A stretch of 64,000 bases of DNA, taken from the NCBI RefSeq assembly GCF_002886045.1, contig NZ_CP025791.1:1696001-1760000 (forward strand), written 5' to 3'. Position numbers and translations under genes: made by a program. The notes beneath the pieces were generated by a model. It saw nothing but the letters and a program-made list of their open reading frames with translations. It did not search any database and had not been told where the DNA came from. Source of the stretch: Flavivirga eckloniae (GTDB lineage Bacteria; Bacteroidota; Bacteroidia; Flavobacteriales; Flavobacteriaceae). The stretch's first letter is position 1, and each line of letters opens with the position of its first letter. Below are positions 1 through 64,000 of this stretch, piece by piece.

Positions 1-1
1 T

Positions 2-757
2 TTACTTAAAGAGACCTGGAAAAAACATGGTTTCGAAAACCTGAACAGCCATAAGGTCTACTCTTTTACTGCAAACGATACTTGGAAGGGGCTTATGGGA
101 AGAATGGGGAAACCCTGGCCGGAAGCCAAGTCTAAATTAAAGCTAAAATATGCTATAAATACTTTTGATAGTCAGGTGGAATTTTTAAACGGCAAAAAGG
201 AAAACACTTTAGCAGGTTTACAAAGCTGGCAATATTATGAAAAAACCCCAGAATCGGATATTGGGTTTACAACATACAATAAACGTATTGCTTTTGGTCT
301 TTCGGCCTATCATTATTTTTTCGAAATGCTGGACCGTCTAAAAAATGCTCCTATTATCTCTTACGCAGGTGAAAAAACATTTAATAGCAAACAATACCAT
401 TTAATTTTTGTTACATGGAAAGATGCCAAACCACATATGCAACACGATCAGTACCTGTTATGGATAAATGCCGAAACCCAACTTTTAGAATATGCCGTAT
501 ATTCTCTAAGAGATAATTATTTAAAAATACCCGGATATAAAGCATTTTATGGATCTATAAAATTTAGCGACTACAAAAGCGTCGATGGTATCTTAATTCC
601 GCACAAACAAATCGTGTTTTTAAACCAACCCAGCAGAAAAGATAAGAGCCACCTTCATCAATTAATTGTAGAGGATTTTAAATTCGACGATTTTGATATT
701 AGCGAGTTATATCCAAGTTCGGACATAGCAAAAATTGGAGATAAAAAACTACACTAA
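2..757 (+). CDS. Partial protein, DUF6503-like / lipoprotein-sorting-like fold (5' end missing)
   Basis: The reading frame is open from base 2, so the gene starts left of the window and the Met at 95 is internal. About 250 residues are visible, ending KIGDKKLH. I see no catalytic motif. Alternating beta-strand-rich segments (for example YHLIFVTWKDAKPH, QYLLWINAETQLLEYAVY, GILIPHKQIVFL) resemble the curved antiparallel sheet of LolA/outer-membrane-lipoprotein-sorting-like proteins, many of which in flavobacteria are called DUF6503. The signal peptide would lie outside the window. It is followed after 70 bp by a PKD lipoprotein on the same strand. The family call is from general resemblance only; function is unknown. 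Confidence 0.5.
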   Translation, partial: LLKETWKKHGFENLNSHKVYSFTANDTWKGLMGRMGKPWPEAKSKLKLKYAINTFDSQVEFLNGKKENTLAGLQSWQYYEKTPESDIGFTTYNKRIAFGLSAYHYFFEMLDRLKNAPIISYAGEKTFNSKQYHLIFVTWKDAKPHMQHDQYLLWINAETQLLEYAVYSLRDNYLKIPGYKAFYGSIKFSDYKSVDGILIPHKQIVFLNQPSRKDKSHLHQLIVEDFKFDDFDISELYPSSDIAKIGDKKLH

Positions 758-827
758 AAAATAATACTAACACTAGATTAATTTCGTTAACCCTTTATTA
801 ATGATTAACCCCCCAAATTATAATACT

Positions 828-2309
828 ATGAATAAATTATTAAAATGGCCTATCGTGATATGTTTGATATTATTAACGGCTTGTAGCTCGGATGACAAAC
901 CTCAAGACCCTGATAATGGCAATGATCCCGATACCGAAAACCCTGACACAGAAAATCCGGAAAGTAAAATTAAAACGGTGCTAAAAGCCAGTAGAATTAG
1001 TGGTCCCGCTCCATTGGCAGTTCAATTTAGTACCTTAGGAACTTCTCACGAGAATAACGAGTTGGATACCTTTAGAGAATTAGGATATCACTTTACATTT
1101 GGTGATCCCGCGAGCGGCGTGTGGAAGTTTAGTAACAAATCTAAAAATTCGCAAATTGGCGGCCCCATTGCCTCTCATGTATTTGAATCGAGCGGTGTAT
1201 ACCTCGTTAAAGTGAGAGCTCAAGATAGTGATGGAAACTTTAGTGATGCGTCGATTGAAATTTCGGTAACCGATCCCGATAATGTTTACACCGCTGAGAA
1301 TACGGTAATAATAAGTAAAACCTCTAATGTTTCTGGCGCTCCAAATGGTGCTCTCGAATTAACAAACCAATCCAAGTGGCCTCAATGGGAGTCTGGCAAA
1401 CGTTATTTACTAATGTCTGGTCAAGATTTTACTTCATTTGGACCAATAAACCTAAAAAAGGTTCAAGATGTACAGGTTGGTAAAAACGGTACTGGTTCTA
1501 ATCCTATCGTGGATGAAATTAATATTGAAAGAGGAAGACCTTCTACTACTAATTGGGCTTCTCGTGTGGTTGTTTCAGATTTAAACTCTAAAGCCATAAA
1601 TATCCCTAATACCTCAGAGGATATTTATATTATTAGAGGAACAAATACCAGCTTTTATGTAGGTAATACGATTGAGCATTATGTTAAGAGTGGTTCTGCA
1701 AATGAATCTGATAGCATGCGCTTTCCAAAGAATATATTTATGTATGAAGCAACCAATACTTCGCCTACAACAGGTTTTAACTCCTATGTATTATCGAAAG
1801 GTTTTAGTATGATGGGTACAGAATTGGCTAATCCTTCACAACATAATATAAGACCAAAATATACTGTTAACACTTTTATTGGTCATAATTATTTTTACAA
1901 TGCTGGGCCTACTCATCATAATATTAAACTGCACAGTGATGGTGTAATACTAAATGAAGATGAAACATTGGCCAAAAATGGTTTGGAAGGTGCAAGTCGT
2001 TGGATTGTTGTTGCTAATAACACCTTTGGTGACGGCACTGTTCAAAAAAACCCATGGTCTGTTACATTCGATCCTCAAAACTCTTCGAGTGCAGAAGGAG
2101 TACATGATGTTATTGTAGAAAATAATATTTTCAAGTCCGACTTTTTAGTTGAAACTATTTTAGGGGGACGTAACCTTACCGAAAGAGGAAATTCAAGTTC
2201 TGGAGAGTATAAAACGGTAACAGGTCAAAATGTAAATTCATTACCAGAAACATGGGATGGGCCTTATTATTTAGATGCTCAATTAATACTACCTGATGCT
2301 CCTAACTAA
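828..2309 (+). CDS. PKD-domain lipoprotein with beta-helix-like C-terminal part
   Basis: I chose the ATG at 828 rather than 801 because it gives a normal short lipoprotein signal peptide (MNKLLKWPIVICLILLTACSS, lipobox LTAC). The signal is followed by an acidic Asp/Pro/Asn-rich linker, typical of surface-exposed Bacteroidota lipoproteins. Residues of roughly 50-150 form a PKD-type domain (GPAPLAVQFST, YHFTFGDP, HVFESSGVYLVKVRAQDSDG). The rest has repeated short strands with Asn-rich turns (WIVVANNTFGDG, DVIVENNIFKSD) that look like a right-handed parallel beta-helix, so a role in binding or processing polysaccharide is possible. No catalytic residues could be assigned. The gene ends convergent to the RND gene, with a hairpin in between. 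Confidence 0.65.
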   Translation: MNKLLKWPIVICLILLTACSSDDKPQDPDNGNDPDTENPDTENPESKIKTVLKASRISGPAPLAVQFSTLGTSHENNELDTFRELGYHFTFGDPASGVWKFSNKSKNSQIGGPIASHVFESSGVYLVKVRAQDSDGNFSDASIEISVTDPDNVYTAENTVIISKTSNVSGAPNGALELTNQSKWPQWESGKRYLLMSGQDFTSFGPINLKKVQDVQVGKNGTGSNPIVDEINIERGRPSTTNWASRVVVSDLNSKAINIPNTSEDIYIIRGTNTSFYVGNTIEHYVKSGSANESDSMRFPKNIFMYEATNTSPTTGFNSYVLSKGFSMMGTELANPSQHNIRPKYTVNTFIGHNYFYNAGPTHHNIKLHSDGVILNEDETLAKNGLEGASRWIVVANNTFGDGTVQKNPWSVTFDPQNSSSAEGVHDVIVENNIFKSDFLVETILGGRNLTERGNSSSGEYKTVTGQNVNSLPETWDGPYYLDAQLILPDAPN

Positions 2310-2339
2310 TGATTAATTAACAAATATTATTCATTTAAT

Positions 2340-2373
2340 AAGACCTGTCAGGTTTTAAAACCTGATAGGTCTT
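2340..2373. terminator. Bidirectional hairpin between convergent genes
   Basis: Two 17-nt arms (2340-2356 and 2357-2373) pair with one mismatch and no loop (arm AAGACCTGTCAGGTTTT). It sits between the stop at 2309 on the + strand and the stop at 2449 on the minus strand. Short hairpins with this AGACCTGTCAGG core are often dispersed repeats in Bacteroidota, so it may be both a repeat and a terminator. Confidence 0.6.
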
Positions 2374-2448
2374 GAAAACAAAATTAAGAAGGTCGTTTCA
2401 CAATAAGTACAATGATTTTTGAGTCAGTTTTTTTTACTTGCTAAAAAC

Positions 2449-5400
2449 TTAAGCTTTATTTAATGCGGACTTCTTTTTTAAATGAAGCACAGGTAAATAG
2501 AAAAATATTCCTATTAATGAAAATAGCAATCCGCCTATGGATCCAACCGCAAAAGAAAACCAAAATACTTCGTTCTGACCTCCCCAAATAAAGGGAATTA
2601 AACCGACCATAGTAGAAACTATGGTTAATATAACTGGAATGATTTTATAGTTAAAAGCTTTAAAATATAATGATTGCGTGTTTCTTCTTGGATATTGTTT
2701 TTTTAAGTTATTGTAATCGTTAATTATATACAATGCAGAGTTTACACTAATTCCGCATAGTAGAATAAATGCGGCATAACCTCCTTGGTCAAAATTAAAA
2801 TCAAAAAGGTAAAAGGTTAAAAACACACCTATAAATGATATGGGAATCATACTTATAATAACTAAAGGTTGTCTTAATGACTCTAGCAGTATGGCACATA
2901 TAAAGAAGATAATAAAGATGACCACAAATAAATAGTAGTATTGTTGTTTATCCTTCTTATTCCATCGATTATAGGACGCTTCTAGTACACGATATCCTAT
3001 TGGAAGCTTTGTCTCTAGTTTTTCCACATGGCGTTCTCTTACTTTTTTTGCCAAGGGTGGCGTTCCCAAAAAATTGTAAGCAACCGCTAATCGATACTGC
3101 TGATTAATTTTTTTAATAACATTACCCGTTTTCTTTTTTTCGATAGATGCTAATTGGTTTAATTTATACTGATTGCCATGAATACTAATTGGTGTATGTC
3201 TTAAATCCCAAACATTAAACTTCTGATAATTATTTGAAACCAATTTTACTTGCTGTAATTCGTGATCTTTAACAATTGAGGTTAGTGTTCCTGAATGTAC
3301 TTGATTTTTTAAATAACCATATAATTGATTTTGAGAAACACCTGTCATCGCCAGTCGTTGCTCATCAAAATCAAGGTAATATTCATTTAATGTAGTATTA
3401 CCCCATCCCCCACTGGTTATCTCTACGTCCTTAACTCTTGACGATGATTCGTTTATAAGTTGTTCCTTTAGCAACTCTGCATAGCTATATAGATTATCGT
3501 AATTATAGCCTTCTAATTCTATTCTATTGCTTTTATAACCTGTTCCTAAAGCATTAGAAAAACCACGCCCAACGCCAGTAACAGACCAATCCAGACCGCC
3601 AAGACTAATTGCTTTAGATTCCAGCATACTTTTTAATGTATAAGGAAAAGAGCTGAACTCGAACTCATCTTTAAAATAAATAGAGATATTTGAGTTTTTA
3701 TAACTATTAATTCGAGTTTCATAAAGTGCCACTTCTTTAAACCGCCCTATATAGTTTTCCATTTTTTGAATAACCTCATTAAGCTGTTTAATGGTACAAC
3801 CGTCTGGCATACGTCCTGTTACTCTTAGCGTAGTACGTTCTGGTTCATTATAGTATGAGTTTTCAAAAACGTCTTCGGTAAATAGTCGTAAAGAACCTCC
3901 AAGAACCTTTTCTAAAGTAGGTTTTATTTCATTATAAAACCATTCTGTTCCCAAAGTATCATTATATGTTTTGGTAAAGAAACCATCACCTTCCATCTCT
4001 CTTGGCAATAAATGTATTGGTAACCCAAACCCTAAAATAAAAAGAAGTATAAATCCCCATTTAAATTGAGGTTTGCGCATCCACATTATCGTATTAGCGT
4101 AATGTTTGGTAAATTTATAAATACGTCGCTTACGCTTTCTGGAAAACTTAATCCGCTTATTTCTTAACTTCATTTTTTCCAATAAAGCAGGTATATAATA
4201 CAAAGAAATAAATAGAGACACACCAATATTAATAGCAATAACTAAAGCAAAATCCCATAAATTAATACGTTGCTTTTCTTCTAATAGAAAAATGACTACT
4301 AAGGCACCAATCGTAGTTAAAGTTGCAGCCAAAATAGCTAAAAAAGCTTTTTTATTGCCTTTGTTCCTTAAATGGTCAATCATAATAATACTATTATCTA
4401 TGATGATTCCAAAGGAAATCGTAATGCCTGCAAAAGAATATAGTTGAAGCTCAATTTTAAATATATAGTAAAAAATAACAGCTATTAGCAGATTGGTTAC
4501 AATACTTAAAAATAATATAGCAGAGTATTTAAAACTCCTGTTAATCAATACAATTAAGACCAATAAAATTAAAAAGGAAAAAAGGGTTCTGGTTTTTATT
4601 TTCTGTAATTCCTCAACTATATATTCTGTAGTATCTTGTGTTAATTTTATAGCATATCCGCTAGAAATATCTTTTTTTATAGTTTCAACAATACGCTTAA
4701 CCCTTTTTACTAATTCAATAGTATTAACTCCCTTTTCTGCATAAACCACCATATTAACTGTATTGAGTCCATTAACTCTATAATAAGCTCTTACAGCCCC
4801 CTCTTTATACCTTACGCTTGCTAAATCATCAAGATAGATTATTCTGCTTTTTATTTTCTTTATAGGAATCTTTCCCCATACTATATCGCCTTCTGGCTTT
4901 TGTACTAAAACTAAAGATATTTCATGAACAGCATCGCTATGTTGAGAAACTAAAGCCCCATGCCCTAATTCATGTTTTTGAAGGTATTGATTAATCCCAG
5001 ATTGAATATCGTTTACAGATATACTTAGCTGTGCTAATTTTTTTGAGTCGTATTCTATAACCCACTCAAATGGTGCTGCTCCGTAAACATTAATTTGATT
5101 AACACCTTTTATAGTTGCAAGTTTGGGTGTTATGTTATTTTCTGTAAACTTTTTTATATAATAAGCACTTTCGTTGGCATTGATGCTATAAGACAAAATC
5201 GGTTTTTTGTTTTCATTAGCACCACTTAATGATAATTGTGGATAGCTAACACCTTCTGGTAATTCGGAATAACTCTGGCGGATTAAACTTGCTACTTCAA
5301 AACGCGTAGCATCCATGTCTGCATTTTTCTTAAAATCTATAGAAATAGTACCGCTTCCTTTGTTAGATTTAGAGCTTATTTTTTTTACTCCTTTTATTGT

Positions 5401-5604
5401 GTTAAATACGCCTTCTAATTTAGAAGTTACCTCTTGCTCTATCACTTTTGAAGAAACATCCTGCCAATTAAAATCTACATGTAAAGACGGATTCGCTTTT
5501 GTTGGGGTTAATTGAACACTTAATAATGGGATTAAACTAGCTCCTATTATAGCCAAACACAGAAAGATAGTAAGAATGGAGAAGGATGTTAGTTTAGACC
5601 TCAT
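2449..5604 (-). CDS. RND-family efflux permease (AcrB/CzcA-like), copy 1
   Basis: At 1051 residues this has the usual RND permease length and layout: TM1 near residues 8-28, a large periplasmic loop, a TM block (about 340-500), a second periplasmic loop and a final TM block. In TM4 the motif GIIIDNSIIMIDH places the proton-relay Asp at about residue 403. It would be an inner-membrane proton-driven pump working with an HlyD-type adaptor and a TolC-type channel. Neither is adjacent here; the only copies in the window lie 5-13 kb away at 17514-18584 and 10897-12411, next to a second permease. It follows the signal peptidase gene after 55 bp on the same strand, so the two are probably cotranscribed. 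The substrate is unknown; context suggests a peptide or lipid-type exporter. Confidence 0.85.
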   Translation of the reverse strand: MRSKLTSFSILTIFLCLAIIGASLIPLLSVQLTPTKANPSLHVDFNWQDVSSKVIEQEVTSKLEGVFNTIKGVKKISSKSNKGSGTISIDFKKNADMDATRFEVASLIRQSYSELPEGVSYPQLSLSGANENKKPILSYSINANESAYYIKKFTENNITPKLATIKGVNQINVYGAAPFEWVIEYDSKKLAQLSISVNDIQSGINQYLQKHELGHGALVSQHSDAVHEISLVLVQKPEGDIVWGKIPIKKIKSRIIYLDDLASVRYKEGAVRAYYRVNGLNTVNMVVYAEKGVNTIELVKRVKRIVETIKKDISSGYAIKLTQDTTEYIVEELQKIKTRTLFSFLILLVLIVLINRSFKYSAILFLSIVTNLLIAVIFYYIFKIELQLYSFAGITISFGIIIDNSIIMIDHLRNKGNKKAFLAILAATLTTIGALVVIFLLEEKQRINLWDFALVIAINIGVSLFISLYYIPALLEKMKLRNKRIKFSRKRKRRIYKFTKHYANTIMWMRKPQFKWGFILLFILGFGLPIHLLPREMEGDGFFTKTYNDTLGTEWFYNEIKPTLEKVLGGSLRLFTEDVFENSYYNEPERTTLRVTGRMPDGCTIKQLNEVIQKMENYIGRFKEVALYETRINSYKNSNISIYFKDEFEFSSFPYTLKSMLESKAISLGGLDWSVTGVGRGFSNALGTGYKSNRIELEGYNYDNLYSYAELLKEQLINESSSRVKDVEITSGGWGNTTLNEYYLDFDEQRLAMTGVSQNQLYGYLKNQVHSGTLTSIVKDHELQQVKLVSNNYQKFNVWDLRHTPISIHGNQYKLNQLASIEKKKTGNVIKKINQQYRLAVAYNFLGTPPLAKKVRERHVEKLETKLPIGYRVLEASYNRWNKKDKQQYYYLFVVIFIIFFICAILLESLRQPLVIISMIPISFIGVFLTFYLFDFNFDQGGYAAFILLCGISVNSALYIINDYNNLKKQYPRRNTQSLYFKAFNYKIIPVILTIVSTMVGLIPFIWGGQNEVFWFSFAVGSIGGLLFSLIGIFFYLPVLHLKKKSALNKA

Positions 5605-5659
5605 GTTTATTTACAATAACTACTCATTTAATATTTTTTAGCTTAGATAATGATCTATA

Positions 5660-6832
5660 CTAATTTACACTTTTAAACAACCGATCCCATCTAAATTCAT
5701 CTCTGTAATTGGAAAATAAAACACATTGTACCTTACTAATGATAGACTCTTCTGGTATAAATCCGATAAATCTGGAATCGAAAGATCCTTTTCTATTATC
5801 CCCCATCATAAAATAATAATTCTGTTTAAAAGTATAGGTGTGTTGTTCTTTTCCATTAATAAAATAAGAAAATGCTCTTTTTTTTATGCTTACGCCTTCG
5901 TGCAAATTTATGGTTGTGTTGTAAAGAGCAAATGTTTCTTCATTTAAATTTATTTTCATTCCTTTTTTAGGAACGACAACTGGTCCTAAGCTATCGGGCG
6001 TCCAGTGATGATGATTAGGTTTTACAAAAAGTTTATCTTCTTTTTTAAATGTTTTTTCAACTGGATGTAATGAATCAATACATTTTAAATGCTTTATTTT
6101 ATTTAACTCATCATAGGTAAGTTGTATCATAAAAAAAGAAGCATTTTCTGTATCTCTACTAAAAACTCTATTAATTTTTAAAGAGTCTATTTTTCTGTAT
6201 AGCGCCTTACTGTCTCTTGCTATAAAACGATATGTATTACGTATGGTTCCAGCATATTCCTGCTTTATATCATTTATATAAATACGTCCTTCTTCAATAA
6301 TTAATGTATCTCCAGCAATACCTATACATCGTTTTGCAAAAGAGTTATTAGATCTAAAGTTTTTGTATACTAAAACATCTCCATTTTTTATTGTTGATGT
6401 ACCAGATAAGCGTTTATAATCCCACCAATTGACTTTCATGGAATCTCTTGCTTTTTTATTGAAATAAAAAGCAATATTTACTAAAGGAATTTCAAAAGGG
6501 GATCTGGGTAAAATAGGTCCGTATTTTAATTTATTAACGACTATAACATCTCCTGGGAACAATGTATCTTCCATAGAAGAACTTGGGATTTTGTAGATAT
6601 CGAAGGTAAATAGTTTTATGCTTATGGCTATAGAGAAAATAAACAGGATTAAAAAACTTGCTCTAAGACTTTTTTTTAAGAATTGGGGCTTAACTAATTT
6701 TAAGAATTTGTTTATACTGTAATGTATTATGACTATAATTATAATCAGAAAACTTAGCCATATTAAATTTAAGAATAATAATAAACTAATAATTAAAAAT
6801 GTTAATAGCTTAAAAGAATATTTATTTTTCAT
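5660..6832 (-). CDS. lepB: Signal peptidase I (S26 family) with long insertion
   Basis: This is a type I signal peptidase, which cleaves signal peptides on the outer face of the inner membrane. Two hydrophobic stretches (about residues 10-37 and 57-77) precede the nucleophile box IPSSSMEDTLFPGD (Ser86). The general-base Lys lies in FAKRCIGIAGDTL (Lys167), and the C-terminal box MMGDNRKGSFDSR is present, so all catalytic boxes are intact. At 390 residues it is longer than the E. coli enzyme, with about 100 extra residues between the Lys box and the GDNR box, as is common in Bacteroidota. It lies between the NVEALA-peptide gene group and an RND permease on the same strand, so it may be a dedicated processing enzyme rather than the housekeeping copy; that is inference. 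Confidence 0.9.
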   Translation of the reverse strand: MKNKYSFKLLTFLIISLLLFLNLIWLSFLIIIIVIIHYSINKFLKLVKPQFLKKSLRASFLILFIFSIAISIKLFTFDIYKIPSSSMEDTLFPGDVIVVNKLKYGPILPRSPFEIPLVNIAFYFNKKARDSMKVNWWDYKRLSGTSTIKNGDVLVYKNFRSNNSFAKRCIGIAGDTLIIEEGRIYINDIKQEYAGTIRNTYRFIARDSKALYRKIDSLKINRVFSRDTENASFFMIQLTYDELNKIKHLKCIDSLHPVEKTFKKEDKLFVKPNHHHWTPDSLGPVVVPKKGMKINLNEETFALYNTTINLHEGVSIKKRAFSYFINGKEQHTYTFKQNYYFMMGDNRKGSFDSRFIGFIPEESIISKVQCVLFSNYRDEFRWDRLFKSVN

Positions 6833-7083
6833 TAATTATGTTGAACTTTATGTAAGTTAGAAGATTATGACATAAGTGTTAACAATAATTTCTTAATTAA
6901 GGCCATCTAAAATTGTTTAGTTTTACCCAATTTGTGCTCCAATGATAATTGCTTATAGCAAAACATTATATTGATCTTTTATACCTAAAAAATATATGTG
7001 CTAAAGAAAAGGCTCATCGCAAAACAATATTTAATTCATCTAATTAAATATTTAATAGTTCAAGGTAAAGAATCATAGTAACG

Positions 7084-8217
7084 TTATCTTAGTTTTGCAA
7101 TAATTAAAATAGGATTGTCATCTTCCTTGCATTTAAGTTCATTTCTTTTGTTTTCGGTTAAATCAATGGGAGAAACAAAATCAACAATACACTCTTTATC
7201 AATATATTTGGGCCAAAAACTAGGAAACTCATTAATCAAATCATTTTTAATTCCAAAACTATTTTTTTTATTATTAAGATAGTCATCTTCAGTAAATTTT
7301 TGATGGTATATAAATTTATTTTCATCTTTAGTAAATAAACCTTTATACATGGCATTATCATAATCATAACTAATGAAAAAATAATTAGAAGTTTCACTAA
7401 TACCAATTGGTCTAATTTTCGTTCTTAATTTATTGCCTCCAATTATACTTACGGCATCTTTAGTACTCATTTCATAATCACCTAAACTAATATTCCAGTG
7501 TGGAATTAATTCATTTTTAGTAACTTGATAAATAGTGTCAATAAACGGTTCTTTATAAAATACTTTATTATTCATTAGATACGGTTTTCCTACATAAAAC
7601 AAAGCTTGCTTTAAATTTGAATAGCTTACATTATTTCTAGATTTAAATGATTTAACTTTAGTAAATGTTGAGTCGAAAACAGCTAACATAGTTCTATTTT
7701 CTTCTTCATACATTTGTTTTTGAGGCACAAAAAAATATCCTTCGTTATTTTTACAAATTCCAGCGGGAGGAAATGTTAGATTTATTTTTTCAATAAACTT
7801 ACCTTTATAATTAAATACCTTTATAGATTCATAATCGGAGATATATAAATATTCATTTACAGGGTCAACGTGAATACTCATAATAGCATTGTATTCATGA
7901 GGTCCATTACCAACGGCATTAATTTTATTAGAGAAATTTCCTTTTCTATCAAATATTAGAATTGTTTTCTTTGATCTAAAAATGATATTCTTTTCGTCTA
8001 TATGAATCAAATCTGGCATAGGTCCAATTATAGAATGCATATTCGTTTCTAATAATACAATCTCAGTGTCATTTGCTATTTTAGATAAAAAGCAATTTAT
8101 AGAAGATTTTTTTGGGTTAATTTCTAATACCGGAATTGAATTTTTATTTTTTGAATTGCATTGAACAAAAGAAAAAAAGCAAAGCGCCAAAAAAAAACTA
8201 TAAATTACTAAACGCAT
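7084..8217 (-). CDS. 6-bladed beta-propeller lipoprotein (DUF5128/BF3164 type)
   Basis: The N-terminus is a lipoprotein signal (FFSFVQCNS, Cys20). The body carries the marker of Bacteroidota 6-bladed propellers, a GxGPxEY element (AVGNGPHEYNAIMSIHVDP), followed by regular blades (EYLYISDYESIKVFN, GYFFVPQKQM). These proteins are typically found with NVEALA-type peptides and thioredoxin-like lipoproteins, as here. The start overlaps the end of the upstream gene by 20 bp, so the two are translationally coupled. It is AT- and Lys/Asn-rich like its two upstream partners. The role is unknown; binding of a peptide or surface ligand is a reasonable guess. Confidence 0.75.
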   Translation of the reverse strand: MRLVIYSFFLALCFFSFVQCNSKNKNSIPVLEINPKKSSINCFLSKIANDTEIVLLETNMHSIIGPMPDLIHIDEKNIIFRSKKTILIFDRKGNFSNKINAVGNGPHEYNAIMSIHVDPVNEYLYISDYESIKVFNYKGKFIEKINLTFPPAGICKNNEGYFFVPQKQMYEEENRTMLAVFDSTFTKVKSFKSRNNVSYSNLKQALFYVGKPYLMNNKVFYKEPFIDTIYQVTKNELIPHWNISLGDYEMSTKDAVSIIGGNKLRTKIRPIGISETSNYFFISYDYDNAMYKGLFTKDENKFIYHQKFTEDDYLNNKKNSFGIKNDLINEFPSFWPKYIDKECIVDFVSPIDLTENKRNELKCKEDDNPILIIAKLR

Positions 8218-8650
8218 CTAGCCCTGGTTTTTGAAAAAAAATCGATTCTACCTTGTTTAAAGTACAATTATTAAAAATTACTGTAGGATATATTGAATTT
8301 TTATAATTAGAATATTTATTGTCATAATCTATAAATATATTAGAATGATTTTCTACATCAATTTTAGTCTTATTTTTTAGCATCTTTATAGATTGAACAT
8401 TAGTTAACAAAAACAAATATTTAGGATTTTTATAGTTTTCTTTGAAAAAATTTTCGGCTACTGTGATGCAACCAGCGCAGCCTGTACCAGGTAATATTAT
8501 TATTTTTTCATAGCACGTATCCATATTCGACAATAATTCATTTGTTTGAATAATTAATTGATCATTATTTTCCTTTTTTTTATCTGACTTACAACTAATA
8601 AATAAGATTATATATAGGATTATGTATAAATTATAAATTTTATTATTCAT
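8198..8650 (-). CDS. Thioredoxin-like lipoprotein with CAGC motif
   Basis: A 150-residue protein with a lipobox (LFISCKSD, Cys20) and one predicted redox motif, TGCAGCITVAENFF, at the start of a helix. This is the position and shape expected for a thioredoxin-fold CxxC active site (C-A-G-C). The rest (YLFLLTNV, then SIYPTVIFNN with the cis-Pro-like TP/YP element) fits a small TlpA/redoxin-like domain facing the periplasm. It overlaps its neighbours by 4 bp upstream and 20 bp downstream. Because the nearby NVEALA peptide has four Cys in its predicted mature part, a role in its disulfide formation or reduction is an attractive inference. Confidence 0.6.
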   Translation of the reverse strand: MNNKIYNLYIILYIILFISCKSDKKKENNDQLIIQTNELLSNMDTCYEKIIILPGTGCAGCITVAENFFKENYKNPKYLFLLTNVQSIKMLKNKTKIDVENHSNIFIDYDNKYSNYKNSIYPTVIFNNCTLNKVESIFFQKPGLDAFSNL

Positions 8651-9780
8651 GATTTTAAAAGTTTATAAACATCAAAACTCAATATATCTTCGTCGGAAAA
8701 ACTCTTTCTATTTTGAATCATAAATCCATCAGAAGAAACATGCAAAGAATTAATATCTTTTAAGGAAAAATCTATCTTATTCTTAAATACTTTTTCTCCA
8801 ACAATATTTAATTTTTCATCTAAAATAATTACAGACATATCTCGAGTGTATTCTTCACCTTCAACATATTTAGAAGGTAGTAATGATACCCTATAATATA
8901 CTTTGTTATATTCATCATATAAAACACAAAAATAAAACCCGTTTTCAACTACAAATTGAAAATTATTCTTGTTTTTAAAATCATCAAAGTTATTTATTGA
9001 TTTAATATACTCACTCCCAGCGCAATATTTTTCGTCATTTTTGAAATCTTTGGTGGAAAATAGCTTGTGTGAAGCCGGAAAATTAAAAATAAATGCATTT
9101 TTAACTGGATTATATGTATAGGTTACTGCCATTCTATAATTGTATCCCCCAAAAAAAAGTTTAGAATATATTTCTGGAAAACGATACAAATATTTAATAT
9201 TAGAAAAAGAAGAATCAATTTTGGCAACACAATTATAAGATAATTTTGCTTTTTCCCTATCTTTCCGTCCACCTACAAGATAGATTGATCCATTATTATA
9301 TGTAATAGGTGAATGTGATGTAGGCATTGCGTAAAAGCCGTTATTTTCTTTTTTTAATGGTATCGTAATTTTTTTAATTATAGTCCCCAAACTATCTTGA
9401 AGCGTTAACCTTTTTGACCAATATTCATAAGTTAAAATCTTATTCCAAGATATAATTTCAAAACCTGTTATTTTTTTAGGATCGGTTAGTTTTATTTTTC
9501 TATTGAGTTTTTTACTATTATATTCATAACAATAAACAGTATTATTGTATTGATTTAAAAAGGTGAAATATGTAGAATCTTTAATTTTTACATACTTAAC
9601 ATAATCAATTAGGGGAGCAGTTACAGAGTCTAACTTAAATGTTATTGTTTTTTCTTTTTTTAGTGTATATTTCTTATTGAAGGAGTCACAATTATTAATA
9701 TTTTTTTCACGTTCTTTTGTACTACATGCCGTTAAAACAATTAAAAAACATGTGCTGATCAATGTATGTATTACTTTCAT
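8647..9780 (-). CDS. DUF4221-type propeller lipoprotein
   Basis: A lipoprotein signal (LIVLTACSTK, Cys19) is followed by about 355 residues of strand-rich sequence with blade-like repeats (TYFTFLNQYNNTVYCYEY, PITYNNGSIYLVGG, KNAFIFNFPASH). The pattern matches DUF4221-family proteins, which form beta-propellers and are encoded next to NVEALA peptides and BF3164-type propellers. It is the first gene after the peptide gene (136 bp, with hairpins between) and overlaps the thioredoxin-like gene by 4 bp. The family call rests on overall pattern and context, and the function is not known. Confidence 0.6.
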   Translation of the reverse strand: MKVIHTLISTCFLIVLTACSTKEREKNINNCDSFNKKYTLKKEKTITFKLDSVTAPLIDYVKYVKIKDSTYFTFLNQYNNTVYCYEYNSKKLNRKIKLTDPKKITGFEIISWNKILTYEYWSKRLTLQDSLGTIIKKITIPLKKENNGFYAMPTSHSPITYNNGSIYLVGGRKDREKAKLSYNCVAKIDSSFSNIKYLYRFPEIYSKLFFGGYNYRMAVTYTYNPVKNAFIFNFPASHKLFSTKDFKNDEKYCAGSEYIKSINNFDDFKNKNNFQFVVENGFYFCVLYDEYNKVYYRVSLLPSKYVEGEEYTRDMSVIILDEKLNIVGEKVFKNKIDFSLKDINSLHVSSDGFMIQNRKSFSDEDILSFDVYKLLKS

Positions 9781-9828
9781 TATACTTATACTCTTTGGTT
9801 AATAGTATTGTTTGTTAATAATTATAAA

Positions 9829-9910
9829 AGGTGTCTAAATTTATTTTAGTATTCTTATTTCCAAAAAGAACAATGGTTTAAAACACCATTTAAAATTTTT
9901 TTAGACACCT
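9829..9910 (-). terminator. Nested hairpins just after the NVEALA gene (attenuator or terminator)
   Basis: The outer arms are GGTGTCTAAAT on the left (9830-9840) and its near complement TTTAGACACC on the right (about 9900-9909). An inner short stem, AATGGT/ACCATT, lies at about 9872-9890. The structure starts 7 nt after the peptide stop codon and fills most of the gap to the DUF4221 gene. A partial terminator here would make the peptide mRNA more abundant than the mRNA of its partners. Confidence 0.5.
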
Positions 9911-9916
9911 CAATTA

Positions 9917-10156
9917 TCAGCCTTTACATGGATTTGACCACCACCAATCATCTATACAAGCATGGCCTCCACTTACAGTTACATTGCAATCACCATTATT
10001 ACTACCTGGAACCGTATTGCAGCCTTCTGCGTTTGCTTCACTCATAGCTAACAAGTTACTTAAGTTTATAGGATCGTCACCAATAGATGTATTTGTACTA
10101 AAAAACATAGCAGCAACCATCATAGTTACTCCTATAACTCCTATTATTTTTTTCAT
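9917..10156 (-). CDS. NVEALA-type small exported Cys-rich peptide precursor
   Basis: A 79-residue precursor. An N-terminal hydrophobic segment (residues 4-20) is followed by an acidic spacer and the element LAMSEANAEG (residues 36-45), which matches the L-A-x-x-E-A-x-A pattern of the NVEALA family (consensus LANVEALA). The A-N-A triplet at 41-43 is a good signal-peptidase-I box, but it sits unusually far from the hydrophobic segment. The predicted mature part has four Cys (46, 57, 67, 77) and a Trp-rich tail (DDWWWSNPCKG), so two disulfides are possible. Family members are reported beside 6-bladed propellers and thioredoxin-like lipoproteins, exactly as here. The function of the family is unknown to me; a signal, adhesin-like or antibacterial peptide are all possible. 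Confidence 0.75.
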   Translation of the reverse strand: MKKIIGVIGVTMMVAAMFFSTNTSIGDDPINLSNLLAMSEANAEGCNTVPGSNNGDCNVTVSGGHACIDDWWWSNPCKG

Positions 10157-10677
10157 TTTATTGTATTTTAATATTAATCGAGATACTGAATTATCTCTTT
10201 TTATTTTTACTTTTGCAAAGTCTAATATTGAGGCATCCTACTTTTAAAAAATGACAACCACTTATAGATATGATAAGCAGTTATAAGACAAACATTGTGA
10301 AATAGTACAATGTAAAATCTTCCTCTGGGTATTGATTTAAGGTTTACATTCCATAAGCTTTACTTTTTATAGTTAAACAATGTGTGATTATATTTTTAAT
10401 TATTCTATTTCAAATACTCAGAGTTTTTTTGTATTTAACAATATGGTATGTATTACTTTTTCAATTAGCATTTAGGTAATCATTTACACTATTTTTAGTT
10501 TCTTGGGCGAGAATCCAACATAAGTTTATTTATGATCAATCGCTGAATCCTTGGTTTTTAGACTTCTTCAATCATAATTACTATTCTATTATAATTTCTC
10601 AAAAACCGCACTAACTACTTTTTTTAAACCACTTATAACAAAATAAACAAGTCGAATGGACAAATTTTGTCCATTTG
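10157..10677. other. Intergenic 521 bp, upstream of the NVEALA gene
   Basis: Very AT-rich, with no coding sequence I can support. It must hold the promoter of the peptide gene, but I see no clean TAnnTTTG box. At its right end is the 21-nt palindrome annotated separately. Confidence 0.5.
10655..10675. promoter_or_regulatory. Perfect 10-bp inverted repeat, operator-like
   Basis: The arms AATGGACAAA (10655-10664) and TTTGTCCATT (10666-10675) are perfect complements around one base. The element lies directly after the stop of the small HTH gene, in the gap leading to the peptide gene. It has the size and symmetry of a dimeric HTH operator; it could also be a weak terminator stem, but there is no loop to speak of. 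Confidence 0.45.
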
Positions 10678-10878
10678 TTATTTTCTAATAATATAATTAT
10701 GAATTGCTCTACAGTAAACAATGTTATAACCTTCTTCTCTTAGGCTAGCAAGCATTCTTCTTACTGTTTTTTTACTACAGTCAAAATCATTAGCGGTTTT
10801 CTCTATTGAAACCAACATTTTATTTTCAATCAAATACAAAAGGTGTTTCTCTTTTATTTTTCTTTCAGTATAAGTCAT
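10678..10878 (-). CDS. Small HTH protein (DeoR/HTH_11-like)
   Basis: Just 66 residues. The core has the spacing of a winged-helix DeoR/HTH_11 domain: LIENKMLVSIEKTANDFDCS, then KKTVRRMLASLREEGYNIVY as recognition helix and wing. There is no effector domain, so if it binds DNA it would act as a free-standing HTH. It lies 18 bp downstream of the TolC-type gene on the same strand and just before the peptide unit. It might regulate that unit through the nearby palindrome; this is inference. Confidence 0.6.
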   Translation of the reverse strand: MTYTERKIKEKHLLYLIENKMLVSIEKTANDFDCSKKTVRRMLASLREEGYNIVYCRAIHNYIIRK

Positions 10879-10896
10879 TTGTGAGGGACAGTTCTG

Positions 10897-12411
10897 TTAG
10901 TTTTTTATTATTGCATTAAAGTCTTGTTTTATCGTATTACCATTAATAAAATTATATAGCGTTAATTGTTGTACTTCGTAATAAAACGTCCAATAATTTT
11001 GTAGACTTAATATATATTGTTCGGTTGCCAATTGCCAAGCTTGTCGTGAGCTACTCAGGTTTAATAAATCTATACGTCCAGATAAAAAACGTTTTTCAGT
11101 AATCTTATAAGATTCTCTTGCAATTTCACTGGTTCGTAATGCGCCTTCAACCAATTCTTTTTGAAGGTTAAAATCTATAACTTTTAGAGTAACTTGCTGT
11201 TTGTAAGCATCCTCATCTTGTTGTAACTCTATATCTAAAACTTCTTTATTCATTTTAGCCGTTTTAATATTTCCTTTACGTTCTCCCCAATCCAGAATAG
11301 GAACGTTTAATTGAATCGCTACCATTTGTTGATCCAAGAAGCCCCTGTAAGCATTGCTAAAAGTGTTGGACTGTTGGTTTAAACCATAACTGGCTGTTAA
11401 GGACAAATCGAAGCGGTTATCTTTAATAGCTTTATCCAAATCTCGTAAAGCCTCTACTTTTCGCAATTTTAAATTTATTATATCTGGATTATTGCTATTA
11501 GCTAGGTTGATGGCCTCACTTACATCTATTTGTAAATTGGAAATTAATTCAGGTAATTCGGGGATTGTATTTGAAGGAAGGTCGTCTCTTAAAAACAACT
11601 TTAATTCGGCTTCTGCCTTTTCCAAAGTCTGCCTACTTTGTGTAGCATTAGTATTGGCATTATATACATCTAGTTCTAAATTAAGAACATCGTCCTTTTC
11701 GATAGAGCCTAAATCGTAGCGCCTTTTTCCTATTCTGAATAGTTTTTCTGCCGATGTTTTATTTTCATTAGCAATCTCTAGTTTTTTACTCGCTAAAGCC
11801 CAATTAAAAAACAGATTAACTGTTTTTAAATTAATAGTCTGTAATTCGTAGATAAACTCTTGCTTTGCCTTTTCGTATTTAAGAGGCTCCGTTTTTTGTT
11901 CCCATTTAAATTCATTAAAAGCCATTAAAGGCTGCATCAAACCTATTCTAAAGGGTGTTGCATTGTAATTTTCTATATCTAACTCTCCAAAATTTTCTAA
12001 CCTATTAAACTCTGAATTAATAAACAAGTTGGTTCCTGTAGCTCTAATATTTTGGGTAGCAGTAAGATTCGCGTAGCTATTTAAATTTTGTTGCGATCTA
12101 TAAACATCTATATTTTGTTCGGAATCGTAACGTTGTATTACAGATCTGTTATAGGTTAATGGACGAAGACTTAAATCAACTTTAGGCAACAAACTTGATT
12201 TAAACGATCTGAACTCCCAATAGCTAACGCCATACTTTCGCTTGGCCTTAAAAGCATCTAAAGAGTTTTTGCTTGCTAAATTTAAAACATCATTAAGCGT
12301 TATACTTTGCCTAGGTTGTATTGAAGCATTAGTTTGTTGAGCGGTATTGTTATGTGTACAAACCACACAGCATATCACAAAAACTATATTTCTTAATTTA
12401 ATGTGTAGCAT
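10897..12411 (-). CDS. TolC-family outer membrane efflux protein
   Basis: 504 residues, normal for the family. After an N-terminal signal segment it has the family's opening (ITLNDVLNLASKNS) and long alternating helical and strand segments in two structural repeats (for example TINLKTVNLFFNWALASKKL, YKITEKRFLSGRIDLLNLSS). It would form the trimeric outer-membrane channel of a tripartite pump. Its start overlaps the end of the RND permease gene by 14 bp, so the two are translationally coupled. The adaptor is two genes further upstream. Confidence 0.88.
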   Translation of the reverse strand: MLHIKLRNIVFVICCVVCTHNNTAQQTNASIQPRQSITLNDVLNLASKNSLDAFKAKRKYGVSYWEFRSFKSSLLPKVDLSLRPLTYNRSVIQRYDSEQNIDVYRSQQNLNSYANLTATQNIRATGTNLFINSEFNRLENFGELDIENYNATPFRIGLMQPLMAFNEFKWEQKTEPLKYEKAKQEFIYELQTINLKTVNLFFNWALASKKLEIANENKTSAEKLFRIGKRRYDLGSIEKDDVLNLELDVYNANTNATQSRQTLEKAEAELKLFLRDDLPSNTIPELPELISNLQIDVSEAINLANSNNPDIINLKLRKVEALRDLDKAIKDNRFDLSLTASYGLNQQSNTFSNAYRGFLDQQMVAIQLNVPILDWGERKGNIKTAKMNKEVLDIELQQDEDAYKQQVTLKVIDFNLQKELVEGALRTSEIARESYKITEKRFLSGRIDLLNLSSSRQAWQLATEQYILSLQNYWTFYYEVQQLTLYNFINGNTIKQDFNAIIKN

Positions 12412-15400
12412 ACGATTTGTTTTTGGCTAAATAATAATAACAAAGTGGTATAAAATAAAGACTCACCAAGGTCCCCAATAACATCCCTCCTATTAATGCT
12501 ATGGCTAACGGAGCTTGAAGCTCTGCACCTAAACCATTAGAAAACAATAATGGCAATAACGCTAGTATGGTTGTTATACTCGTCATTAAAATGGGTTTTA
12601 ATCGTCGTTGTCCAGCTATTAATAAAGCTCTCATTAAATTATACCCCTTACGTTGCAATTGTATAATGGTATCTACTTTTAAAATAGAATCATTAATTAT
12701 AATACCACTCATAACCACTATCCCTATCATGGACATTAGGTTAATACTCATCCCAAACAACTTTAGAAATAAAAAGGCTCCTGCCAGATCCAGAGGAACT
12801 TCCAAAAGTATAATGAGTGGAAGAAGAAAAGATTCGAATTGAGATGCCAAGATAAAATAGAGCAATACCAAAGAAATGAGCAGTACAACTATTAATTCAC
12901 TCATCAATTCTTGATTGGAAAAAAAGCTACCTGTAAAACTAACATCGTACCATTTATTATTAAGTACCACTTCTTTTACCGTATTCATAGTCGTTTCAAC
13001 ACGATCGTCTTCTACTTGTAACGACACCGGAAAATATTCACCTTCTAGTCCTCCATTAATTGTTTTTAAATCTCTGGATTTAACAACTTTTATAAAATCA
13101 TTTATATGAAATGCAGCACTATCTTGAGAAATAACCATCGTTTCGCTTAAAACATTTTGAATCTGTTTTATTTCTCCGCCCAGTATAACTGGCACGAAAT
13201 TTTGGTTATCTACTACAGATAAAATTTCCCTTTCGTTAAAAGCACTTTTTAATGCATTAAACAACGTATTGGCATTTACGTTGTACGTCATTAGTTTTTC
13301 TTGATCGGCTATTAAAGTCATATAATCTTGCCAAACAATAGGTTTTAATTCTAAACCATTTAATTGTTGTTTTACTTGATACCAAACATTTTTTAGTTCT
13401 GCATTCTGTTGACTGCCTAAATTTTCTACATGTCTTAAATGGGCTACTAACGGGGCTTTTTCATCAGAAAAAATAAGGTTGAAAATATTATCAACTTCGG
13501 TATACTCATAAAGTGATGTAGGGTAGTTTTTTGCTATAACATCACCTAATACATTTTGCGTTTTAAATAACGATTCTGTTGTCTCACATTGTATGTATAT
13601 ACTGGTTTCTGATGTTTTTGCATTAGTTTCTTTTCCTAAAACAAATTGTTGATTGCCTACAAGAGCTGTATTATTTATTAAATCCTCTTTTACAGGTTTT
13701 AATAATTCTAAAACACGCCGTTTATTTTCTTCTACATTTATTTGATCGTTCCAATCAATTTTTAAAAGTGTTTCTGTGGCCGAAAAATCAGGCATCTTCG
13801 TTTTTGGCAAAGAGACAAATAAGCCAACAGTTAGCAATAACAAGAATAGACTAATACCCCAAGAGGCATTTTGTTTACGCATTACCCATCGAAACCCTTT
13901 TTCATATAAAGTAGCGTAATCTAATGTGTTTATTTTTGTTAAAAAATGACTTATACGACCTTCCTTATTATTATCCTTAACATGTAACAAGCGGTACAGT
14001 ACTGGTAGTAATGTTACAGATACTAACAAGGATGAAAATAAACCAACGGTTATTGCCATTGCCTGGTCGTAAAACAAAGCACCGCTAATACCACTTAAGA
14101 ATATTAAAGGCAGAAACACTGCACAGGTTGTAAGAGCTGAGCTCAACAAAGGTTTTAGTACTTCATTGGTTCCTAACACACAAGCTTTAGAAAGTGTATA
14201 GCCTTGCTCTCTAAATTGCGTAATATTGTCAATAACAATAATAGAATTATCTATCATAAGCCCAATCCCCAATACTAAACCTGATAATGAAATAATATTA
14301 ATTGAAATACCCAACAATTGAAAAAACAACAAACAAACAATGATGGATGTAGGTACGGTAATACCTATAAGTAAAGGTGATTTTACATTTTTTAAAAATA
14401 AAAACATGACACCAAAAGCTAATAACACACCCCATAACAAACTCTGGAACAAATTGTTTATAGCGTAGTTTAATAATTTTGTTTGATCTCTTGTAATCGA
14501 AAAATCAATGTTAGGATAATCAACCTTTAAATGCTCCAAAAGCTCATTAAGCGATGCTTTAAGATCGCCCATGCGTGCATCACTTTGTTTTATAATAGCC
14601 ATAGTAACGGCTTCTTCCCCTTTAGACAATACTAATCCTACACGCTTTTGAGGGTGTTCCAATACTTGAGCTAATTCTTTAAGCTGAAAAAGCCTATTGT
14701 TTTTATTAATGTATATATTCTCAATTTCCTGAATGTTATTTAAAGAGGTTCCTAAACGTACATCGTATTGGTATTGGCTATCTTTGATTAATAAGCTTCC
14801 TATTTCTAAGTCATATTTTTTAATGGCTGACTCCAGTTCGTCTAAACCAATGCCCAAAGCTCTTAGTTTGTTATTATCTGGAATGATTAATATCTCTGGA
14901 GATACTAAACCACTTACATCTACCATGGCCACCTCATTGACTTGCTCAATACGCTTTCGAATCACCTGATTTACAAAGCGATTAAAGTCTACAAAAGACT
15001 GGGAAACAGGATATAATGCTTTGTTTGAATTCGCTTGTTTTTCACCTTCCTTTAAAGTCATGCTTAAATAAAGGACAGGAATATCTGTGGCACTAGCTTT
15101 AATAACTTTTGGGCGCTTTATTGTTTTAGGAAAGCTTCCCATGGCCCTGTCTATCTTTTCATTAACCTCGATAAACGAATAATCTATTTTAGTATCGTGT
15201 GTAAAGCTTAGCTTTATAACTCCTTTTTCATTGCTCGTTTCACTTTTAATATCCTTTAAATGGCTTAATTGCATCAGGTTTCTACGCAAGGGCTTAACAA
15301 TAGCATCTTCTAATTGTCTTGCAGACATATTTTCTGCAGAAACCTGTACCGTGATTTCTGGAATATCAATATCTGGCATAAGTGAAACAGGAATAAACCC

Positions 15401-15481
15401 AAATGCACATACCCCTAAAATAAGGACTCCTAAGGAAGTCATTAAAACTGCTATGGGTTTATGTATAAGGAATTTTACCAT
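12398..15481 (-). CDS. RND-family efflux permease (AcrB-like), copy 2
   Basis: 1027 residues with TM1 (about 10-30) and then DIDIPEITVQVSAENMSARQLEDAIVKPL, the usual first porter segment. Two TM blocks flank a second periplasmic loop, and TM4 contains GIGLMIDNSIIVIDNI with the proton-relay Asp. The C-terminal TM block (FILASQFESFLLPLIILLEV, GIIINDSILKVD) is complete. It is coupled to the TolC-type gene (14-bp overlap) and preceded by the transglutaminase-like gene (28 bp) and the HlyD adaptor, so a whole tripartite pump is encoded. The substrate is not apparent. Confidence 0.9.
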   Translation of the reverse strand: MVKFLIHKPIAVLMTSLGVLILGVCAFGFIPVSLMPDIDIPEITVQVSAENMSARQLEDAIVKPLRRNLMQLSHLKDIKSETSNEKGVIKLSFTHDTKIDYSFIEVNEKIDRAMGSFPKTIKRPKVIKASATDIPVLYLSMTLKEGEKQANSNKALYPVSQSFVDFNRFVNQVIRKRIEQVNEVAMVDVSGLVSPEILIIPDNNKLRALGIGLDELESAIKKYDLEIGSLLIKDSQYQYDVRLGTSLNNIQEIENIYINKNNRLFQLKELAQVLEHPQKRVGLVLSKGEEAVTMAIIKQSDARMGDLKASLNELLEHLKVDYPNIDFSITRDQTKLLNYAINNLFQSLLWGVLLAFGVMFLFLKNVKSPLLIGITVPTSIIVCLLFFQLLGISINIISLSGLVLGIGLMIDNSIIVIDNITQFREQGYTLSKACVLGTNEVLKPLLSSALTTCAVFLPLIFLSGISGALFYDQAMAITVGLFSSLLVSVTLLPVLYRLLHVKDNNKEGRISHFLTKINTLDYATLYEKGFRWVMRKQNASWGISLFLLLLTVGLFVSLPKTKMPDFSATETLLKIDWNDQINVEENKRRVLELLKPVKEDLINNTALVGNQQFVLGKETNAKTSETSIYIQCETTESLFKTQNVLGDVIAKNYPTSLYEYTEVDNIFNLIFSDEKAPLVAHLRHVENLGSQQNAELKNVWYQVKQQLNGLELKPIVWQDYMTLIADQEKLMTYNVNANTLFNALKSAFNEREILSVVDNQNFVPVILGGEIKQIQNVLSETMVISQDSAAFHINDFIKVVKSRDLKTINGGLEGEYFPVSLQVEDDRVETTMNTVKEVVLNNKWYDVSFTGSFFSNQELMSELIVVLLISLVLLYFILASQFESFLLPLIILLEVPLDLAGAFLFLKLFGMSINLMSMIGIVVMSGIIINDSILKVDTIIQLQRKGYNLMRALLIAGQRRLKPILMTSITTILALLPLLFSNGLGAELQAPLAIALIGGMLLGTLVSLYFIPLCYYYLAKNKSYATH

Positions 15482-15509
15482 ATTACGCTGTGCCGTCTAA
15501 TAAATGGGG

Positions 15510-17504
15510 TTACCACCAGATTTGTTTCCCGTTTTCGTAAGTAAATATTCGTTCTTCTTTACCTTCATCTAAACACTTAAGCAAATAAAGCCCCCCGGAA
15601 ATGGGTGATTTATACTCAAGTTGATAGTTAATTGCTTCTTTTATTCCAAGTGATTCCCATCCGTTTTCCCAATAAAACAACTCATAGTTTAAGCCAGGCC
15701 ATACATCATTTTTATCAGATCTTGGGCAAAAAGAAATTTTTGACACCGTCTGTTTTCTGCCAAAGTCCAGACCTATCCATTGATTTTTTTCCTTTTCTAC
15801 GGTACTAACAAAGCTTAGAACATTTTCGTCAAAAGCCTTTTTTATGCTAACATCATTCTTAATATTTTCGGCAGCTATTATGTTGCCCGTAAGTTTGGTG
15901 TCTTTTTCAGAGAAAAAAGCGATTTCTGCAATTAGACCATTACTCCCCTCTGGAAACAAGTAACGTACATATCTATATTGTTTTGGGTTTTCGACTGATA
16001 CATCGTAATATATTAAATCCAACGTGTCTCTTATTTGATGTAGGTCTACAGGGTTATTAAAACTTTTATTATTAGCTGCTTGAAACTTGCCATGAATAAG
16101 AGGAGCGTACGACTTGTCTGGAGTATATTTTCTTTTTAAAACCATCGATTGTTCTTTCTGAATGGGATCATTTTTTTTAATATTCCCATTTGAATCAATA
16201 AGAACAGGAGGAGCTGCAGGAATTAGTGTATTATTATGAAAATACATAGGGGAGTAAGCTACTCCAACCCCAACATTTTCGAAAACAACTTTGTTTTCAT
16301 TTATTCTTGCCCAATCTACAGCGACCCAATCTTTGTTGTTAAACACACAGAGGTAAACAAATTTGTTATTATTTGGAATAGGCATGGTGAGTTTAACGTC
16401 AACATCAACATTTTCGAGGTATTGTCCAGTTGCATCAACAATATTAGGGTTCTTAAAATAGACGGGGACTTCTTCGTTAAAAGTATTTAAAGAAGCCAGA
16501 GAATTTTTATTATAAGAAAATGTTTTCCTATAAATTTTAGGTATTCTTCTAGATTTATCGGGAGTATATGCTCCTATGCGATCCCAATTTAAAATAAGGT
16601 CTACAAAGGTTCCTTCTTTATCCAAGACGCCATTAAAATCATGACCTAAACTTCTACTTCCATGATGGGGGATTTGTTCATGGGTTGCCGGAACCCCAAG
16701 AGCCCTCAATCCAAATACAGCAAGACCTGCTTCTTGAACGCAATTTCCCATTTTCGTTTTAAGCATGTTAGCTGCAGACATCGTTGTTGGATAATCCAAC
16801 AAACAGTACCTGGTTGGAGCTAACTTCCTTTTTATTGCTTTACATGCTATAAGAGGGTCATTTACCCCAGATGCAACTAAAGAATCAACCAATGACTGGT
16901 ATTTATCAAAAAACAAGGGTCTCCAAGAAGATATTGCTTCATCCCTATAGCGATAAGGAAGAATGTATTCGCAAAACTCATGAAAGCTTAAATGTTTACT
17001 CCATGGTAAACCCCAGGCTTTAAATGCGTATTCTATGTTTTCGATTAAAAACTCGCTTTTTATATAATACAAATCTGGTTTTACGTCCAGATCATACTTA
17101 CTTAAAAAGCCTTCTTTCTTAATAAAATCATTCCAAATACTATCTACCCGAATAAATTTTCCTGTACTAAGATCTTTTTTAAAAGGCGTTTCTTTTTCAG
17201 CTTCTTCAATTATGGAAAAAATGTTATTGAAACTTTGTAATCGCGGTCCATCTAAACTATAATTATAAAGCATGTTCTCAATTAAAAAATATGCAGCCTT
17301 TAATTTCAAGCTATCCTTTGGTGCCTTATAATGATTGATGACGGTTTCTAACTCTTTTTTGTTATCTCGGGCCAGATTTAAATTATCCTTAACCTTACTT
17401 GGTATGTCGCTACATGAATAGAATAGAGCAAAGAGAAACAAACAGTAGAGTTTGGTACGTTTTACATGAATAAAGAATTTAATTTTTGCTATAAATGACT
17501 TCAT
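15510..17504 (-). CDS. Transglutaminase-like lipoprotein with C-terminal discoidin-like domain
   Basis: 664 residues. A lipobox (ALFYSCSD, Cys31) anchors it. The central region has a transglutaminase/papain-like core: Cys255 in MGNCVQEAGLAVFGLRALGVP, then a His in SLGHDFNGVLD (about 288) and an Asp-rich strand after it. The C-terminal about 150 residues (NQWIGLDFGRKQTVSKISFC and following) look like a discoidin / F5/8 type C ligand-binding domain. It is inserted between the HlyD adaptor (9 bp gap) and the RND permease (28 bp gap), which is unusual for a pump operon and suggests that it acts on the exported substrate, for example as a peptidase or transamidase. The reaction is inferred from the fold only. 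Confidence 0.7.
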   Translation of the reverse strand: MKSFIAKIKFFIHVKRTKLYCLFLFALFYSCSDIPSKVKDNLNLARDNKKELETVINHYKAPKDSLKLKAAYFLIENMLYNYSLDGPRLQSFNNIFSIIEEAEKETPFKKDLSTGKFIRVDSIWNDFIKKEGFLSKYDLDVKPDLYYIKSEFLIENIEYAFKAWGLPWSKHLSFHEFCEYILPYRYRDEAISSWRPLFFDKYQSLVDSLVASGVNDPLIACKAIKRKLAPTRYCLLDYPTTMSAANMLKTKMGNCVQEAGLAVFGLRALGVPATHEQIPHHGSRSLGHDFNGVLDKEGTFVDLILNWDRIGAYTPDKSRRIPKIYRKTFSYNKNSLASLNTFNEEVPVYFKNPNIVDATGQYLENVDVDVKLTMPIPNNNKFVYLCVFNNKDWVAVDWARINENKVVFENVGVGVAYSPMYFHNNTLIPAAPPVLIDSNGNIKKNDPIQKEQSMVLKRKYTPDKSYAPLIHGKFQAANNKSFNNPVDLHQIRDTLDLIYYDVSVENPKQYRYVRYLFPEGSNGLIAEIAFFSEKDTKLTGNIIAAENIKNDVSIKKAFDENVLSFVSTVEKEKNQWIGLDFGRKQTVSKISFCPRSDKNDVWPGLNYELFYWENGWESLGIKEAINYQLEYKSPISGGLYLLKCLDEGKEERIFTYENGKQIWW

Positions 17505-17513
17505 AAGTAGTAT

Positions 17514-18584
17514 TTATTTTTTTATTGAAACCTCTGCATCATGTGCTAAATTCAAATTACCTGAAACAATAATGGTATCTCCTGGTTTTAAAGAAGCACT
17601 ACTTTTATCGGGGTGTGGTATCACTGTATATTGGCTACTATTTTCATTTGTAGTTTGTACATAAGTCCAATACGTCTTACCAGATTTTAAAGCAAATAAT
17701 ACTTCTTGATTTTGTCTTAATATTACTGCTGATTTTGGTACTACAAATCGATCTGGAACATCTTTTTGAATAAATACTTTTACATTCATGCCTTCTAATA
17801 AATAGCCATCGTTCTTTATCTTGGCTTTTATAAGAATAGTTCCATCTTCTTCTACCAAAGGGTTAATAGTAACAATATGTCCTTCATACGATTTATTTAA
17901 TGCAAAAGGTTGTATCTGTATTTTATTATTTACTGCAACCTCGCCTACTTCAGATTCAATCAAATAAAAATCCACTTCAAAAACAGTATCATTAATTAGT
18001 GTCATAATGATTTTTCCTGCATCTATTTGCTCGTATTGTTTACTTTCTATATTAGCAACCTTACCATTAAAAGGCGCTTTTAACCGGGTTGCGTTTAACT
18101 CAAATTGTGCATTTTTTAGTTCGTGTAAAGCGTTTTTATAGCCAGAACGTATGGCGACCATTTCATATTCATTTTCCGGAATACTATCTTTATTAAAAGC
18201 GATATAACCTCTTCCTACCAATTTGTCTTGAAACTCTAATTCTGTTTTCTTTAAGTTTATATTCGCTTTTGTTAAAGCTTGTTGATAATTAAAATCATTT
18301 AAAACAGCTAGTGTTTGTCCCTTTTTCACATAATCGCCATTCTTTACATATAACTTTTCCAGAGTTTCGCTAACTTCAAACCTTAAAGTATTCTTTTGTA
18401 AGGCTACCAGTTTACCATTACTTACTATTTCTTTTTTAAAAACACTACTTTTTAAAACAATAACATCTACTTCATTTTTTTCAGGGAGGTATTCTTTTTT
18501 ATTTATGAGAACCTCGGGGGACTTTTTTGCTTTAGCACAGTTAATAAAATTTAACATCACTAATATTAAAAAGACATATCTCAT
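17514..18584 (-). CDS. HlyD/MFP-type periplasmic adaptor lipoprotein
   Basis: I favour the start at 18584 because it gives a compact lipoprotein signal (MRYVFLILVMLNFINC, Cys16); the upstream ATG at 18620 would add 12 polar residues. The body has the adaptor layout: a lipoyl half (KLYVKNGDYVKKGQTLAVL), a coiled-coil hairpin (about 90-145), the second lipoyl half (LKAPFNGKVANIE), a beta-barrel (EVDFYLIESEVGEV) and a membrane-proximal domain. It links the RND permease and the TolC channel encoded downstream. Confidence 0.85.
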   Translation of the reverse strand: MRYVFLILVMLNFINCAKAKKSPEVLINKKEYLPEKNEVDVIVLKSSVFKKEIVSNGKLVALQKNTLRFEVSETLEKLYVKNGDYVKKGQTLAVLNDFNYQQALTKANINLKKTELEFQDKLVGRGYIAFNKDSIPENEYEMVAIRSGYKNALHELKNAQFELNATRLKAPFNGKVANIESKQYEQIDAGKIIMTLINDTVFEVDFYLIESEVGEVAVNNKIQIQPFALNKSYEGHIVTINPLVEEDGTILIKAKIKNDGYLLEGMNVKVFIQKDVPDRFVVPKSAVILRQNQEVLFALKSGKTYWTYVQTTNENSSQYTVIPHPDKSSASLKPGDTIIVSGNLNLAHDAEVSIKK

Positions 18585-18629
18585 TTTACATTGATGATAT
18601 TGTTTTTCAATTAATGGCATATTTATTAT

Positions 18630-20501
18630 TTAAAGATCTTTATCGCTTTTACTTAATACTTTTTTCATTTCCATCCGTATTTCTTTAATCGCTGTAGATG
18701 GTATTTTCACCTCTTTTTCAAGTATCTTTTTTGCCATAGCTTCCGCTTTTTTTTTATCGCCATTTTCATCATATAGCTTAGCTAATAAATACATAGGGTA
18801 AAATCTTGAAGGAATCATATTGGCTGCACGGTAGTAAGCTTCTTCAGATTTATCATACACTTTTAACGTTTTATAACTATCTCCCAAAGCAGTTTCTATA
18901 ATGGTAGTATTTAAATATTTTTTAGCGCGCTCTAGCATTTGTGCGGCTTCTTTATCTTGTTTAGCCAGCGAGAGTGCTTTTCCGTAATTCATCAAAAAAT
19001 CACCTTCTTTTTTCAAATCGGGGTAAGCGTCTGCATATACTTCTATGGCTTCTTCATAATCTCTGTATTGATATATATACAAAGCATCTTTCCATGTTTT
19101 AAAACTCTTATCTAAAGTTCTTGTGTACGCCAAACCATTAGTAACACTAATAACACTCAAAACGAAAACAAAAAACCTAAAATTCAAGGGCTTACCATGT
19201 CTCCTTAAAATCTGATACTTTTTAACATCCAAACTTGCTAATAATGCAAATAATACTACTAGAATTAGTTTAATTGGAAGTATTTGCATTGGATAAGAGA
19301 AGAAAGCGAAAGCACTTGTTGCCAATATCCCTCCTATTATAATAAAAAAGACATTCTTATTCTCTTTTTCTACGTTGATTTTAAATAAGATATACAAAAA
19401 TAGAACAAGCAACAATAGCCCCAATAATCCATTTTCTACTATAAATTGCAACCATTCATTAAAAGCATAATAGGTATTATCTGCAACTAGCGATTCGGTA
19501 GTTTCCCCATGTTTGGCAAAGTAATTTGCTTGATAATTCATGTAGTGTGCTTTAAAACGATCATAACCAACTCCAAAAACTGGGTAATCCTGAATCATTT
19601 CTAAAGAAACTTTCCAAATAAACAAACGTCCGTCGGAAGAGCCTTTTTTTAAAGTATAGAGACCAAACACTCCAACACATATAATCAATGTTGTTCCAAT
19701 AACTAAAATTGATTTCCTTGTTTTAGATTTTAGAGTTATAAATTTATGTAGCAGATGGTATTTACATTCAATTAATAATAGGGTGCTTATTAATACCGCT
19801 ACCCATGCCGCTCTAGACTGTGTTGAAGGAAGAACTACTAGGATATAGACGATTGTTAAGAATGGAATATACTCGAAAACAATTCCTATTAACCTTTTGA
19901 TTGTTTTCGATTTAGTTTTAATTTGTTTCTGTACCTCGGCTATAATACTTTTATTAAATAGGTACATGCCCAATCCAATAGGCCAGACTGCAGCTAAAAA
20001 TCCGGCATAAGGCCCTGGGTTAAAAAAGCTCCCTGTTAATTTAAATTTAGAGTGGTTTGATGGAAAATATTCAAACAATTGAAGGTTCCCATAACATGCT
20101 TGAACAAAGCCAGAAATAATAGCCGCTAATAATAACCAAACGTATTTTTTTTGAGGCAGGGTTCTTAATATTATATATAAAACACTTAAGCCTATTAGTT
20201 CCATGAAGGGAACTGAAAACCCAAAATTTTCCTGAATCACATATCTATTTAGGGTCATATAACTTAGAACAACAAAAAGAGAGATATCTAATTTAGAAAT
20301 GTGGACAGTTACTTTTTTGGAAAATATAATTGATAAAGAATAGGCACTTATTATTGCAAAACAGCTATAGGCAAAAACTATAAATTTACTAGTTATTGTT
20401 GAATTAGGATATGCTATTATATTGACCTGTGGTAATACAAGTAACAGGGCAATTAAAAAGAAAAGAAAAAAGGCTGATTGTGTTTTAAATTTAAATTTCA
20501 A
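18630..20501 (-). CDS. O-antigen ligase-like (Wzy_C) membrane protein with C-terminal TPRs
   Basis: 623 residues. About eleven hydrophobic segments in residues 10-440 surround a large loop with the Wzy_C-type element SRAAWVAVLIS and VFGVGYDRFKAHYMNYQA. The C-terminal about 170 residues are helical repeats of TPR type (YEEAIEVYADAYPDLKKEGD, AYYRAANMIPSRFYPMYLLA). O-antigen ligases and O-oligosaccharyltransferases share this fold and cannot be told apart here. It lies 46 bp before the adaptor gene, so it is probably cotranscribed with the pump. A glycan-transfer role on an exported peptide or lipid is a possible link, which is inference. Confidence 0.78.
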   Translation of the reverse strand: MKFKFKTQSAFFLFFLIALLLVLPQVNIIAYPNSTITSKFIVFAYSCFAIISAYSLSIIFSKKVTVHISKLDISLFVVLSYMTLNRYVIQENFGFSVPFMELIGLSVLYIILRTLPQKKYVWLLLAAIISGFVQACYGNLQLFEYFPSNHSKFKLTGSFFNPGPYAGFLAAVWPIGLGMYLFNKSIIAEVQKQIKTKSKTIKRLIGIVFEYIPFLTIVYILVVLPSTQSRAAWVAVLISTLLLIECKYHLLHKFITLKSKTRKSILVIGTTLIICVGVFGLYTLKKGSSDGRLFIWKVSLEMIQDYPVFGVGYDRFKAHYMNYQANYFAKHGETTESLVADNTYYAFNEWLQFIVENGLLGLLLLVLFLYILFKINVEKENKNVFFIIIGGILATSAFAFFSYPMQILPIKLILVVLFALLASLDVKKYQILRRHGKPLNFRFFVFVLSVISVTNGLAYTRTLDKSFKTWKDALYIYQYRDYEEAIEVYADAYPDLKKEGDFLMNYGKALSLAKQDKEAAQMLERAKKYLNTTIIETALGDSYKTLKVYDKSEEAYYRAANMIPSRFYPMYLLAKLYDENGDKKKAEAMAKKILEKEVKIPSTAIKEIRMEMKKVLSKSDKDL

Positions 20502-21039
20502 AATTTAGTATGCGCTATGTTTACTTATTTTTACAATGTTAAATTTCGTACATTCAACATGACTTTAATAGTAAAATAGTTCTATTTACTTATAATATTG
20601 TACCAGATTATTTATAACACAGTGTCAGTGCTTAAGAAATCTTTTTCTAGATTCCACTATATATAATTTTATTGAAAATTCTAAAACCATCTAACCTCTA
20701 AACATTTACATCTCTTAACTATTTTAATTGTAAAATTATAATTTGTAGTAAAACTGAGTTTTTTGTCTTTAACAGGTGCAGAAAAAAAGTTTAAACTTTT
20801 TTTCTGCACCTGTTAAACATTTTTTGTGCTTTTTGAAGTTTATTTACACCTTTAGTGTTTCAGTTTTTTTTAAAAACCTTCCTAGCTTTATTATCCAAAT
20901 ATCAGACATGATAAACAAACTATTCCTGATTCGATAAAAACAGCTCAACAGCGAAATCGTTTCTAAATTTTGCTACATGAAAATGCAAACCTGTGGACGT
21001 TACTAAGGTGGTAAACGTTTCTTTTTTTATGAGCAGTTA
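20502..21039. other. Intergenic 538 bp with long palindrome
   Basis: No gene is supported. It separates the methyltransferase unit from the O-antigen-ligase/pump operon (both minus strand), so it should hold the promoter of the latter. Its one clear structure is the 50-bp perfect palindrome at 20768-20817. Confidence 0.6.
20768..20817. repeat. 50-bp perfect palindrome
   Basis: Each arm is 25 nt. The left arm begins TTTAACAGGTGCAG at 20768 and the right arm ends CTGCACCTGTTAAA at 20817, with the centre TTTAAA and no loop and no mismatch. It contains A and T tracts suitable for termination in both directions. It lies downstream of the methyltransferase stop (21040) and upstream of the O-antigen-ligase gene. 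Its perfection is unusual for a terminator. Confidence 0.85.
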
Positions 21040-21690
21040 CTATCGTGTTTTTCGTAATATATAATACTGCGACATCAAATTGTGGGTTTGTCCGTTAAAC
21101 ACAACCGGAGGTTCCGTTATGTTTATTGTATCTACAATCTTGAAATTTGTTTTATTTACCAAAGCCATAATATCTTCTGCTTTGTATTCTGTAAAACCAT
21201 ATTGCGAAAAATCTAAAGATTGCCCCTCAATATAGGGCCTAAAAGAAAGTACAAACACCCCATCTTCCGTTAATATTCTATAAACCTCAGAAAGTGCTAT
21301 TAACGGAGCTTTCCAAAAGTAAACCGTATTAATTGTACATACCTTATTAAACTGTTCTTCCCAAAATGGCATTTTTTCTATACTCGCATGAATGATATCC
21401 ACACGCCTGGAATCGATTGGTTTTTCATTTAGTTTTTTTGCTTCAACTATCATGGTTTCAGAAATATCAATGCCCGTATAAGAAATATTATCGCCATAAC
21501 TTAGAATATCCTTAATGAATTTTCCATTACCCATTCCAACTTCCAATACCTTATCAGAATCACCCAATTGTAATAAATCGTATGTGTTCTTGCTAATAAA
21601 TTGGTTTAAATGATTCATCCCCAATGCCACCTCAATACCAAAAGAACCAACAGGGTGTGCAAGTTGCTTTGCCACTTTTTCAAAATCCAT
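21040..21690 (-). CDS. Class I SAM-dependent methyltransferase
   Basis: 216 residues. Motif I is VLEVGMGNGKF (about residues 49-59), followed by YTGIDISETMIVEAKKLN for motif II and INTVYFWKAPLIALSEVYRI for the post-I region, the usual Methyltransf_11/25 pattern. It is probably soluble and cytosolic, and the substrate is unknown. It starts 4 bp after the VOC gene stop and belongs to a three-gene unit led by an AraC-type regulator. Confidence 0.85.
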   Translation of the reverse strand: MDFEKVAKQLAHPVGSFGIEVALGMNHLNQFISKNTYDLLQLGDSDKVLEVGMGNGKFIKDILSYGDNISYTGIDISETMIVEAKKLNEKPIDSRRVDIIHASIEKMPFWEEQFNKVCTINTVYFWKAPLIALSEVYRILTEDGVFVLSFRPYIEGQSLDFSQYGFTEYKAEDIMALVNKTNFKIVDTINITEPPVVFNGQTHNLMSQYYILRKTR

Positions 21691-21694
21691 AGTA

Positions 21695-22189
21695 CTATTC
21701 CTCCGGTGTTTCAGAAAATGTTAAGATATATCCATTAAGATCCATTATGGCGAACTCATTGGTACCGTAAAAAGTTCTATTCATCGGCTTGATGATGTTT
21801 ACTTTACCATCTAGCTTTTCATACAACTCATTAATTTTTCCGATTCGTATATAAAAGGTTAATGCACCCCCAATGTTTAAATCTTTTAACTCTGGATATT
21901 CATTTTTTAACGATGTTTCTTCTTGAAACATCATGCCAACGTTATCCAACATAACATACCCCCATTCGAATTTCCCAGACTCCGGATTGGTATCAATTAA
22001 CTTAAAACCAAGAACGTTCGTGTAATAATCTAATGTTTCGTTAACATTCGCCACCATAATATTTGGCGATAATGATTCTAATTTCATAATAGTAGTGTTA
22101 TTTTTTGTTTGTGATATCGCAACAGACCAAGAAAAAACGATAAGCATCAAACACAAAGTAAATTTTCTCATTCTGTTATTTTTCAACAA
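21695..22189 (-). CDS. VOC-family (glyoxalase/bleomycin-resistance-like) protein with export signal
   Basis: 164 residues. The C-terminal 125 residues form a VOC domain (SPNIMVANVNETLDYYTNVLGFKLI, MMFQEETSL, FAIMDLNGYILTFSE). Unusually, the N-terminus reads like a signal peptide (KFTLCLMLIVFSWSVAISQT), whereas most VOC proteins are cytosolic. A cytosolic start at the internal Met before KLESLSP is possible. The metal-binding pattern is incomplete, so enzyme activity is uncertain. It is cotranscribed with the methyltransferase. Confidence 0.75.
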   Translation of the reverse strand: MLKNNRMRKFTLCLMLIVFSWSVAISQTKNNTTIMKLESLSPNIMVANVNETLDYYTNVLGFKLIDTNPESGKFEWGYVMLDNVGMMFQEETSLKNEYPELKDLNIGGALTFYIRIGKINELYEKLDGKVNIIKPMNRTFYGTNEFAIMDLNGYILTFSETPEE

Positions 22190-22235
22190 AAGTAACAGAG
22201 CAGTGAGGGTCTCGTTTTGTAAAAAAACGACAATA

Positions 22236-22979
22236 TTAAATTTGAGAAGGGTTTATACCCGCCATTTTGCGCACGTTTTTTGTAAGATGCGCATGGTCGA
22301 AATAGCCATTATCAAAAGCGGTATGAAGCAAACTTTTTTCTGGGTATTTGGAAATACTTTCCATTGTTTTAGTAAACCTAACGATGGTATGATACTCTTT
22401 CATAGTAACCCCAACAATCATTTTAAAACCTCGTTCTAACTGTCGTAAACTAATATGATGTTGTTGAGCTATTTGAACCAGGTTAATGGCTTGAAAAGAC
22501 GACCTTATTGAAGCACAAACAGAAAGAATTAGGTCGTTCTTATGGTTATTCGCAAAATACAATTGGTTTTTTAAAAACTCCTCAAGAAACCGAATTTTAT
22601 CAATTCTATTTTTTTTGTTTAATAGCTCATCCAAAAACAAAGCATTTAGATCTGGTAATACTTCTGAAGCATGGATTGTTTTATTTTTTATTTCAGAAAG
22701 CGGAAAATTTGAAATAGAACTAAACAGTCCTGTTTTAAAGCGAATACCAAATGTTTCTGAATCTTGTTTGGAAACAACTTGTTTGTATTTGGTCATCATT
22801 CCAGAAATCCTAATACTATCATCTGAAAAACTGTTTGAATCATCACCACAATCAAAAACAATATCTACACATCCATCGGGCAGGATTTTAGATGCTGTAA
22901 TTCCATCATTTGCAGACACCCAAAAAGTATCGATATACGGGTTTAATAATGGTGGCGGTATGTATTCCTGAAAACTCAT
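22236..22979 (-). CDS. AraC-family regulator with N-terminal DUF6597-like sensor
   Basis: 247 residues. The N-terminus (YIPPPLLNPYIDTFWV, then ILPDGCVDIVFDCG) is typical of the DUF6597 domain found in AraC-type regulators. The C-terminal about 95 residues are the two-helix AraC DNA-binding domain (LVQIAQQHHISLRQLERGFK, then HTAFDNGYFDHAHLTKNVRK). It heads the VOC/methyltransferase unit and is divergent from the GH31 gene at 23366. It has no obvious link with the polysaccharide locus. Confidence 0.85.
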   Translation of the reverse strand: MSFQEYIPPPLLNPYIDTFWVSANDGITASKILPDGCVDIVFDCGDDSNSFSDDSIRISGMMTKYKQVVSKQDSETFGIRFKTGLFSSISNFPLSEIKNKTIHASEVLPDLNALFLDELLNKKNRIDKIRFLEEFLKNQLYFANNHKNDLILSVCASIRSSFQAINLVQIAQQHHISLRQLERGFKMIVGVTMKEYHTIVRFTKTMESISKYPEKSLLHTAFDNGYFDHAHLTKNVRKMAGINPSQI

Positions 22980-23365
22980 TTTAATTGCTGTTAAATATAA
23001 TAAATGTGGAGAGATAAGTTTTCACTTTTGTTGACACGCATACCATACACATAATACTGTTCCTTTTTAAGAGTCAAAAAGCTAAGTAGACAATTACGAA
23101 AACTAAGTAAATACCTAATTATTAAAAATATCCCTTAACTGTATTTTTATTGTGCATTTAATAAAAAAACGGTACAACTTTCCATCTCTATTTTACAAAC
23201 AATCATTCTCACCCTACAACAGAATCATTTCCCCCTAACAAAAGAAGGCTTTTTCTAGAAATTTGATATCCCCCATGTACCCCGTACAATACCAAGCATT
23301 ATTTCATAAAAACACAAAAAGAAACCATACAACCCTAATACTAATTATTTAACAACATATTACAC
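22980..23365. other. Divergent intergenic region, 386 bp
   Basis: It holds the promoters of the AraC-type gene (minus) and of the GH31 gene (plus). The only recognised content is the C-rich operator-promoter module at 23211-23265, annotated separately. Confidence 0.7.
23211..23265 (+). promoter_or_regulatory. PUL operator-promoter module (GH31-DUF1080 unit)
   Basis: Half-site 1 is CCC at 23212-23214 and half-site 2 is CCCCCT at 23231-23236. The -7 box GAAATTTG (23258-23265) ends 29 nt after half-site 2. The core AATCATTTCCCCCTAACAAA is nearly identical to the module in front of the gene at 44859. It is the same architecture as six other sites in this window. Confidence 0.8.
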
Positions 23366-25762
23366 ATGAAAAAAACAGTTCTTTTTTTACTACTACAAAT
23401 TATGGGCGTGCTAACAGTTTATGCACAATGGAGTAACGAAGCAATAAAACCTCAACGTATATTAAAAGTTGAAAAAGAAGCCGATAAACTTCACATGACA
23501 TGTGATGAAGGTTATATGGATTTAACCTTTCATTCAGACAAAATAATACACTTTAGCTTCTATCCTGAATATACCAATTTGGCTACCCAAAACTGGGGAA
23601 TTAAATCCAGTAAAGGCCTTGTAGATACAGAACTGGACCTTTGGTGGGAACACTATAAATTTAGTTCACCGTCTGTTGAAATTAAATTTAATGCTTTAAC
23701 CAGTAAGTTTAAATATTTTGATAAAAAAGGAAATTTGTTTTTGGAAACCGATGAAGTGATGATGAAGCCTACTACGGTTCAAGGTGAAAAAACCTATCAC
23801 ACCGCGGCATCATTTATAGCTCCTCCAGATGAGCATTATTATGGTTTGGGTCAGCACCAAAGTGGCTGGATGGACCACAAAGGTAAAACCGTTCCTATGT
23901 GGCACGATTATAAAGCTAAAGATGGAGAAATCATTTCCGTACCCTTTATGCTTACTAATAAAAATTATGCTATTATATATCCAAATCCTTCACGATCTGA
24001 AGTAATATGTGGTGTAGACGGTAAAACAACATGGTCGTCAGAAATAGGAGAAGCTGTTTCTTACTATGTTATTTACGGAGAAACTATTGAAGATATTTAT
24101 AAAAGCTATGGCGATTTATGTGGCTATACGCCCCTACCTCCCAAAAAAGCCTTAGGGTACATTCAATGTAAACAAAAATATAACACACAAGAAGAAGTCT
24201 TAACCATAGCAAAGACACACAAAGAAAAAGGCTATCCTATAGATTATATGGTGGTAGACTGGTTTCACTGGGATCAATTAGGTGATTTAGATATGAACAA
24301 GGAACGTTGGCCAAACCCAAAAGCCATGAACGAGGAGCTAAAAAGCATGGACATTAACTGCATGATATCCTGTTGGCCTCGTTTTGTAAGTGAAAGTAAA
24401 AACTTTGATATTCTTAATAAAAATGGCTGGTTAATGAAACAAAAAAACGGAGCTTCAATGAATAGTACCGCCTGGGACTTACGTGGAGGTCTTATAGATG
24501 TAACCAATCCCAAGGCAAGCGAATGGTATTGGAACACGATAAGAAACAACTATGTTTCAAAAGGTTTCGATTCTTTTTGGCTGGATGAAAGTGAGCCAGA
24601 TATTGTTCCTCATAACTTTTATTTAAGTCAAGGCCTGGGGGCTCGTATTTACAACATATATCCTTATTTACATGCCAAAGGTATGTACGAAGGCCATCGA
24701 AGAGATTTAGATGATCGTGTGTTTGTATTAACGCGTAGTTCCTGGCTAGGAGCCAATCAATTCGGAACCACTTTTTGGTCTTCAGATATTCATCCAGAAT
24801 GGGATGTATTAGAGCGTCAAATTGCTTGTGGGGCTAACTTTTGTGCTTCTGGCATGCCATATTGGTCATCAGATATTGGTGGATGGCAAGGGTTTGAAAA
24901 AGAACGTAAAGCTCCAACAGCTTCGTTATTACTTAAATCTGATAAAGGCCCAGAAGACATGTATGTTGATTATCCTGAAATGTACGTACGCTGGTTCCAA
25001 TATGGTACTTTTTGTCCAACATTCCGTGCACACGGCACACGTTCTGAAAATGAAGTATGGTCGTATGGAAAAGAGGCTGAAGATATTTTATCTGATTACA
25101 TAGAACTACGTTACAATTTAATGCCTTACATCTATTCAAATGCCTGGAATGTAACCAAAACCAACATGCCATTTATGCGTGGTTTATTCATCAATTATAT
25201 GGATGATGAAAAAGCTGCCGACATTAAGGATGAGTATTTATTCGGATCGTCTATTTTAGTAGCTCCAATATCAAAACCTGGTACAGAAAAACGCTCTGTT
25301 TATCTTCCTAAAAACGACAGCTGGTATGATTTATGGACCAATAAAGAATACGAAGGCGGCAAAACCATAACGGCTAAAGCTCCAATATCTAAAATACCGC
25401 TTTACATCAAGGCCGGTACCATATTACCCATTGCAAATAACCTGAAACATGCCAATCAAAAAACAGATACGTTAAGCATTTTTATTTACGAAGGTGCCGA
25501 TGGTAAATTTGAATTGTATGAAGATGAAAACACCAATTACAACTATGAAAACGGGGCATTTTCAACCATCGGTTTTGAATGGAATAATAGTGAAAACACT
25601 TTAACTATTGGCGACCGACAAGGCCAATTCCCTCAAATGAACGAAACGTATACTTTTAAAATATTTAAAATAGTAAATGGTAAAAAGGTCTCTTTTAAAG
25701 ATGAAAACGGCTATAACAAACAAGTGACATACACTGGTGAATCTTTAAGTTTGAAACTTTAA
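23366..25762 (+). CDS. Glycoside hydrolase family 31 (alpha-glycosidase), secreted
   Basis: 798 residues. There is a signal peptide (about residues 1-20), an N-terminal beta-sandwich, a catalytic (beta/alpha)8 barrel and a C-terminal DUF5110-type sandwich. The nucleophile is Asp407 in FWLDESEPD and the acid/base is Asp474 in FWSSDIHPEWD, a spacing of 67 that fits the family; YWSSDIGGW follows. Substrate types in GH31 include alpha-glucose, alpha-xylose and alpha-galactose, and I cannot choose. It is the first gene of a unit with the DUF1080 gene and carries the shared operator-promoter module. Confidence 0.92.
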   Translation: MKKTVLFLLLQIMGVLTVYAQWSNEAIKPQRILKVEKEADKLHMTCDEGYMDLTFHSDKIIHFSFYPEYTNLATQNWGIKSSKGLVDTELDLWWEHYKFSSPSVEIKFNALTSKFKYFDKKGNLFLETDEVMMKPTTVQGEKTYHTAASFIAPPDEHYYGLGQHQSGWMDHKGKTVPMWHDYKAKDGEIISVPFMLTNKNYAIIYPNPSRSEVICGVDGKTTWSSEIGEAVSYYVIYGETIEDIYKSYGDLCGYTPLPPKKALGYIQCKQKYNTQEEVLTIAKTHKEKGYPIDYMVVDWFHWDQLGDLDMNKERWPNPKAMNEELKSMDINCMISCWPRFVSESKNFDILNKNGWLMKQKNGASMNSTAWDLRGGLIDVTNPKASEWYWNTIRNNYVSKGFDSFWLDESEPDIVPHNFYLSQGLGARIYNIYPYLHAKGMYEGHRRDLDDRVFVLTRSSWLGANQFGTTFWSSDIHPEWDVLERQIACGANFCASGMPYWSSDIGGWQGFEKERKAPTASLLLKSDKGPEDMYVDYPEMYVRWFQYGTFCPTFRAHGTRSENEVWSYGKEAEDILSDYIELRYNLMPYIYSNAWNVTKTNMPFMRGLFINYMDDEKAADIKDEYLFGSSILVAPISKPGTEKRSVYLPKNDSWYDLWTNKEYEGGKTITAKAPISKIPLYIKAGTILPIANNLKHANQKTDTLSIFIYEGADGKFELYEDENTNYNYENGAFSTIGFEWNNSENTLTIGDRQGQFPQMNETYTFKIFKIVNGKKVSFKDENGYNKQVTYTGESLSLKL

Positions 25763-25868
25763 ACCGACCTTAAAAACTTGCTTATAAAGACCTCGTTGAC
25801 TTTAGTATTAATTTGATTTTGTATAGCAAAAGTTAAATAAAATCATACTAGCACTTAAAAAATATAAA

Positions 25869-26789
25869 ATGAAAAAATTATTATATCTCGTTTTTTTAAT
25901 TTCGATAATTTCTTGCAATACGAATAATAAGAAAAAAACCCTTGAAGCTACTAAAGAAACAAAACCTACATGGAATGCCCTTTGGAACGGAAAAGATTTT
26001 GCGGGCTGGAATATCTATTTGGGCAATCGATTCAATGAAAAAGAAGACAGCTTAGGAAACCCTATTGAACCTTACGGACTCAATAACGATCCTTTAGAAG
26101 TTATCACAGTTGTTGAGCATGATAATGAAAATGTTATTAAAATAACAGGTGAAGCTTTTGGAATGATTTTCACCAAAAAGGATTATAAAAACTATCATTT
26201 AAAGCTAAAAGTAAAATGGGGGAAACAAAAGTTCCGCCCAAGAGATAATGCCCCACGGGATAGTGGTTTACTATATCATGGTTTTGGAGCGCCAGGATCT
26301 GCCTACGATTGGATGAGCTCTCAAGAATTACAAATCCAAGAAGGAGACATGGGGGATTATTGGGCTATTGGAGATGTGGAAATCGATGTCCCAAGTGTGC
26401 CACACAAGGATATATACCATATTTACAAAGAAGGAGCAGATTTAAGAACTTATTATTTTGCCGAAGTCGTAAGACATGCTACAGCCGAAGATAGCCTTGC
26501 TAAAAGAAGAGTATTTAAAGCTTTAAACGCCGAAAAATCACATGGAGAATGGAATGATATTGAATTGATTACTTTGGGAGATCAAAGCATTCATATTGTT
26601 AACGGGAAGGTTGTAATGCGACTATATAATTCAAGAGTTGGTAGTAACCAGAAACCGTTATCAAAAACTATAGAAAATATAAAGCCCCTTACTTCCGGAA
26701 GAATTATTCTGCAATCGGAAGGCGCCGAACTCTATTATAAAGATATTTATATTAAAGAAATTACCGAAATACCTGAACAGTTTAAGTAA
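25869..26789 (+). CDS. DUF1080 (3-keto-disaccharide hydrolase / LamG-like) lipoprotein
   Basis: 306 residues with a lipobox (IISCNTNN, Cys16). The body has the DUF1080 opening WNALWNGKDFAGWNIYLG and the strands MIFTKKDYKNYHLKLKVKWG and DSGLLYHGFG, ending with the jelly-roll strand GRIILQSEGAELYYKDIYIKEI. Some DUF1080 proteins cleave glycosides after oxidation to a 3-keto sugar, with help from a dehydrogenase. Two FAD oxidoreductases and one SDR are encoded in the same locus, so this mechanism is worth testing. It lies 106 bp after the GH31 gene on the same strand. Confidence 0.8.
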   Translation: MKKLLYLVFLISIISCNTNNKKKTLEATKETKPTWNALWNGKDFAGWNIYLGNRFNEKEDSLGNPIEPYGLNNDPLEVITVVEHDNENVIKITGEAFGMIFTKKDYKNYHLKLKVKWGKQKFRPRDNAPRDSGLLYHGFGAPGSAYDWMSSQELQIQEGDMGDYWAIGDVEIDVPSVPHKDIYHIYKEGADLRTYYFAEVVRHATAEDSLAKRRVFKALNAEKSHGEWNDIELITLGDQSIHIVNGKVVMRLYNSRVGSNQKPLSKTIENIKPLTSGRIILQSEGAELYYKDIYIKEITEIPEQFK

Positions 26790-27102
26790 ACTGTTTCTGA
26801 AAAAATATGATGTTGATAATTTGTTTCTGTTTAAGGTATTTTGCCCCATCTTCACAAAATAAATATTGAGGGATCAATTAAAAAAAGGGATTGTCTGAAA
26901 ACTATACTCATTTAATTTTCCAGACTTCCCTTTTTTATTTACACTGTTTGTTTGGGACACTCTCTTAAAAAATGCTAAGTTTAAAACGAATGTTTTCAAC
27001 TTTTACTGGAGTATTTTTTATGGGCATGTGGTACTTTAAGTCATGAGTGAGATTGAAATGATAATAGAACCTCAATCAATAATTAGTTTAATAAAAGAAT
27101 TT
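26790..27102. other. Convergent intergenic region, 313 bp
   Basis: It holds the stem-loop at 26881-26938 and nothing else that I can support. Confidence 0.6.
26881..26938. terminator. Stem-loop terminator between convergent genes
   Basis: The left arm AAAAAAGGGATTGTCTGAAAA starts at 26881, and the right arm ends CCCTTTTTT near 26936, with small bulges. The A and T tracts at both sides suit termination in both directions, for the DUF1080 gene and the esterase gene. Confidence 0.75.
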
Positions 27103-28044
27103 TCACTCGCACTTAGACTTCGTCGAATTTTTATTTATCAAATTCAATAAACTACAGGCAAATTTTTCTCCTAAATCTAAGTAACTATTGCTATCATAAT
27201 GATATGGGTCTGAATATTTATAATAGCGCGTACTTCTTATAATACTCACATTACTATCTTCTATAGCTAGTTTTTCTTGTGCTGCTTGGACGATCTCTCC
27301 ATATTTCCAAACCTTCCCTGATTCTTTATTCCATGAATCTGAAATTTTACCTATAACAATTGGTAAGTCTCCTTTTCTGAATGCGCCTCGTATCAATGTC
27401 ATTAACAATTTTAAGTTATCGTAGTACTGATTTGCAATGTCTTCATCATGAGCATCACTTTCGCCTTGCATCCATAGTATACCTGACGGCACTAATCTGT
27501 CAGGAATCCCATTATTATCTATGTCTATGGTTTCACTTGCCAATTCTAAAGTCTTCAAAAAATGATCATATTGATTTATACCTTCGCTTCCTTTAAAAGT
27601 GGGGTCCCATGAACCAAATCGGTCAGCTGCATCTTTATGAATAGATGTTCCGCCTTTGGAATATTTAATTATTGCTATTTTCTCATTTGGGTAATGTTCT
27701 TGCATTTTTTTAGCAAAAGTTAATTCAACTCCAAAACGTTCTGATAGTTTATTCTCTTTATTAGTAGAAGAAAAACCTGTTCCATGTCCTGGCCTTAATT
27801 TTTCCCAAATACCTATGCCACCACTACCGTCTTCATCATTAGATCGTCTTCCATCAAAAATCCACACGTTGTTAAATTCTTTTTTCAAGGACTTTGGCAA
27901 ATCTTTATTATAACCAAAACCATCCATATTCGACTGACCTCCTAAAAAAAATACTTTTATTTCTTCTCTTTTTTCAATTTGACCATGGCCGGAAAACCCA
28001 AACACTATTATAAAAGCTAATAGAAGTAAATCTAGTTTCTTCAT
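27103..28044 (-). CDS. SASA-type carbohydrate esterase (sialate O-acetylesterase / CE6-like)
   Basis: 313 residues with an N-terminal signal peptide. The catalytic Ser is Ser38 in FFLGGQSNMDGFG. A second conserved block is ILWMQGESDAHDED, and a C-terminal DPYHYDSNSYLDLG supplies the likely Asp/His. This is the pattern of SGNH-fold esterases of the SASA/CE6 group, which remove acetyl groups from sugars. It is third in the GH88-GH43-like-esterase unit (34 bp after the previous gene), so its target is probably acetylated glycan of the same polysaccharide. Confidence 0.83.
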   Translation of the reverse strand: MKKLDLLLLAFIIVFGFSGHGQIEKREEIKVFFLGGQSNMDGFGYNKDLPKSLKKEFNNVWIFDGRRSNDEDGSGGIGIWEKLRPGHGTGFSSTNKENKLSERFGVELTFAKKMQEHYPNEKIAIIKYSKGGTSIHKDAADRFGSWDPTFKGSEGINQYDHFLKTLELASETIDIDNNGIPDRLVPSGILWMQGESDAHDEDIANQYYDNLKLLMTLIRGAFRKGDLPIVIGKISDSWNKESGKVWKYGEIVQAAQEKLAIEDSNVSIIRSTRYYKYSDPYHYDSNSYLDLGEKFACSLLNLINKNSTKSKCE

Positions 28045-28078
28045 GTTTATTTTTTATTCATTATCATTTAGCACATTG

Positions 28079-29176
28079 CTAATCTTTATTATTTTTTATA
28101 GGAATTTGAACATTACATGAATAAACCGAACCATTCTCATCATGCATATTTGCTGCACATAACAATGCTACAGGCATTCCATCCTCCAAATAAAGTTGAG
28201 GTCTTTCTAAATGTGTGACTTTTTGGGTAGTGCCATCTTCCCATTCAATTTGTAAGGTCGATAGTAATGGATCTTTTGCTAAATGCCAATCAAAACCATC
28301 CTCAGAATCAAATAGTACCAATGCACGTCCGGCATCTGTAAAAGCACCATTCATATCTTTTACAATCGCTCTAAATTTTCCATCTTGATACCAAATAAAA
28401 GGATCTTCTGCTGGAAACTCATTCCCTTTAGCTTGAAAAACTGGCTTATCGTATTTTACAAAAGGACCTGTTGGGCTATTAGAAGTTGCTACACAATGCA
28501 CCACTGGACCTCCAAAAACACCAGATGTTTTTTTACCTACAGCTTTATAAACCATTAAATATGTTCCATCTGGTTTTTGAGCAACAGAAGGATTATTTGC
28601 TAATAAGGCATCCAAAGCATCTTCGTTTGGACTTACATCAATAAGAGGCGTATCAAAACGCTCCCATGGCCCATTAGGGTTATCTGCGATCGCTACTCCA
28701 ATACGCTGATTGTTCCGGTGCACCATATTTAGTTTCGTCTTCCCTTCCTTAGTTATTACTGGCTTACCGTCCCCCGTATTACCCATATAATAAAGGTAAT
28801 ATCTATCTCCAAATTTATGAATTGTTGGATTATGTGTACACAATCCATCCCAAAGCTCTGCGCCTCTAATTGGTAAAGCAACATCCATAAACTTAAAAGG
28901 ACCAAAAGGGCTTTTAGAAACCGCATGTGCTATTTCAGAATCCACAACCCAAGTTGAAGTTTTCCCTTTTTTCCAACGGGAATAATACATATGGTAAAGG
29001 TTATCCCCTCCTTTTATCAATGAGCCTCCCCAAATACTAATTGAATCATTTTCGAATTTTGCGCTTAAAGGAACCTTACCTAAACTTATTTTAAAACTTT
29101 CAGCTTTTTCCTTTTGTTTTGTTACACATGAACTAAATTGAAATAATACAAGTATAAAGATCACTAACGATCTCAT
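28079..29176 (-). CDS. GH43/GH117-like five-bladed propeller glycosidase, lipoprotein
   Basis: I chose the start at 29176 because it gives a clean lipoprotein signal (MRSLVIFILVLFQFSSCVTK, Cys17); an ATG at 29209 is possible. The body has the strand pattern of family 43-type propellers: YHMYYSRWKKG, GLCTHNPTIHKFGDRYYLYY, PSVAQKPDGTYLMVYKAVGK and EDPFIWYQDGKFRAIVKD. The catalytic acids were not assigned with confidence. Relatives remove arabinose, xylose or anhydrosugar residues, and the exact family needs a profile search. It belongs to the GH88 unit. Confidence 0.75.
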   Translation of the reverse strand: MRSLVIFILVLFQFSSCVTKQKEKAESFKISLGKVPLSAKFENDSISIWGGSLIKGGDNLYHMYYSRWKKGKTSTWVVDSEIAHAVSKSPFGPFKFMDVALPIRGAELWDGLCTHNPTIHKFGDRYYLYYMGNTGDGKPVITKEGKTKLNMVHRNNQRIGVAIADNPNGPWERFDTPLIDVSPNEDALDALLANNPSVAQKPDGTYLMVYKAVGKKTSGVFGGPVVHCVATSNSPTGPFVKYDKPVFQAKGNEFPAEDPFIWYQDGKFRAIVKDMNGAFTDAGRALVLFDSEDGFDWHLAKDPLLSTLQIEWEDGTTQKVTHLERPQLYLEDGMPVALLCAANMHDENGSVYSCNVQIPIKNNKD

Positions 29177-29296
29177 GCTTTTAAAACTCGTATTTTTTGA
29201 ACAATGCATTTATTCTTTTTATTTATCAAACGAATAACAAAAATTAAGGTTCATGCTGTTTAAACTATTAAGGCATACTATGTTTAATCATTTAAA

Positions 29297-30577
29297 TTAT
29301 TTATCAACAGAAGTCATATTATCAATTTCCTTCTTACGTACCAAGGCTTCCAGAAAATAATAATCTGCATAATTTATAGGTTGATCTACCTGTCCAGCAT
29401 TTGGCTCATTATAGTATACGTGATGCGGAATACTTCCAACACTATGTTTTAAAATGAAATAGTTTTTTTCCTCTTTTGCTGCTCTATACTTATCTGTAGA
29501 TAGCACGTTTACAATATCATTAGCATAATTATAATAATGCTCTGCATTTATTTCAACCAATGTACTCAATTCAAAAAAGGCAGAAGCTGTAATTGCAGCA
29601 GCAGATACATCTCTCATTTTACCGAATTTCTCAACAGGAATCTCTATATCTGGATTATAGTTTTCCTGGCCTACATGGTAGTCCCATAAAGGCACTTTGT
29701 CTTCCGGAATAAACTTAGAATTCATAATGTATGCAGCAATGTTTTTTGCCATTTCTAAATACTCCATATTTTTAGTTTCGCGATAACACATAGTAAAACC
29801 ATACAATCCCCATGCTTGTCCGCGAGACCAACTACTATTATCTGAATAGCCCTGAGACGTTTTCTTTTTGATAAGATCTCCTGTCTCTGGATTAAAAACT
29901 ATGGAATGGTAACTTGAATAATCTGGCCTGTAATGATGTTTAATGGTAGAATTAGCATGTACGTTTGCTATCTTTTTAAAAGATGTATCGCCCGAAAGTT
30001 TTTCGGCTTTGTATAGCAATTCTAAATTCATCATATTATCTATAATCACTGTAAAATCATATTCTTCATCCTCTCCCCAAGGCGTAAACTTATCCCATGA
30101 TAATATGGTTTTTGTTTTTTCATTAAAACGCTCAGATAGGGTTTTTGCAGCATTTATAAGAACGGTTTCATATTTTTTATCTTTTGTTAAACGCAACGCA
30201 TTTCCATAACTGCAATTAATCATAAAACCAATATCGTGTGTTCCTTTATACCATTGAATGGTATCTAATGTTTCGGTCCAACGAATAGCTTCTTTTTTCC
30301 ATTTTTCTTCACCCGAAAGCTCATATAAATACCACAACGAACCTGGAAAAAAACCACTAACCCACCCTTCTTTGGGGTCTAAATGGAGGGTTCCGTCTGC
30401 GTTTCTTGTATTTGGAAGTTTATCAAGCGTGTTTACCTCACTCAAAATATGGTTATATTGAGTTTCTGCTACACTAATATTATCACTGTAAATTGATTTG
30501 TCTTTTTTTTCTTTTGCAGGAACACAACTTACTGTTAATGTAAATAACAGGATAATTACTCTAATACTTAAACTCAT
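29297..30577 (-). CDS. GH88 unsaturated glucuronyl hydrolase
   Basis: 426 residues, normal for GH88, with a lipobox at the N-terminus (TVSCVPAKE, Cys18). The (alpha/alpha)6 barrel carries the two family Asp residues in THDIGFMINCSYG (Asp115) and VIIDNMMNLELL (Asp180), and SSWSRGQAWGLYGF follows. The enzyme removes 4,5-unsaturated uronic acid from the non-reducing end of products made by polysaccharide lyases. This points to a uronic-acid-containing substrate. It is the first gene of its unit and has the shared operator-promoter module upstream. Confidence 0.92.
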   Translation of the reverse strand: MSLSIRVIILLFTLTVSCVPAKEKKDKSIYSDNISVAETQYNHILSEVNTLDKLPNTRNADGTLHLDPKEGWVSGFFPGSLWYLYELSGEEKWKKEAIRWTETLDTIQWYKGTHDIGFMINCSYGNALRLTKDKKYETVLINAAKTLSERFNEKTKTILSWDKFTPWGEDEEYDFTVIIDNMMNLELLYKAEKLSGDTSFKKIANVHANSTIKHHYRPDYSSYHSIVFNPETGDLIKKKTSQGYSDNSSWSRGQAWGLYGFTMCYRETKNMEYLEMAKNIAAYIMNSKFIPEDKVPLWDYHVGQENYNPDIEIPVEKFGKMRDVSAAAITASAFFELSTLVEINAEHYYNYANDIVNVLSTDKYRAAKEEKNYFILKHSVGSIPHHVYYNEPNAGQVDQPINYADYYFLEALVRKKEIDNMTSVDK

Positions 30578-30658
30578 TTTAACTCTTATTTGATTATTTG
30601 ATTTTAAAAAATTGATAGCTTTACTTTATCTATTTTTAAACAATAGAACATCTAAACA

Positions 30659-30712
30659 CAAAATTTGAATATTTAAGAGGAAAGGACAGGGTATAATGTG
30701 CCCAAAAAAGGG
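30659..30712 (-). promoter_or_regulatory. PUL operator-promoter module (GH88 unit)
   Basis: On the minus strand half-site 1 is CCC (30712-30710), the spacer includes GCACATTAT, half-site 2 is ACCCT (30692-30688) and the -7 box AAATTTTG (30666-30659) ends 29 nt later. It has the same architecture as the six other modules. Confidence 0.78.
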
Positions 30713-30907
30713 ATATATCGAGCTATACAGGAAATTAAACTATATCTCAATATAAAATGATAGGATGTGTGTGTTTTAGAATGAGCTCATTAACAATGAC
30801 ATAAACCACTGAAAACATTTATATTACAGTTTTAAATCTGTCTTAAAACCACCATAAGGATTTTATGGTTCTAAATTGAAGTTTACATATTTAGAATATG
30901 TTTTTTT

Positions 30908-30947
30908 AATGTTTTTCACCTATCTAAATAGATAGGTGAAAAACATT
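30908..30947 (-). terminator. Perfect 18-bp hairpin after the lyase gene
   Basis: The arms 30908-30925 and 30930-30947 pair perfectly (AATGTTTTTCACCTATCT) around the loop AAAT. It lies 81 nt beyond the stop of the lyase gene on the minus strand. There is no long T run behind it, but the stem itself is strong. Confidence 0.7.
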
Positions 30948-31027
30948 CATTATATATTAATGATCATTAGAGTTAAATATGCTCCTTTCATGACATATAA
31001 ATACACCTTCAAAAATGAAGCTCTTAT

Positions 31028-33745
31028 TTATTTCTTTAATATATATTTATCAGAGAAACTTATTTCTGGTATTTTTTCGCTTCTATAGCTAATATTTCCA
31101 TCTCTTACAATAAGATTTAAAGGTCCCACAGAAGAAACAGTAATTCCTTTTGTTTTTATAGATGTCTTATTCCCTAAATAAATATAATCGATCTCATTAT
31201 TTTTTGTCAATGATATAACTGCATATCCACCTTCAAACTCAATATCTTTATATGTTATTTTTTCATCAGAAATCGATGAGATTACCAAATAACTGCCCGT
31301 TAAGGTCTTAACAGAAACAATAACATCTCCTTTTGGCGATGACCATACTTGTTCAACCTCTTTAATGTTTTGTTTGTTTGGCCTATAGGCTTCATAAACA
31401 CCAATAAATGGTTGAGACCATGCTTCTTTGTTTCGATGAATAGCAACTGTTTTTCTAGTATCTTCACTAATGTTTTTATGCAATTTATTTTTAAAGTTTA
31501 AAGGACTTGTTGCGGTTACATACACATTACCTTTCGTTTCTGGATAAAAAGCATTTAACATTACGTCTTTCCCTTTAAGATCTTGTGATAAAAACTGAAA
31601 TTTCATAGAATTTTTACTTGTATAAGACAACTTATCAGAGTAATACTGAAACCCGGAACCTTCTTCTGTGAATAGATTGGTACTCTTACCTTGCAATGTT
31701 TCGTTTTCTTGTGACAACACCTTCAATTCGTTACCATTGGCATGAAACAAATAATCATTTCGTTTTGGATGGTCTGAATGAAAAATATCAATATAAAAGC
31801 CTCCAGAATCCGGCTGTCCTATAATACCAGAAATTCTTCTTTGATTAGTCTCATTAAATTTAAAAGAAACATCGGTAAAAGAACAAAGTGATGAAACGCC
31901 TTCTTCTTTTATCTTGGGTTCCATAACATTTAAAGTTAAATTTGAATGCTCTTTATCCAATTCTTCTAAATTAGGAATAACCGTATTTGCTGCCGCAGAA
32001 CGCACATAGTACTCTGTCATTAATTTGCTTCCATAAGGATACCGTGTTCCACTGTGAGACGATATGATTCTTCCTGGCCCAAAAAACTCCATATCTATTC
32101 CTTTACTTTGGCTATGAACATAATTACCTGCGTTTACCTGTAACATAAGACCATTCTCTGAGTCTGAACTTCTTAAACGTTGTAAATACAAACCTGAAAA
32201 ACTCACATGATCTGTACGGTACATATAATCGTTTATTTTATGATTGCTTAAAAGTTGAGGCACAAAATAAAGTAGCTGTTTATAATCTGCTTTGCGTTTA
32301 TAGTGTCCCCTATCAATCATAGACTGCAAATAACTACTTAACAACTTTTCTTGTTTTACTAAACCTGCCCTATGTGCACCTGCAATAGCAAATTCAAGAT
32401 CTACAGCATCTGGATAAGTAGATGGCGAACAATCTCCAAAAGAAACTAAAGTACCATCGGGAAAGGTAAATCTAAATTGGGCGTATTGTGCTTTTAAGAA
32501 ACGGGGGAATTCCTGCCAAGGGTTGTATCCATTAACATCTAATGCCATGGCTGCTCTACAAGCTGCTCTCATTGGATAGGCATGATACGCTGGCGGCTCT
32601 TTCCAAAGTCCTGTTTCTTCATCAACAGAATTTTCATGAAATAATTTCCATGGTACTTGACCAAGCCAAATATCTTCCCAGATACCTCCTGGCTGTCTTA
32701 GCTGTGGGTTTTCATTTAAAAATACCTCCATACATTCATCACGCTTTGCCTTATCATCTATTGCTAAAGCCATCCAAATAAGCTCGCTTGCTTTCATGGT
32801 ATGGTTATTTGGAGACCAAGCATGTTGCGCCCATCCACCTTTAAACGTACCATCTTTTAAAAATTTATAAAAAGCACTATCCACTATAGAAGTAATGTCC
32901 TCGCCTTTTAGATACCCATCATCTTTTAATTTTTTTAAATAGTCCTTTTGATTTTTCACAATATAGTCATGCGCAAAATCATAACTCACTACCATGGTTT
33001 TGTAATTCGGATCATTTAAATCATGTCCGCCTAAAAAGCCATAGGGTCTATCGAGGTCATCACCAAGCTTTGGTGCATTTTGAAAATAAATCCCTAAAAC
33101 CCATTGCATAAAAATATCTGCTGCAAGTTTTGCATATTTCTTTTCTCCTGTTAAATAATACAAAGTGCCAGCCTCTGCACCGATATCTGAAATTTTTCTA
33201 TTCCAGTCATGTATTAAATTTCCTAATAAAATATTCTCTGTTAAATTTGGATTTGAGCGAGAAGTGACCGTGTACTTATCATCTTTCCAATATATCGGAT
33301 AGTCTTTCAACTCCGGAAATTTTGGTTGACTGTGGTCAGACATATGTGAATGCCCACCATAAGCACTTGTTCTAACAGTAGGTACAGGCGATAACGCTTC
33401 ACGAGTTTCTAGGTTGATATTATGATCGTATTTATTTTCGGAAGGCTCTAAAGTAAACCCACTATAATAAGGCCCCCAATGCATCAGCATACGACTTAAG
33501 ATCCATTGAGGGTCCTTAAGGTGTTGATCCGCTAAAGGATCTATTTTGGCTTTTATATCATCAAAACTACGCTGCATCCATTCATGATCCTGAATATTTT
33601 TAAGAATTCTTTTTTTGTCTGATTTTTTTGCCAACACACGAGGATGCTCATTTTCTGGCTCTAAACTCGTTGATTCGCATGAATACAATATCCAGAGAGG
33701 CACGAAAAAAAGAAATAGTAGTTTTGAATATTTTAATTTTATCAT
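31028..33745 (-). CDS. Heparinase II/III-like polysaccharide lyase or dehydratase, lipoprotein
   Basis: 905 residues with a lipobox (WILYSCESTS, Cys23). The first about 480 residues are helical and look like an (alpha/alpha)n toroid (SDIGAEAGTLYYLTGEKKY, GGWAQHAWSPNNHTMKASEL with conserved N-N-H). The rest is a beta-sandwich like heparinase II/III (LQVNAGNYVHSQSKGIDMEF, GPGRIISSHSGTRYPYG, with His and Tyr). Known relatives include ulvan- and alginate-type lyases and dehydratases; PL40-like is one option I cannot confirm. It would make the unsaturated ends removed by GH88. It has its own promoter with a TAAATTTG -7 box (33863-33856) and no copy of the C-rich operator. Confidence 0.72.
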   Translation of the reverse strand: MIKLKYSKLLFLFFVPLWILYSCESTSLEPENEHPRVLAKKSDKKRILKNIQDHEWMQRSFDDIKAKIDPLADQHLKDPQWILSRMLMHWGPYYSGFTLEPSENKYDHNINLETREALSPVPTVRTSAYGGHSHMSDHSQPKFPELKDYPIYWKDDKYTVTSRSNPNLTENILLGNLIHDWNRKISDIGAEAGTLYYLTGEKKYAKLAADIFMQWVLGIYFQNAPKLGDDLDRPYGFLGGHDLNDPNYKTMVVSYDFAHDYIVKNQKDYLKKLKDDGYLKGEDITSIVDSAFYKFLKDGTFKGGWAQHAWSPNNHTMKASELIWMALAIDDKAKRDECMEVFLNENPQLRQPGGIWEDIWLGQVPWKLFHENSVDEETGLWKEPPAYHAYPMRAACRAAMALDVNGYNPWQEFPRFLKAQYAQFRFTFPDGTLVSFGDCSPSTYPDAVDLEFAIAGAHRAGLVKQEKLLSSYLQSMIDRGHYKRKADYKQLLYFVPQLLSNHKINDYMYRTDHVSFSGLYLQRLRSSDSENGLMLQVNAGNYVHSQSKGIDMEFFGPGRIISSHSGTRYPYGSKLMTEYYVRSAAANTVIPNLEELDKEHSNLTLNVMEPKIKEEGVSSLCSFTDVSFKFNETNQRRISGIIGQPDSGGFYIDIFHSDHPKRNDYLFHANGNELKVLSQENETLQGKSTNLFTEEGSGFQYYSDKLSYTSKNSMKFQFLSQDLKGKDVMLNAFYPETKGNVYVTATSPLNFKNKLHKNISEDTRKTVAIHRNKEAWSQPFIGVYEAYRPNKQNIKEVEQVWSSPKGDVIVSVKTLTGSYLVISSISDEKITYKDIEFEGGYAVISLTKNNEIDYIYLGNKTSIKTKGITVSSVGPLNLIVRDGNISYRSEKIPEISFSDKYILKK

Positions 33746-33903
33746 TGCGATTAATTTATTTTAAAAACACCTGCTTTTGTTATAAAAATACTCGTAAATA
33801 TGATTAGATAATAGTATAAATAAATTAGTTTTTTTAATACTAAATAACCTTACAGCAAATTTATTCACTAAGCCCTAGGATATATCGTTGTGTTTTATAA
33901 ACC

Positions 33904-33953
33904 ATTAAAGGTGTATTATTGTCAACAAATTATTGAAATAACACACCTTTAAT
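33904..33953 (-). terminator. Stem-loop after the T9SS LamG-like gene
   Basis: The arm ATTAAAGGTGT (33904-33914) pairs with ACACCTTTAAT (33943-33953) over a 28-nt loop. It lies between the stop at 34025 and the lyase promoter, so the lyase is a separate unit. Confidence 0.6.
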
Positions 33954-34024
33954 ACTAATAAAAACAAAGTATTACACTTAATTTAAACACGGAAATGATT
34001 GTTTCACTTTAACTTAAAATGAAT

Positions 34025-34978
34025 TTAATTTTTAACAATTTTTTTCACGGCAACCTGTCCGTTACTAGTTGTAATTCTTGCCAAATACACGCCTGCTCTT
34101 AAATTGGAAATTGAAACGTTAGCCGCATCTTTACTAACATAATCTGCACTTAAAACTTGTGCTCCAATAATGTTGTACAAACTAAGGTTAAAATTAGCAC
34201 TTTCTTTTAATGCTATTTTTAAATCATTTTTCGCTGGGTTTGGAGAAAAAGAAACTTCTTTATTAAAAACATCATTATTTGATAAGGTTGCAGATTCTGT
34301 AATCTTTAAATCATCCATATAATGATCTTGATGATTTGTTCCATTAGTTCCCATCATTGTTCCTATAACAATTGTATCAATTACTAATTGATCTATATCA
34401 AGGTTATCTTCAGTAAGAAGATCACCTCCATCAATTGTAAATGTTATTTTACCTGTTCCGGCATTTGTACCTCCGTTAGGATCAATAATAATTTGCATAG
34501 TATGCCATGCCTCGCGAGAAGGAGTTGCACCTGTATTTATGATATCTGGATGACCAGCAATCTTAATTTCTCTTTTTAATACATCGGAATTTACTCTTAC
34601 TATAGAAATCTTGAAATTATCATTATCGCCATTTTTCCCCAGTATATCAAACCATTCTTGGCTGGTACTAGTATTAACTAATGCTGAAGAATAAAACCTA
34701 TAAGTGAAAGTTGTAACATAATCAGCTGTAGTTGGAGTAGGTAAAACCAATGTTGATTTTTTCCAATTACCCGTAGAAGTAAAATGTAATACATTATTAG
34801 TTCCAGATGTAGGATCAGCAACTATTGTTGTAGTAACTTCTGGGTCTTGTGATGTCCAAGTTCCATGTGCAGCTGTTTCGTAATCATAATCCAAAATAGT
34901 TGTTTGTGCAAAACTGCTTGCAGTAACCAAAGTCAGTGCTAAAAAAGCACCTTTAACAAATTGTAATTTTTTTCTCAT
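34025..34978 (-). CDS. Secreted LamG-like protein with T9SS sorting domain
   Basis: 317 residues: a signal peptide (LALTLVTASSFAQ), a jelly-roll domain of about 205 residues (LDYDYETAAHGTW, AWHTMQIIIDPNGG, YMDDLKITES) and a type A T9SS C-terminal domain (VSFSPNPAKNDLKI to VAVKKIVKN). It should be released or surface-bound through type IX secretion. The jelly-roll resembles the C-terminal domain of the PKD lipoprotein at 54929-56131, so both may bind the same glycan; no catalytic motif is visible. It has its own operator-promoter module. Confidence 0.82.
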   Translation of the reverse strand: MRKKLQFVKGAFLALTLVTASSFAQTTILDYDYETAAHGTWTSQDPEVTTTIVADPTSGTNNVLHFTSTGNWKKSTLVLPTPTTADYVTTFTYRFYSSALVNTSTSQEWFDILGKNGDNDNFKISIVRVNSDVLKREIKIAGHPDIINTGATPSREAWHTMQIIIDPNGGTNAGTGKITFTIDGGDLLTEDNLDIDQLVIDTIVIGTMMGTNGTNHQDHYMDDLKITESATLSNNDVFNKEVSFSPNPAKNDLKIALKESANFNLSLYNIIGAQVLSADYVSKDAANVSISNLRAGVYLARITTSNGQVAVKKIVKN

Positions 34979-35005
34979 GATAATATAGTTTTATAAATTA
35001 TATCA

Positions 35006-35060
35006 CGAATTTCTATTTTTAGAACACGAACTATAGGGGGATATGTTTCTGAATAAAGGG
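35006..35060 (-). promoter_or_regulatory. PUL operator-promoter module (T9SS LamG-like gene)
   Basis: Minus strand: CCC (35060-35058), spacer ending AAACATAT, CCCCCT (35040-35035), then the -7 box GAAATTCG (35013-35006), which ends 29 nt after half-site 2. The -7 box has one change from the consensus. Confidence 0.75.
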
Positions 35061-35180
35061 TAAAACGACCTCATTCTCTAATAATATTATGAATTACATT
35101 ATTCTATTAGAAACAAAATCAACAATTTACCTTCTACAAATACAAGATTTACAAATCCTACTAATTCTTATTAAAACATC

Positions 35181-37817
35181 TTAATTTTTCTTTTTCCCTT
35201 CATCAAAATTCTTTTGTTGAATCTCTACTTCCTTCAATCTGTAAGTATTAAGTTCTCTTTCAATTTTCTTTATTTTTTCAAGCAATACATCTTGTGAGTC
35301 TTTTTGCGAACTAATTCCTTTTGAATTCACGTTTTCAACTCCTAATTCACTATAAATAAATCGATCTGTACTAGAAATACTTTCTATCTCCAATTCACCA
35401 CTAAGTGGAGTTTGAGCGCCTTCATCAACAACAGACGCTTTGATAATAACTTTACCAGGTTTTAATGTTGACCTCACTAAAATAGGAGCAGTACCCCATT
35501 CCAATTTTCTAGGATTTGCCAGTATAGAAGCATCTCCAATGATGCCCCCTTCTCCACGCACTTCAAATTTCAAATCTGAATTATTCAACCTTTTAACAAT
35601 ACCATCCTCATCTACTACTGAAGCAATAACACGAACAAAATCAGAACCATTCGCTGTAAATGGTACACCATCGTTTTGAAGACTAAGTACGATTCCCGAA
35701 GGACGTTTTGATGGTTTTTTAACCGCTCTCGCTACAACTTCACCATCAATTATACCTTCTGCAACAATGCTTACTTGATCAATTTTAAAAGATCTAAATA
35801 ATTTTTTCATCTCCATAAAATCAAATACCTTTTTAAAGGTAATAATAGGATGCTTCATTGCCATTTTTAAATCTGACGCTTTTTGATACAATGTGTCTCT
35901 TTCCATCACTATAAGTCTCACTTCATCACAATTAGTATAAACCTGCACATCAGGTTCTGAAAATGGCGTCATCTCATGAGCTATAAATATCATAGGGTCG
36001 TTTTTTTCAGAAACATCTCTTTGACTGGCAAACATATGATATGAATATTTTGGCTGGCGAAAAACATCTGTCAACCCGCCATAAAAAGGATCTGGATGGT
36101 AGCCTCTTTGATGATCGAAAGCATGCCATAAGGTACCTCCTACTTTTTGTGGTGGTGTATCTGCAAGCGAATTCCATGTTGTGAAAGGGTAATCTGGTGC
36201 TGCATAATGTTTTGCTTGTACTAATTGTGCATGTTCTCCCCAACCACGTGCTACACGACTGGGGGAATTATGAGCAAAAAAATCATCAACATTATCCCCC
36301 CATTCCCTTGTAAAACTAGAACGTTTTTCCGTTTCACTTTTAATTTGCCAAGGGTGGGCATATAATACATCATAATGTTCTTGTCCGTCCATAAAATAAT
36401 CACAAACGGTATAGGCTCCTTGAAACGGGTACTCTTCATGTACAGTTTCATGAGCTGTTTTAGCAAATCTTTCTGGATAATCGGTTTCATTAAGAATGGG
36501 CTCCCACATAATCACACAAGCATAATTTCTGTCTCGCCGAACCATGTTTCGAATATCTTGATAAACCCGTGCTTCAAAAATGGGGTCTTTATTCCAGAAT
36601 TGCCATCCAGGTGTTGCAACTATATAAAAAAGCCCCAATGCATCACAAGCATCCATAAAGGCTGGATCTGCAGGATAATGTGCTGCTCTAATAATATCAC
36701 AGCCCGCATTTTTCAATATTTTTGCATCACGCCATTGTCCATTATTGGGAATTGCATTCCCCACATACCCATGATCTTGATGGCGGTTTGCTCCCATTAA
36801 TTTTCCTGGATAGGGTTTGTTATTTAAAAACAAGCCATCAATGCCCTTAAATTCAATTTTACGTATGCCTAGGCGAATTGCCACACCATCAATATTATCT
36901 TGTTTTTTATTCGTTAATCGAACTTCTAAACGGTATAAATCTGGAGACCATGGCGCCCATAATTTAGGCTTAGTTATATTGAACGTATTTTTTATCTGTT
37001 TAGATTTACCAGCTGATAGCGAAACCATTTTATCATAACCAGCAACTATTTTCCCATTTGGATCGCGTAAATTTAATGTTGCGGTAACTGTAGCTTTTTT
37101 TCTTAAATCGTTTTGAATATCAACCATGACCAAAACTTTAGCTTGAGTTTCTGAAACCGATTCTACATGTGTAAACACACCACCACCAGCAACTTTATTT
37201 ACAGCATTTGGATTGGTTATATAGATTTTATTTTTAACAACCATCCAAACATCTCTATATACCCCTCCAAAATAAGAGAAATCCAATTCTGTTTGAGGCT
37301 TTCCTGGAGGGTACATAGGGTCGTCACTATTATCTACCCAAACGGCTAAAACATTATCTTCATCAGCTTTTAATTTATCGGTAAGATCTGCCTCAAAGGG
37401 AAGGTACCCCCCATAGTGTTCTGTGATCTTTTCTCCATTTAACCATATTTTGCATTTTCCCATAACACCTTCAAAGTGAATTTTAATCACTTTTCCGATG
37501 CTTGATTTGTCCACGGTAAAATGTTTTCTATACCATGCTGGTCCTTGATAATTATTACTTCCACTGGCTTCGGATGAAACATACTCTAATCCGTGTGGCG
37601 TATTTACAACATTCCATTTAGAATCATCAAAATCAAATTTTTCAGCATTGTTGGCATCTCCTTTTAAAAACCGCCACCCTATATTAAAGTTAAAAACATC
37701 TCGCCCACTGTTTTCAATCTTCCAAAAACCCGCTTGAGAAAATTCGGGAGCATGTAAATTTGTTTGTGCCATTAAATTAATTGCAAAACCTAAAAACAAG
37801 AAAAGGGTGTTTTTCAT
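35181..37817 (-). CDS. Glycoside hydrolase family 2 (beta-galactosidase/glucuronidase-like)
   Basis: 878 residues. A signal peptide leads into the sugar-binding domain (WRFLKGDANNAEKFDFDDSK, NTPHGLEY, WYRKHF) and the Ig-like domain. The catalytic barrel has the acid/base Glu in MWEPILNETDYP (about residue 442) and the nucleophile Glu in FTREWGD (about 505). C-terminal beta-domains follow, and the last about 35 residues are a charged coiled-coil-like helix (KIKKIERELNTYRLKEVEIQ). GH2 enzymes of this shape release beta-galactose, beta-glucuronate or related residues. It lies 52 bp after the symporter gene in one unit. Confidence 0.88.
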   Translation of the reverse strand: MKNTLFLFLGFAINLMAQTNLHAPEFSQAGFWKIENSGRDVFNFNIGWRFLKGDANNAEKFDFDDSKWNVVNTPHGLEYVSSEASGSNNYQGPAWYRKHFTVDKSSIGKVIKIHFEGVMGKCKIWLNGEKITEHYGGYLPFEADLTDKLKADEDNVLAVWVDNSDDPMYPPGKPQTELDFSYFGGVYRDVWMVVKNKIYITNPNAVNKVAGGGVFTHVESVSETQAKVLVMVDIQNDLRKKATVTATLNLRDPNGKIVAGYDKMVSLSAGKSKQIKNTFNITKPKLWAPWSPDLYRLEVRLTNKKQDNIDGVAIRLGIRKIEFKGIDGLFLNNKPYPGKLMGANRHQDHGYVGNAIPNNGQWRDAKILKNAGCDIIRAAHYPADPAFMDACDALGLFYIVATPGWQFWNKDPIFEARVYQDIRNMVRRDRNYACVIMWEPILNETDYPERFAKTAHETVHEEYPFQGAYTVCDYFMDGQEHYDVLYAHPWQIKSETEKRSSFTREWGDNVDDFFAHNSPSRVARGWGEHAQLVQAKHYAAPDYPFTTWNSLADTPPQKVGGTLWHAFDHQRGYHPDPFYGGLTDVFRQPKYSYHMFASQRDVSEKNDPMIFIAHEMTPFSEPDVQVYTNCDEVRLIVMERDTLYQKASDLKMAMKHPIITFKKVFDFMEMKKLFRSFKIDQVSIVAEGIIDGEVVARAVKKPSKRPSGIVLSLQNDGVPFTANGSDFVRVIASVVDEDGIVKRLNNSDLKFEVRGEGGIIGDASILANPRKLEWGTAPILVRSTLKPGKVIIKASVVDEGAQTPLSGELEIESISSTDRFIYSELGVENVNSKGISSQKDSQDVLLEKIKKIERELNTYRLKEVEIQQKNFDEGKKKN

Positions 37818-37869
37818 ATATAATGATTATTTAATTCTGGGTGTTTATCGTCTATATATTCTATTCTCT

Positions 37870-39441
37870 TTATTGAAAAACGATATAAAAAACTGCAATT
37901 AATGAGGTGAGAATCAAAGCGCCTATGTTATATAAAGCGGAAGCTTTTTCTGTTGTTTTAAAATTATCTAATATGGTTTCCGAGGTTTTAGAACTAAAAA
38001 CACTTATCAGTACGGTGATTAAAAGCAGTATTAGAAATGTTAACATCATTCTATCCAAAAAGGCCAACTCGGGTAAAAAGACCTTAAAAATAATTGAAAT
38101 TGGAATGGTTAGCATAACAACCCAGAGTGCCGCTTTACTAGTCGTTCGTTTCCAAAATAATCCGGTTAAGAAAATACATAAAACTCCTGGTGTTACAAAT
38201 CCAGTGTATTCTTGAATAAATGAAAACAATTTGCCCATTGATGCCACCGCTGGTGTTACCGCAATGGCTAATACTAATGCTATTGCTGTTGCTATTCTTC
38301 CTGTTTTTACTAAACTATATTCACTTGCTTTTTTATCGATCATCCCCTTATAAATATCCATAGTAAAAATGGTTGCCACACTATTACACATAGAATTAAG
38401 CGATGAAATAATAGCAGCAATAAGAGCTGCGATAACCAAACCAGAATACCCAACTGGCAGAAGCTCTCTAATAAGTACTGGAAAAGCTTGATCTCTAGAT
38501 GTTATTTGTTCGGAAAAGAGTTCGCTTGCAATAACACCAGGGATTACAATAATAACAGCAACTATTACTGATAAAATCGCTGCGAATAAAAGTCCGTGTT
38601 GGGCTTCTTTTAAATTTTTTGCCGCTAATGCGCGCTGAATAATATATTGGTTACACCCCCAATAGCTCAAAGCTGCGATCCATAGTCCTCCTAAAAATAC
38701 ACCTGTCCAAGGCAGTTCTTCATGCGTTCGAGGTAAAACCGTATGAAACTTATCCGCCTGTACTTCAAGTAAAGTAGACACGCCTTTAACAAATCCTTTT
38801 CCTGAATATTTTAACGCCACTTCATCTAAACCAAGCCATACAACGGCTAGTCCTCCTAAAATCAATACCCCAACCTGAATAAAATCGGTCCATGCAACTG
38901 CAGAAAGCCCGCCATAAATAGTATAAATAGCCGATACAAATGCTAAACAAACCACACTATAAAAAATAGGAATTCCTAGTACGGCTTCCAATGTTATAGC
39001 ACCTAAAGAAAGTACACTTGTAAGGTTTACAAAAACATATACCAATATCCAAAAAACACTCATTAAGGTGCTCACTTTTTTATTGAAACGCTTTTTTAAA
39101 AACTCCGGCATACTATAAATTTTGCCTTCTAAGAACTTTGGCAAAAAGAATTTACCCACGATCAATATGGAAACTGCAGCTCCAATAAGCGCATATGAAA
39201 TAACGGCGATACCACTTTCAAAAGCAGTCCCATTCATCCCTATTATTTGTTCTGTAGAAATATTTGAGGCTATTAAAGAAGCTCCGATAATCCACCATGG
39301 TAATGATCTTCCTGCCAAGAAATAGTCTTCTGCACTTCTTTCATGACCTTTGGGTTTATGAGAAACATATATAGCGACCCCGATCACTAAAAAAAAGTAC
39401 AACCCAAAAACTGCATAATCTAATATTTCTAAATGCTTCAT
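37870..39441 (-). CDS. Sodium/solute symporter (SSS/SGLT family)
   Basis: 523 residues with about 13-14 TM segments. It has family marks such as AEDYFLAGRSLPWWIIGASLIASNISTEQ near the N-terminus and VAWTDFIQVGVLILGGLAVV in the middle, followed by NQYIIQRALAAKNLKEAQ. It would take up a sugar or sugar acid with sodium across the inner membrane. It lies between the GH31 and GH2 genes, so its cargo is likely a monosaccharide product of these periplasmic enzymes. Confidence 0.9.
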   Translation of the reverse strand: MKHLEILDYAVFGLYFFLVIGVAIYVSHKPKGHERSAEDYFLAGRSLPWWIIGASLIASNISTEQIIGMNGTAFESGIAVISYALIGAAVSILIVGKFFLPKFLEGKIYSMPEFLKKRFNKKVSTLMSVFWILVYVFVNLTSVLSLGAITLEAVLGIPIFYSVVCLAFVSAIYTIYGGLSAVAWTDFIQVGVLILGGLAVVWLGLDEVALKYSGKGFVKGVSTLLEVQADKFHTVLPRTHEELPWTGVFLGGLWIAALSYWGCNQYIIQRALAAKNLKEAQHGLLFAAILSVIVAVIIVIPGVIASELFSEQITSRDQAFPVLIRELLPVGYSGLVIAALIAAIISSLNSMCNSVATIFTMDIYKGMIDKKASEYSLVKTGRIATAIALVLAIAVTPAVASMGKLFSFIQEYTGFVTPGVLCIFLTGLFWKRTTSKAALWVVMLTIPISIIFKVFLPELAFLDRMMLTFLILLLITVLISVFSSKTSETILDNFKTTEKASALYNIGALILTSLIAVFYIVFQ

Positions 39442-39553
39442 TTATGATCAAGTTTAATGTTTAAACTAAATAACTCATCCTAAGTTTTCTCTAGGAAAAC
39501 TGGTGATTTTCTCTATTTATAATGCCTTAAATATCGTGGTCAAGTAATGTATT

Positions 39554-41203
39554 TCAATTTTGTCTTACATAAATTGGTAAGTCATTCAGATCCACTTTTA
39601 CAGTGATTTTTTTAGGTCCCACAACGACATTTCCTGATTGATCTTTCCAATTTCCTTTAGGAATTATAATGTCTTTTTCCTTTTGGCCTTTTACTAATGC
39701 GGGTGCTATTAGTAAATCTTTACCCATTAAAAATTGGTCTTTTATAGTCGCATAACCTTGATTAGGGTATTCATACTCCATAGATCTTAAAATCGGTTCG
39801 CCTGTAAGAGAAGCTTCTTTTGCTAATTTTAATATGGTACTAGAATATTTTGAGCGTAGTTCTACCGATTTTTTAACAGCGTTAAAATGTTTTTCATCTA
39901 ATACGCGCCATGGTGATACAGAAAATTGCATCATAGGCATTAAAGCATGGCATTGCGCAGAACGTACTATGAGTTCTTGGTCTAATTTTGCATCGTTAAT
40001 AAAAGACGTAAAATCGCCTCCACCAATCATATCTGGGCAACTAAAATAATATCCCATAATGCCTTCAAGTGCCATCTGTGGGATCAATTTTTGTAAATCT
40101 TCCCAACTATGGTTTTTATCCCTAAGTCTTTCTACAAGTGGTTGTCCACCCATTTTCCACATCGCTCTATATTCATTCAACGGGTAATCCAATCCAATCG
40201 CTCCAAAAAGCAATGTTTGATCGTTTGCTGTTACATTTTTATCGCTTATTCCTTGTCTGTAGAAATCTGTATCCCCTGCATCAAATTTAAAACCATCAAC
40301 ACCATATTTCTCTTTTAAGTTTTCCAGATTACTTTTAAACCAATCTACTGCTACTGGGTTAGACAAATCCAATACAGCACTAATACCATTCCACCAAGTG
40401 ACCATCTCTGGCTTTGGATTTCCTCTAAAATCTTTTTGAGGTAAAGCACTTTTTATAGACTCTCTAGCTTCTGTAACCAGAAAAGCTTTTTTTGAAACTA
40501 GATCACGATACACATCGCAATCCGGACTCACAAACGGACACACCCAAAGCATCACTTTAAACCCCAGATCATGTAACTCATCCATCATGGCTTTTGGGTT
40601 TGAAAATCTACCTGGGTGAAAATCCCACTTTCCGTAGTCTTCTTGCCAATTATCATCAATCATTAACACGCCTGGAGGAAAACCATTGTCTATAATAGCA
40701 TGTGCATATTTTAAAATATCTTCTTGATTTTGATCATAAACAAGTTCGATCCATGTGTTGTATTGCGGTGCAGAGAAAAGCAATTCATCTGGTAATTTTC
40801 CTGAAGGTTTAAAAAACGAATCACTGGCATGCAAATAGGCTTCTTTTAAAGTGTTACCCGCTTTTAGATTTACAATATCACCAGTTACAGAATCTAATAC
40901 TATGGTGCCATTTTTAAAAGTAAAATTAAAAGGTGCTTCAGACCATATAAGATCTCCTTTTGAAGATAATAACAAGGGTTGAATTTGATTTCCTTTATTG
41001 TCACCAATAAGATTATGAGAATACGTAGAATCCATTGGCATTAAATGACCATCTGCTGTAATACCTGCCCACCAATGTGTACCTTCTTCACTTACAATTT
41101 CTTGTTTTGGTATCTTTTTTTCAGCATTATTATGACATGAAACACACAGGTTTACTATGGTCGTTAAGATTATTAGTCTAAAACATAATTTTGTTATAAG
41201 CAT
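39554..41203 (-). CDS. Glycoside hydrolase family 31, second enzyme, lipoprotein
   Basis: 549 residues, clearly shorter than the GH31 at 23366 because it lacks the DUF5110 module. The lipobox is near Cys23. The barrel shows MIDDNWQEDYGKWDFHPGRF, the nucleophile Asp308 in DGFKFDAGD, and FSCPDMIGGGDF near residues 388-398 at the position of the family's DIGG loop. This short form is like GH31 alpha-galactosidase-type or YihQ-like enzymes. It is first in the unit with the symporter and GH2, and its module lies about 250 bp upstream. Confidence 0.87.
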   Translation of the reverse strand: MLITKLCFRLIILTTIVNLCVSCHNNAEKKIPKQEIVSEEGTHWWAGITADGHLMPMDSTYSHNLIGDNKGNQIQPLLLSSKGDLIWSEAPFNFTFKNGTIVLDSVTGDIVNLKAGNTLKEAYLHASDSFFKPSGKLPDELLFSAPQYNTWIELVYDQNQEDILKYAHAIIDNGFPPGVLMIDDNWQEDYGKWDFHPGRFSNPKAMMDELHDLGFKVMLWVCPFVSPDCDVYRDLVSKKAFLVTEARESIKSALPQKDFRGNPKPEMVTWWNGISAVLDLSNPVAVDWFKSNLENLKEKYGVDGFKFDAGDTDFYRQGISDKNVTANDQTLLFGAIGLDYPLNEYRAMWKMGGQPLVERLRDKNHSWEDLQKLIPQMALEGIMGYYFSCPDMIGGGDFTSFINDAKLDQELIVRSAQCHALMPMMQFSVSPWRVLDEKHFNAVKKSVELRSKYSSTILKLAKEASLTGEPILRSMEYEYPNQGYATIKDQFLMGKDLLIAPALVKGQKEKDIIIPKGNWKDQSGNVVVGPKKITVKVDLNDLPIYVRQN

Positions 41204-41504
41204 ACTTTCTTTATTATAAAAATTACAGTATTAATGAAAAGAGAATATCCAAAAAGTTCTATTTTTTCCATTCAAGCTCAGTAGTGAATTAAAACACAAC
41301 ATTAAACATGAAGGTTTCGACTTTAGCTTGTCTTGAGCGGAGTCGAAAGGCTCAACCAGATATTCATTTTTATTTACCTTTTTAGACAATCTCAATTCTT
41401 TTCGATTAAAATACCGAGCTTTACAAAACTACCTTTTTACCGCTGTGAAGACAGGGTACAATGTTGTTACAACAGGGTCAAATGTTTTCTTTCTTCACTT
41501 AGGT
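41204..41504. other. Intergenic 301 bp, long leader of the GH31-symporter-GH2 unit
   Basis: It holds the operator-promoter module at 41424-41477 and then a leader of about 215 nt with a hairpin (arms TTTCGACT 41315-41322 and AGTCGAAA 41341-41348). The hairpin's GTCTTGAGCGGAGTCGAAAG stretch resembles dispersed flavobacterial repeats. Confidence 0.6.
41424..41477 (-). promoter_or_regulatory. PUL operator-promoter module (GH31-symporter-GH2 unit)
   Basis: Minus strand: CCC (41477-41475), spacer TGTTGTAACAACATTGT, ACCCT (41457-41453), then a perfect -7 box TAGTTTTG (41431-41424) ending 29 nt after half-site 2. It is the best match to the TAnnTTTG consensus of the seven. Confidence 0.8.
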
Positions 41505-42623
41505 TCATTCCATATCTTCTAAAAACGCCTTCAACAAATAGTTATAAGCATAACTTTTAGAACGACTTACCTCAATTAAATTCGATTTAATCTTACTACT
41601 CATATGCTTGTGATCTGCTTCCAAATATTTCAAATAAATTTTTAACTGATTTTTAGTCATTACCGATACATGATCCGATAGTATTTCTAGGACTGATGGA
41701 TGAGCGAGGCCTATTCGTTTAATCAAATATGTTCTAGAGTTCACATCTATCTTAGAAAACAAATTATAAAATTGTTCTGAAATGTGTTCTTTCTCAAACT
41801 CTGATCTTGGGATCTTTTTCAAAATATAAATTCTGAGTAATGGTTGCCCTTTTTCAAAGATTTTAACAATTTGATCTGAATGTGTTTTATAGGCTTCTTT
41901 TGTTAATTGCTTTAAAGCATAACTTTGATAGTCTTCGTAATTAGAATATAAAAAGTAATTATTAAGGGAATCTGTATATATGGATCGTAAATACGAATTC
42001 ATCTTTTCTTTAACCTCTCCATGTACGATATGCCAAAATGTATAACAGGAATACAATCCGCCTTGCACTACAGATGCTTTTATTTCTTTTTTGGTTGCTC
42101 CAGATACAGCATCAATATCGACAGAACTGGCTTCATTAGGTAATAAAACTGGTTTTTCATCAACCAAATCGGTTATTTCCTTTCTTTTTAAAACTGAATT
42201 ATCGTCTAATAATAATTGATGAAGTTTGGCATAATCTTCATATTCAAAAGGATCATGATCATATTTGGTAAGAGGGTTATCGGGATATATGCCGTAGCCT
42301 ACATAATTCCCAAGCAAGTTCCAATACATTTTAATGCTGGCAATTCTACACTCACCATCTGCACATACTGGTGTTTCTATATCTGAAAAAAACAGTTTTG
42401 GTTCTCCTTTAGTACTAGATAATAACCTTACGTTATGGAATACTTGAGGGTTATGAATGGTATCAACGTTCCAGGAAAAATTAAAAATAAGACTATCCTT
42501 GGCAAGGTCTTTCCATTCTTCTGGCATGGTAAAAAACAAGGGATCAGTGTTAGATTTTAATTGTAAATTAAAACCTAACGTGAATAGCATGATTACAATA
42601 ATTAAACCTAAACTTTTGATCAT
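41505..42623 (-). CDS. Exported protein with FMN-binding-like SGAT motif, partner of FAD oxidoreductase
   Basis: 372 residues with an N-terminal hydrophobic export segment. The region of about 80-200 has a Cys pair (VCADGECRIASIKMYW, Cys87 and Cys92) and DIDAVSGATKKEI at 169-181, the D-x-x-SGAT pattern on which ApbE links FMN to Thr in FMN-binding domains; Thr177 would be the site. A Cys at 193 follows. The C-terminal half is helical (HEAT-like) and unassigned. Its start overlaps the stop of the FAD oxidoreductase gene by 4 bp. An electron-transfer partner of that enzyme is the natural inference; a plain hypothetical protein is the alternative. Confidence 0.6.
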   Translation of the reverse strand: MIKSLGLIIVIMLFTLGFNLQLKSNTDPLFFTMPEEWKDLAKDSLIFNFSWNVDTIHNPQVFHNVRLLSSTKGEPKLFFSDIETPVCADGECRIASIKMYWNLLGNYVGYGIYPDNPLTKYDHDPFEYEDYAKLHQLLLDDNSVLKRKEITDLVDEKPVLLPNEASSVDIDAVSGATKKEIKASVVQGGLYSCYTFWHIVHGEVKEKMNSYLRSIYTDSLNNYFLYSNYEDYQSYALKQLTKEAYKTHSDQIVKIFEKGQPLLRIYILKKIPRSEFEKEHISEQFYNLFSKIDVNSRTYLIKRIGLAHPSVLEILSDHVSVMTKNQLKIYLKYLEADHKHMSSKIKSNLIEVSRSKSYAYNYLLKAFLEDME

Positions 42624-44401
42624 TTCTTATCTTCAATTAAATCCATATACTCCTTAAGATGCTTAGTATATACGTCTCTTGGGGTTACATTATACTTTTT
42701 GCATATAGATGCAGCAAAACCAACTGCTGCACCCATTTGTCCACATGTTAGCATAACTCGCGGTCCACCAAGCCCAATATGCGAACAACTAAAATTACGC
42801 CCGGCCATAAAAAGGTTTGTTATATTTTTTGAATACAAGCTTCTATAAGGGATATAATATTTTTTTGTTTTGTAAAAAAGAGCAGATGAAAGAAAATCTG
42901 GTTGAGATGCATCTTTTAAATTTCTTTGATAATGCACATCAACGCTTCTTTTTTCCATAACAACTGAGTCTTTAAATTTTGTTAAATTAACCACATCGTT
43001 ATGTGTAAAAATATGATCTCCTACCAATCGTCTAGATTCACGTTTTCCCACGAGATAAGAAACCCATTTTAGCTTATAAAACTTATTCTTTTCTAGTTTT
43101 TTTGCATTTGCAAAAGACCCGTATATGGCTCTTAACATATGATCTCTTATATCTTCGGCGTCTTCAATCTGATTTAGATCTTCTCTTGAATATTCCCAAA
43201 ACCATTCTCCTGCTCTCGCTTTGTGATCTTTAGCAACATCTACTGCCCAAGGCAATACAGGGAAAAATTCCTCCTTCTTAGATATTTCGTTCTGCCATAA
43301 TACTGATGATCCCATTACGAAATTATCGCTTTCTTCAGGACTCCAAAGTTCCCCCCATTCATCAATACCTTCTCCATACGTATCTTTACTTTCTCTACCA
43401 TATGAAAACTCAGCCCCAGCCCAAAAACCAATCCAACCATCTCCTGTAGAATCCACAAAACGAGGGGCTTTAAATCTAATTTTTTCACCAGTAGACGTAT
43501 GCTTTGCATCAACATATTGTATGGTGTTATTTATAGCTTTTGCATCATAGGCTCTCCAATTTAAAAACAAATCAATATTTTTAAAACTCTTCACATAAAT
43601 ATCACGTCTCTTTTGATCAATTTTTGATTTATACGAACCGTTTGGATAATGTTTTGTATCGATCTCTTTTAAGATCCGTTCATATTTCCCATAAATGCCC
43701 TCCGTATGCACTCTAATCTCACTACTTGCATTTCCTCCTAAAAGTGGTCTATCGTGAATTAATGCAACATGTAAACCTCTTTCTGATGCAGCAATTGCAG
43801 CTGCACAACCAGCTATACCTCCTCCAGTTATAACTAGATCGTAAGTCTTCTCCTTTGAAGGGCTTGTATTTTCAGATAATTTCTCAGCTCTCCATGCTTT
43901 TAATTTCTCAATATCAGATGGTGGCTTCTGCTTAGATTCACTAAAGTAAATAGCATCGCATCGACCATTAAACCCTGTAAGATCTTTTAATTCTATGGAC
44001 ACTTTTTTTGATTCTATATTAACGACACCTGCATATTCCCAAGACCAACCAGAAGTTAAACCAAAGGTTGTTTCTAAAGTCTTTCCATTTACGATTATTT
44101 TAAACCGTCCGGGTGCTTGCCAGTTCCCTGGAACCCAATTTTTAGTTCTTGCCCAAACATGGTAATTACCTTTCTTTTTAAACTTTACCGAAGTCATAGC
44201 ATTCGAAACCGGATTTCCCATACCATGAGCCATTAAATAAGGAGAGCCCATTTGTTCAACAAACTGCGGATCGACAACCCAACCTCCTTTTTCTTTGAAA
44301 CTTTCAGTTTCTATAAAAACATCTTGTTGGGCAACGGCATGATTAAAGATTATTAGTACAAAAACCAATAATGTCTTTAATTCTATTAAATTATTATTCA
44401 T
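42620..44401 (-). CDS. Exported FAD-dependent oxidoreductase (FAD_oxidored) with N-terminal binding module
   Basis: 593 residues. After a signal peptide (LVFVLIIFNHAVAQ), residues of about 28-170 form a beta-sandwich module (YHVWARTKNWVPGNWQAPGR, RCDAIYFSES). The FAD domain starts with YDLVITGGGIAGCAAAIAAS (dinucleotide GxGxxG) and GGNASSEIRVHTEG, the mark of the FAD_oxidored family, and the C-terminal FAD element is NLFMAGRNFSCSHIGLGGPR. Export of a flavoenzyme by the general secretion route is unusual, because no twin-Arg signal is seen. It has its own module upstream and is coupled to the SGAT protein. Substrate unknown; a sugar hydroxyl is likely. Confidence 0.82.
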   Translation of the reverse strand: MNNNLIELKTLLVFVLIIFNHAVAQQDVFIETESFKEKGGWVVDPQFVEQMGSPYLMAHGMGNPVSNAMTSVKFKKKGNYHVWARTKNWVPGNWQAPGRFKIIVNGKTLETTFGLTSGWSWEYAGVVNIESKKVSIELKDLTGFNGRCDAIYFSESKQKPPSDIEKLKAWRAEKLSENTSPSKEKTYDLVITGGGIAGCAAAIAASERGLHVALIHDRPLLGGNASSEIRVHTEGIYGKYERILKEIDTKHYPNGSYKSKIDQKRRDIYVKSFKNIDLFLNWRAYDAKAINNTIQYVDAKHTSTGEKIRFKAPRFVDSTGDGWIGFWAGAEFSYGRESKDTYGEGIDEWGELWSPEESDNFVMGSSVLWQNEISKKEEFFPVLPWAVDVAKDHKARAGEWFWEYSREDLNQIEDAEDIRDHMLRAIYGSFANAKKLEKNKFYKLKWVSYLVGKRESRRLVGDHIFTHNDVVNLTKFKDSVVMEKRSVDVHYQRNLKDASQPDFLSSALFYKTKKYYIPYRSLYSKNITNLFMAGRNFSCSHIGLGGPRVMLTCGQMGAAVGFAASICKKYNVTPRDVYTKHLKEYMDLIEDKK

Positions 44402-44447
44402 GGTTTCCTAATTTTATTGTTTGCTGTATTCATCTGTTATTGTACTA

Positions 44448-44502
44448 CGAAAATAGATTTTCAACAAACAATAAATAAGGTGTAACGTTGCTAACAAAGG
44501 GG
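44448..44502 (-). promoter_or_regulatory. PUL operator-promoter module (flavoprotein unit)
   Basis: Minus strand: CCCC (44502-44499), spacer TTTGTTAGCAACGTTA, CACCT (44482-44478), then the -7 box TATTTTCG (44455-44448), which ends 30 nt after half-site 2. The spacer between half-sites is one shorter here and the distance to the box one longer, so the total is kept. Confidence 0.75.
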
Positions 44503-44729
44503 TATATGTTCTATATTGGATAATACAGCACTTGTAGGTTAAATCTCTACCATAAATACCTTAATTAATTTCTCATAATTATAAATTCTCCGATTCACTA
44601 AAAAATGTACAATAAACATGCTATTTTTCCCAAAACTAACAAGATATCAAACTCTTATTTCTTAATTTTTGTAAGACTAGCCTTAAACTCTATTTAAACA
44701 ATAAATCAAAAAACATCTAACACTCCGCC

Positions 44730-44783
44730 CCCCCAAATAGAATCATTTCCCCCTAACAAAAAAGAAGTTTTATTACAAATTTG
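44730..44783 (+). promoter_or_regulatory. PUL operator-promoter module (beta-helix unit)
   Basis: Half-site 1 is CCC at about 44730-44732 inside a C run, the core is AATCATTTCCCCCTAACAAA (44741-44760), half-site 2 is 44749-44754 and the -7 box CAAATTTG (44776-44783) ends 29 nt later. The core matches the site at 23223-23242 base for base. Confidence 0.8.
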
Positions 44784-44858
44784 TTAAAAAAAATTAACCT
44801 TTTACTAACCCCTAAATAATTATGAAAAATAGTTATGTAAAATTAAAACCCAATAATT

Positions 44859-47303
44859 ATGTTGAATAAAAAACTACTATTTAAATACATTATATTTCCA
44901 ACCCTTTCATTGCTCTGTTTACCTTTAATAGCGCAACAACCAGAAAGTGATTTGTATAAACAATTTGTAGCCTCTAAAACAACTGGAGACCAATCTATTT
45001 TACCCGATTTTTCCTATGCAGGCTATAAGAACGGAGAAGAACCCATTCCATATATCACGGGTCCCGTTTTTAACGTAAATGTTTATGGAGCATTACCTGA
45101 TGACGATCTAGAAGATTACGACGGTATACAAGCCGCCATAAACGCCGCACAAGATGCAGGTGGGGGTGTTGTCTTTTTTCCAAAAGGACGGTTTTTAATT
45201 AATGAACGAAAACCAGTTGTTGGAGATGCACCTAGAGCTCCAATTACAATTACTGGAGACAATATAGTACTTAGAGGATCTGGGTCTGGAGAAGACGGAA
45301 CTGTTTTATACTGCCGTTACAATAGAACCAAATGGCTTGTCGCTAACATTCAAGCTGATGGTGGTGGATTCTCTCGTACAGAATTGGCAGATGTTACAGG
45401 AGGAAATGAAAGAGGAAAATTTGAATTAACAGTGTCTACTACAGCGGGTATGAACGTTGGAGATCTTGTGATGCTGGAATTAACAGATCCTACAGCATTT
45501 AATGCTGAGTTTTTAGCGCCTTACCAAGCGGACTTTGATACCTATAAAGACACTGCTACTTTATTAAAAGGCGGTAATTTTGTTCAAGAAGCACATGAAA
45601 TAACGGCTATAAATGGTAATATAATAACTTTTAAAGACCCCTTAAGATATAATGTCGATATTACTTATAAATGGGTCATAAAATCAATTACCAGAAAAAC
45701 AGGATTCGGTATCGAATTCTTAAGGATGGTTGGTAATGCTACTCCCGATTTTGAACATCATAAAAACGCAGATCAAAGAGATGTTATAAATCCTGATACT
45801 GCACTTAGTGATTATGAATTCCATGATGGAGGTTTTAAAGCTATCTCAATAAATCGTTATCAAAATTCTTGGGTTAGAAATGTAGTTCTAGAAAGTTGGT
45901 CTAATGCCATTGGTTTTGGGTACTCAACCACGTCAACAGTTACAGATGTATTGATTACAGGTAACACAGGTCATAATTCTGTTCAATCATTTAAATCTAA
46001 TAATCTTTTATTTAGTAGAGTAACAGATGAAGCTAGTACCTGGCATGGTATTGAAGTATCACATTTATCAAGTGGTGCAGTTGTTAGAGATTGTAAATGG
46101 AGATCATGGACGCCTGTAGATGTGCACTCAGGTCATCCTTATTGTAATCTTGTAGATAATTCTGAAGGCGGGATGGCAGGTACTCCTGGAGGTGATATAA
46201 CAGGTTTTCTTCCTCATCACGGTCGTGAGTTAGTTTTTTGGAATTATAATGAAATTGATACAGAGGCAAGAGTACATGACTTTTGGAATGAAAAAAAGAA
46301 AATTTTAACTCCAATTGTTGTTGGTTATGAAGGTAATAGCTCTTTTGTTGAGGCCACTTTGGCACATCACGAATCCCATGGAACGCATGTTAAAACACCT
46401 TTTTTGTACGATGCACAACTTGAGCTTAGACTTGGTGTAGATCCTGTTTGGATAAAAGAAATTGCGACACAAACAGTCGCCGATGCAGATGAGGATGGCG
46501 TATCTGATGCAGATGATACTTGTCCTGGTACTCCTTCTGGTGTAACCGTAGATGTTAATGGATGTGAAGTGTTCTCATTACCTAAAGACAATTTTAAAAT
46601 ATTACATACTAGCGAATCATGTCGTACTAGTAATAATGGAACCATATCTATTGAAGCTGTTCAAAATTTAAACTACACAGCTACATTATCTGGAGGAAGT
46701 ACAGATTCTAAGAATTTCACAAATACTATTTCTTTTGAGAATCTTGAAGCAAATGCCTATACGGTTTGTATAACTGTTGAAGGAGAAAGCGATTATGAAA
46801 CTTGCTTTAACATTACCATTACAGAACCAGAGGATCTAGGAGTAACAACAAAAGTAGATCAAGGTAAAAAACAAATTGATCTGACACTTTCTGGTAGTAC
46901 TGATTATGTTATTACTGTTAATGACATCGTATATCAGACCTCTAAAAATAAAATTTCTATACCTCTTAGTAATGGTGTTAACAATATAGTTGTTAAAACT
47001 GGTAAAGATTGTCAAGGTATTCACAATCAAAAAGTTCTAATAACGAATCAAATGGTTAGTGGTATTCACCCTAACCCTATTACTAGTGGTGATCTAACTA
47101 TTGCACTAAATGATAAAAGCACTAAAGATCCCCAAAATGTTGAGGTTGTTGTAAATAGTATAAGTGGTAAACAACTATTAAACCTTAAAGCGACTAATAA
47201 AAAAGACATAAAAATCAATATAGATGATTTAACAAAGGGGCTATATTTTATTAGTATAAAAACAAAAAGCGAAGTACAAACCTATAAAATTATAAAAAAA
47301 TGA
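44859..47303 (+). CDS. Secreted pectate-lyase-like beta-helix protein with T9SS domain
   Basis: 814 residues. A signal peptide is followed by a right-handed beta-helix (YGALPDDDLEDYDGIQAAIN, GGGVVFFPKGRFLIN, NVVLESWSNAIGFGYSTTST) to about residue 490; a DUF4955 label is plausible. Then comes a calcium-binding TSP type 3 stretch (DADEDGVSDADDTCPG), an Ig/SprB-like domain (SGGSTDSKNFTNTISF) and a type A T9SS sorting domain (GIHPNPITSGDLTIAL to TYKIIKK). It should act outside the cell, where beta-helix proteins of this kind are often lyases or hydrolases of uronic-acid glycans. Catalytic residues were not assigned. The gene overlaps the next by 4 bp. Confidence 0.82.
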   Translation: MLNKKLLFKYIIFPTLSLLCLPLIAQQPESDLYKQFVASKTTGDQSILPDFSYAGYKNGEEPIPYITGPVFNVNVYGALPDDDLEDYDGIQAAINAAQDAGGGVVFFPKGRFLINERKPVVGDAPRAPITITGDNIVLRGSGSGEDGTVLYCRYNRTKWLVANIQADGGGFSRTELADVTGGNERGKFELTVSTTAGMNVGDLVMLELTDPTAFNAEFLAPYQADFDTYKDTATLLKGGNFVQEAHEITAINGNIITFKDPLRYNVDITYKWVIKSITRKTGFGIEFLRMVGNATPDFEHHKNADQRDVINPDTALSDYEFHDGGFKAISINRYQNSWVRNVVLESWSNAIGFGYSTTSTVTDVLITGNTGHNSVQSFKSNNLLFSRVTDEASTWHGIEVSHLSSGAVVRDCKWRSWTPVDVHSGHPYCNLVDNSEGGMAGTPGGDITGFLPHHGRELVFWNYNEIDTEARVHDFWNEKKKILTPIVVGYEGNSSFVEATLAHHESHGTHVKTPFLYDAQLELRLGVDPVWIKEIATQTVADADEDGVSDADDTCPGTPSGVTVDVNGCEVFSLPKDNFKILHTSESCRTSNNGTISIEAVQNLNYTATLSGGSTDSKNFTNTISFENLEANAYTVCITVEGESDYETCFNITITEPEDLGVTTKVDQGKKQIDLTLSGSTDYVITVNDIVYQTSKNKISIPLSNGVNNIVVKTGKDCQGIHNQKVLITNQMVSGIHPNPITSGDLTIALNDKSTKDPQNVEVVVNSISGKQLLNLKATNKKDIKINIDDLTKGLYFISIKTKSEVQTYKIIKK

Positions 47304-48010
47304 AATTAATATATAAGTCATCATTAATAATAGGTCTATTTTTTATTATCAGTTCATGCGGAGGTGGAAGCGATAGTGATATTGATCCAGGACCAGATAA
47401 TACGAATCTTACCCCTCAAGCCGCTGATCTGGTCTTCCCAGAGAACAATACGGAATGTAATGAAGGTGTTACGGTTTCTGAAACCACTAGTAGGGTAACG
47501 TTTAAATGGAGCGATGCTGAAAACACAGATAGCTATGAGGTAAATATCAAAAATTTAAACACAAATACCTCAACAAAGGTAATATCTGATACAAACCAAG
47601 CGGATATTGTTATTGATAGAGGCACTCCATATCAATGGTTTGTGATCTCATCATCTGAATCGAGTAACATAAAAGCCAGGAGTCCTATCGCAAAATTTTA
47701 TAATCAAGGAGAAGGGGTTAAAAATTATGCACCTTTCCCTGCAGATGTTGTTATCCCAGAAAGAGGTGCTAGTATCACTGGAGTTTCCACTGTTAGATTA
47801 GAATGGGAAGGAAGCGATGTTGATAATGATATTAAAGAGTACGAAATTTTCATCGGGACAGACAAAGCTTCTTTAGCTTCTATCGGAAAAACGGGTGAGA
47901 CTTTTATGAATACTGACGTTACTGCTAACACTTATTACTGGCAAGTAGCAACTCATGATGATGCAGACAACTCTTCTGAATCTGAAATTTTTGAATTTAA
48001 AATAAATTAA
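47300..48010 (+). CDS. Lipoprotein with two Fn3-like domains
   Basis: 236 residues with a lipobox (IISSCGGGSDSD, Cys20) and an acidic linker typical of surface-exposed lipoproteins. Two similar beta-sandwich repeats follow (STRVTFKWSDAENTDSYEVN and VRLEWEGSDVDNDIKEYEIF), each of fibronectin type III shape. It shares an ATGA overlap with the secreted beta-helix gene and its module, so it is probably a surface glycan-binding or scaffold partner. Its binding specificity is unknown. Confidence 0.72.
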   Translation: MKLIYKSSLIIGLFFIISSCGGGSDSDIDPGPDNTNLTPQAADLVFPENNTECNEGVTVSETTSRVTFKWSDAENTDSYEVNIKNLNTNTSTKVISDTNQADIVIDRGTPYQWFVISSSESSNIKARSPIAKFYNQGEGVKNYAPFPADVVIPERGASITGVSTVRLEWEGSDVDNDIKEYEIFIGTDKASLASIGKTGETFMNTDVTANTYYWQVATHDDADNSSESEIFEFKIN

Positions 48011-48029
48011 ATCACTCTAACTATAGCCA

Positions 48030-48077
48030 CTAACAACCTATTGAATTGTTATAAATCAATAGGTTGTTAGGTTTTTT
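48030..48077 (+). terminator. Rho-independent terminator of the beta-helix unit
   Basis: A perfect 15-bp stem (CTAACAACCTATTGA 48030-48044 and its complement 48056-48070) with an 11-nt loop is followed by GTTTTTT. Confidence 0.9.
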
Positions 48078-48214
48078 AAAAGAGGGTGTCTAAAAAGTGT
48101 CATTCAGAGCATAGCGAAGAATCTTTTTTAATCATAATATTCTAATTTACAATACGATGAGATTCTTCGCTATGCTCTGAATGACAAAATAAGTTACTTT
48201 TTAGACCTCTTTTT
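48077..48214. repeat. Long hairpin repeat, about 138 bp
   Basis: The ends AAAAGAGG...TCTAAAAAGT and ACTTTTTAGACCTCTTTT pair with a small bulge. The inner arms of 26 bp, TCATTCAGAGCATAGCGAAG and beyond, are perfect complements (about 48100-48125 and 48159-48184) around a 33-nt AT-rich loop. Such CATTCAGAGC-AAGAATCT hairpins look like dispersed, MITE-like repeats. The shared GTGTCTAAA end also occurs in the hairpin at 9829-9910. Confidence 0.75.
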
Positions 48215-48327
48215 TGTTATAAAAAGTATCCTATTCACTTTAAGATGACCTTATAATAATCCCATAGTGTGCCTTAACAGAAAGAAATAAAGATATAGGT
48301 GCCCTTATATTAAAGGTCTGTAAATTA

Positions 48328-48945
48328 TTATATGCTCTTTAAAGCTTCTATAACATTCATTTTTATTTGAGAATAATTTGAACTATCAATTAATTGAGGG
48401 GTAGCGAGCCAAGAGCCACCAACAGCTAAAACTATCGGCACATTTAAAAAGTCATTCATATTTTGTAATGAGACCCCTCCCATGGGTATAAGTTTAAGCC
48501 CGGTATGTACATAAGGCCCCGATAATGCTTTTAACATAGCAAGACCACCAACTTGTGTTGCTGGAAATAACTTTTGAACGTTACATCCCATTTCCAAAGC
48601 CAATTCAACTTCAGATGGAGACATTACCCCGGGAATAAAAGGCAATTCATTTGCAATTGCAGCTTCTACGACCTTAGGGTTAAATCCTGGTGCTAATCCA
48701 AATTTAGCTCCGGCTTTTTTTGCTTCTTCAACCTGCTTTGTTGTAATGATTGTTCCTGCTCCTATATAAATGCTCGGAAATGTTGAAATAATGTTACTAA
48801 TAGCCTCTTGAGCTACGGGTGTACGAAAAGGGACTTCCATAATATCTAGCCCGCCCTCTGTAACAGCTTCTGCAACTTTTACTGCTTTATCTGCATCATG
48901 AAACGTAATGGCTGGTAAAATCTTTTTTTCAAAATACTCTTCCAT
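48328..48945 (-). CDS. eda: KDPG/KHG-type class I aldolase
   Basis: 205 residues, family length. The Schiff-base Lys is Lys125 in VQKLFPATQVGG and the proton-transfer Glu is Glu37 in DIMEVPFRT, 88 residues apart as in the E. coli enzyme. It would split a 2-keto-3-deoxy sugar acid (phosphate) into pyruvate and an aldehyde. It is last of seven tightly spaced genes (2 bp after the creatininase-family gene), so it should finish their pathway. The exact substrate may differ from KDPG. Confidence 0.87.
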   Translation of the reverse strand: MEEYFEKKILPAITFHDADKAVKVAEAVTEGGLDIMEVPFRTPVAQEAISNIISTFPSIYIGAGTIITTKQVEEAKKAGAKFGLAPGFNPKVVEAAIANELPFIPGVMSPSEVELALEMGCNVQKLFPATQVGGLAMLKALSGPYVHTGLKLIPMGGVSLQNMNDFLNVPIVLAVGGSWLATPQLIDSSNYSQIKMNVIEALKSI

Positions 48946-48947
48946 AA

Positions 48948-49634
48948 TTAATCGTTAATTGCTTGCATTACTTTTTCTGTTAAAACAGCTACAGCCTTAT
49001 CTCTTAATCGTTCGCCATTCTCAAAATCAGCTTCACTTGGGTTTCCGTTAATTCCCCCAGAATCTTTATTTAAAGCATAACGAGAACGTATTTTATACCA
49101 AGGTTTCTTAATATTAAAATCTATGACCCTATCCATGTAAACTGGCGTTCCACAAGCAACAGCGACCTCTGTCTCGCCTTTATCCGCATGATGAATTCCA
49201 GTAATGCCACAATCTGACCACCAATTCCAACAAACACCTTTAAAATCTGGATATTTTTCCCAAACTTTGTAAAAAGCCAATTCTATCGGCCCTTTATTGG
49301 CACCATGTCCAGTAAAGAAAATAACTTTATTAAACCCTTGCGCACATAAATTATGACATAAGTCTACAATTACTTTTAAAAACACATCTACAGTTAAACC
49401 TAAACTTCCTGGGTATTCCCTCATTTCATCAGAAAACCCGTAAGGTAAAACTGGAGCTAAAATAGCTCCTGTATTTTCAGCTACCTTTCTAGCAAAATAT
49501 TTACAAGAATCTATATCTACACTTGTTGGTAAATGAGGCCCATGAGCTTCTACCAAACCTACAGGAATTATGACTGGTAGGTTTTTATCTAAATCCCTTA
49601 TTTCATCAGACGTTAATTTTAACCACTCTTTCAT
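48948..49634 (-). CDS. Creatininase-family metal hydrolase
   Basis: 228 residues with the family's metal-ligand pattern: Glu29 and His31 in PVGLVEAHGPHLP, Asp40 in TSVDIDSC, then FFTGHGANKG and a later Glu in ADKGETEVAVA. Family members include creatininase and the inositol-pathway enzyme IolN, which opens a cyclic diketone. With an oxidoreductase, an SDR and an aldolase in the same operon, opening of an oxidised sugar ring is a better guess than creatinine hydrolysis; this is inference. Confidence 0.82.
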   Translation of the reverse strand: MKEWLKLTSDEIRDLDKNLPVIIPVGLVEAHGPHLPTSVDIDSCKYFARKVAENTGAILAPVLPYGFSDEMREYPGSLGLTVDVFLKVIVDLCHNLCAQGFNKVIFFTGHGANKGPIELAFYKVWEKYPDFKGVCWNWWSDCGITGIHHADKGETEVAVACGTPVYMDRVIDFNIKKPWYKIRSRYALNKDSGGINGNPSEADFENGERLRDKAVAVLTEKVMQAIND

Positions 49635-49635
49635 T

Positions 49636-50604
49636 TTAAATCATTTTTAATCGTTTTAATAAATAGGCAGCAGCTCCTTTTACGCCTGTAAATTCCTGAT
49701 CTTCTGCAATTACTATTTCAATAGGCATCCCTTTTGAATAATAAAATACTTGCTTGTTTACCAATTCTTTTAACTTTTCTAGATACATTTCCGCAGCTAA
49801 TGTTGCTCCCCCACTTAAGATAATGCGTTTGGGGGCGTAGCTATGAACGGTATTAATTAGAAGAATTGCTAGATTCTTTATCCAAGTATTTAATTCTCTT
49901 AAACATAATTCATCCCCTTGCTTACAGGCGTCGATTATTTTTTCGAAATCAATATCGAATGGGTTTTGAAAGTATTTATCAGATAATATAGATGGAATTC
50001 CTCGTTGTATTGCTGCTCTTACTTGAAGTGTTAAAGCTGTAGCAGAACATTCCGTTTCACCAGTTCCATAATTTCCTGTTAAACAAAAATTGTCAGCGGA
50101 TTTATCCATAATGATATGTCCAATTTGAGTTCCAAATTGCAAATGCGAATCTTCTAAAATATGTCCATCTAACAATACTCCCGAACCAATCCCTGTTCCA
50201 ATAGTTAATACTACTGCCCAATCCACATCTTTTGCCTTTCCAAAATAGCGTGCAGCATACATGGCTAATCTCCCGTCATTATTTGCAAAAACGGGTACGT
50301 TAAATTCAGTTCTTAGCTTTGGAACTAATGGATAGTTTTCTAAATTTTTATACTTCCCGGGAAGTAACACTACTCCCTTTTCTGGATCTACGCCTCCACT
50401 TAAACTTAGTCCAATTCCTATTGGGTTTCCTCTTTTTTTGATCGTTTTTGAAATGAAACTTTTTAAATTTTCATACAAAACATCTGCACCATCATTAGCA
50501 CTTCCAGCTATGACATTACTTTCAATTAAGTCTCCACCAATACCTAGCAACCCCGTTTTTAATCGGGTGCCACCTACATCAAATGAAATTATATATGATT
50601 TCAT
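49636..50604 (-). CDS. ROK-family sugar kinase
   Basis: 322 residues. The N-terminal phosphate loop is FDVGGTRLKTGLLG, the catalytic Asp lies in VFANNDGRLAMYA, and TIGTGIGSGVLLDGHI follows. The usual ROK zinc motif CxCGxxGCxE is not intact: after HIIMDKSADNF one sees CLTGNYGTGETECSA, so zinc binding may be lost or altered. Unlike ROK repressors it has no DNA-binding N-terminus, so it should be a kinase. It lies 3 bp from its upstream gene in the operon. Confidence 0.83.
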   Translation of the reverse strand: MKSYIISFDVGGTRLKTGLLGIGGDLIESNVIAGSANDGADVLYENLKSFISKTIKKRGNPIGIGLSLSGGVDPEKGVVLLPGKYKNLENYPLVPKLRTEFNVPVFANNDGRLAMYAARYFGKAKDVDWAVVLTIGTGIGSGVLLDGHILEDSHLQFGTQIGHIIMDKSADNFCLTGNYGTGETECSATALTLQVRAAIQRGIPSILSDKYFQNPFDIDFEKIIDACKQGDELCLRELNTWIKNLAILLINTVHSYAPKRIILSGGATLAAEMYLEKLKELVNKQVFYYSKGMPIEIVIAEDQEFTGVKGAAAYLLKRLKMI

Positions 50605-50607
50605 AAT

Positions 50608-51933
50608 TTAATCTACTAAAGCATTATTTGCTCTTAAAATTTTGCGTAATTCCTGAACATCAACATCTTTAGGCTTTACATTATTTTTTATGGCTAATAC
50701 AGCTGCAACACCAACGGCTTCTCCCATTACCATACACTGTGCCATAGATCTAACACTACTATGCGCGACATGGTTTGCAGAAAAACAACGCCCTGCTACA
50801 AATACATTTTCACTGTTTTGTGGCACTAAGGTTCTATAGGGAATTCCAACTGTTTTTCCATCTGGTAAATATTGCCACTTCACACCTTCTCCATCATGAT
50901 GATCCTCCATAGGCGCACCACATAATCCTATTTGGTCTTCAAACTTTTTTGCTGACAATACATCTTCGGCAGTTAGTCTATATTCACCTTCAACTCTTCT
51001 CGTTTCACGAATGCCAATTTGAACTCCAAATGTTGAAAGTGCTGATTTTTCATAGCCTGGTACATAATCTTTTAAAAATCGAATGTATTCTATAGCCTGT
51101 AAACGTCCTTCAATTTCTGCTTCGCTTAATAATTGCGCATCTGCCGCATTGATTACTTGGCCTTCTTCGTCTTTTTTAAATGACGTAATACGTGTCATTA
51201 TTGTTGCTGTCATATGATCAACAGGGGTTATATGGTCACTGCCTTCCTTACGAGGCAAATTATAATTACCTGTAGCTGCCGCTTTCTCCATTAAGGTATT
51301 TACTTCTTGTTTAGTAACTGTTTTGCGTTTAGCCAAATCAACATTTACCATTTTGAATGTAGTCGTCATGGTTTGCGCCGGATCAATTTCTCCTGCTAGT
51401 TCGTAGGGTAAACCTGCTTGATGACAAATATCTGCATCTCCAGAAGTATCAATAACTTGTTTGCATCTAAAAACCTTTAATCCATCTTTGGTTGCAACTA
51501 CTAAACCGGTTACTTTTCCTTTTTCTAAAATAACATCTTGCACCCAGGCATTTAGTAGTACGTTACAACCTGCTTCTATTACCATTTTTTCCCAAACTAC
51601 TTTTAAGTATTCTGGATGGTAAGTGACTCCTGTTCCTGCACCAAATGTATTAGGGCGTTCAAAACTAGCATTGTATTTAGCCAATTCGTTTACGACATCA
51701 TCAGCAATGCCGCCCACAACTTTTATAGATTGTGTCCCTGGCGTATAGTACCCATAAAAAGTATCTAAAACGGCTGTACTTGTACCACCTAAAAAAGGTA
51801 ATCTTTCTAATAATAATGTTTTTGCACCTTGCCTTCCGGCAGAAATTGCTGCAGTGGCTCCGGCTGACCCTGCTCCTACTACAATAACATCAAAGCTTCC
51901 TGCTTCGATTAATTCTGTTTTATATGTATTCAT
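50608..51933 (-). CDS. Cytosolic FAD-dependent oxidoreductase (FAD_oxidored)
   Basis: The start at 51933 (MNTYKTELIEAG) is favoured because the longer frame from 51969 would overlap the SDR gene by 26 bp. It is 441 residues long. The dinucleotide motif is DVIVVGAGSAGATAAISAGR, then LERLPFLGGTSTAVLD; the C-terminal FAD element is NVFVAGRCFSANHVAHSSVR. It is the same family as the exported enzyme at 42620, without signal peptide and N-terminal module. It probably oxidises a sugar or sugar acid inside the cell. Confidence 0.85.
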   Translation of the reverse strand: MNTYKTELIEAGSFDVIVVGAGSAGATAAISAGRQGAKTLLLERLPFLGGTSTAVLDTFYGYYTPGTQSIKVVGGIADDVVNELAKYNASFERPNTFGAGTGVTYHPEYLKVVWEKMVIEAGCNVLLNAWVQDVILEKGKVTGLVVATKDGLKVFRCKQVIDTSGDADICHQAGLPYELAGEIDPAQTMTTTFKMVNVDLAKRKTVTKQEVNTLMEKAAATGNYNLPRKEGSDHITPVDHMTATIMTRITSFKKDEEGQVINAADAQLLSEAEIEGRLQAIEYIRFLKDYVPGYEKSALSTFGVQIGIRETRRVEGEYRLTAEDVLSAKKFEDQIGLCGAPMEDHHDGEGVKWQYLPDGKTVGIPYRTLVPQNSENVFVAGRCFSANHVAHSSVRSMAQCMVMGEAVGVAAVLAIKNNVKPKDVDVQELRKILRANNALVD

Positions 51934-51943
51934 TTTATTTTTT

Positions 51944-52729
51944 TTAACCTGATATGCTCCATCCCGCATCTACTTTTAAAACTTCTCCTGTGATTACTTT
52001 ACTTTGATTACTTAACAAAAAGACAGAAGCTTCTGCAATGTCTTTTGCATCCATAACACGTTCTGTTAATGGTTGTTTTTGCTTCATAAAATTGATAATG
52101 GTTTTGTCTTGCGAAGCTCTTTCGCTCATACGGGTTAATGCTAATCCTGGCGCTATTACATTAACTCTTATTTTATCTAAGGCATATTTTGATGCCATTG
52201 AAGTACTCATACTAATAATTGCCCCTTTCGCTGCTGCATAAGCTATGGTGCTAAAAAACTTTGGCTCTGGTGATATACCCAAAATACTAGCCATATTTAA
52301 AATAGTGCCGCGCAAGCCATCGTTATCTGGCTCTTGTTTTAACATTTGGCTTATCACTTCTCTACACATTCTATATTGTGTGGTTACATTGGTAGTCATC
52401 GTTGTTTCCCAGCCTGCTTCTGTACATTCGTGGATTGGTCCATCACCAAATCTACGTCCGCTAATTCCTGCTACGTTATATAGCCCATCTATTCGCCCGT
52501 ATTTTTTAATACAAGCATTTACTAATTCAATCGCTACAGATGGATTAACCAAGTCACCAACAATATAATCTGCGTGTAAATTATCTTCTTTTAAGGCTTC
52601 TTGAAAGCGTTTACAACGTTGCTCATCTCTTCCTATGTAAAAAACCTTTGCGCCTTTAGCTAACACTAATTTGATAGTTTCTGCGGCAATTCCTGAAGAC
52701 CCTGTTATGATAAAAACTTTGTTTTTCAT
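51944..52729 (-). CDS. SDR-family oxidoreductase
   Basis: 261 residues. The nucleotide loop is TGSSGIAAET (a variant of TGxxxGIG). The catalytic set is Asn115, Ser148 (NMASILG), Tyr164 and Lys168 (AYAAAKGAI), and a C-terminal VLKVDAGWSISG is typical of the family. It is NAD(P)-dependent. Family relatives interconvert keto and hydroxy sugar acids. It starts 4 bp after the SIS gene. Confidence 0.88.
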   Translation of the reverse strand: MKNKVFIITGSSGIAAETIKLVLAKGAKVFYIGRDEQRCKRFQEALKEDNLHADYIVGDLVNPSVAIELVNACIKKYGRIDGLYNVAGISGRRFGDGPIHECTEAGWETTMTTNVTTQYRMCREVISQMLKQEPDNDGLRGTILNMASILGISPEPKFFSTIAYAAAKGAIISMSTSMASKYALDKIRVNVIAPGLALTRMSERASQDKTIINFMKQKQPLTERVMDAKDIAEASVFLLSNQSKVITGEVLKVDAGWSISG

Positions 52730-52733
52730 TAAA

Positions 52734-53561
52734 CTATTCTTTTTGAGGGACTAATTTATTGGGGTTATACATGGCTCTTGCATAACGTTTACGTTGATCT
52801 TGCAACCATTCATTATAATTATCTGCAGTATTGCTAATATGCATATTACGTAGTACATGATGCTGATAATTTCTACGATCTAACTCCCTAATCGTTAACT
52901 CATTTAACGACTGGACTACAGATAATGCTCCAATTGAAGATAATGGGCAAACTTGATAAGTATCTGTTTGACCATTAACAGTAACGGATAAATCACCATA
53001 AGGCATAGCATTATCTATAAAAATGCCTTTACTTGCCTCTTTTATAACATGAATTAAGTTCTTATTAGAACTGTGTTTCGTTGCAGATTCAATAGATTGA
53101 ACTTTTGACGCTATACCTACAATAGGATTGTTGGGATATCGTTTGTTGAATTCAATTGCCATGTCTACTGCGGCAGGGGTCGTACCTGTTGCAGTAATTA
53201 CAGCCATAACATCTTTTGGTCCTATATCATATTCGTCTAAAATATTTGCTGAAATACCTTCGTACCTTTCTATACCCTGATTTACACGAATTCCGTTAGA
53301 CCCTACTACATCTGTAAATGACGTTAACCCTACTTGAATGATACCATGAAACCCTGTTAAAGCTCCCATTCTGATACTCACTTCTTCTACCGAAATACGT
53401 GAATGACCATTGGCATAAACATATATTACGCCTCCATCCATAATGGCATCTGCATATAACTTGGCCACCTCTTTTAAAATAGCTTCTTGACTTAACAAGC
53501 CATGCTTTACAATCTCCAATTGCTCTGGAAAAGAAAATATTGCTTCTTTTATTGAATTCAT
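52734..53561 (-). CDS. SIS-domain sugar isomerase-like protein
   Basis: 275 residues. The SIS core is seen as GGVIYVYANGHSRISVEEVSIR and KDVMAVITATGTTPAAVDMA, with a later VKGIFIDN-type stretch (KGIFIDNAMPYGD). SIS domains bind phosphosugars, and this group is usually annotated as a sugar isomerase domain protein. It lies 4 bp from both neighbours. The substrate cannot be told from the sequence. Confidence 0.78.
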   Translation of the reverse strand: MNSIKEAIFSFPEQLEIVKHGLLSQEAILKEVAKLYADAIMDGGVIYVYANGHSRISVEEVSIRMGALTGFHGIIQVGLTSFTDVVGSNGIRVNQGIERYEGISANILDEYDIGPKDVMAVITATGTTPAAVDMAIEFNKRYPNNPIVGIASKVQSIESATKHSSNKNLIHVIKEASKGIFIDNAMPYGDLSVTVNGQTDTYQVCPLSSIGALSVVQSLNELTIRELDRRNYQHHVLRNMHISNTADNYNEWLQDQRKRYARAMYNPNKLVPQKE

Positions 53562-53565
53562 ATTT

Positions 53566-54318
53566 TTAGAATTTATTTTTAATTGTATCTATTTCTGAAA
53601 TTGAAGAATTTATTTGCCTTGATTTATATCTATACGCATTTGCTGGTGCAATAATTTTTGAAATTTCAAAAGGTATATTATTTGGTAAATAGGAAACTCT
53701 TTTTATAATTAGAACGATGTTCTCGGTCATACTAAGGATTTCTTTTTCTTTCTCTGTAGCTTCTCTAGCATATACTTCTTCATTGGCAAATGATGGCACC
53801 AAATTGTAATGATCTTTTAACCAACTGTAAAAGGATTCTGCATCAAAAGGTTTTTTATCAAGATCAGGTGCTAAATCTAATGGGATTTCATTATACATAA
53901 TACAAATAGGTTTTTGATTAACCCCCCTTAATCTTTTTATAAGAACCGTATGTTTACGCGCTTTTAATTGTAAAATGTTTGCAACTTCTGTTGTTGGAAT
54001 TCTTTTTTGAATAGATGTTTGGAAGGTTTTTGGTGTTTTTCCAATTCCAACGATACTATCTGTCCAGCTTGAAATACCAACATGGTTATCAATAAGCGGC
54101 GTGTCTTTTACAAATGTTCCTTTACCTGCAATGGTTTCAAGGAGTCCTTCTGAAACTAATTCATTAATAGCGCGCTTTACTGTTATAAGACTGGTTTTTG
54201 TAATTTTTGCTATTTCAGATTGTGTAGGAATGATATCTCCAGAATTAAAATCTTTGGAAATTTTATCTGATAAATATTTTTTTACTTCTAAATATAAAGG
54301 CGAAGATTTTTTATACAT
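53566..54318 (-). CDS. GntR-family regulator (HutC/UTRA type)
   Basis: 250 residues. An N-terminal winged helix (IPTQSEIAKITKTSLITVKR, then ELVSEGLLETIAGKGTFV) is followed by a UTRA effector domain (about residues 95-235; VLIKRLRGVNQKPICIMYNEI). UTRA domains bind sugars or sugar phosphates. As the first gene of the seven-gene operon it probably represses it and is relieved by a pathway intermediate. The promoter has an AATATTTG -7-like box about 20 nt before the ATG and no copy of the C-rich module. Confidence 0.88.
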   Translation of the reverse strand: MYKKSSPLYLEVKKYLSDKISKDFNSGDIIPTQSEIAKITKTSLITVKRAINELVSEGLLETIAGKGTFVKDTPLIDNHVGISSWTDSIVGIGKTPKTFQTSIQKRIPTTEVANILQLKARKHTVLIKRLRGVNQKPICIMYNEIPLDLAPDLDKKPFDAESFYSWLKDHYNLVPSFANEEVYAREATEKEKEILSMTENIVLIIKRVSYLPNNIPFEISKIIAPANAYRYKSRQINSSISEIDTIKNKF

Positions 54319-54457
54319 AATAATGTATTTAATACAAATATTATAATAATATACTATTTATGCAAATTAGTATGGATTTTTATTTTAACATTAGAAAACA
54401 AGCTATTGTATTATAAATTAGAATTATACAATGAAATCAAAAATTAGTAATAGCAAC

Positions 54458-54708
54458 GTGAATCTTGTTTAAGAATTCAAGGTGTTCCTACCTTTTAAAA
54501 AGGGAGGTGGATCCCGATGAGATCAGGATTCGGAGAGTTATATTTGTTTGTTATTTTTAATAAAACGCCTCTTTCTTCCTATTTTTATCAAAATCGAAAT
54601 TCATTTCTCGGCTTTAATTTAAAGAGGAGAGCACTGTGACTGTAAAAAAATAGTTCTGAAACATGTCTGGGACACACACCGACATAAATTCTCTTATCCA
54701 AGATTCAC
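54458..54708. ncRNA. Structured-RNA-like element, degraded cobalamin-riboswitch-like
   Basis: The 10-bp arms GTGAATCTTG (54458-54467) and CAAGATTCAC (54699-54708) enclose about 230 nt. Read on the plus strand, the segment has in order a GGTGTTCCTACCTTTT, AAAAAGGGAGGTGG block and, about 130 nt later, GCACTGTGACTGTAA and CTGAAACATGTCTGGGACAC, which recall the conserved parts of cobalamin riboswitches. The spacing is too long and several bases differ, and no gene follows on the plus strand. It may be a decayed riboswitch or an unrelated repeat. Confidence 0.25.
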
Positions 54709-54824
54709 ATTAATAGCAGCTAATTTTAACACCTATTTTTTCCTTATTTAATATAATCTAGAATAGGTAACTCCTTTTTAACAGGCTTTCTACATTTATC
54801 AGAATAGTAAAACTTTATAAATAA

Positions 54825-54898
54825 AAACCCCTGAAATTAATTAACTCCAGGGGTTTAAAAATCTAAAAATTGATAAATCATCTCAATTTTTAGATTTT
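54825..54898 (-). terminator. Two consecutive hairpins, end of SusCD operon
   Basis: Hairpin 1 has arms AAACCCCTG (54825-54833) and CAGGGGTTT (54848-54856), and hairpin 2 has 16-nt perfect arms AAAATCTAAAAATTGA (54857-54872) and its complement (54883-54898). On the minus strand hairpin 1 is followed by a T-rich stretch. Confidence 0.85.
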
Positions 54899-54928
54899 AA
54901 CTTAATTAACTATTAATCAAAAACAATA

Positions 54929-56131
54929 CTATTCTACGTATGATACTTTAATATTATCCAAATAATAATCATTGTTACCATTATGGCCAAAACGTATTCT
55001 ATCAAAATTATGATAAGGTGCAGTAGCTAAATTATTTAGAACAACAGCACTACCAGGATTTCCATCAAATGTATAGGTAGTAGTTTCTGCAATCGGATCT
55101 ATAACGACTTTAATAGCATGCCATTCATTTAAGGATAAAGGTGCAAATGCTTCACCAACTCCACCACCTTCTACTCTCATTCTATAACTCCCTACAGTAC
55201 CTGAATGTTGAAAAGCTGTAGATCCAGTTACATCCTTACCAGCTTCTGAATCAAGAACGATATAATCACTCCAACCAGTAGGGTTATCTGTAAAATAATT
55301 AAATTCAAAAGTTACGACTACATTATCTGGTGTCTCAGGGAAATTTCTATTATTAGAATCCCATCCAGCAGAAACAGTACTATCATATTTCAGTACTTTG
55401 TTAGCTGGGTTTGTTGGATCTTCAATAATACTTAGTGCACCAGGATATGATTCTGTCCAATCAGAAAGGTCTCCTGTTTCAAAATCTTGATTTAATACCA
55501 CAACAAATGTCCCTACAATTGAAACTTGCGTTTGAGCGCTAATATCAGCAAAACCTGTAGCTTTTGCCGTTACAATAACAATATAATCACCATTTTCTGC
55601 ATAAGTATGTACTGCAGTAGATGTAGTCGTATTTTCAACTGCTGTTCCATCACCCCAATCTATATCATAATTAGTAGCATTAAGTGCTGATAAAGTTAAA
55701 GTAACTGTATCTGTATCATTAGGGTCTACATTTGAATTTATTGTTAGATTAGAAATTAAGCCAACGCTAACTGACTTGTTTACAGCTTGATTAACTAATC
55801 CATCTTTTCTTGCTACAGATTTAATGGTATAATTACCAGCGTCGACATAATTATAGCTTTCTATACCTGTAGTTGACTGCGTTGTTATACCATCTCCCCA
55901 AGAAATTTCAAAATAATCATTCCCTTCTGCTGTAGCTACAATAGATACGGCTCTCGATATGTGATCATCTATAGTAATCTCTAATGTTGCATTTTCAATA
56001 ATTGGTGCCTCACTATATTCATCATAACTGATCTCTTTATCACAAGACACAGTAAGTAACGTAAAGCACAATATTGTAAAAAACATGTGTGTAATTCTTT
56101 TTGTTTCCATTTTTTTATTTTTTAATTTCAT
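54929..56131 (-). CDS. PKD-domain surface glycan-binding lipoprotein
   Basis: 400 residues; an ATG at 56110 is an alternative start. The lipoprotein signal (CFTLLTVSCDKEI) is followed by two PKD domains (about 48-210; EISWGDGITTQSTTG, YDIDWGDGTAVEN) and a LamG-like domain (VVVLNQDFETGDLSDW, LNEWHAIKVVIDP, YYLDNIKVSY). This is a typical SGBP position directly after SusD (23 bp). Its last domain resembles the T9SS protein at 34025. It probably binds the polysaccharide at the cell surface. Confidence 0.83.
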   Translation of the reverse strand: MKLKNKKMETKRITHMFFTILCFTLLTVSCDKEISYDEYSEAPIIENATLEITIDDHISRAVSIVATAEGNDYFEISWGDGITTQSTTGIESYNYVDAGNYTIKSVARKDGLVNQAVNKSVSVGLISNLTINSNVDPNDTDTVTLTLSALNATNYDIDWGDGTAVENTTTSTAVHTYAENGDYIVIVTAKATGFADISAQTQVSIVGTFVVVLNQDFETGDLSDWTESYPGALSIIEDPTNPANKVLKYDSTVSAGWDSNNRNFPETPDNVVVTFEFNYFTDNPTGWSDYIVLDSEAGKDVTGSTAFQHSGTVGSYRMRVEGGGVGEAFAPLSLNEWHAIKVVIDPIAETTTYTFDGNPGSAVVLNNLATAPYHNFDRIRFGHNGNNDYYLDNIKVSYVE

Positions 56132-56154
56132 TAAACAGACTATTATTCATAATA

Positions 56155-57717
56155 CTAATAACCAGGATTTTGCTGTAAATTATTATTTCTATCTATTTGC
56201 TCTTCAGGAATTGGAAATATAATTCTATGAGCATCAAAGTTTATCCTAAATTCTGTTGCAGTACTAATGAATTTACCATGACGGATTAAATCGGGTCTTC
56301 TATGGCCTTCAAAAGAGAATTCAAACTCTCTTTCATTTAAAATATCATCTAAAGTAACCCCAGAAAGCGGTTTATCAGGATCGAAACTTCTGGCTCTTAC
56401 ACTATTTACCAAATCATCAGGTGATGCTCCCATAGGGTCAGTTCCACCCCATAAAATAGCTTCTGCCTTACTTAGCAGTATATCTGCATATCTTAGTACT
56501 ACAACATCATTATTAGAATGCTGTGCAACTGCATTTACATCCGGTACATATTTAGTACTTTTATAACCTCGCTCTACAGGAGCGTCTAGGATCTGATCAA
56601 GAGGAAGTATCTCAAATTGTCCGTCAGCTGGATCTCCATTACCATCAGCACTAGCTCCTTTATATAAAGGCTCTGTTTGAGCATCATCAACCCACTGAGG
56701 ACCATGTAAGATGTATGTTTTACGCTTATCATCATCATCATAATGAGCAAAATGTTCGTTCGTAACAGCGAACCCGCCCCAACCATTAACTGGCAATTTA
56801 AACTTCCAAGCTAACTCTGGTTGAAATTGCACTTGTTGAAAGATAATACCCTCTCCTAACGAAGTTCTAGGTTGTGCATAAATTATTTCTGGTGAATTTT
56901 GATTTTCTGGAATGAAACTCTCTTGTAAATCATCTGTTAAGCTATAATCATTTGAGTTTATTACAATATTACATTGCTCAATACACTCATTCCAATGAGA
57001 CACTCCTATATATACTTCTGCATTTAAATATAATTTCACTAAAAAAGCACTTGCCGTAGACTTTATTGGTCTAGGGTAATGATCATCACCAACCTCAGCT
57101 TTAGTTAATAAATCATCTTGAATCTCTAACCATTCTTGCTCAACAAAATCGAATACTTTTTGCGCCTGATCTTCAATTGGCATATTACCCGCCAAGTTAT
57201 TGGGATCTTGAACCGATACTGTTACAATAGGTACATTTCTAAAATAATCTAATAACTTATAATAAGCTAGCGCTCTAAAAAAGCGTATTTCGGCATATTG
57301 AGATGGGAATCTAGTTTGATCAACAGACTCTAAAGCAACATTTGCTCTACCAATAATATTACTATACTCGGCATATCGACGTCTAATGTTCTCAGTTGTC
57401 GGACTCCATTGGTGCTCATGTAAATCTCGCTCTCCATTAGAATTCCAACCACCAGCCCTTGTTGGGATTACGCCTTCATCAGTAGTTATTACATCCATAA
57501 CAAAAAGATTTGTCCATGTAAAACCTGAGCCTAATAAACTAGCTACTCCTCTAACAGTGGCATTTACCTGATCTTCTGTATTATTAAACTCTGTAGCTGA
57601 CAAGGTAGATAATGGTACTTCCTCTAAATCGGTACATGCGCTTAACATTACTCCCAATACTAATAAAGCAGTAATGTACTTAGCAATTGGTATTTTTATT
57701 TCAATTGTATTTTTCAT
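56155..57717 (-). CDS. SusD/RagB-family glycan-binding lipoprotein
   Basis: 520 residues with a lipobox (VMLSACTDLEE). The body has SusD features: YSNIIGRANVALESVDQTRF, IRFFRALAYYKLLDYFRNVPI and the C-terminal LRYADILLSKAEAILWGG, followed by REFEFSFEGHRRPDLIRHGKF. It caps the SusC transporter on the cell surface and selects glycans. It lies 11 bp after susC. Confidence 0.95.
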   Translation of the reverse strand: MKNTIEIKIPIAKYITALLVLGVMLSACTDLEEVPLSTLSATEFNNTEDQVNATVRGVASLLGSGFTWTNLFVMDVITTDEGVIPTRAGGWNSNGERDLHEHQWSPTTENIRRRYAEYSNIIGRANVALESVDQTRFPSQYAEIRFFRALAYYKLLDYFRNVPIVTVSVQDPNNLAGNMPIEDQAQKVFDFVEQEWLEIQDDLLTKAEVGDDHYPRPIKSTASAFLVKLYLNAEVYIGVSHWNECIEQCNIVINSNDYSLTDDLQESFIPENQNSPEIIYAQPRTSLGEGIIFQQVQFQPELAWKFKLPVNGWGGFAVTNEHFAHYDDDDKRKTYILHGPQWVDDAQTEPLYKGASADGNGDPADGQFEILPLDQILDAPVERGYKSTKYVPDVNAVAQHSNNDVVVLRYADILLSKAEAILWGGTDPMGASPDDLVNSVRARSFDPDKPLSGVTLDDILNEREFEFSFEGHRRPDLIRHGKFISTATEFRINFDAHRIIFPIPEEQIDRNNNLQQNPGY

Positions 57718-57728
57718 AGTATATTTAT

Positions 57729-60725
57729 TTAAAATTGTGCTTTTAATCCCATTAGAATTGTTCTAGCTCTAGGATAATTTGTGTAGGCTACAATACTAAC
57801 CTCTGGATCATACCCTGTAAAATCTGTTAATACAAACAAGTTTTGACCAGTTAAAGAAAGATTTAAACTCTGTAAAAAACCAAGCTTAGCAGTATTCACA
57901 TTATAATTTAGTGTAGCATTCTCCATACGTAAAAATGAGCCATCTTCCACAAACCTGTCACTTACTTGACCACTTGGAGCTACAGTAGCACCGTTTGTTA
58001 AAATAACATCTAAAGCATTATTTTCTGGAACCACAGTAAGGTTTTCTAAATCATTTCTTAAAGAGTTTAAGACCTCAACACCTTGTACACCTCTAAAAGA
58101 CGTGCTTAAACTAAGCCTTTTATACCCTAAGTTAAAACCAAATCCATAAGTGTAATCTGGTTGGGTTTGTCCTATAATAGTTCTATCATCAGTATTGATT
58201 ACACCATTATTATCTATATCTCTAAATTGCTCTCTACCATTTTTATCAAAACCTATAAAATCTAAGCCCCACAATGAATTTAATGATTCACCCACTCTTT
58301 GAATTCGAATTGGTGATTGTTGTTGTGGAGATGGTGCTGTAAAACTAGTAAGACCAAATGCTGGGGTTATTAAGGCACCTTTAGACAAGGATACAATCTC
58401 ATTTTTATTTGTAGCTATATTTCCATAGAAATTAAAATTCCAATCTTGATGTCTAACAACATCATAGTTAAAACTAAATTCAATACCTTTATTACTTACT
58501 TCTCCTACATTTTCCAACCTAGTACTAACTGCCGTTGGAGCAGGCACATTAAATCTTAAGATCAAGTCATCAGTTACTTTTTCGTAAACCTCTACGGTAC
58601 CAGTAAACCTATTATTAAAAAAACCAAAATCTAATCCAATATTTGTCTCACTAGTTGTTTCCCATTTTAGGTTAGGGTTTGCAAGCGTAGTTGGTTTAGC
58701 AAATAAACCAATTTCCGGATTCACATTTAGACCTAAACTTAATAATGATAATGAACCAAAATTAGAAATTTCCTGATTACCAGTTATACCATAACTAGCT
58801 CTAAGTTTTAATTGAGAGATTACAGAACTGTCTTTTAAGAAATCTTCATCAGAAACTTTCCAGGCTAAAGCTGCTGAGGGGAAAAGCCCCCATTTAGTAT
58901 CCTTACCAAATCTTGTAGAACCATCTCTTCTTAATGTTGCAGTTATAAGATACTTATCAAATAAATCATAGTTTACTCTACCAAAGAAAGAAATAATTCT
59001 ACTCTTAGAGATTCCATTGTTCGCGAAATTAACAACGCCTCCTGCAGCAAGATTATTGAATCCTAAAACATCCTCTACAAATTGAGAGGTACGAAGTCTA
59101 TTTGAAGCATTTGTAAATTCTTGCCAAGAGTATCCTGCCAAAAGATTAACTCTATGATTTTTACTAAGCTGTTTATTATAATTTAATGTAGTCTCTATTA
59201 AACGGTTGTTATTATTTCTAGCTTCTAAATTTCCAAATCCTCCATTTTCGGAGCCAATTCTTGTTGATAATGGCACATAAGACTTACGTTCAATATCCTC
59301 TTGAGTATAACCAATACTCGTTTTGAAATTCAAATCTTCAACGATCTCATAGTTTAATGAAATATTAGTTAGTAACCTTCTTGAAGTAGTAAGATTTCTA
59401 AACAATAAAGCTTGCTCAATAGGGTTTTGTGTAAAAATAGACACGTAAGAAAAACCTCCTGAATACGGACTATTCTCATCTCTAACAGGTATTGTAGGAT
59501 TTGCTCTTAGCACATCTCTAATAACATCTCCTCCTCCATCGCCACCAATACCTCCTACAGACGGTACATTATTTGCTTTTTCATTGGCATAAAGCACATT
59601 CAGATTTAAAGTTAATTTATCACCCATAAACTTAGAAGTAAGATTCAATCTACCGGTAATATTCTCATTTGCAGAATTAATAATAACACCTTCTTGCTCT
59701 TGATATCCTAAAGAACCTGAATAATGTGTGTTATTAGAACCTCCAGACATACTTATTGTATAACCTCTATTTAAAGCAGATCTAAATAATTCATCTTGCC
59801 AATCTGTATTAGCGCCTCTATCATCAAAATTAGATACATTATTATTAGCAGCATACTCTCTAACTTGAGCAGCACTTAAAACGGGCAATGTACGAGATAC
59901 AGATGCAAAACCAACATACGTATCTAAGGTTAAAACATTCTTACCTTCTTTACCTTTTTTTGTTGTTACAATTACAACACCATTTGCAGCTCGTGCTCCA
60001 TAAATAGCTTTTGCTGAGGCATCTTTTAAAACATCAATCCTTTCAATATCTGCAGGATTAATAAGACTTAATGGGTTATTAGCTGCTGTACTAGATCTAT
60101 CATCAGAGCCTGTTGTGCCTGCAAAACTGTTATCCTGAAAAGAAACTGGCACACCATCTATTACATAAAGCGGCTCATTATTAAAATTAAGAGAATTCGT
60201 TCCTCTAATTCGTACGGTCGATTTAGATCCAGGACGACCACTTCCTAAGGACACATTAACACCTGCAGCCTTTCCTGATAATAATTGTTGTGTTGTTAAA
60301 GCAGCTCCTTTATTTAAGTCTTTTGCTTTAATTCCTGTTACTGCTCCAGTAGCATCACTTTTCTTTACTCTACCATATCCTACTAATACAACTTCATCTA
60401 ACGTAGATACGTTTTCCTGTAGGGTAATATTAACAACTCTTTGGTTATCAACTGGTACCTCAGTATCCAAGTACCCCAGATATGAGACTACTAAAATGGC
60501 ATTAGAACTACTTATTTGAATAGTGTATTTTCCATCAAAATCTGTTTGAGTTCCATTAGTGGTTCCCTTTTCAATAATACTAGCTCCGGGTAATGGAGCT
60601 CCAAAGAAGTCTGAAACAAGTCCCTCGACTTTAGTTTGGGCGTTAGAAAATGAGAAACAAAAAAACAGTAAAAACATACATAGCATAGTACGTTTTCTTA
60701 ATAATACATCATAATACTTTTTCAT
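57729..60725 (-). CDS. SusC/RagA-family TonB-dependent outer membrane transporter
   Basis: 998 residues. A signal peptide (FFCFSFSNAQ) is followed by a carboxypeptidase-regulatory-like domain (about 32-115; VEGLVSDFFGAPLPGASIIE), the SusC-type TonB box region (LDEVVLVGYGRVKKSDATGA), the plug (GVNVSLGSGRPGSKSTVRIR, PLYVIDGVPV) and the 22-stranded barrel ending RTILMGLKAQF. It imports oligosaccharides across the outer membrane with energy from TonB. It is the first gene of the operon and has the operator-promoter module upstream. Confidence 0.95.
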   Translation of the reverse strand: MKKYYDVLLRKRTMLCMFLLFFCFSFSNAQTKVEGLVSDFFGAPLPGASIIEKGTTNGTQTDFDGKYTIQISSSNAILVVSYLGYLDTEVPVDNQRVVNITLQENVSTLDEVVLVGYGRVKKSDATGAVTGIKAKDLNKGAALTTQQLLSGKAAGVNVSLGSGRPGSKSTVRIRGTNSLNFNNEPLYVIDGVPVSFQDNSFAGTTGSDDRSSTAANNPLSLINPADIERIDVLKDASAKAIYGARAANGVVIVTTKKGKEGKNVLTLDTYVGFASVSRTLPVLSAAQVREYAANNNVSNFDDRGANTDWQDELFRSALNRGYTISMSGGSNNTHYSGSLGYQEQEGVIINSANENITGRLNLTSKFMGDKLTLNLNVLYANEKANNVPSVGGIGGDGGGDVIRDVLRANPTIPVRDENSPYSGGFSYVSIFTQNPIEQALLFRNLTTSRRLLTNISLNYEIVEDLNFKTSIGYTQEDIERKSYVPLSTRIGSENGGFGNLEARNNNNRLIETTLNYNKQLSKNHRVNLLAGYSWQEFTNASNRLRTSQFVEDVLGFNNLAAGGVVNFANNGISKSRIISFFGRVNYDLFDKYLITATLRRDGSTRFGKDTKWGLFPSAALAWKVSDEDFLKDSSVISQLKLRASYGITGNQEISNFGSLSLLSLGLNVNPEIGLFAKPTTLANPNLKWETTSETNIGLDFGFFNNRFTGTVEVYEKVTDDLILRFNVPAPTAVSTRLENVGEVSNKGIEFSFNYDVVRHQDWNFNFYGNIATNKNEIVSLSKGALITPAFGLTSFTAPSPQQQSPIRIQRVGESLNSLWGLDFIGFDKNGREQFRDIDNNGVINTDDRTIIGQTQPDYTYGFGFNLGYKRLSLSTSFRGVQGVEVLNSLRNDLENLTVVPENNALDVILTNGATVAPSGQVSDRFVEDGSFLRMENATLNYNVNTAKLGFLQSLNLSLTGQNLFVLTDFTGYDPEVSIVAYTNYPRARTILMGLKAQF

Positions 60726-60846
60726 AATTGTCCTTGTGTTAAAGTTTTTAAATTAAAAAGGAATGTCTTTTTCATTTAGTTTTAGTTTTAGTTATTAGTT
60801 TTGAGTTTTTATAATAATTTTTAACTAAATAGTATTTTAGTTGTAC

Positions 60847-60902
60847 CAAATATTAGATATTTCAATAACTATTTTAGGGGTAAATGTTGTAAAATAAGGG
60901 GG
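60847..60902 (-). promoter_or_regulatory. PUL operator-promoter module (SusCD operon)
   Basis: Minus strand: CCCCC (60902-60898), spacer TTATTTTACAACATTTA, CCCCT (60880-60876), then the -7 box AATATTTG (60854-60847) ending 29 nt after half-site 2. It lies between the SusC start and the HTCS stop, about 120-177 bp from the SusC ATG. Confidence 0.82.
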
Positions 60903-61006
60903 TAGATAATTAACAAATCAGCTTTAAAACTATCATTGTCAGTAAATTAAAACAATAACAACATCAATCTATAATATACCTTGTAAATAGTAGACTATAC
61001 ATTAAT

Positions 61007-64000
61007 TTAAGCGTTGGAATTATTGGTAATATATTCTGAAGGGGAACATTTAAACTGTCTTCTAAAACAAGTTCTGAAATACTTTAAATCATTAAATCCT
61101 ACCTCATAAGCTATTTCGGAAATTGACATTTGATTTTGAACTAAAAGTTGAGCGGCTCTTTTAATACGAATAACACGAATAAACTCTGTAGTAGACTGCC
61201 CTGTTAAACTTTTAATTTTCCTAAAAAGAACAGATCTACTCATTCCTATCTCTTCTATAAAAGTACTTACGTTAAAATCTGAATTGGATAAATGCCTCTC
61301 TATACAATTGATGGCCTTTTCCAAAAATTCATCATCTTTAGAGTTTAATACGACTTCTTTTGGGTTGATACGATAATTACGAATAAAATATTCATGGAGT
61401 TTTTTTCTAGACTCCATGAGGTTCTTCACTTTTAATCGTAATATACTTGGCTTAAATGGTTTATTAATATAGTCGTCTGCTCCCGTTTGTAAACCGTCTT
61501 TCTTAAAGATCAATGATGTTCTGGCTGTTAATAAGATAATTGGAATATGGCAGGTATTTATATCTTTTTTTAATTTACTACAAAGTGATATCCCATCCAT
61601 TTCTGGCATCATAACATCACTAATTATTAAATCTGGGATAAGCTCTGTAGCTAATTCATAACCAATTCCGCCATTCGATGCTTCTTGAATATTATATTCT
61701 TCGCTGAAACAGCTTACAATAAATTTTCTTACATCAAGGTTGTCTTCGATAATAAGTAACAATGGAAGATTTTTATTAGTTACTTCTTTATCTGGTTTGT
61801 TAATAACATCTGGCTTCTTCCATTTTCTCTCACTATAATTAGCAACATCCTCACCATGCTTAAATGCTTTAAAGATCTCATTGCTATTTAGATGTTTTTT
61901 CCCTAATGGTAATTCCACGGTAAATAAACTCCCCATACCAAGTTCTGACTCTACTTTTATATTACCATGATGTAACTCGACTAACCTTTTAGTTAAAGTG
62001 AGCCCTATCCCACTTCCGTTACTAAAATTTTGACTTGTTTCTATTTGAAAAAAACGTTCAAAAATAAGATTAGTATGTTTGGGTTCCATGCCGTATCCAT
62101 TATCCTTTATTGAAAGGCAAACACGATCAATGTCATCATTTTTTGGTGAAATCTGAGAAATTGTAAAAGAGATTTCACCTCCATCTGGCGTGAATTTAAA
62201 AGCATTTGATAAAAGGTTATAGAGTACAATTTCCATCTTATCTCTATCAAAATATACATGATCCAACTCTGTTTTATTACTAAAGTTATAAGTAATACCT
62301 CTAGATTCTGCTAATTGACGAAAGGAAATAAAGGTCTCATTACAAAACTTTACAATGTCCCCTTTCGCAGCTCTTAGTTTTAACTGCCCTATTTCATCCT
62401 TTCGGAAATCCATAATATTATTAACATGGCGCAATAATTTTTGAGCATTGGAACGTACTAGTGAAATTTCTTCTTTAATCCCTTCAATTAAATCTCCTTT
62501 TTTTTGCAAAATATTATCTAAAGGCCCCAATATTAAGGTTAATGGAGTTCTAAGCTCATGAGAGATATTTGTAAAAAACCTAAGTTTTAATTCGTATATT
62601 TCTTCGTCTTTTTCTCTTTCCTTTATTTCATTTTGCAATGCATTTCTATCATTAATTCTAAGACGCGCATATCTCCATAAAAGATACCCGATAAAAACAC
62701 AAAGAATAAAGTACAATAAAAAAGCCCACCAGGTACTCCATGGCGGTGGCAATATTTTAATCTTGATAGAAGTTCCTGCCTCGTTCCACGTGTGACTATT
62801 ATTTGACGCTTTTACCTTAAATACATAATCTCCAGATTCAATATTTGTAAAGGTGACTTGGCGCCTATTACCAATATGTAACCAATCGTCATTAAACCCT
62901 TCAAGCATATAAGCATATTCATTTTTTTCTGGTTGAGAATAATTAAAACCTATAAACTCAAAGCTGAATAATGACTGATCATAACTTAAGATTATTTCCT
63001 GTGTTTGCGACAAAGGTTTGGTAAGAGGTGCATTTTCATCTCCTATTTTCACCGTCTTTTCGTCGATTTTAAATTCGGTAAGTATTACAGGTGGCGGGTT
63101 ATTATTTTTCTTTATTTCTTGAGGGTTAAATATATTAAACCCGTTAACCCCTCCAAAGATAAGCTCCCCATCACTGCTTATGGCATAGGCATCATAATTA
63201 AATTCATTACTTTGAAGTCCATCATGGATATCATAATTATCAAACGTTTTAAGATCCATATTAAATTTTGATAAACCGCCATGTGTACTTAACCATAAAT
63301 TCCCATAATTATCGGGAAGAATGCCATAAACCACATCACTAGGTAGCCCCTCATTTTTTCTATATTTAATAATGGTTGAGAGATCATTTTCTACATATAC
63401 TAACCCCTCTCCTTCTGTACCCAACCAATAATTACTTTTATTATCTTGATAAATACAAAGCACATTTTCATTTATAGACGCATTAATTTTATTAAAATGG
63501 TCATATAAAATCTCTCTTTTTTCAATATCAACAAGCCCTAGCCCATTAGACGATCCTACTAAAATTTCTTTTTTATAATTCTCAAAAATGGTAGTGATCC
63601 AAACATAACCTTCTTTCTTTTCAGGAAATCTAACAAACTGTTTTAATTTTGGATCAAACATATTGATACCTGTATAGGTACCCATCCAAATGTTTTGGTT
63701 ACTATCTTCTAAAAGTGTAAATACATAATTGGAACCAATACTTAAACTATCAGAAACATTATTTTTATAATGTTCGAATTTGGCAGGGCTTTTGTTTGGA
63801 TTAAAATAGTTTACACCACCTCCAAAAGTCGCTATCCATAAGTTCCCTTCATCGTCTTGAATAACATCATGAACATTATCCTCACTTAAACTGTTCTTAT
63901 TATTTTCATCATGTTTAAAGTTTATAAATGTTCCTTCAGATCTATTAAAATAATCCAATCCACCACCTTCGGTACCAATCCATAAATTTTTATTATGGTC
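61007..64000 (-). CDS. Hybrid two-component system regulator (HTCS), 5' end missing
   Basis: The frame stays open to base 64000, and the residues before 63958 (NLWIGTEGGGLD) continue the propeller, so the true start is outside the window; a TTG at 63958 is not a start. The visible order is: two-component regulator propeller repeats (GNLWIATFGGGVNYFNP), a Y_Y_Y domain (YAYMLEGFNDDWLHIGNRR), one TM segment (about 405-425), HisKA (NISHELRTPLTLILGP, His near 465), a HATPase (IKDNGYGM, GSGIGLTLTKRLVE), a receiver (ISDVMMPEMDG, Asp near 780) and a C-terminal AraC-type HTH. It senses a glycan fragment in the periplasm and should activate this locus. Confidence 0.95.
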   Translation of the reverse strand, partial: DHNKNLWIGTEGGGLDYFNRSEGTFINFKHDENNKNSLSEDNVHDVIQDDEGNLWIATFGGGVNYFNPNKSPAKFEHYKNNVSDSLSIGSNYVFTLLEDSNQNIWMGTYTGINMFDPKLKQFVRFPEKKEGYVWITTIFENYKKEILVGSSNGLGLVDIEKREILYDHFNKINASINENVLCIYQDNKSNYWLGTEGEGLVYVENDLSTIIKYRKNEGLPSDVVYGILPDNYGNLWLSTHGGLSKFNMDLKTFDNYDIHDGLQSNEFNYDAYAISSDGELIFGGVNGFNIFNPQEIKKNNNPPPVILTEFKIDEKTVKIGDENAPLTKPLSQTQEIILSYDQSLFSFEFIGFNYSQPEKNEYAYMLEGFNDDWLHIGNRRQVTFTNIESGDYVFKVKASNNSHTWNEAGTSIKIKILPPPWSTWWAFLLYFILCVFIGYLLWRYARLRINDRNALQNEIKEREKDEEIYELKLRFFTNISHELRTPLTLILGPLDNILQKKGDLIEGIKEEISLVRSNAQKLLRHVNNIMDFRKDEIGQLKLRAAKGDIVKFCNETFISFRQLAESRGITYNFSNKTELDHVYFDRDKMEIVLYNLLSNAFKFTPDGGEISFTISQISPKNDDIDRVCLSIKDNGYGMEPKHTNLIFERFFQIETSQNFSNGSGIGLTLTKRLVELHHGNIKVESELGMGSLFTVELPLGKKHLNSNEIFKAFKHGEDVANYSERKWKKPDVINKPDKEVTNKNLPLLLIIEDNLDVRKFIVSCFSEEYNIQEASNGGIGYELATELIPDLIISDVMMPEMDGISLCSKLKKDINTCHIPIILLTARTSLIFKKDGLQTGADDYINKPFKPSILRLKVKNLMESRKKLHEYFIRNYRINPKEVVLNSKDDEFLEKAINCIERHLSNSDFNVSTFIEEIGMSRSVLFRKIKSLTGQSTTEFIRVIRIKRAAQLLVQNQMSISEIAYEVGFNDLKYFRTCFRRQFKCSPSEYITNNSNA

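Follow-up and report, generated by a model that had tools for sequence, protein, structure and literature searches.

A PL40-like lyase gene without the operator shared by ten units of a polysaccharide utilisation cluster in Flavivirga eckloniae

Within a uronate-polysaccharide utilisation cluster of Flavivirga eckloniae, one member, a gene for a 905-aa PL40-like lyase (31028..33745, minus strand), is probably controlled differently from ten units that share an HTCS-type operator. The window analysed here is a 64,000-nt stretch of a single-contig genome of 5.67 Mb (genome bases 1696001-1760000, GC 33%). We favour, at a probability of about one half, a reading in which the lyase is an HTCS-independent basal unit of its own that also receives partial read-through from the unit starting at 34978.

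By Pfam, the cluster genes of the window include an HTCS, SusC, SusD, a PKD protein, GH88, GH31, GH2 and GH43 enzymes, an esterase, FAD oxidoreductases, a symporter and the lyase, and a GntR-led operon holds a KDPG-type aldolase and a ROK kinase. The HTCS, a hybrid two-component regulator (61007..64000, continuing to window coordinate 65104, minus strand), contains Reg_prop, Y_Y_Y, HisKA, HATPase_c, Response_reg and HTH_18 domains. Rightward of the window the cluster continues with two PF14099 polysaccharide lyases after the HTCS, an ADP-ribosylglycohydrolase-family gene, GH27, GH29 and others. On one side of the lyase is a GH88 unsaturated glucuronyl hydrolase (29297..30577, minus strand; PDB match 3wiw at E 3.9e-99, with a Pfam score of 23.4 bits, below the cut-off of 26.6), whose predicted substrate would be the lyase products. 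On the other, upstream, side is an operator-bearing gene for a 317-aa protein with a T9SS sorting tail (34025..34978, minus strand).

The shared operator consists of two C-rich half-sites 20-22 bp apart, followed at a fixed distance by the -7 region. The first-pass annotation had counted seven units bearing it in the window, including both units that flank the lyase; we confirmed this count and found three more just right of the window, ten in total. Sites were chosen by eye in upstream sequences and with a pattern from two sites, aligned by hand and built into a three-block matrix, which was scored by leave-one-out (LOO) over 82 kb, comprising the window and L043, a 20-kb stretch to its right. 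On the plus strand, operators precede the GH31 unit (starting at 23366; operator 23207..23268, LOO 35.7) and the DUF4955 unit (44859; 44726..44786, 33.1). Those on the minus strand belong to the GH88 unit (30577; operator and -7 region 30658..30719, 22.0), the 34978 unit (operator and -7 region 35004..35067, 28.0), a GH31/SSF/GH2 unit (41203; 41422..41484, 21.0), an FAD oxidoreductase unit (44401; 44446..44508, 24.0) and the SusC/SusD unit (60725; 60844..60909, 34.5). The three operators of the right flank (L043 positions 3706-3770, 5615-5679 and 7218-7279; window coordinates 65706-69279) precede the two PF14099 lyases and the ADP-ribosylglycohydrolase-family gene.

LOO scores of the ten operators run from 21.0 to 37.9. 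The procedure placed nine at their own anchor and that of 44401 one base off, with the same offset of the -7 block in all; the best non-operator score in the 82 kb, once the ten sites and their one-base shifts are set aside, is 16.7, inside susC. The direct-repeat period in the hand alignment is 21 at seven sites, 22 at two and 20 at one, and by LOO scoring it lies one base off the hand alignment at five of the ten. If up to three mismatches are allowed, a 20-base core has five sites in the genome, all in the cluster (reversed control, one), and a 14-base half-site pattern with one mismatch is unspecific (44 sites versus 50 in the control). A -33 TTG at 15-25 nt is found in none of the ten operator promoters, as expected if these promoters depend on an activator. 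Given its position and the confinement of the core to the cluster, the adjacent HTCS is presumed to bind the operator and activate these units. Such a clean set of ten sites allows switched and unswitched genes of the cluster to be predicted.

HTCS motifs of Bacteroides are described as direct repeats with a mean spacing of 21 bp (PMC3878776). Our system resembles the regulons of that account in its direct-repeat operator of about 21 bp, its cluster-local regulon, and its AraC-type HTCS with a Reg_prop sensor and adjoining susC/susD; it differs in a putative half-site of its own, ACATTTNCCCCTAA-like sequence, and in the omission of one lyase gene. Five units score below the ten: the HTCS (13.6), SASA2 (11.7), GH29 (4.3), the GntR operon (3.0) and AraC (-2.4). 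The weak operator-like word of the HTCS (13.6) lies about 300 bp upstream of its start (window coordinate 65410, minus strand), making autoregulation possible.

Before the lyase, the operator is absent. The first-pass annotation had noted a lack of C-rich half-sites at the expected distance there, and the matrix agrees, with an upstream score of 3.6 that is equalled by 34 of 200 dinucleotide shuffles. The same annotation described a good -7 box. This candidate, TAAATTTG (33856..33863, minus strand, read from 33863 to 33856), is indeed present and stops 110 nt before the lyase ATG, but the adjective is harder to uphold. The sigma-A promoter of Bacteroidota also has a -33 TTG at its own spacing, and TTG is absent 17-23 nt upstream of the lyase box. 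Furthermore, in the 330-bp upstream stretch, chance alone yields TAnnTTTG, the sigma-A consensus reported for a flavobacterium (PMC9723704), in 35% of 1000 shuffles, and TAAATTTG in 6.1% of another 1000. With no -33 TTG and a near-chance TAnnTTTG, a promoter of the lyase's own is putative.

The lyase starts 279 bp from the stop (34025) of the co-directional T9SS-tail gene, and the hairpin said to separate the two genes is there (33891..33966, minus strand; arms 33891-33920 and 33937-33966), with a minimum free energy (MFE) of -29.0 kcal/mol, a z-score of -7.1 and none of 200 shuffles as stable. It is likely a full or partial terminator. The lyase transcript likely ends at a 40-nt palindrome with 19-nt arms after the lyase stop (30908..30947; MFE -25.7, z -7.5, again 0/200 shuffles as stable). 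Taken over both strands and across gaps of unequal length, the 75-nt minima on either side of the lyase unit are -26.6 and -27.5, compared with -25.9, -22.5, -33.1 and -17.9 at the four convergent gene ends of the 82 kb; three divergent gaps are all weaker than the lyase-unit ends (-15.0, -18.9 and -19.2), and co-directional gaps vary a great deal, the strongest at -35.6. That extreme belongs to the GH29 case right of the window (L043 positions 11547-11828, window coordinates 73547-73828), where the gene stands after this very strong hairpin and has no operator, a second case resembling the lyase. We rejected the idea that the upstream hairpin is a repeated mobile element, as its only genome-wide match at E < 0.01 is its own reverse match.

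With the operator absent and strong hairpins on both sides, direct activation of the lyase by the HTCS is not expected. On the lyase strand, however, both hairpins lack a clear U-tract, so termination may be partial. A terminator scan that apparently allowed no bulges (11 hits versus 8.5 in shuffles) listed the downstream palindrome on the plus strand only and left out the upstream hairpin; given this omission of a hairpin lacking a U-tract, read-through could be large.

These features fit a scheme in which the HTCS would bind the operator and activate the cluster units, while the lyase, as its own transcription unit between the two strong hairpins, would fall outside the direct HTCS regulon for want of the two-half-site operator in its promoter region. 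A weak promoter of its own would give it a basal expression independent of the HTCS, and upon induction of the cluster some transcription from the 34978 unit might partially read through into it. Such basal expression might in turn serve to produce the inducing oligosaccharide.

It is also possible, though we consider it less probable, that the lyase is simply induced with the cluster by read-through from 34978, the hairpin merely lowering its level through attenuation or processing. The two genes are co-directional and 279 bp apart, the hairpin lacks a clear U-tract and is missing from the terminator scan, and in a flavobacterium partially terminated stretches form a class of their own among transcribed regions (PMC9723704). 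Homologues add to this. From 50 loci examined we kept 39. Left out were frames shorter than 700 aa, those lacking an upstream frame and those whose last 200 residues repeated a homologue already in the set. Upstream frames that were short or truncated at the edge of a locus entered the count, which may have led to wrong values for some gaps. All 39 homologues have a same-strand upstream gene, and 35 start within 150 bp of it (31 at up to 60 bp and four at 60-150 bp), which indicates that the family is normally co-transcribed. Against a plain read-through, the hairpin is very stable, as stable as those at three of the four convergent gene ends, and the gap of the window lyase exceeds that of 38 of the 39 homologues. 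With 31 of these no more than 60 bp from a same-strand gene, the solitary arrangement of the lyase is uncommon among its homologues. Four have longer gaps (174, 224, 250 and 364 bp); one of them, at locus L033, has a strong hairpin (-28.9) in the gap, which the other three lack (-7.4, -15.5 and -13.9). The two nearest relatives follow the preceding gene at -8 and 0 bp, in lyase-rich stretches with PL8 and heparinase II/III-like proteins in both and GH88 in one.

No close orthologue of the lyase was found in the family, genus and class genome samples or among genome and viral contigs, which gave 23 and 4 pattern stretches, respectively, none of them a relative. Of 299 genomes sampled from the family, 30 have a match, as have 3 of 12 from the genus (our own genome included in both), and the matches listed outside our own genome are all 23-32% identical. 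At E 1e-40, 5 of 395 sampled class genomes matched, our own among them, the best at 30%. For comparison, relatives of the GH88 enzyme reach at least 54% identity among the matches listed from a sample of 397 family genomes, and those of the DUF4955 protein outside our own genome reach up to 46% over more than 100 residues in the 12 genus genomes.

The first-pass annotation had proposed that the lyase is expressed constitutively at a low level and makes the inducer. This is supported in part. Direct HTCS activation is not expected, as said above, and low constitutive expression is plausible by analogy with the xylan cluster of Segatella copri, where the genes of an HTCS and a GH5_21 endo-xylanase are reported to be constitutive within an otherwise induced cluster (PMC11784079). 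In both cases one gene for a polysaccharide-cleaving enzyme would stand outside the induced pattern; there this was measured by RNA-seq, whereas here it follows from a missing operator, and substrate and enzyme class differ. A review likewise describes the HTCS of two glycosaminoglycan clusters as constitutive and triggered by unsaturated disaccharides (PMC9067506). The role of inducer-maker fares less well: the operator stands before both predicted PF14099 polysaccharide lyases beside the HTCS, one of which has a T9SS tail, so the PL40-like lyase is not needed to explain inducer production, and leaky expression of these two units could be the first source of inducer. If standing expression of the lyase is real, it would offer a compact case of first-inducer production from a polymer that cannot yet be imported. 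The gain would be modest, since a constitutive gene for a polysaccharide-cleaving enzyme in an HTCS cluster is already known. A stronger version seems doubtful to us: a lyase normally co-transcribed with its cluster would in this lineage have been uncoupled from the HTCS and insulated by hairpins, to act as a permanently present scout that determines the threshold of induction, while the HTCS switches the main units. Codon adaptation was tried as a sign of low lyase expression and proved uninformative, the value of 0.606 being mid-table (rank 20 of 40 genes); recent import from outside found no support, GC (0.346) and GC3 (0.255) being ordinary for the cluster.

Control by another regulator, such as the AraC-type protein at 22236, the GntR at 53566 or a factor encoded outside the window, is unlikely. 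Both regulators lie in the region in addition to the HTCS, and more units in or near the cluster are also without a strong operator. On the other hand, nothing else in the genome matches the lyase intergenic stretch at E < 0.01, and we found no candidate site for another regulator before the lyase, the gntR palindrome being the one motif tested. This palindrome, TGTATTAAATACA, lies directly before gntR (54324-54336), has its sole exact match in the window there and is a candidate gntR autoregulatory site. As an operator of the lyase it was rejected: the intergenic stretch holds none, and the window contains 12 matches versus 9.0 expected.

Least probable of all is weak direct control through a degenerate HTCS site, a reading we regard as very unlikely since the two box1-like words before the lyase (33919-33908, 6.2 bits; 33887-33876, 5.3 bits), although in the same orientation, rarer than chance as a pair (two such matches in 8 of 1000 shuffles; 1 of 1000 at 18-34 bp) and accompanied by CGATATATCC, common to the lyase upstream DNA and the GH88 half-site, are 32 bp apart instead of 20-22, place CCT 20 rather than 28 from TTTG (hand count), include one word within the hairpin stem and reach the full score of only 3.6. 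Box1-like pairs of this level also occur in two of seven other regions that have no strong operator (GntR, 7.1/5.6; GH29, 6.1/5.6), with SASA2 near it (7.8/4.8) and the HTCS, AraC, 6832 and Wzy regions below; by eye, the GntR and GH29 words too lie in strong hairpins, which shuffling does not keep.

As for the enzyme, Pfam assigns it to PF05426 (29.5 bits versus a cut-off of 22.2). The only match of a PDB sequence search at E 0.01 is 9vtk, the PL40 ulvan lyase Uly1040 (E 1.2e-27). An AF2 model (pLDDT 80.1, pTM 0.81) again finds 9vtk first in a fold search (E 3.2e-38, TM 0.67/0.75), with PL17 alginate lyases next, and it has the (alpha/alpha) toroid plus beta-sheet fold of Uly1040. Identity to Uly1040 in the fold alignment is 19%, below the > 30% at which homologues of Uly1040 were gathered (PMC12915356), so we call the lyase PL40-like rather than PL40. 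The N-terminus looks like a lipoprotein signal, judged by eye from its LYSC.

Tyr305, Asp358 and His485 are named as the catalytic residues of PL40 for Uly1040 (PMC12915356). E301, Y305, D358, H485 and Y511 of that enzyme correspond to E383, Y387, D438, H544 and Y571 of the lyase, all five of which are kept in 36 of 36 aligned sequences, comprising the window lyase and 35 of the 39 homologues. The same source assigns charge neutralisation in PL40 lyases to Asn245 with Trp/His246. For this pair, NNH at 313-315 fits and is probably the equivalent; the alignment, which is uncertain here, put A309-W310 in that place, and the model has pLDDT < 50 at 306-313. His487, linked to a metal, is described as highly conserved in PL40 with rare substitutions (PMC12915356). 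Its position is Gln546 in our lyase, the only Gln among the 36 sequences (29 His, 4 Ala, and one each of Gln, Ser and Thr). Judging from these residues, the predicted lyase probably has activity, though its metal binding may be altered. Compared with Uly1040, then, it keeps the fold and the five named residues, whereas it has low identity, Gln546 for His487 and no sulfatase nearby: the Pfam scan of 40 window and flank proteins found no sulfatase family, which makes ulvan doubtful as the substrate. Because the top PL17 hit, 7bjt, carries the title of an oligoalginate lyase, the enzyme may equally well be exo- or oligo-acting, and would then use up inducer instead of making it, or be endo-acting.

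Two further observations concern other proteins of the cluster. The highest codon adaptation among the 40 genes belongs to the PKD protein (54929-56131; 0.727) and the T9SS-tail protein upstream of the lyase (34025-34978; 0.723), which suggests that these two would be strongly expressed when induced. Residues 541-672 of the DUF4955 protein (132 aa, 46479-46874) align at 74% identity with the C-terminal region of the second PF14099 lyase, where the matching stretch (genome bases 1764555-1764950) ends at the stop of the gene, so this lyase is without the T9SS tail of the DUF4955 protein.
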